Below, piece by piece: positions 1-17,837 of a stretch of DNA of 17,837 nucleotides. The position numbers were made by a program, and so were the translations under genes. The DNA is from Candidatus Enterococcus ferrettii (GTDB lineage: Bacteria > Bacillota > Bacilli > Lactobacillales > Enterococcaceae): contig NZ_JAFREL010000092.1 of assembly GCF_017377655.1 (NCBI RefSeq), positions 1 to 17,837 on the forward strand, given 5' to 3'. Position 1 is the stretch's first letter. Each line of letters opens with the position of its first letter. Under the pieces are notes generated by a model that saw nothing but the letters and a program-made list of their open reading frames with translations, searched no databases and had not been told where the DNA came from.

Positions 1-30
1 AGCTCCCTCAAGATTTTTTTTGTAACATCA

Positions 31-660
31 CTAGTGTGAGACCTCTAAATCAAACGTTGCGACTCTTTGCTCACCAGTAACAAAATCAATTTCAAATTCA
101 TTAAATTCTGATCCATCAACCGGTAATTCCCAAAACATTTGTGTTATACCAGATTCGTTAGGCAAAACTTCTGCTTGACCAATCTGTTGATTTACTAAGG
201 AGAGTCTCACACCATCTTTTGTATACGCTTGGAAATATTGTGCATAGGGCAGAAAAGGTTGCTCCATAGCTAGATTAGTATACTCAACTTTCACCGCTAC
301 CATGCGTTCCGTGTCGTAACTCTTTAGGTCAGACATGCCTTTTGGAAAGGCTGATTGCTTCGTAGTTGCCTCAATGATTTTAAGCTCAGCAGTCTTAGTT
401 TCCCCGTCACCAAAATCAACGCTCTCATTCATACCATAGACTTGGACCTCTTGTGTCAATCTCTCACTGGTTTCTTTCTGCGCACTATCATTAGTTACTT
501 GTTTTTTGTAATTGGAAAATTCTTCTTTAAGCTTAGTGTTTTCTGCTTCTAGCTTCGCGATCTTTTCTTTTAAGTCAGCAGCCTGAGTCGTTGGTGTTTC
601 AGAGGTACAACCTGTCATCAGAGGCAATGCTATGACTAAAAGTAGAAGTATTTTCTTCAT
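31..660 (-). CDS. Coiled-coil lipoprotein with a probable DUF4352-like beta domain
   Basis: 209-residue predicted lipoprotein, probably anchored to the outer face of the membrane. Residues 1-17 are a short lipoprotein signal peptide (two Lys, then a Leu/Val/Ile-rich core) ending in the lipobox LMTGC, with lipid-modified Cys18. Residues about 29-55 have heptad-like spacing rich in Lys, Glu and Leu, typical of a coiled coil. Residues about 72-206 look like a small beta-sandwich of the kind found in Firmicute DUF4352/telokin-like lipoproteins; this is a resemblance, not a certain assignment. The ATG follows a GAGG ribosome site at 9 nt. Only 21 bp separate it from the GT8 gene, so it is probably the last visible gene of the same operon. 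Its location suggests an extracytoplasmic role next to the export channel, for example in folding or retention of the exported glycoprotein, but nothing in the sequence proves this. Confidence 0.8.
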   Translation of the reverse strand: MKKILLLLVIALPLMTGCTSETPTTQAADLKEKIAKLEAENTKLKEEFSNYKKQVTNDSAQKETSERLTQEVQVYGMNESVDFGDGETKTAELKIIEATTKQSAFPKGMSDLKSYDTERMVAVKVEYTNLAMEQPFLPYAQYFQAYTKDGVRLSLVNQQIGQAEVLPNESGITQMFWELPVDGSEFNEFEIDFVTGEQRVATFDLEVSH

Positions 661-681
661 CTAATAAACCTCATTCTTTCA

Positions 682-1500
682 TTAAAAAGATTCAGCATTA
701 TTATGTACCTTAAATACTAAACTTTTCATTCCAGTAAAATTTATCCAAAATTCCCTATCCCAGTTGTTCAATAAGGCTAAATGATTCCAAGGCTTGTTTT
801 TTTCTGCGCTGCACTTGAAATTTTTAACAATACATTCTTGTTCGTACCTTTCAGCTTCAAAAGTTTCATTTGCATCTGTGACATTAAAATTTGCTGGTAA
901 AAATTGACTATTTTCCTTAAATATTTGGTAGGTGAGCTCGTTCATAGTGATCTCTGTTGAACAAGTATTAATTGTAGTTATTAGGTCGTCTACAGAATAT
1001 CTTTGATTATATTCCTGAGTATTAAAAATGATACTATCTGAATTAAAAGATTCCGAATTAGTCTGACTATTTTTAGTACCTCTTATTTTTTTCACTAAGC
1101 CCACTGCATATTCATCAGTAAACGCACAGAAATACTCAGCAATGTTTCCCACAACCAAGGTCTCAGCATCCAAATATATTATTTCTTCAAAACCAGAAAA
1201 ATATCGAGGCAAGAAGAACTTTGTCAGATGATATCGCATAGGTCCCACATCCACTTTGAATGATGTTATCTGATTTAACTCTTGAGGCATTTGCCAAACA
1301 CTAATCTCGATCTGTTCTTTTTTCATGGCTTGTGAAAAAGCCCGTAGAATGGTAATATCTTTCTCAACAATATCATCTACCAAAAGTAAAATACTCAAAA
1401 ATTCTTCACTATCATAATGCTTAATGAGTGAAAAAAGAGATGTTCCCACCAATTCAATATTATTCTGGTTGATGGTATACACTACTGCTTTGCTTGTCAT
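682..1500 (-). CDS. GT8-like glycosyltransferase with altered metal motif
   Basis: 272-residue cytoplasmic protein with the layout of family 8 glycosyltransferases (GT-A fold). The N-terminal strand VVYTINQNN and following helix match the GT8 nucleotide-binding start. R89-Y90 sits in the helix before the core strand EEIIYLDAETLVVGNI (106-120). FNSDSIIFN at 152-160 aligns with the usual FNSG segment, LPANFN at 201-206 with the LPxxxN segment, and KPWNH at 236-240 with the C-terminal KPW(x)H motif. The metal-binding DxD is changed to D111-A-E113, and the later Asp-Gln-Asp region reads NEL (187-189). The fold is therefore clear, but metal binding and activity could be altered or lost. The likely role is extending the O-glycan on the exported adhesin after GtfA/GtfB and the Gtf3-like enzyme. 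The start is an ATG with a strong GAGGAGGT ribosome site, 20 bp after the actin-like gene. Donor and linkage are unknown. Confidence 0.8.
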   Translation of the reverse strand: MTSKAVVYTINQNNIELVGTSLFSLIKHYDSEEFLSILLLVDDIVEKDITILRAFSQAMKKEQIEISVWQMPQELNQITSFKVDVGPMRYHLTKFFLPRYFSGFEEIIYLDAETLVVGNIAEYFCAFTDEYAVGLVKKIRGTKNSQTNSESFNSDSIIFNTQEYNQRYSVDDLITTINTCSTEITMNELTYQIFKENSQFLPANFNVTDANETFEAERYEQECIVKNFKCSAEKNKPWNHLALLNNWDREFWINFTGMKSLVFKVHNNAESF

Positions 1501-1520
1501 AGTTTATACCTCCTCATATT

Positions 1521-2969
1521 TTACAGAAAATCCGCATCAAAATCCGTCAGAGCAGTCAACAACTCAGCTTGCTCTTTCAGAATGTCTTCGATCTCTAATT
1601 CCTTTTCTTCTGGGATCACGACATCATCCGAATCAGTTTGAGTGTTGCTATCGCCTTCTACTTTTGAATATAGATTGTCTTCAGTAGAAACTATTTCATC
1701 AACGTTATCCTCTCGCAACTTACTTTCTTCATTAATCTCTGTGTGAGGACTTACTTCCGTCTCAGTTGAAGACTCCAATACTGTTGCAGCTGTATCCGAA
1801 AAATCTTCACTCGTTTCAGTAATTTCCTGACTTTCTTCTTGAAAATTGGTTGCCGATGATTCAACTTGAACCGCTTCGTTATAGCTGGGAAAGTTGTCCC
1901 CTAAAAAGATACTTGCAAATGTATAGCTGCCTCGAGCACTTTTATTGTTGAGCTTTGTACAATACAAACCAAAATTTTCGAGATAGCGATCGACACTTTT
2001 TTGATTAATAATTCCTTTTTCCAAATCTCGTATGATGATATTATCCGCATATTGCAAATCGTTGTCTTTGATTAAACAAGATAATACCTTCTTCGTTTCC
2101 TCAATAGATTCAGCTCTAATAAGTTCGTTCAAATCAATTTGTTGTCGCCCATTGACCGTTAAAGTATTATTCTCATTACCTTCAGTCAGCACGTTATAAA
2201 CCATATCCTTATCAATTTGAAAAGGATTTTTATTTTGTTGCATGCAGCTTGTTTTGTATTCTTGAACAATCCGATCAGAAAACTCGTACAGTCCATCCGA
2301 TATTTGTTCACTCTTAATTAATTCACCGTTATCATAAACATCACAGTTCACATAATGATCATTCAAATCTAGAACATAATTCAATCCAGATAAGGCAGTA
2401 ATTTCATTTTCTTTACATTCCAAATAATTCTCGCAGGCATTTTCTAAAATAGCACCAAACGTTTTCGGAACTAGCGTGACTTCTTCAACTAAAATAGTCA
2501 TCTTTTCTCCATTAATCTCTGCCCAAAATGCCCCTTTAAAATAGGTTTCAATTTTACTTAATTCCTCGGAGCTTGTAGCTGAAACCCCTATACACAAGGA
2601 GCATCTCATTTGGTTATCTTCAGTTTTATCAAATAGATCCTGTCTCTTATCCGCTAAATAAGCTAATACACTGCGAATGAGCATTACCGTTTCATTATTT
2701 TCCAGATGTTCTAATACGTTGCCGAAGGTTTGATAGGCATCTAAACGACGACTGTACCGTTTGGTAATTCCCCAGTAGATCGCCTTTTGCATTTCCTGCA
2801 GTAATATCTCACTACCAATTGATTCATTTGATTGCTTTCTGAACAAAGATGGTTTCCAGGTATTCTTTTTCACATAGGCGTATACCGAACTAAAAATCTC
2901 TTCATAGTTTGGCCCACAAATTCCTATTCTGTACTGATCGATATCTAGTGCGATTATTTTCTTTACCAT
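1521..2969 (-). CDS. ParM/Alp-type actin-like protein, degenerate nucleotide site, acidic tail
   Basis: 482 residues from the ATG at 2969, chosen because GGAGG lies 5 nt upstream; a TTG at 2981 would overlap that ribosome site. The first ~365 residues follow bacterial actin-like ParM/StbA/Alp proteins. There is a phosphate-1 hairpin IIALDIDQYRIGI (5-17). A segment at 143-174 has the ParM-like order 'KG-F--EINGEKMTI---EV-LVPKTFGAIL'. A phosphate-2 hairpin lies at 198-216 (VLDLNDHYVNCDVYDNGEL). SARGSYTFA at 344-352 resembles the late A-x-A-R-G-Y motif. The glycines expected in both phosphate loops (DIGxGNT, DIGGGTTD) are missing, and I see no GGG adenosine loop, so ATP hydrolysis is doubtful. 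Residues ~366-482 form a low-complexity tail rich in Glu, Asp, Ser and Thr. The gene follows a coiled-coil gene by 42 bp and precedes the GT8 gene by 20 bp. Function in an accessory Sec locus is unknown to me; scaffold or filament roles are inference. Confidence 0.7.
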   Translation of the reverse strand: MVKKIIALDIDQYRIGICGPNYEEIFSSVYAYVKKNTWKPSLFRKQSNESIGSEILLQEMQKAIYWGITKRYSRRLDAYQTFGNVLEHLENNETVMLIRSVLAYLADKRQDLFDKTEDNQMRCSLCIGVSATSSEELSKIETYFKGAFWAEINGEKMTILVEEVTLVPKTFGAILENACENYLECKENEITALSGLNYVLDLNDHYVNCDVYDNGELIKSEQISDGLYEFSDRIVQEYKTSCMQQNKNPFQIDKDMVYNVLTEGNENNTLTVNGRQQIDLNELIRAESIEETKKVLSCLIKDNDLQYADNIIIRDLEKGIINQKSVDRYLENFGLYCTKLNNKSARGSYTFASIFLGDNFPSYNEAVQVESSATNFQEESQEITETSEDFSDTAATVLESSTETEVSPHTEINEESKLREDNVDEIVSTEDNLYSKVEGDSNTQTDSDDVVIPEEKELEIEDILKEQAELLTALTDFDADFL

Positions 2970-2974
2970 AGTTT

Positions 2975-2979
2975 CCTCC
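2975..2979 (-). promoter_or_regulatory. Ribosome binding site fixing the actin-like protein start
   Basis: GGAGG on the minus strand, 5 nt before the ATG at 2969. An in-frame TTG at 2981-2979 overlaps this site and is therefore rejected as the start. Confidence 0.75.
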
Positions 2980-3011
2980 AACTGAGTGCGCCTTATCTTT
3001 CAATGTCTGAA

Positions 3012-3449
3012 TTACTTTGCTTGCTGATCTGTTTGTTCCTCAGCTTCAACGACTGTCAGGTCTTCACTTTTCTCTATTGCTTGGTCATCAAAAATCATCG
3101 TTGAAAGTTTTTTTAATTGTTCCTCCTGATGATCAATTAATTGTGCTAGCTCTTCTACTTCTTGAACTACAGGCTTTGTTAGTTTATAGCAGGAGACAAA
3201 ACCGCTTATCTGAGAACAAATAGCATCTATCTCTGAATAACTCGCACTTAACTCATCGTTCTTGGTTCTTAGTTTATTGAAATCATTTAATGTGACCGCT
3301 CGATTGTCTTTTATTTTGGAGATATATTGATTTAATTCATTTCTTAACTGATCACGAGTTTGAACTTCTCTTTGTACTCGTTCTAATAATTCAACTAAGC
3401 GTTCCTTATTGACAATGCTATCAACATTTTTTGTTACTCCATTTGACAT
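3012..3449 (-). CDS. Small coiled-coil protein, unknown function
   Basis: 145-residue soluble protein with no signal peptide or membrane span. It is almost wholly predicted helical: residues ~12-50 are a charged heptad-like segment, ~52-100 a second helical stretch after VTLNDFNKL, and ~98-115 a third. The C-terminal ~30 residues are acidic and Glu/Gln-rich. The order of helices and the 'T-L-x-D-F' turn before the middle helix recall the two paralogous proteins at 6315-6704 and 5814-6254, so it may be a diverged third copy; that similarity is weak. Its ATG overlaps the end of the Gtf3-like gene by 16 bp, indicating translational coupling, and the actin-like gene follows 42 bp later. The position suggests a partner of either the glycosyltransferase or the actin-like protein. 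I do not recognise a named family. Confidence 0.75.
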   Translation of the reverse strand: MSNGVTKNVDSIVNKERLVELLERVQREVQTRDQLRNELNQYISKIKDNRAVTLNDFNKLRTKNDELSASYSEIDAICSQISGFVSCYKLTKPVVQEVEELAQLIDHQEEQLKKLSTMIFDDQAIEKSEDLTVVEAEEQTDQQAK

Positions 3450-4468
3450 TCACTGTCCCCCACTTCTTTAAAAAGACTATCTCTTTCCACTTGCAGCAAA
3501 GCATTTCTTGTAAAAATTCCTTTTCTTAAAAGCTGACTAAACTTATTAACTCGTTTCTTTAGTTTTAATAACTCATCTGTGCTAAGAGATTCAAAAAGCA
3601 AGTCTATTTCTTTCAACGAATCTATTGCGAAGCCTAGCTGATATTTTGATATCCATTCAGCAATAGCGGCATTCTTCCAAACAATCACGGGTAAACCTAA
3701 AGCTAAATAAAGCGAAACTTTGTGAGGAGCATTATATCGAGTATAGTTTTGATAGTTACCGCCTTGCTGTAAATTATCATCCCAAGCGATGCCGAAACGA
3801 TTTTTAGGCATTCTTCTTAGCAGCTCTTCTTGTTGATAGGTCCCCCCATAGCTTACCTGTTTACTAAATTCAATCTCACCTTTAGTCCCAAAGGCAGCTA
3901 CCTTCGTTTTACTTGGCCAATTACTTAAAAAAATTGATTTTTGAATATTTCCAGCAAACACGATACTTTTATCCAAACTAGAATCTAGGCTTATACTGTC
4001 AGGAATTAAATAATCAAAAAGTGGTTTTGTCAGCATCGGTGTTTTTACACCCATTAGGATAAATTGCTGTTCCATTTTTTTGCTGTGCGTAATCAACCAG
4101 TCTGATTGATTAAGTAAGTTTAACTCTTCTGGAATATTGTTTCCCCGCAACAGTTCGGAATCGTGAATTAGTAAGACAACCGTTGCTCCTCTTTTTTTTA
4201 ATTGATGAAGGAAATTCAGTTCAAATCGATAACTATTGTAACTAGGATATTGATAGACAATCATGTCTCCGGCAGAAACACCCGCAGTAATACCATCTAT
4301 TCTAGCAATCAGTGCCCTGTCATCTTCATTACTATCCACATATCGATAAATATACAATCTTTGAAATCCTATAGTATCTCCAATTAAAGAGATATCATTT
4401 CTCGCTTTAGAGACAGAATCCACTGATTTTCCCTCGACGATGTATGTTAGCCAATTAGCCAAAGACAT
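3434..4468 (-). CDS. gtf3: Gtf3/Nss-family glycosyltransferase
   Basis: 344-residue cytoplasmic glycosyltransferase of the Gtf3 (nucleotide sugar synthetase-like, Nss) family, GT-B fold. In streptococci these enzymes add glucose to the GlcNAc placed on serine-rich repeat adhesins by GtfA/GtfB. Recognisable segments are KARNDISLIGDTIGF (21-35), GDMIVYQYPSY (67-77), the LLIHDSELLRG strand and loop (98-108), IVFAGNIQKS, and the C-terminal nucleotide-sugar region APHKVSLYLALGLPVIVWKN followed by AIAEW. Length and motif order are normal for the family. The ATG follows AAGGAG closely. The gene overlaps the end of the XRE-type regulator by 14 bp and the start of the next coiled-coil gene by 16 bp, so the three are probably translated in a coupled way. 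The donor sugar is inferred from the family, not visible. Confidence 0.87.
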   Translation of the reverse strand: MSLANWLTYIVEGKSVDSVSKARNDISLIGDTIGFQRLYIYRYVDSNEDDRALIARIDGITAGVSAGDMIVYQYPSYNSYRFELNFLHQLKKRGATVVLLIHDSELLRGNNIPEELNLLNQSDWLITHSKKMEQQFILMGVKTPMLTKPLFDYLIPDSISLDSSLDKSIVFAGNIQKSIFLSNWPSKTKVAAFGTKGEIEFSKQVSYGGTYQQEELLRRMPKNRFGIAWDDNLQQGGNYQNYTRYNAPHKVSLYLALGLPVIVWKNAAIAEWISKYQLGFAIDSLKEIDLLFESLSTDELLKLKKRVNKFSQLLRKGIFTRNALLQVERDSLFKEVGDSECQME

Positions 4469-5447
4469 ATTTCTCCTTAACTGTTAAATTTTTCAGAAAC
4501 TTATACTCATTTTCCGGTAGATAAAAGGACAAATGCTGTATATCTCGTTTGGTCTTTTGAATAACCTCATCCTTGCTTGTTAAGTTGTCATTAACAAAAA
4601 GATAGGACAATAAGTCAAAAACTTCTTTCGTTTGATGAGAAGTAGTTTTCTTTTTGTCTAAGATGACCGTTGCCTTATTTAATAGCTGTATCGCTTGTGC
4701 ATGACTATTCATGTCTACAAGACATAAAGATAGGTCAATCACACATCCTACGATAATTTCGTTCCATTCTTTTAATTGCTCACTAGATAACTTTTTAAGA
4801 ATGCTATTTTCTAATATAATACTTTCTTTTTCCATTGCTGTAGGAGCCAAAGAGTAATCGATTTTTGTTCGCAATGTCGCTAAATAAAGTAACACATCAT
4901 ACATTGTAAAATAATCAATCGAGAGGAAATAATCCTCAATCTTTTTCAAACTATTCCCCGGATCACGTTTCGCTTTGCAATGTAGGGTTAAATCGGCATA
5001 TGCTAAAATAAGTTTGTAGGCAAAATTATCTTCATTAGAATTGCGATATTTTTCCAAACTGCTTCTAATTTCCACGAAATGTTTTAAATCGTTCTCTTCG
5101 TTTGACATCGAAGTATAGATTACCAGGCTCAACATTTGAATTTGTTCATCCGTTGAATTGACAAATAAATTCAGCAATTCTCGATCGGACATATTCAATA
5201 GCTTCTTTAGACCAATAATTAATTCTAAAGGTAAATCGCTTTGATAACGAAGCCAGCGATAATAACGAGATTTTGAAAGATTAATTTTTCGTTCGAGCGT
5301 TCGTATAGGTATTCCTTTTCGTTTACGGATTTCTTCAAGTCTTTCACGGTCGATATTTACAGCTACAACCGAATTTTGTGGTTCCTGCAACGTTGGATTT
5401 ATCATATTAATTAATCTGCAAATACTTAAAAGATTACTTTTCATCAT
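4455..5447 (-). CDS. XRE-type helix-turn-helix regulator with helical C-terminal domain
   Basis: 330-residue predicted DNA-binding regulator. Residues ~34-92 form an XRE/Cro-like helix-turn-helix: RLEEIRKRKGIPIRTLERK is the first helix pair, INLSKSRYYRWLRYQ the recognition region, and LPLELIIGLKKLLNMSDREL the closing helices. Residues ~100-320 are all-helical with TPR-like alternation. This is the general architecture of Rgg/PlcR-type peptide-responsive regulators, but I cannot assign a subfamily. The ~30 residues before the HTH are unusual. Start ATG-ATG at 5447/5444 follows GGGAG. The gene opens the second half of the cluster after a 118-bp gap holding two inverted repeats, and overlaps the Gtf3-like gene by 14 bp, so it likely regulates its own operon. 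The ligand, if any, is unknown. Confidence 0.75.
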   Translation of the reverse strand: MMKSNLLSICRLINMINPTLQEPQNSVVAVNIDRERLEEIRKRKGIPIRTLERKINLSKSRYYRWLRYQSDLPLELIIGLKKLLNMSDRELLNLFVNSTDEQIQMLSLVIYTSMSNEENDLKHFVEIRSSLEKYRNSNEDNFAYKLILAYADLTLHCKAKRDPGNSLKKIEDYFLSIDYFTMYDVLLYLATLRTKIDYSLAPTAMEKESIILENSILKKLSSEQLKEWNEIIVGCVIDLSLCLVDMNSHAQAIQLLNKATVILDKKKTTSHQTKEVFDLLSYLFVNDNLTSKDEVIQKTKRDIQHLSFYLPENEYKFLKNLTVKEKYVFG

Positions 5448-5495
5448 TACACACTCCCAGAGTTAACCATAAGACTCTTTTCTTCTCTTTTTCAT

Positions 5496-5524
5496 CTATG
5501 AAGGTCTGTCAATTTTCTTCATAG
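5496..5524. repeat. Inverted repeat upstream of the XRE regulator
   Basis: CTATGAAG (5496-5503) and CTTCATAG (5517-5524) are perfect 8-bp inverted arms around a 13-bp centre. On the minus strand the centre contains TTGACA, a perfect -35 hexamer, but I find no good -10 at the right distance. No T-run follows on the transcribed strand, so it is not a classical terminator. It lies about 50 bp before the XRE regulator and could be its operator. Confidence 0.5.
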
Positions 5525-5526
5525 GT

Positions 5527-5551
5527 ACTTATTTAGTGTCATGAGATAAGT
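5527..5551. repeat. Second inverted repeat in the asp4-regulator gap
   Basis: ACTTAT (5527-5532) and ATAAGT (5546-5551) are perfect 6-bp inverted arms, again separated by 13 bp. The repeat sits 2 bp from the 8-bp-arm repeat and 14 bp after the Asp4-like stop codon. The shared 13-bp centre length in two adjacent repeats suggests protein binding sites, but short AT-rich arms can arise by chance. Confidence 0.35.
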
Positions 5552-5565
5552 CACGCCAAAAAATA

Positions 5566-5751
5566 TTACCGACCAATTGCTTCAATCAGCGAATAGATTA
5601 ATGAACCTAAAATGACACTGGACATAATAATAGAGATAACAATTGTCAGAAGCTTGGAGCCCTTATCTTCATCCTGTGAATTATCTACTACTTTGTTGCT
5701 CTCTTGTTCGAACTTTCTTTCTATATCTCTAGACAATTGATCTCTTTTCAC
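5566..5751 (-). CDS. asp4: Asp4-like small membrane protein of the accessory Sec system
   Basis: 61-residue protein with a charged N-terminal half (RDIERKFEQ) and one C-terminal membrane span at ~35-57 (LLTIVISIIMSSVILGSLIYSLI). Size, charged amphipathic N-terminus, single C-terminal span and position after gtfB fit Asp4, the small SecE-like partner of SecY2 in streptococci. The assignment is by architecture and context; at this length sequence similarity is weak evidence. The start is GTG, supported by a near-perfect AAGGAGG 7 nt upstream. It lies 62 bp after the second coiled-coil gene and is the last gene before the 118-bp gap. No Asp5 (SecG-like) neighbour was found. Confidence 0.65.
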   Translation of the reverse strand: MKRDQLSRDIERKFEQESNKVVDNSQDEDKGSKLLTIVISIIMSSVILGSLIYSLIEAIGR

Positions 5752-5758
5752 CAGATGA

Positions 5759-5765
5759 CCTCCTT
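5759..5765 (-). promoter_or_regulatory. Ribosome binding site supporting the GTG start of asp4
   Basis: AAGGAGG on the minus strand, 7 nt before the GTG at 5751-5749. It is the strongest ribosome site in this part of the cluster and is the reason for accepting a non-ATG start. Confidence 0.75.
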
Positions 5766-5813
5766 CGAAACGTATCTTTTTTATCTATCGGTTTTATACT
5801 GGCACGATTATTT

Positions 5814-6254
5814 CTAGTCCAAAGAACTAGTTAAATCATTAAGCTGTAAAATGCGTAAATCTTGCTGATCTGCTTTTTCTATAAGCTGTGTTAGCAGTTG
5901 GTCGCTTTCTTTTAAGAAACAGCGCTTGATCACATATTTTTCCGTAGTATAAGAGACCGATATAGTTAAAAATAATTCTCTCAATAAAGCATATTCTTCT
6001 TTGTATTCTTGATAGATACGATTAAATGATTCCTTAGTTGTTCTGAAATCTTCTAGGCTTGTTCCCTCTTGCTCGGCCATTTCAGCTATTTCTACATGAA
6101 TCATTTGAAGCTTTTCAATTTTTTCATGTTGTTTAGCCACTAACTCTTGAGCTTTTTGTTTTTCTGTTTTAAATCCTAATAAAGAAGATTGATTTTCCAT
6201 CAATAATTGTTCGATTTTTTCAAGCAGACGATCTGCGCGTATTTGATTACTCAT
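5814..6254 (-). CDS. Helical/coiled-coil protein, paralogue 2 of a tandem pair
   Basis: 146-residue soluble protein, no signal peptide or membrane span, predicted almost entirely helical. Residues ~8-60 form a first long charged helix, a short break occurs at EQEGTSLEDF (~62-71), and ~72-125 form a second helix, giving a helical hairpin. It is clearly related along its length to the protein encoded at 6315-6704: both start '(I)xADxxxxKxxxLxxEN', both have an 'AE-x-x-G-[ST]-[ST]' turn followed by a helix with FN-x-[IV] and Y-[KE] positions, and both end with an ESxxxxxxI segment. The C-terminus here is about 18 residues longer. Start ATG has GAAGGAG 8 nt upstream. Placed between gtfB and asp4, it is likely cytoplasmic and may act with GtfB or the Asp complex. 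I do not recognise a family. Confidence 0.8.
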   Translation of the reverse strand: MSNQIRADRLLEKIEQLLMENQSSLLGFKTEKQKAQELVAKQHEKIEKLQMIHVEIAEMAEQEGTSLEDFRTTKESFNRIYQEYKEEYALLRELFLTISVSYTTEKYVIKRCFLKESDQLLTQLIEKADQQDLRILQLNDLTSSLD

Positions 6255-6314
6255 GCTATATGCTCCTTCACTATAAGCCGGCTATTGCATTGATCAGCTC
6301 TATGGTAGTTGCTT

Positions 6315-6704
6315 TTAATTTTCGGTGTTCTGTATTTCAAGCATAATTTTTTCACTTTCCTCAAATAAATAATGCTTAGCTACAAGATTTTCTGTTTCAT
6401 AGGCAACTTTTAAAGTTAATGCTATTTCCTTTAGTGCAGCATACCCCTTCTTATAGGAATCAAATACTTGATTGAATTCTTTTTTCAACTGTTTAATTTG
6501 GTCGATGGTTGACCCACTTTTTTCTGCTAAGGCCTTTATTTGATTATTAAGCTGTTGCATTTTTTCAAAATCTGTATGCTGTTCCTGTAATAGCACGTTC
6601 GTCTTTTCTGTTTCTTGATCAAACTTTAGCAAAGTTGCTGAATTTTCGTTCATAAGTTCTTGCATTTTCTGATTAATCTTATCTGCTGGAATTGTTACTG
6701 TCAT
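6315..6704 (-). CDS. Helical/coiled-coil protein, paralogue 1 of a tandem pair
   Basis: 129-residue soluble helical protein and the sister of the protein encoded at 5814-6254. A first helix covers ~7-58, the turn is EKSGSTIDQI (~60-69), and a second helix covers ~70-125. The size and helical hairpin recall the general shape of small secretion-associated proteins such as WXG100 relatives, but no W-x-G motif is present at the turn. The ATG has GAAGGAG 9 nt upstream and overlaps the last 26 bp of gtfB, so translation is probably coupled to gtfB. This matters because GtfB is unusually short and this protein begins exactly where GtfB's missing domain would be expected. It could compensate for that domain, but that is inference. 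Confidence 0.8.
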   Translation of the reverse strand: MTVTIPADKINQKMQELMNENSATLLKFDQETEKTNVLLQEQHTDFEKMQQLNNQIKALAEKSGSTIDQIKQLKKEFNQVFDSYKKGYAALKEIALTLKVAYETENLVAKHYLFEESEKIMLEIQNTEN

Positions 6705-7569
6705 AAACTGCTTCTCCTTCGTCTAATATGGCCGCTTTATCTAATGGAACATTTCTGTCTTTTAACTGTTTGTAGTAAATGTTGGCCATCCTTACTTCAT
6801 TTATATAGCTAATGTTATCTTTTAAAATGTTAAGCAAATTCCCCTTTATTACGCCTTTGTTGTCAAAGGGAGATTCTTCTAAATACAAGATATTATGAGA
6901 AGTTGTTTTTTCAAGAGCAAACATTTCCATTCCCATATAAGATATTGAAATCTGATCTTTTTCGGTAACCAATTGTGCGACTTGATCAGTCACAAACTCA
7001 AGTAAGCTATTATATTTTGCTGTCACTCTCATCGTTTCTGGATCTCTAACTACGACCAAATTTATTTTCCCTTCATAGAAAAAATAACTTACTATCGGAA
7101 GTTGTCTACTGTTGAAAAAGTCGATTTCTTGTACAGTATTATTGAAAAAGAAAAGATTACTGTATAATCCACCGTCGTCAGCGTATTCTTCTATAAAATC
7201 CGTACTACCATCTGCGTTTAAGTACTGAACCTCTTTTACATGTCTCCGAGTCTCCGGATATAAGTCAACACGACCAATTTCTTCACCATCGTTCACAATA
7301 GAAATACTTCTGTCTTCATTCATGAATATCTCAGCTGAATACACAGTAGGTATTTGATTAAAAAAAAGAAAATTATCCTTGTGATGTTCCCTTTGGGTTA
7401 GAGAATCCAGTAAATTAATCCCTTGAACTTCTTCTTTGAATATTAACTTATTGAAAGTCGGACTAGGAGAAATTGAAATCACTTTTCCTCCATGAGCCTT
7501 TAGTCGTTTTTTCTGCTTTTCCCAAATCGAATTTGCTGGTTTGATGATACTTACTAACTCATATTCCAT
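6679..7569 (-). CDS. gtfB: GtfB-like glycosylation adaptor, C-terminally short
   Basis: 296 residues from the ATG at 7569, supported by GGAAGGAG 7 nt upstream; upstream codons to 7650 lie inside gtfA and have no such site. GtfB is the non-catalytic GT-B partner that stabilises GtfA and binds acceptor Ser/Thr-rich repeats during GlcNAc addition. Visible parts are an N-terminal Rossmann start (YELVSIIKP, ~3-11), a DUF1975-type beta-meander at ~75-200 containing LNADGSTDFIEEYADDGG, and the returning N-domain segment ISYMGMEMFALE to NEVRMANIYYKQL (~209-269). The protein stops at the interdomain point LDKAAILDEGEAV (~276-288). Family members I know are about 440-450 residues, so the second Rossmann domain (~150 residues) is absent. 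Gtf- and coiled-coil-gene overlaps are intact on both sides and no leftover coding sequence for the domain was seen. Either a shortened functional form or a decayed one. Confidence 0.78.
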   Translation of the reverse strand: MEYELVSIIKPANSIWEKQKKRLKAHGGKVISISPSPTFNKLIFKEEVQGINLLDSLTQREHHKDNFLFFNQIPTVYSAEIFMNEDRSISIVNDGEEIGRVDLYPETRRHVKEVQYLNADGSTDFIEEYADDGGLYSNLFFFNNTVQEIDFFNSRQLPIVSYFFYEGKINLVVVRDPETMRVTAKYNSLLEFVTDQVAQLVTEKDQISISYMGMEMFALEKTTSHNILYLEESPFDNKGVIKGNLLNILKDNISYINEVRMANIYYKQLKDRNVPLDKAAILDEGEAVYDSNNSSR

Positions 7570-9004
7570 TAATAAGCTCCTTCCATTTGTTTGCAATGAT
7601 GAAATCCTGATATTCAGAGACAGATCTGCGCGTATTTTTGGATAAATCATTTCGGTCCGAATTAATTACCTGGCGAATACCTTCCGTCAATTCTTTCACA
7701 CTATAAGCTTCGTCAGATCTAGAATAATCTTTTAAAAATCCGTTAATGCCGTCCTCAATGAGTTCAATTGCACCAAACCTTGCCTTGAAAGTTACAATTG
7801 GAAGTCCCGCGTCTAAAGCTTCTATATAAGTTAAACCGAAACCTTCTGAATAAGACCCTGAAATAAATGCATCATACTCTGGATAAACTTCTTCAATTTT
7901 ATTAGAGTGCCCTTGTAGTTTTACGTACTCCTCCGCATTTAATGACTTAATCAGTTCTCGTAGTTTTTTATCTTCTCCACCCTGTCCATAAATGTCTAGT
8001 GACAGTCCCGGATATTCTTTGCGTGCTTCATTAATGGCCTTAATCACAATATCAATATGTTTTTCAGCAGCCAGCCTTGAAACTGTGATAAATTTTTGAA
8101 TAGGGGAAAGATTTTCCTTTTTAAACTCTTTTGCTTCTTCCTGATCTCTAATACCACCAACAGGAATTGCCGCAATCTTATCTTTATCATTGGGAAAATC
8201 AACTAATAGATCTTCACGCTGAAGTTTAGTTGCTACTACTACTTTGTCGGCCATATCCATATGAGTCAGCAAATACTCATAAAAATTATTCCATAACGGT
8301 GCCGATTTCACGTCCCGGTCTGAAAGATGGTCGGCATGAATAATTTCGATAATAGTACAGTTTTCAGGCTTATGAGCAAATAAGGCTGATTCTGATTCTT
8401 GACCCCTATCAATAATAAAATTGTTTACACCTTCAAATTTTTCAGCTAGATACGTGAAAAAGAATCGTTGAAGCTGAACCTCCGTTTTGAAAAAAAGGTG
8501 TCTGCCTTCAAAATCAAAAAGATGAATATTGCTGATTAATCTACCTCTATGTTTGTGATCTACATACTCATACATCACTTTCCTTTTAGCCGTTTTATAA
8601 TCAAAAATTTCAATCCTATAGGTAGAAACAACCAGCATATTTTCTTTTTTCTTACTCGGAGATTTCTCTAAGTGTTCCACGATTCGCAAACCAGAGGAAG
8701 TGATTATCTCCTTGATTCTGTGAGTATTTGTATGGTCAACTAAAATTTCTTCTGTAAACTTATATTTTTTTGAAGCCCCTTTTTCCAAATACCCTTCACC
8801 TAATACAAATAATTCCCACATATTAATCACTCTGTCGTCTGGAATCTTCCAATTGCTCATTGCCTCATGCAAATTTTTAACCAATTCAACGAACACATAT
8901 TTATAAGGAAGCTGAACTTTATCAAAGCATTTTGCGCGGTAAAACTGTGCATGTTCAACACCTGAATTTCCAATTCCCATTGCTTTATTTACAAAAAAAT
9001 TCAA
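7559..9004 (-). CDS. gtfA: Accessory Sec GlcNAc transferase GtfA
   Basis: 481-residue cytoplasmic GT4-type (GT-B) O-GlcNAc transferase that puts the first GlcNAc on Ser/Thr of the serine-rich repeat adhesin, working with GtfB. The N-terminal GMGIGNSGVEHAQ-like stretch (FVNKAMGIGNSGVEHAQFYRA, split at ~4-24) is the usual GtfA opening. The DUF1975 beta-meander insertion spans ~75-190, IIHADH is at 221-226, donor-binding R310 and K315 lie in VSRLAAEK, and the E-x7-E pair is E387/E395 in SEGFGLTYIEAL. Length is close to the family norm. The start is TTG at 9004, overlapping the asp3 stop as TTGA, with AGGAG 9 nt upstream. Its stop lies 11 bp inside gtfB. These overlaps imply coupled, balanced synthesis with its neighbours. 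Confidence 0.93.
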   Translation of the reverse strand: MNFFVNKAMGIGNSGVEHAQFYRAKCFDKVQLPYKYVFVELVKNLHEAMSNWKIPDDRVINMWELFVLGEGYLEKGASKKYKFTEEILVDHTNTHRIKEIITSSGLRIVEHLEKSPSKKKENMLVVSTYRIEIFDYKTAKRKVMYEYVDHKHRGRLISNIHLFDFEGRHLFFKTEVQLQRFFFTYLAEKFEGVNNFIIDRGQESESALFAHKPENCTIIEIIHADHLSDRDVKSAPLWNNFYEYLLTHMDMADKVVVATKLQREDLLVDFPNDKDKIAAIPVGGIRDQEEAKEFKKENLSPIQKFITVSRLAAEKHIDIVIKAINEARKEYPGLSLDIYGQGGEDKKLRELIKSLNAEEYVKLQGHSNKIEEVYPEYDAFISGSYSEGFGLTYIEALDAGLPIVTFKARFGAIELIEDGINGFLKDYSRSDEAYSVKELTEGIRQVINSDRNDLSKNTRRSVSEYQDFIIANKWKELINGI

Positions 9005-9948
9005 TTCGTCTCACTCCTAGTTTCATTTTTAGATTCTGTATCTAAAATTTTCTTTACCAAATATGAGGATTTTCTATTTTCTACTGCTTGTTCTAGTACA
9101 CGGTAAGCCAAAGTATTATTCCGGTTTTTCTCTTTTAACTGATCTATTCGTTCTGAAGGTTTCACCGATATGTTTGGCAAGCGTGAGGTTGGAATTAAAA
9201 TATTTAAGGCTGCCGGCAATTCCATATATGATTGAGGTAAAGAATTGAAGCACGGGCCACGCAAAATATCTACTAACACTTGATGGCTGCTGTGCAGCAC
9301 CTGTTCATATACATATACAGCTGCTGGCAACAAAAGTGATTCCTCAGTATTTCCTAAAAAAAAGAAATAATTCGTATGATCATTAAGAGTAAGGCTGGTA
9401 CTATATTTAGCATTTTTCAAAACCACGATTTCATTTTTTGTCTGCTCCATATACTCATTCTTCTTAATTTGAATGATATTTAGTGTCTCAATGAAATCGA
9501 TTTTGCAGTCATCAGCTAAGCCCTCATCTGATATAGTTAGGTACTTAAAGAGCATATACTGATGCTTTTTGTTGACTAATTGAACCTTGTAACTCATCGC
9601 ATTGTCGGGATAAGTGAACTGACCATTCAGATTTTGAAAGTAAATTTTATTAATTACATCATTATTGATATCGAAAAATTCGATCTCCACTTGCACAGCT
9701 TCTTTGTTATCAAACTCAGCATTCACTTGAATATCATAAGACTTCCCATTTTCTAAAAGGGGCAGCATTGGTGATTTTCTGCTTACATGATATTCAGTTC
9801 TTGAATACCATGTTTTAATTGGTGTTCCTGAAGGCATGAGTGGAGATGAAAAATGAACATAATCCAACGCCACAAAACGAATATCCGTTCCGTAGTTGTA
9901 GTTATCATTAAAGTCAGCTCCCCACTTTACCATGTAAAAATTTTTCAA
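9001..9948 (-). CDS. asp3: Accessory Sec protein Asp3, extended form
   Basis: 315-residue cytoplasmic protein. Asp3 forms a complex with Asp1 and Asp2 and is needed for export of the glycosylated adhesin; its core has a carbohydrate-binding-module-like beta fold. Residues ~7-140 fit this core: VKWGADFNDNYNYG, TWYSRTEYHVSRKSPMLPLL (47-65), LENGKSYDIQVNAEF and EIEFFDINND, ending at HQYMLFKYLTISD (129-141). Residues ~150-315 are an additional domain with an alpha/beta-looking stretch (TNYFFFLGNTEESLLLPAAV) and a charged C-terminus. The Asp3 proteins I remember best are roughly 150-180 residues, though longer ones exist. The start is TTG at 9948 with GAGGTG 5-7 nt upstream; an ATG at 9933 would be too far from it. 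It follows asp2 by 15 bp. Confidence 0.85.
   Translation of the reverse strand: MKNFYMVKWGADFNDNYNYGTDIRFVALDYVHFSSPLMPSGTPIKTWYSRTEYHVSRKSPMLPLLENGKSYDIQVNAEFDNKEAVQVEIEFFDINNDVINKIYFQNLNGQFTYPDNAMSYKVQLVNKKHQYMLFKYLTISDEGLADDCKIDFIETLNIIQIKKNEYMEQTKNEIVVLKNAKYSTSLTLNDHTNYFFFLGNTEESLLLPAAVYVYEQVLHSSHQVLVDILRGPCFNSLPQSYMELPAALNILIPTSRLPNISVKPSERIDQLKEKNRNNTLAYRVLEQAVENRKSSYLVKKILDTESKNETRSETN
9014..9018 (-). promoter_or_regulatory. Ribosome binding site supporting the TTG start of gtfA
   Basis: AGGAG on the minus strand, 9 nt before TTG at 9004-9002. No ATG occurs in the first several codons before conserved GtfA sequence begins, so the TTG is required. Confidence 0.7.
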
Positions 9949-9953
9949 CCTCT

Positions 9954-9959
9954 CACCTC
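9954..9959 (-). promoter_or_regulatory. Ribosome binding site deciding the asp3 TTG start
   Basis: GAGGTG on the minus strand, 5 nt before TTG at 9948. The alternative ATG at 9933 lies 20 nt from it, which is too far for efficient initiation. Confidence 0.6.
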
Positions 9960-9963
9960 ACAG

Positions 9964-11550
9964 TTATTCAAAATCATCCATGACTCGACGGAAATTATTG
10001 AATAGGATATTTCTATATTGTTTTAGAAACCATTTATTAACTCCTGGGCTATTATCATTGTGCCGTCCGGTTAATCCTTTATAGAGAACTCGTGCGGTTG
10101 AACGATTTTCTTTTAAAGTATTAAAAAGCATTGGAAATGCTTCCTTGTCGTAATCGTCTTGCTTCATATAGGCAACTGCAAATGTTGTATCGGAGTAATC
10201 TCCTTTAGAAAACTTATCCCAAAACCGTTTGTTTAATTTTTGAGCCGACTCTTCTGTTATTTCTCCGGTGTTGTAAAATAGCATATCCAAAGCAGTTGGA
10301 AACCCTCCTGGGCGTAGAACACGTTCATTAAGTGCTATCGTTCCGATGTTTGTTAAGGGTTTTCCGATAATTACACTATTCGGTGACAAATCACTTGCGT
10401 AGTAGAGTGCGCCAAATGTCCCCATTGATAAACCCGACAAAATTAAATCGGAATTCTGGAAGCCTAGAACAGTTAATTTATTTTGAATGACCTCGACTAA
10501 TTTCTTTTCAAATGCTTCACTGCCAAGGTAAAAATTTCCTCCCTCTAATCTAGGATCAGCAATCAGCATGAAAGGTCCTCCCCCCATACTGCTCATCATT
10601 CTTCTTCCTTCAAAGCCTTCTGCTGAACGATAACCAGAGAAATATATTGCTAAGGGAGGTTTTAAGTCTCCGCAATTGAAGTAATACAATATTTCACCAT
10701 CCATTTGCTCTTCATCGCAAAGCCTTTGCCCACCAGGAATCATTGTGCTGTGATCAGCTAAAGCTCGCCGAATGTGTATCTGACCGATTCTAATTTCTCC
10801 ACTTTTTCCTTTAGCATACAAAGCAACATTTACATACACATCCGCTGTACTGTTAAACTTAACCTTTTCTCCACGCTTCAATTTACTCATGGGTGCCTCT
10901 ACTATCTGAACAATTTGATTCGTGTTCTCTTTGATAAGAAATAGTTTGAATAGTAATTCCACTTCTCCTGATAGGACATCTGTTTCAGCGAAGAACTCCA
11001 TTACTTCTTCACCCTTGACTACATTTGTCATCTTCCAAGATATAATTTGCTTGAATTCAGAAGAGAAATCACCCTGTACTTCTACATAAGAGTTGCCTTT
11101 CTTACCAATGGTCCCCTTAAAATCCTCGTGGATGATTAAATGATCATGGGATAATTTATAACCCAATTGTCCGAAAGTAAACTGATCATTCACAAAATTA
11201 ATCACTTGACTAAAGTTCTCCATATCAAGTGGTTTAGCTTCCATTATTGCTAGCAATTGCTTCATATCACTGGTAAGATTCGCCTTCCTATCATAAATAA
11301 TTTGATACGGCGGCAGCTGCCTAAGTAAATCATTTTTGTCTAAGTTCCTCACTGCTTTTTCTTCTAAAACAAAGATTGCTCGAGAATACCTCTTATTGAA
11401 CAGACCATTTACAAATAGCTTCTCCTCCTGCTCGTCTAATAAAAAATCATAGTCTGAAGGAAGCCATTGATAGCTATATTTAGGAGAAATATCATTTAGA
11501 TCCACCGCTTGTTTCTGGCTGATATGAAAGAGTTTCGTCTGCTTAGCCAT
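9964..11550 (-). CDS. asp2: Accessory Sec protein Asp2 (glycan O-acetyltransferase)
   Basis: 528 residues from ATG at 11550, which has GGAAGGAGG about 7 nt upstream and overlaps the asp1 stop by 8 bp. Asp2 couples adhesin modification to export: in streptococci it O-acetylates GlcNAc on the adhesin through a Ser-Asp/Glu-His alpha/beta-hydrolase triad. Here the nucleophile elbow is GLSMG with Ser375, the acid is probably D465 or D466 in YMKQDDYDKEAF, and the base is His497 in GRHNDNSPG; the spacing agrees with that described for the Streptococcus gordonii protein. Residues ~135-265 are a beta-rich N-terminal accessory domain, and ~286-310 (ILYYFNCGDLKPPLAIYFSGY) hold the oxyanion-side strand and loop. 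All catalytic residues are present, so activity is expected. Confidence 0.93.
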   Translation of the reverse strand: MAKQTKLFHISQKQAVDLNDISPKYSYQWLPSDYDFLLDEQEEKLFVNGLFNKRYSRAIFVLEEKAVRNLDKNDLLRQLPPYQIIYDRKANLTSDMKQLLAIMEAKPLDMENFSQVINFVNDQFTFGQLGYKLSHDHLIIHEDFKGTIGKKGNSYVEVQGDFSSEFKQIISWKMTNVVKGEEVMEFFAETDVLSGEVELLFKLFLIKENTNQIVQIVEAPMSKLKRGEKVKFNSTADVYVNVALYAKGKSGEIRIGQIHIRRALADHSTMIPGGQRLCDEEQMDGEILYYFNCGDLKPPLAIYFSGYRSAEGFEGRRMMSSMGGGPFMLIADPRLEGGNFYLGSEAFEKKLVEVIQNKLTVLGFQNSDLILSGLSMGTFGALYYASDLSPNSVIIGKPLTNIGTIALNERVLRPGGFPTALDMLFYNTGEITEESAQKLNKRFWDKFSKGDYSDTTFAVAYMKQDDYDKEAFPMLFNTLKENRSTARVLYKGLTGRHNDNSPGVNKWFLKQYRNILFNNFRRVMDDFE

Positions 11551-13138
11551 TGAAGACCTCCTTCCATTTTTCCATAACAATATGTGGACTATATTCTTCA
11601 ATCAATCGCACATTTTCCACTAACGAGTTGTTCCAGTTATTTAGATTTTTCAAAAAGTAATTGATTGCATCCTCTAGTTCCGAGATACGACTAATAACCA
11701 TTCCATTCTTTTTATCTTCTATATAATCTGTTGAACTTTTGACAACCTGCGGAATACCTGCACTAATAGCAAGCGACTGCATCTGCAAATTGTATTCCTG
11801 GTTAATATCGATATATAGTCGAACACTTTGAAAATCATTTTGAACCGAAAGCAGGGTTGGATTTATCCGAAATTCAATACGGTGATAAACACTTATTGCT
11901 TTGACTAGCCCCGTCCAGGACTTTTTTTTACGAATCTCTTCTACTGCTATTTCATCTGCCTTGTATAAGTGTTTCGTCCTTTTCGCTTCAATAAAATGTT
12001 CAGCTTTTTTGAAATCCTCTGAATCACTATCAATAGCAAAGAAACTATCAATCAGCTCTTTTTGTTGTTCCTGCAACTTACTCATTTCAAAAGCGGTTTG
12101 AACTTCAAAAACCAAGGTATGCTTTGTATGTTTAATTAAGTTATTGACAAAAACTTCATTTGCTTCATAGACACGTTCATTCATTTCCCCTACACGCCAG
12201 TACATGATCAATTGCACAACTGAGTTACTCATTCCCAGATTTAATTCCGTATTGAACATTGGGATTGTAGTAATGGACGTATTCTCCAGGAAAGAATTAG
12301 CTTTCTTTATATTCATCAGTTCATGCTGTTTGCTGGTCGTATCTGTTACGATATATTTACTTGTCTTCATCCCTTCAAACAAAGCACTTTGGTTGAAGGT
12401 TCTTAAATTGTCATTATCCGAAATAATTCGAATCATTGATTCTTGATCTTGGATCGCTTTCGTGATCTCTAAAATATTATTTTCAGTAACTGTTAAAATC
12501 TCTTTTTGGTTTTCTAATGATGCTGCTTTATGGATTAATACATCTGAAATAGCTTCAGTAATCGTTCGGTAACTTTTTTCCTTCAACAAGTCATTTCCAG
12601 CTTCTCCAATAATGATTCTCGGTGTATCGGACAAAACTTCAATCACTGTTTTTTCACCAAATTCATTAAAGTATTCACGTTTACTTACTTGACCCGCAGC
12701 ATTAGCATATTCCTTCGAAGATAAAAAACCGCGATCGTCATAAGAATCAACTATTGTCCAATCGTTTTCAAAAGTCTTTACTCTCTCAATACAACCGTAC
12801 TTATTGTAAAGTACCTCCCCATACATCTTAGCTTCTTTGAGAAGTACTATTCCAAACGGTGTATAAACTTTTTCAATCATTTCTGGTAGTTCAAGATCTT
12901 CGATGCTTAAAGGATGTCCATTAATTAAATGAATGTTTTGCAGAACGTCATAAGCACGCCAATAACGATCGGAAAAGATGGTATACTCTTGTGCCTTGTA
13001 TCGTAAAAAGGGCAAATAATTTAGTAATAACAATTCATATTTTTCACCATTTTTGGAAAACAATCGAGCAATATTGAGCATTCTATCATTTTCCAAATGG
13101 TTATCACTTTGTTTCCAGTTAGGTATTAAATAGATCAT
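11543..13138 (-). CDS. asp1: Accessory Sec protein Asp1
   Basis: 531-residue cytoplasmic protein with a GT-B-like fold that lost transferase activity in characterised relatives; it scaffolds the Asp1-Asp2-Asp3 complex and helps target the glycosylated adhesin to SecA2. The N-terminus MIYLIPNWKQSDN with KYELLLLNYLPFLRY (33-47) is the standard Asp1 opening. A GtfA-like beta-meander covers ~107-170 (YDDRGFLSSKEYANAAGQ). The C-terminal Rossmann half includes YIDINQEYNLQMQSLAISAG, then QVVKSSTDYIEDKKNGMVI, and ends in EEYSPHIVMEKWKEVFNG. Length is normal. The ATG follows GGGAG at a longish 11 nt, 24 bp after secY2. Confidence 0.92.
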   Translation of the reverse strand: MIYLIPNWKQSDNHLENDRMLNIARLFSKNGEKYELLLLNYLPFLRYKAQEYTIFSDRYWRAYDVLQNIHLINGHPLSIEDLELPEMIEKVYTPFGIVLLKEAKMYGEVLYNKYGCIERVKTFENDWTIVDSYDDRGFLSSKEYANAAGQVSKREYFNEFGEKTVIEVLSDTPRIIIGEAGNDLLKEKSYRTITEAISDVLIHKAASLENQKEILTVTENNILEITKAIQDQESMIRIISDNDNLRTFNQSALFEGMKTSKYIVTDTTSKQHELMNIKKANSFLENTSITTIPMFNTELNLGMSNSVVQLIMYWRVGEMNERVYEANEVFVNNLIKHTKHTLVFEVQTAFEMSKLQEQQKELIDSFFAIDSDSEDFKKAEHFIEAKRTKHLYKADEIAVEEIRKKKSWTGLVKAISVYHRIEFRINPTLLSVQNDFQSVRLYIDINQEYNLQMQSLAISAGIPQVVKSSTDYIEDKKNGMVISRISELEDAINYFLKNLNNWNNSLVENVRLIEEYSPHIVMEKWKEVFNG

Positions 13139-13162
13139 TGATTTGTACGCTCCCGCTTTTCA

Positions 13163-14380
13163 CTAAAAAATATTATAGTCACGCTTGGAAAATATGAAGC
13201 GCATTTCTTGGGTTATGGTGTCTATAATAATAATCAGCATAAACACACTCCCAAAATAAAACGCTAAATTTGACACAATTTCTACTCTCAACCCTATAAA
13301 CAAGGGGATAAGAGAAACCAAGACCAAATAGCTGTTCCCAACCATCGAAATTCTTAGTAGCTTTCCTTTTATATAAGTTTCCGTTTGCTGACCCGGAGGA
13401 ATCTCGTAAATATAGTCACCGGATTCTTTTAAATGTTTAGCAATATCATTGGGCCGAACATTGATAAAGCTAAATCCCATACCTAAGCCGTAGAGGATTA
13501 GTCCGTATGTCAAGATGCCTTCCACAGAGTTAAATGAAAAAAACCTCGATAAAATACTTGAGAAAAGCGTATTGCTCCACGCATCGTTTAGCAGTAATAA
13601 CTGAGGTATAGAGAAAACCGTTACTGCAAACATAAATGGCATCGCTCCAGCGGTTAGCAGACGAATAGGAACATACGAGTTATTGAAACGACTGTCAATA
13701 CCGGTGCGTTGAATGTATATTCGGTATTCAGAATGGTATAAAAAGACTGTCATATAAAGATAAATAAGCGTAATAACAATTAAACCAATGATTTGCTCAC
13801 TGCCAATTTTCAATGTTCCACTTTGCCCCGATACAAGCATCGCTGGTAAATTAGAAATTAAGCCTGGCAAGATAAACAGACTTTGGGCACCGATCCCTTT
13901 TTCACTATTGATATCTGACAACCATGAAATAAACATTCCACCTGTGGCAAGTATCAAAATAACCATCATGTAGAAAGCCATTCTGCTGATATTTGAAAAT
14001 GCATCATAGTTTCCTAACGTCCGAAAGCGAAACATTATAGCTGTTCCCTGTGCAATGGCGAAAATTAGTGTCAACGTTCTTTGAATATAGCCTCTTTGTT
14101 TGGCAGAAAGATTTTTAATTCGATCTATATCAATCATGCTGATTGTGGTCCAAATAATCAGTGATGTCATGTAAGGACCCATACCTAATGATAGTAATGT
14201 CGGTTTAGCAAAATTACCGCCAGTTGTTGTTGATAAGAACCGTAAAACAAGATTTTGCGCTTTTTCTGTTTGAGGTATATTTACAAATCCAGGGACTTCA
14301 ATACTCTTACCGATTTGTACAATTGCCAACAATAGAATACTCCAGCAAATCCGTTTAATTATTTCCTTGTCTTTTTTCAT
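13163..14380 (-). CDS. secY2: Accessory Sec translocase channel SecY2
   Basis: 405-residue polytopic membrane protein with about ten spans, the dedicated channel for the glycosylated adhesin. TM1 is ~11-24 (CWSILLLAIVQIGK), followed by a short plug-side segment. TM2 begins LLSLGMGPYMTSLIIW (62-77), matching the SecY 'LGIxPYI' pattern. The large C-terminal half begins with the cytoplasmic stretch SEYRIYIQRTG and then YVPIRLLTAGAMPFMFA, the counterpart of the SecY TM7 start. Housekeeping SecY is usually ~430 residues; SecY2 proteins are similar or slightly shorter. No housekeeping ribosomal-protein neighbours (rplO, adk) occur; the asp genes follow directly, which identifies it as SecY2. ATG with AGAAGGA about 9-10 nt upstream; 39 bp after secA2. 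Confidence 0.94.
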   Translation of the reverse strand: MKKDKEIIKRICWSILLLAIVQIGKSIEVPGFVNIPQTEKAQNLVLRFLSTTTGGNFAKPTLLSLGMGPYMTSLIIWTTISMIDIDRIKNLSAKQRGYIQRTLTLIFAIAQGTAIMFRFRTLGNYDAFSNISRMAFYMMVILILATGGMFISWLSDINSEKGIGAQSLFILPGLISNLPAMLVSGQSGTLKIGSEQIIGLIVITLIYLYMTVFLYHSEYRIYIQRTGIDSRFNNSYVPIRLLTAGAMPFMFAVTVFSIPQLLLLNDAWSNTLFSSILSRFFSFNSVEGILTYGLILYGLGMGFSFINVRPNDIAKHLKESGDYIYEIPPGQQTETYIKGKLLRISMVGNSYLVLVSLIPLFIGLRVEIVSNLAFYFGSVFMLIIIIDTITQEMRFIFSKRDYNIF

Positions 14381-14419
14381 TTTTTTCCGTCCTTCTTTGA
14401 ATACTAGAATATCGGTGGC

Positions 14420-16795
14420 CTATGGAAAGTCGACATCTATTGAACCATCAGACTTGTGTATTAGATCTGACAACAATAGATTTCTCAATATGTTTAGCCA
14501 TATTTCATCCTTCATTTCAAAAAAGGAGCGCCTTGCTTCAAGCTGAAATTCATAAATGGGCTTATGCTGTCCCCAGCTTCGACCATTTACGACAGATTTT
14601 AATTGCTGTAAATTATCTGATTGTTCCACCCACATCATATCGATCGCTTTTAAAACAGAAATTCGTTTAAAGTACAAAAGTTGAAAGTCATCTGGGATCA
14701 TTTCTGGCATTTGTTTTATCCGTGTATTAATTAATTGCTTTAGAACGGTTTCCACTGTTTTCTTAGTATAATTCTCCAGTTCACCATCTAATAAAAACGG
14801 TACAAAATTGTATTGGATATTATTGTAAATAAAGTCAATTAAGCGATCTCTGTTCAGATTGGATTTGTCAGCTGTAAAGCGCTCAATCACCTGAGAGGCA
14901 GCAGCACTGATAATTTCATCTAAAAATAGGGAAGAACTTTCCATTACTTTATTTCTGGTAGTATAAATTTTTTCTCTTTGCACACTGATAATTTCATCAT
15001 ATTCTAAGATATTTTTTCTGCTTTCAATCTCTTGATTTTTTCGATTTGCCTGAGACTTACTGATTATCTTGTCATACTTCTTTTCCTTCAGTGGTTCTTC
15101 AGCATCTATTTCTTCAGTTTTAGTTTTATCAATCAAGTGTATCCTTGATTTTGCTACCCATTTGGGCGCACTTTCGACGACAATTTTATCTTCCATTGAA
15201 ACAAAAAATTGGGTATCTCCTGGATCTCCTTGTCTACCCGCACGTCCCCTAAGCTGATTATCAATTCGGTCACTCGTCATTCTCTCTGTCCCTACAACGA
15301 GCAACCCGCCACTTTCTTTTGCTTCCGGATCAAGTTTTATATCTGTTCCCCTCCCGGCCATTGAAGTAGCTACGGTTACAGCGCCTTTACGACCAGCCTC
15401 CGATACGATTAATGATTCCTTCGCAACAGTAGTTGCATTGAGCAAATTATGTGGTACTTTCTGCTGTAATAACAAAAGTGAGTAAAGATTAGACATAGAT
15501 ACGGATCCAGTTTCAACCAAAACAGGCCGTCCTTGTTTCAGCGCATTTTTCACGACATTTAAGGATGCTAAAACTTTTGCTTTATTCGTTACATAGACTT
15601 CATCAGAGTGGTCTTCTCGCCTAATTGGCTTATTTGTCGGAATTTCAACGACGTTTACATTGTACGTATCACGAAATTCCTCCGCATCTGTTTTAGCCGT
15701 CCCGGTCATACCAGAAAGTATTTTGAACTTTTTGAACAGATTTTGGTAAGTGATAGAACCCATTGAACGCGTTTCGTTTGTAATTTCGACCCCTTCTTTA
15801 GCTTCAATGGCTTGATGAAGACCCGCTTGAAGCTTCGTACCAATTAACTTTCTACCGTTCGCTTCGTCTAGCAGAAGGATCTCACCTTCTTCAACTACAT
15901 AATCTCGATTTATTATTAAAAGTTTGTTTGCTCTCAATGACAAAACTAAATGCCGATAAAGATCTTTCCATTGTTCGGTCAGAATTCCTTCGATTCCAAA
16001 ATAATCTTCTGCCTTCTTTATTCCATTCTCGGTAAACCAGACATTCCGTTTATCTTCGCTTGTTAGATAATCTTCTCCATCAATTAGACTCTTTATGTAC
16101 CAGTCCGAAGTTTCGTAAAGATTTGATTGAACCTTAGGGGCACCGGAAATAATTAAAGGAGTTTGTGCCATGTCTAACAGAATGGCGTCTATTTCATCAA
16201 TTAGCACAAAATTGAACTCGCTCAAGTATTGTTCTTCTGGTGTAGTGGCTAAATTATCAAATAGATAGTCAAAGCCTAATGCACTGTGAGTAGTGTAAAC
16301 AATATCCGCAGCATACACTGCTTCTTTATCAATTTCTTCCTCAGTAGCATCTTTGGTGACTCCCACTGCCACACTTAGTCCCAACCAACTATAAATTTCC
16401 CCAACTTCTTCAGCATCACGCCAAGCAAGATAAGAATTTGAAGTAATTAAGAAATTACCTTTTCCATTTAACCCTCTTAAGTACATGGGCATCGTTGCTG
16501 TTAGTGTCTTGCCTTCCCCAGTTTTCATTTCCGCAACATTGCCAAAAAAAAGAGCAATGCCACCTAGAATTTGTACGTAATAAGGCTCAAGACCCAATAC
16601 TCTTCTATCCGCCTCCAAGACTACTGCGTACGCCGCAGGAATTAAGCTCTCAAGTTTTCTTCCATTTTCCAACTGCTCCTTGAAAATAGCGGTTTGACCA
16701 CGCAATTCGTCATCAGACATTGCTTTATAGGTCGGTACTAATTTGACTATTTTATCTGCTATTTTTCTATACTTCCTTAAGTTCTTATCACTCAT
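14420..16795 (-). CDS. secA2: Accessory Sec ATPase SecA2
   Basis: 791-residue motor ATPase that drives the adhesin through SecY2. Walker A is AEMKTGEGKT (88-97, Lys96), and Walker B is VLIDEIDAIL (D200-E201). The preprotein cross-linking domain lies between ~214 and 360. Motor domain 2 carries GMTGTAKT (362-369), MAGRGTDIKL (479-488) and QLRGRAGRQGDPG (514-526, arginine fingers). The C-terminus ends at SDGSIDVDFP without the Cys-rich zinc motif of housekeeping SecA, as is usual for SecA2. DEID rather than DEVD and an altered ERMTSDRIDNQ stretch are family-typical divergences. Unlike many loci, secA2 is here the first translocase gene, ahead of secY2. The only usable start is the ATG at 16795, though its AGGAG is 15 nt away, directly after a candidate hairpin. 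Confidence 0.96.
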   Translation of the reverse strand: MSDKNLRKYRKIADKIVKLVPTYKAMSDDELRGQTAIFKEQLENGRKLESLIPAAYAVVLEADRRVLGLEPYYVQILGGIALFFGNVAEMKTGEGKTLTATMPMYLRGLNGKGNFLITSNSYLAWRDAEEVGEIYSWLGLSVAVGVTKDATEEEIDKEAVYAADIVYTTHSALGFDYLFDNLATTPEEQYLSEFNFVLIDEIDAILLDMAQTPLIISGAPKVQSNLYETSDWYIKSLIDGEDYLTSEDKRNVWFTENGIKKAEDYFGIEGILTEQWKDLYRHLVLSLRANKLLIINRDYVVEEGEILLLDEANGRKLIGTKLQAGLHQAIEAKEGVEITNETRSMGSITYQNLFKKFKILSGMTGTAKTDAEEFRDTYNVNVVEIPTNKPIRREDHSDEVYVTNKAKVLASLNVVKNALKQGRPVLVETGSVSMSNLYSLLLLQQKVPHNLLNATTVAKESLIVSEAGRKGAVTVATSMAGRGTDIKLDPEAKESGGLLVVGTERMTSDRIDNQLRGRAGRQGDPGDTQFFVSMEDKIVVESAPKWVAKSRIHLIDKTKTEEIDAEEPLKEKKYDKIISKSQANRKNQEIESRKNILEYDEIISVQREKIYTTRNKVMESSSLFLDEIISAAASQVIERFTADKSNLNRDRLIDFIYNNIQYNFVPFLLDGELENYTKKTVETVLKQLINTRIKQMPEMIPDDFQLLYFKRISVLKAIDMMWVEQSDNLQQLKSVVNGRSWGQHKPIYEFQLEARRSFFEMKDEIWLNILRNLLLSDLIHKSDGSIDVDFP

Positions 16796-16818
16796 ATCAA
16801 CTCGTTTACTCTCCTAAA

Positions 16819-16853
16819 AATATCAAAAATTGCTATTTCATTAGCATGATATT
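16819..16853 (-). promoter_or_regulatory. Candidate hairpin (attenuator or RNA control element) before secA2
   Basis: Outer arms AATATCA (16819-16825) and TGATATT (16847-16853) pair over 7 bp. They stack on inner arms TGCTA (16831-16835) and TAGCA (16842-16846) around a 6-nt loop, with a 5-nt bulge on one side. On the transcribed strand it is followed by only three U and then the AGGAG of secA2, so it is too weak for a clear terminator. It could pause transcription or limit ribosome access. Confidence 0.4.
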
Positions 16854-16884
16854 GATTCTATCTGGCTATTTTCTATACATTAAA

Positions 16885-17535
16885 CTACCCTTTAATTAAG
16901 CGATAACCCTTTCCCCAGAGAGTCTGTAAACTACTATCGTCTATTCCTAAACCTTCCAATTTTATTTTGATTCTTTTAACTATGCTAGATGTTCTAGCAA
17001 GATTAGATTGTGTTACTTTAGACCAAATCTTTTCACAAATTTCTTCTCTTGATACAATTTCTCCATCCGCTTCCCGCAAGAGTTCAAAAACAATTTTTTC
17101 CTGCTTGCTAAAGGGGAAAAAGCTTTTTATATTTTCTTTGGCCAAAGGTGAAATGTTTGCGAATTTATCGCTCGTATTTTTTTTATTATTTTGAGATAAC
17201 TTTTCTCTTAATGATTCAAGGGATTCGTTAGTAGCAAGAATAGCTTGAATTGGACTTTCTTCATTTTTAGAGACTTCGATCATAGTTGAAGATTTTCTAT
17301 ACAAAGTGGATGACTGAAACTCTCTATTTTCTAGCAAGTACTCTACCTCATTATCAGGTACTGTTTCGCTAATAATGATAATTTGAAAATATTTCGTGAT
17401 CGTATCAGAAGACATTTTGTTCTTCAATCTACTCAATAAATCGAAACTACAAAAAACTTCGTAGCCAAGCATATAGAGCCTCCTGGTAAATTCCTCTTCT
17501 GCAAGTATGCATTTTGTCAAAATTAGTACGTTCAT
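16885..17535 (-). CDS. Winged-helix regulator with a receiver-like N-terminus lacking the phospho-Asp
   Basis: 216-residue predicted transcription regulator. The C-terminal ~75 residues (140-216) are an OmpR/PhoB-type winged helix: FPFSKQEKIVFELL, then EIVSREEICEKIW, the recognition helix NLARTSSIVKRIKIKL, and the wing SLQTLWGKGYRLI. The first ~110 residues begin like a receiver (MNVLILTKCILAEEEFTRRL) with strand FQIIIISETVP (50-60), but the acidic pair after strand 1 and the phosphoacceptor Asp after strand 3 are missing, so control by a histidine kinase is unlikely. Such regulators are common beside surface-protein genes in enterococci and relatives (family knowledge from memory). ATG has GGAAGG 7 nt upstream. 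It lies 89 bp before secA2 in the same direction and is probably the pathway-specific regulator. Confidence 0.82.
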   Translation of the reverse strand: MNVLILTKCILAEEEFTRRLYMLGYEVFCSFDLLSRLKNKMSSDTITKYFQIIIISETVPDNEVEYLLENREFQSSTLYRKSSTMIEVSKNEESPIQAILATNESLESLREKLSQNNKKNTSDKFANISPLAKENIKSFFPFSKQEKIVFELLREADGEIVSREEICEKIWSKVTQSNLARTSSIVKRIKIKLEGLGIDDSSLQTLWGKGYRLIKG

Positions 17536-17837
17536 TTACAACCTTCCTTTTCCTTCATTTTTTTCAATAGCTTATCAACCGTAAAATTTTACATAAATTC
17601 AGGTTTTTGAGGTTTATCCATTCTTATTGCTCTCATTCGGCGATATAATAGATGTAGCTCGACACGAAAAAATGTTTGGTATATTACGGTAATTTATCAC
17701 TTAGACATTGTTGATTACTAACTATTGAAATATACTGGACATCCTTTTATGGCAGTACTCACTCTTTGTATCAAATTATCTCGAAGTTAATTTTTCTACT
17801 AACGAGTAGTATTTCTATTTTCTTTTTCGTGGCAAAA
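17536..17837. other. Non-coding region upstream of the regulator
   Basis: About 300 bp, AT-rich, with no supportable gene on either strand. It holds a perfect 12-bp palindrome GTAAAATTTTAC (17581-17592), 46 bp before the regulator start, and a direct repeat AGGTTT (17601-17606, 17610-17615). TATTAT on the minus strand (17645-17650) could be a -10 box for the cluster, but no good -35 accompanies it. A short stem CTACT/AGTAG (17798-17811) lies near the right edge. The cluster promoter is presumably here, but I cannot place it confidently. Confidence 0.45.
17581..17592. promoter_or_regulatory. Palindrome, candidate operator for the winged-helix regulator
   Basis: GTAAAATTTTAC is a perfect 12-bp palindrome located between the start of the regulator gene and the most likely promoter area. 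It could be an operator. AT-rich palindromes of this size can occur by chance, and OmpR-type winged helices usually prefer direct repeats. Confidence 0.3.

Follow-up and report, generated by a model that had tools for sequence, protein, structure and literature searches.

A ParM-related pseudo-actin with replaced ATPase motifs accompanies the accessory Sec cluster of some enterococci and may act there as a structural adaptor

Introduction

Among the described proteins closest to the one reported here, a pseudo-actin encoded in an enterococcal accessory Sec cluster, are the ParM/StbA actins, such as pSK41 ParM (3js6), Dh-cParM1 (8x1i) and Alp7A (5ec0). The pseudo-actin resembles these actins in sequence, in the order of its landmarks and in predicted fold over the whole core. 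It differs from them in that all four ATPase motifs are replaced in every one of 12 family members, in carrying a tail of 68-150 aa with a conserved C-terminal helix, and in its place in accessory Sec clusters, with no ribbon-helix-helix or multi-copy repeat neighbor found. The predicted fold of the pseudo-actin core is also shared by CorM of Anabaena (9rmi). The solved CorM structure, by contrast, is a filament obtained with CorR present, as far as the accessible part of its description goes, and the protein comes from another organism and context; a search of the literature for CorM returned nothing relevant among the matches listed.

Actin folds also occur in secretion and pilus machines. 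According to the accessible sections of one study, the cytoplasmic domain of GspL and its structural counterpart PilM are actin-fold proteins set between an ATPase and a membrane complex; GspL binds the secretion ATPase GspE and is itself part of the membrane complex, and its cytoplasmic domain has been reported to form linear arrays (PMC4471445). GspL is also described as having both a transmembrane segment and a periplasmic region, whereas the pseudo-actin has no transmembrane segment, and the nearest fold matches of the pseudo-actin, among those listed, are ParMs. GspL and PilM would still offer the nearest working analogy, an analogy of work and not of membership.

To our knowledge, it is not settled how cytoplasmic adhesin glycosylation is coupled to SecA2/SecY2 export, and we know of no scaffold of this type among the known parts, Asp1-5 and GtfA/B. 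Like the pseudo-actin, Asp1-Asp5 are accessory Sec proteins encoded in the cluster, and Asp4 and Asp5 are described, in the portion of the source available, as SecE/SecG-like partners of SecY2 (PMC5076819). An actin-like accessory Sec component was not reported among the matches listed from the open-access literature, which is no proof of absence, and the accessible text of an accessory Sec review contains no word beginning 'actin' (PMC6973325). A paper on the E. raffinosus megaplasmid names the Sec and gtf genes of the cluster region, and in its accessible text neither 'actin' nor 'ParM' begins any word (PMC10323788); the annotated E. raffinosus record labels the actin 'hypothetical protein'. 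What is new in the pseudo-actin is the branch; the fold and the system are both known. On balance, we find it reasonably probable that the protein derives from a ParM-type plasmid actin and is now a fixed part of the enterococcal accessory Sec (SecA2/SecY2) cluster for serine-rich-repeat (SRR) adhesins, having given up ATP to serve as a structural adaptor.

Results and discussion

The window, by which we mean the whole stretch of 17,837 nt analyzed here (Candidatus Enterococcus ferrettii, contig NZ_JAFREL010000092.1), holds one accessory Sec/SRR glycosylation cluster, with all of its genes on the minus strand. The cluster begins with a winged-helix regulator, followed by secA2, secY2, asp1, asp2 and asp3 (9001..16795), Asp1-3 being separate genes, and by the priming glycosyltransferase pair gtfA and gtfB (6679..9004). 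Next come two coiled-coil-like paralogs of one family, of 129 aa (6315..6704) and 146 aa (5814..6254), which share 34% identity, and a 61-aa protein with one transmembrane (TM) segment (5566..5751), whose GTG start stands behind a GGAGG. An HTH_3 regulator (4455..5447), present in the mapped clusters except the MMGLQ5-1 stretch, precedes a Gtf3/GtfC-type (Nss-like) glucosyltransferase of SRR glycan synthesis (3434..4468; five solved Gtf3-type relatives, E 7e-38 to 1e-34). The order then runs through a 145-aa protein that is coiled-coil-like by eye and by weak Pfam coil matches (3012..3449), the pseudo-actin (1521..2969), a GT8 glycosyltransferase (682..1500; PF01501) and a lipoprotein-like protein. 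The Sec genes are named after the annotated E. raffinosus record, by similarity to it. The names of the glycosyltransferase pair follow an NCBIfam match (gtfB), similarity to the annotated E. raffinosus glycosyltransferase and the usual make-up of accessory Sec systems. A PDB search with the 5814/6315 family gave weak coiled-coil matches, the best at E 0.0036. A scan of positions 1 to 7000 detected no minus-strand site resembling a terminator, which fits an operon, a scan of this kind being weak evidence.

An earlier note, made from the letters of the window alone, had described the actin as lying between a coiled-coil gene and a GT8 gene, with no plasmid partition partner or centromere-like repeats. 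The neighbors are as described, although in only two of the 12 mapped loci, the window and E. pallens, does a GT8 gene come directly after the actin. Among 10 window proteins scanned, none matched a ribbon-helix-helix (ParR-type) adaptor, and positions 1-5500 contain no direct-repeat family of more than two copies (repeats of at least 12 nt, copies within 400 nt). The coordinates given for the actin were likewise correct, and the strand is minus: the gene runs from an ATG at 2969, preceded by a GGAGG ribosome-binding site, to a stop at 1521, and encodes 482 aa.

The translation contains the landmarks DIDQYRIG, EINGEKMTI, LVPKTFGAIL, DLNDHYVNCD and SARGSY, and is divided into a ParM-fold core (aa 1-358, as modeled), an acidic tail (about aa 352-458) and a C-terminal helix (aa 460-475). 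Since the protein has no hydrophobic or transmembrane segment, it is probably cytoplasmic. All 12 family sequences carry a tail of 68-150 aa after the core, with a net charge of -5 to -33, and all 12 conserve a C-terminal motif whose commonest form is E-[IV]-E-D-I-L-K-E-Q-x-[ED]-L-L. This motif is modeled as the helix, and the rest of the C-terminal part as a low-confidence tail. The idea that the motif is common to other proteins of the cluster found no convincing support. In a scored search of 536 ORFs from the window and mapped loci, a set in which some loci are represented by overlapping copies, no second carrier was convincing; the best scores outside the family were 15.8 (an E. sulfureus protein like the 3012-3449 product, hereafter 3012-like) and 15.0 (a SecA2 segment), against 29.8-44.5 inside it. 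As a separate observation, the 6315-like protein of two E. sulfureus-type loci (L023, 5154-5816; L025, 5956-6714) has an acidic extension ending in an ILxAQExF-like motif, which by eye resembles the pseudo-actin motif and was not ranked among the 34 matches listed in the scored search.

Sequence and predicted structure both connect the core to ParM. The NCBIfam ParM model NF010498 matches aa 135-307 (E 5.8e-10) with 38.9 bits, far under its curated cut-off of 417 bits, and a profile of the pseudo-actin family matches a genuine ParM (E 4.8e-9). Pfam ALP_N matched weakly in 3 of 11 family members, and a PDB sequence search gave nothing meaningful (best E 2). In alignment, the landmarks of the pseudo-actin fall in the same order as those of ParM, as had been noticed from the letters. 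The core is predicted to adopt the two-lobed actin/ASKHA fold with a duplicated beta-sheet/helix core, in a model whose alignment included three ParMs, which favors its ParM-like look. By Foldseek, the best match to this model is CorM (9rmi), a filament protein, and the close matches include further solved filaments, namely Cbc-ParM, Alp12 and the Clostridium botulinum ParM filament. GspL and PilM were not among the best 50 matches listed from each fold search, which excludes nothing. The ParM-like actin fold proposed in the earlier note has thus held up in homology as well as in structure prediction and fold search.

We compared the ATPase motifs of the window's protein and 11 relatives, 12 family members in all, with those of 8 ParM controls, 3 from genomes and 5 from plasmids. 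The genome controls are three of the four non-window genomes matching NF010498, the fourth (G197) being in two pieces and left out. The plasmid controls come from 1,438 plasmid records, of which 30 rows were listed and 5 used. One control, the gene designated both L046 and L093, is a true ParM whose motifs are intact. Because the controls are ParMs by selection, their motifs are a yardstick and not a test. In all 12 family members, the P1 motif, D-[LIF]-G-x-x-x-x-K in ParM, has become D-I-D-[QE]-[YF]-R-[IV]-G; the Q of the catalytic stretch [PA]-Q-x is K or R; the P2 motif D-x-G-G-G-T reads [DE]-x-[NS]-D-H-x; and the adenosine motif [TA]-G-G reads R-D-[LI]. The eight controls all keep the P1 Gly, the Gln, the first P2 Gly and the adenosine Gly-Gly, while the P1 Lys is kept in seven (Ser in one), the second P2 Gly in five and the third in six. 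The loss of phosphate-loop glycines seen from the window's protein alone is therefore real and goes further than had been noticed, with the catalytic Gln and the adenosine-loop glycines gone as well, and the replacement of all four motifs throughout the family supports the suggestion that this is a pseudo-ATPase.

The pseudo-actin presumably binds no ATP in the usual way; nucleotide might still be bound, as motifs can be replaced. Family members are 34-75% identical to the window's protein, and conservation of the replacements over this range argues for a pocket put to other use and not for decay. Invariant charged pocket residues (D9, D11, R14, D204, H205, R314 and D315) could bind another ligand. 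With such residues in place of the glycine loops, suggesting reuse of the pocket, the protein might be a sensor that binds, for example, a nucleotide sugar and reports the state of glycosylation to the cluster. We think this quite unlikely, given that the same charged residues could simply form salt bridges closing the cleft.

Loss of the ATP motifs also bears on two readings suggested by the fold. In the first, the protein would be a chaperone-like ASKHA protein, using an Hsp70-like fold as a holdase or organizer that keeps the unfolded, glycosylated SRR preprotein export-competent. This is unlikely: Hsp70-type action requires ATP, the detectable sequence homology is to ParM, and we found neither a Pfam Hsp70 match nor a substrate-binding domain, the C-terminal part being the low-confidence tail and one helix. 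In the second, the protein would form a filament that needs no nucleotide or is unusually fueled, and the export site would be positioned by this polymer, acting as a cytoskeletal track or polar cap. The solved filaments among the close fold matches speak for such a filament, as does the co-inheritance of two coiled-coil-like families described below, but the nucleotide motifs are lost and the ParM filaments known to us depend on ATP or GTP, so that we regard it as rather unlikely.

We estimated selection from pN/pS, values that are rough because synonymous sites are near saturation. For six pairs of relatives, pN/pS was 0.06-0.23 in the core, 0.42-0.75 in the actin tail and 0.10-0.35 in the C-terminal end (22-24 residues). 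For the Gtf3-like neighbor, five pairs fell at 0.16-0.23 and the sixth, G023-G048, at 0.40; the 3012-like gene gave 0.21-0.53, and gtfA and asp1, with five pairs each, 0.08-0.14 and 0.08-0.16. By this measure the core is under strong purifying selection, and the tail is fast-evolving and ends in a conserved helix.

Convincing relatives of the pseudo-actin occur in 9 of 147 related genomes, and in 9 of 105 Enterococcaceae genomes, the window's own included in both counts. Two further matches among the 147 were false. We rejected L031 (G072, E 4.7e-4), in which the match is limited to query residues 339-429, mainly the variable acidic tail, within a 681-aa ORF, and L032 (G081, E 0.006), which we take by eye to be an AAC(3)-acetyltransferase-like protein and which lies beside polysaccharide-type genes. 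A set of 395 order-level genomes yielded four carriers already known and one true ParM, L046, set aside for its intact motifs, and 398 class-level genomes contained no carrier beyond the window's own and G023. Matches occurred in 4 of 72,556 plasmid records, all from E. raffinosus. No relative was confirmed in phage records, or in viral contigs, for which the scan covered two back-translated peptide patterns. Scanning genome contigs with a single sequence yielded no match; scanning with a profile yielded 9 loci, in E. pallens, E. avium, E. sp. MJM16, E. raffinosus, an uncultured Enterococcus, E. sulfureus, E. sp. MMGLQ5-1, E. gallinarum and E. innesii.

We mapped 12 loci, comprising the window, eight related genomes, MMGLQ5-1 and two of the four plasmid records. 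A survey of their neighborhoods, which the earlier note had named as a check on its reading, found accessory Sec genes beside the pseudo-actin in all 12. Neither outcome that the note had named as refuting that reading, a fold unrelated to actin or homologs mostly beside plasmid replication genes, was observed. The order differs in MMGLQ5-1, where the actin is followed by the SRR adhesin and then by secA2 and the rest. The E. raffinosus cluster is carried by a megaplasmid. By eye, the surroundings include atp operon-like genes in E. gallinarum and histidine genes in E. sulfureus, and these ordinary-looking chromosomal settings indicate that the pseudo-actin is not tied to plasmids. In one E. 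innesii locus (L029, G067), asp2, secA2 and the 3012-like gene are each in more than one piece and the pseudo-actin frame is intact; assembly error and decay cannot be told apart there. Directly downstream of the pseudo-actin in E. innesii is a 1302-aa ORF with a signal-like start (L030, 13837-17745), which looks like a surface protein.

This distribution bears on whether the gene is a degenerate plasmid-partition ParM, a leftover segregation gene on a megaplasmid- or island-borne cluster with no role for the adhesin. Its homology is to ParM, loci of the E. avium group have an integrase gene upstream, and the megaplasmid paper, in its accessible sections, assigns the E. raffinosus cluster to a variable region that has a xerC recombinase (PMC10323788). 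Such a relic is nonetheless very unlikely. The core is under strong purifying selection despite the loss of all four ATPase motifs in 12 of 12 members, its place inside the accessory Sec cluster is kept across several lineages, two of which have surroundings that by eye are chromosomal, and the window showed neither a ribbon-helix-helix match among the 10 proteins scanned nor a multi-copy repeat nearby.

Asp2 is found in 24 of the 147 relatives, 12 of which are Enterococcaceae, and 9 of those 12 have the actin. The 15 Asp2-positive genomes with no convincing pseudo-actin relative imply that accessory Sec export does not in general require the pseudo-actin. Asp2-positive Enterococcaceae without the actin are G016, G052 and G066; the clusters of the latter two are distant, and that of G016 is of the same type as the window's (gtfA 61%, Asp2 49%, Gtf3-like 51%, HTH 47%) and is the only close actin-less cluster at hand.

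We searched the 105 genomes with profiles of the cluster's smaller proteins, taking matches with E above 1e-4 as chance similarity and leaving them uncounted (1 genome for the 5814/6315 family, 8 for the small TM protein and, for the 3012 family, 10 plus one extra place in each of two actin-positive genomes). The 5814/6315 and 3012 families each had convincing matches in exactly the 9 actin-positive genomes and not in G016, and the small TM protein had them in the same 9 and in G016 (E 4e-22). Given these matching sets, the actin and the two coiled-coil-like families behave as a unit, whereas the small TM protein belongs to the core of the cluster and not to the actin module. The earlier note's pairing of the 3012-3449 product with the actin, for joint prediction, gains support, because the family of that product matches in the same 9 of 105 genomes. 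MMGLQ5-1 (G425) lies outside this set. Its rows in the 3012-like and small-TM alignments were picked largely by place and shape, and each is 23% identical to the window protein; neither gave a BLAST match to a window protein, in a comparison set that lacked the small TM gene, so that homology is weaker there. The small TM protein shows weak similarity, in the TM region only (hhalign probability 47), to a protein that we take to be a streptococcal-type Asp4, and is possibly an Asp4/SecE-like translocon subunit.

In the Sec tree, G016 is sister to the actin-positive clade with a support of 52, at which loss of the module and never having had it cannot be told apart. The actin and Sec trees (unrooted, actin-bearing loci) agree except among E. 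avium, E. raffinosus N17 and MJM16, which fits joint inheritance of the actin with the Sec genes. Where other clusters have the 3012-like protein and the actin, G016 encodes a charged, helical-looking protein of 174 aa (L075, 11650-12174), followed by a gene that by eye is glf-like (L075, 10533-11678). In E. raffinosus the annotation places a UDP-galactopyranose mutase gene (glf) some 11.5 kb downstream from the pseudo-actin (L013, 32908-34017). These glf genes hint at galactofuranose in the adhesin glycan.

Taking these observations together, we lean with moderate confidence toward the reading of the pseudo-actin as an adaptor or scaffold. It would be a nucleotide-independent structural adaptor of the cytoplasm that acts by binding. 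The core, possibly self-associating, would form a platform with the coiled-coil proteins, its likeliest direct partners, and the conserved C-terminal helix on its long tether, together a docking arm by their look, would dock on a partner for which GtfA/GtfB, Asp1-3 and SecA2 are candidates. Glycosylation of the nascent adhesin would thereby be held beside the SecA2/SecY2 exit site. We put forward, tentatively, a more specific version: the pseudo-actin and the two coiled-coil-like families would make a cytoskeletal scaffold independent of nucleotide, and this scaffold would gather the SRR-adhesin glycosyltransferases at that exit. If this scaffold reading is true, the protein would be the first actin-fold component of any Sec pathway known to us, and a plasmid actin domesticated through loss of its ATPase. 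An actin with a dead ATPase under purifying selection provides a concrete gene and a concrete set of partners for testing export coupling, and a natural experiment on how the actin fold works without its fuel site.

The surroundings of the cluster show some features of islands. In each of the six E. avium-group clusters scanned downstream, a tRNA-Ser gene (anticodon GCT) separates the lipoprotein-like gene from the SRR-adhesin gene, always on the minus strand (L013, 22082-22171; L014, 22074-22163; L016, 3400-3489; L018, 2248-2337; L020, 2577-2667; L022, 2268-2358). It is absent from the other clusters scanned, apart from an unrelated tRNA-Ser/tRNA-Leu pair in L085, and from the window, which ends before the corresponding place. 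The gene could be an island attachment site or cargo. The idea that it serves the serine-rich adhesin is not supported by a brief comparison, in which AGY use does not follow its presence: the AGY share of serine codons is 0.38-0.58 in four adhesins with the tRNA-Ser gene versus 0.45-0.70 in four without. A site-specific integrase gene stands just upstream of the cluster regulator in E. avium-group loci (L013, 3877-5058, annotated; L015, 1867-2976; L017, 144-1247; L019, 2493-3599; L021, 172-1281); outside L013 it was judged by similar openings, and in L014 it comprises two ORFs. Its position upstream of the regulator suggests that the cluster is or was an integrative island.
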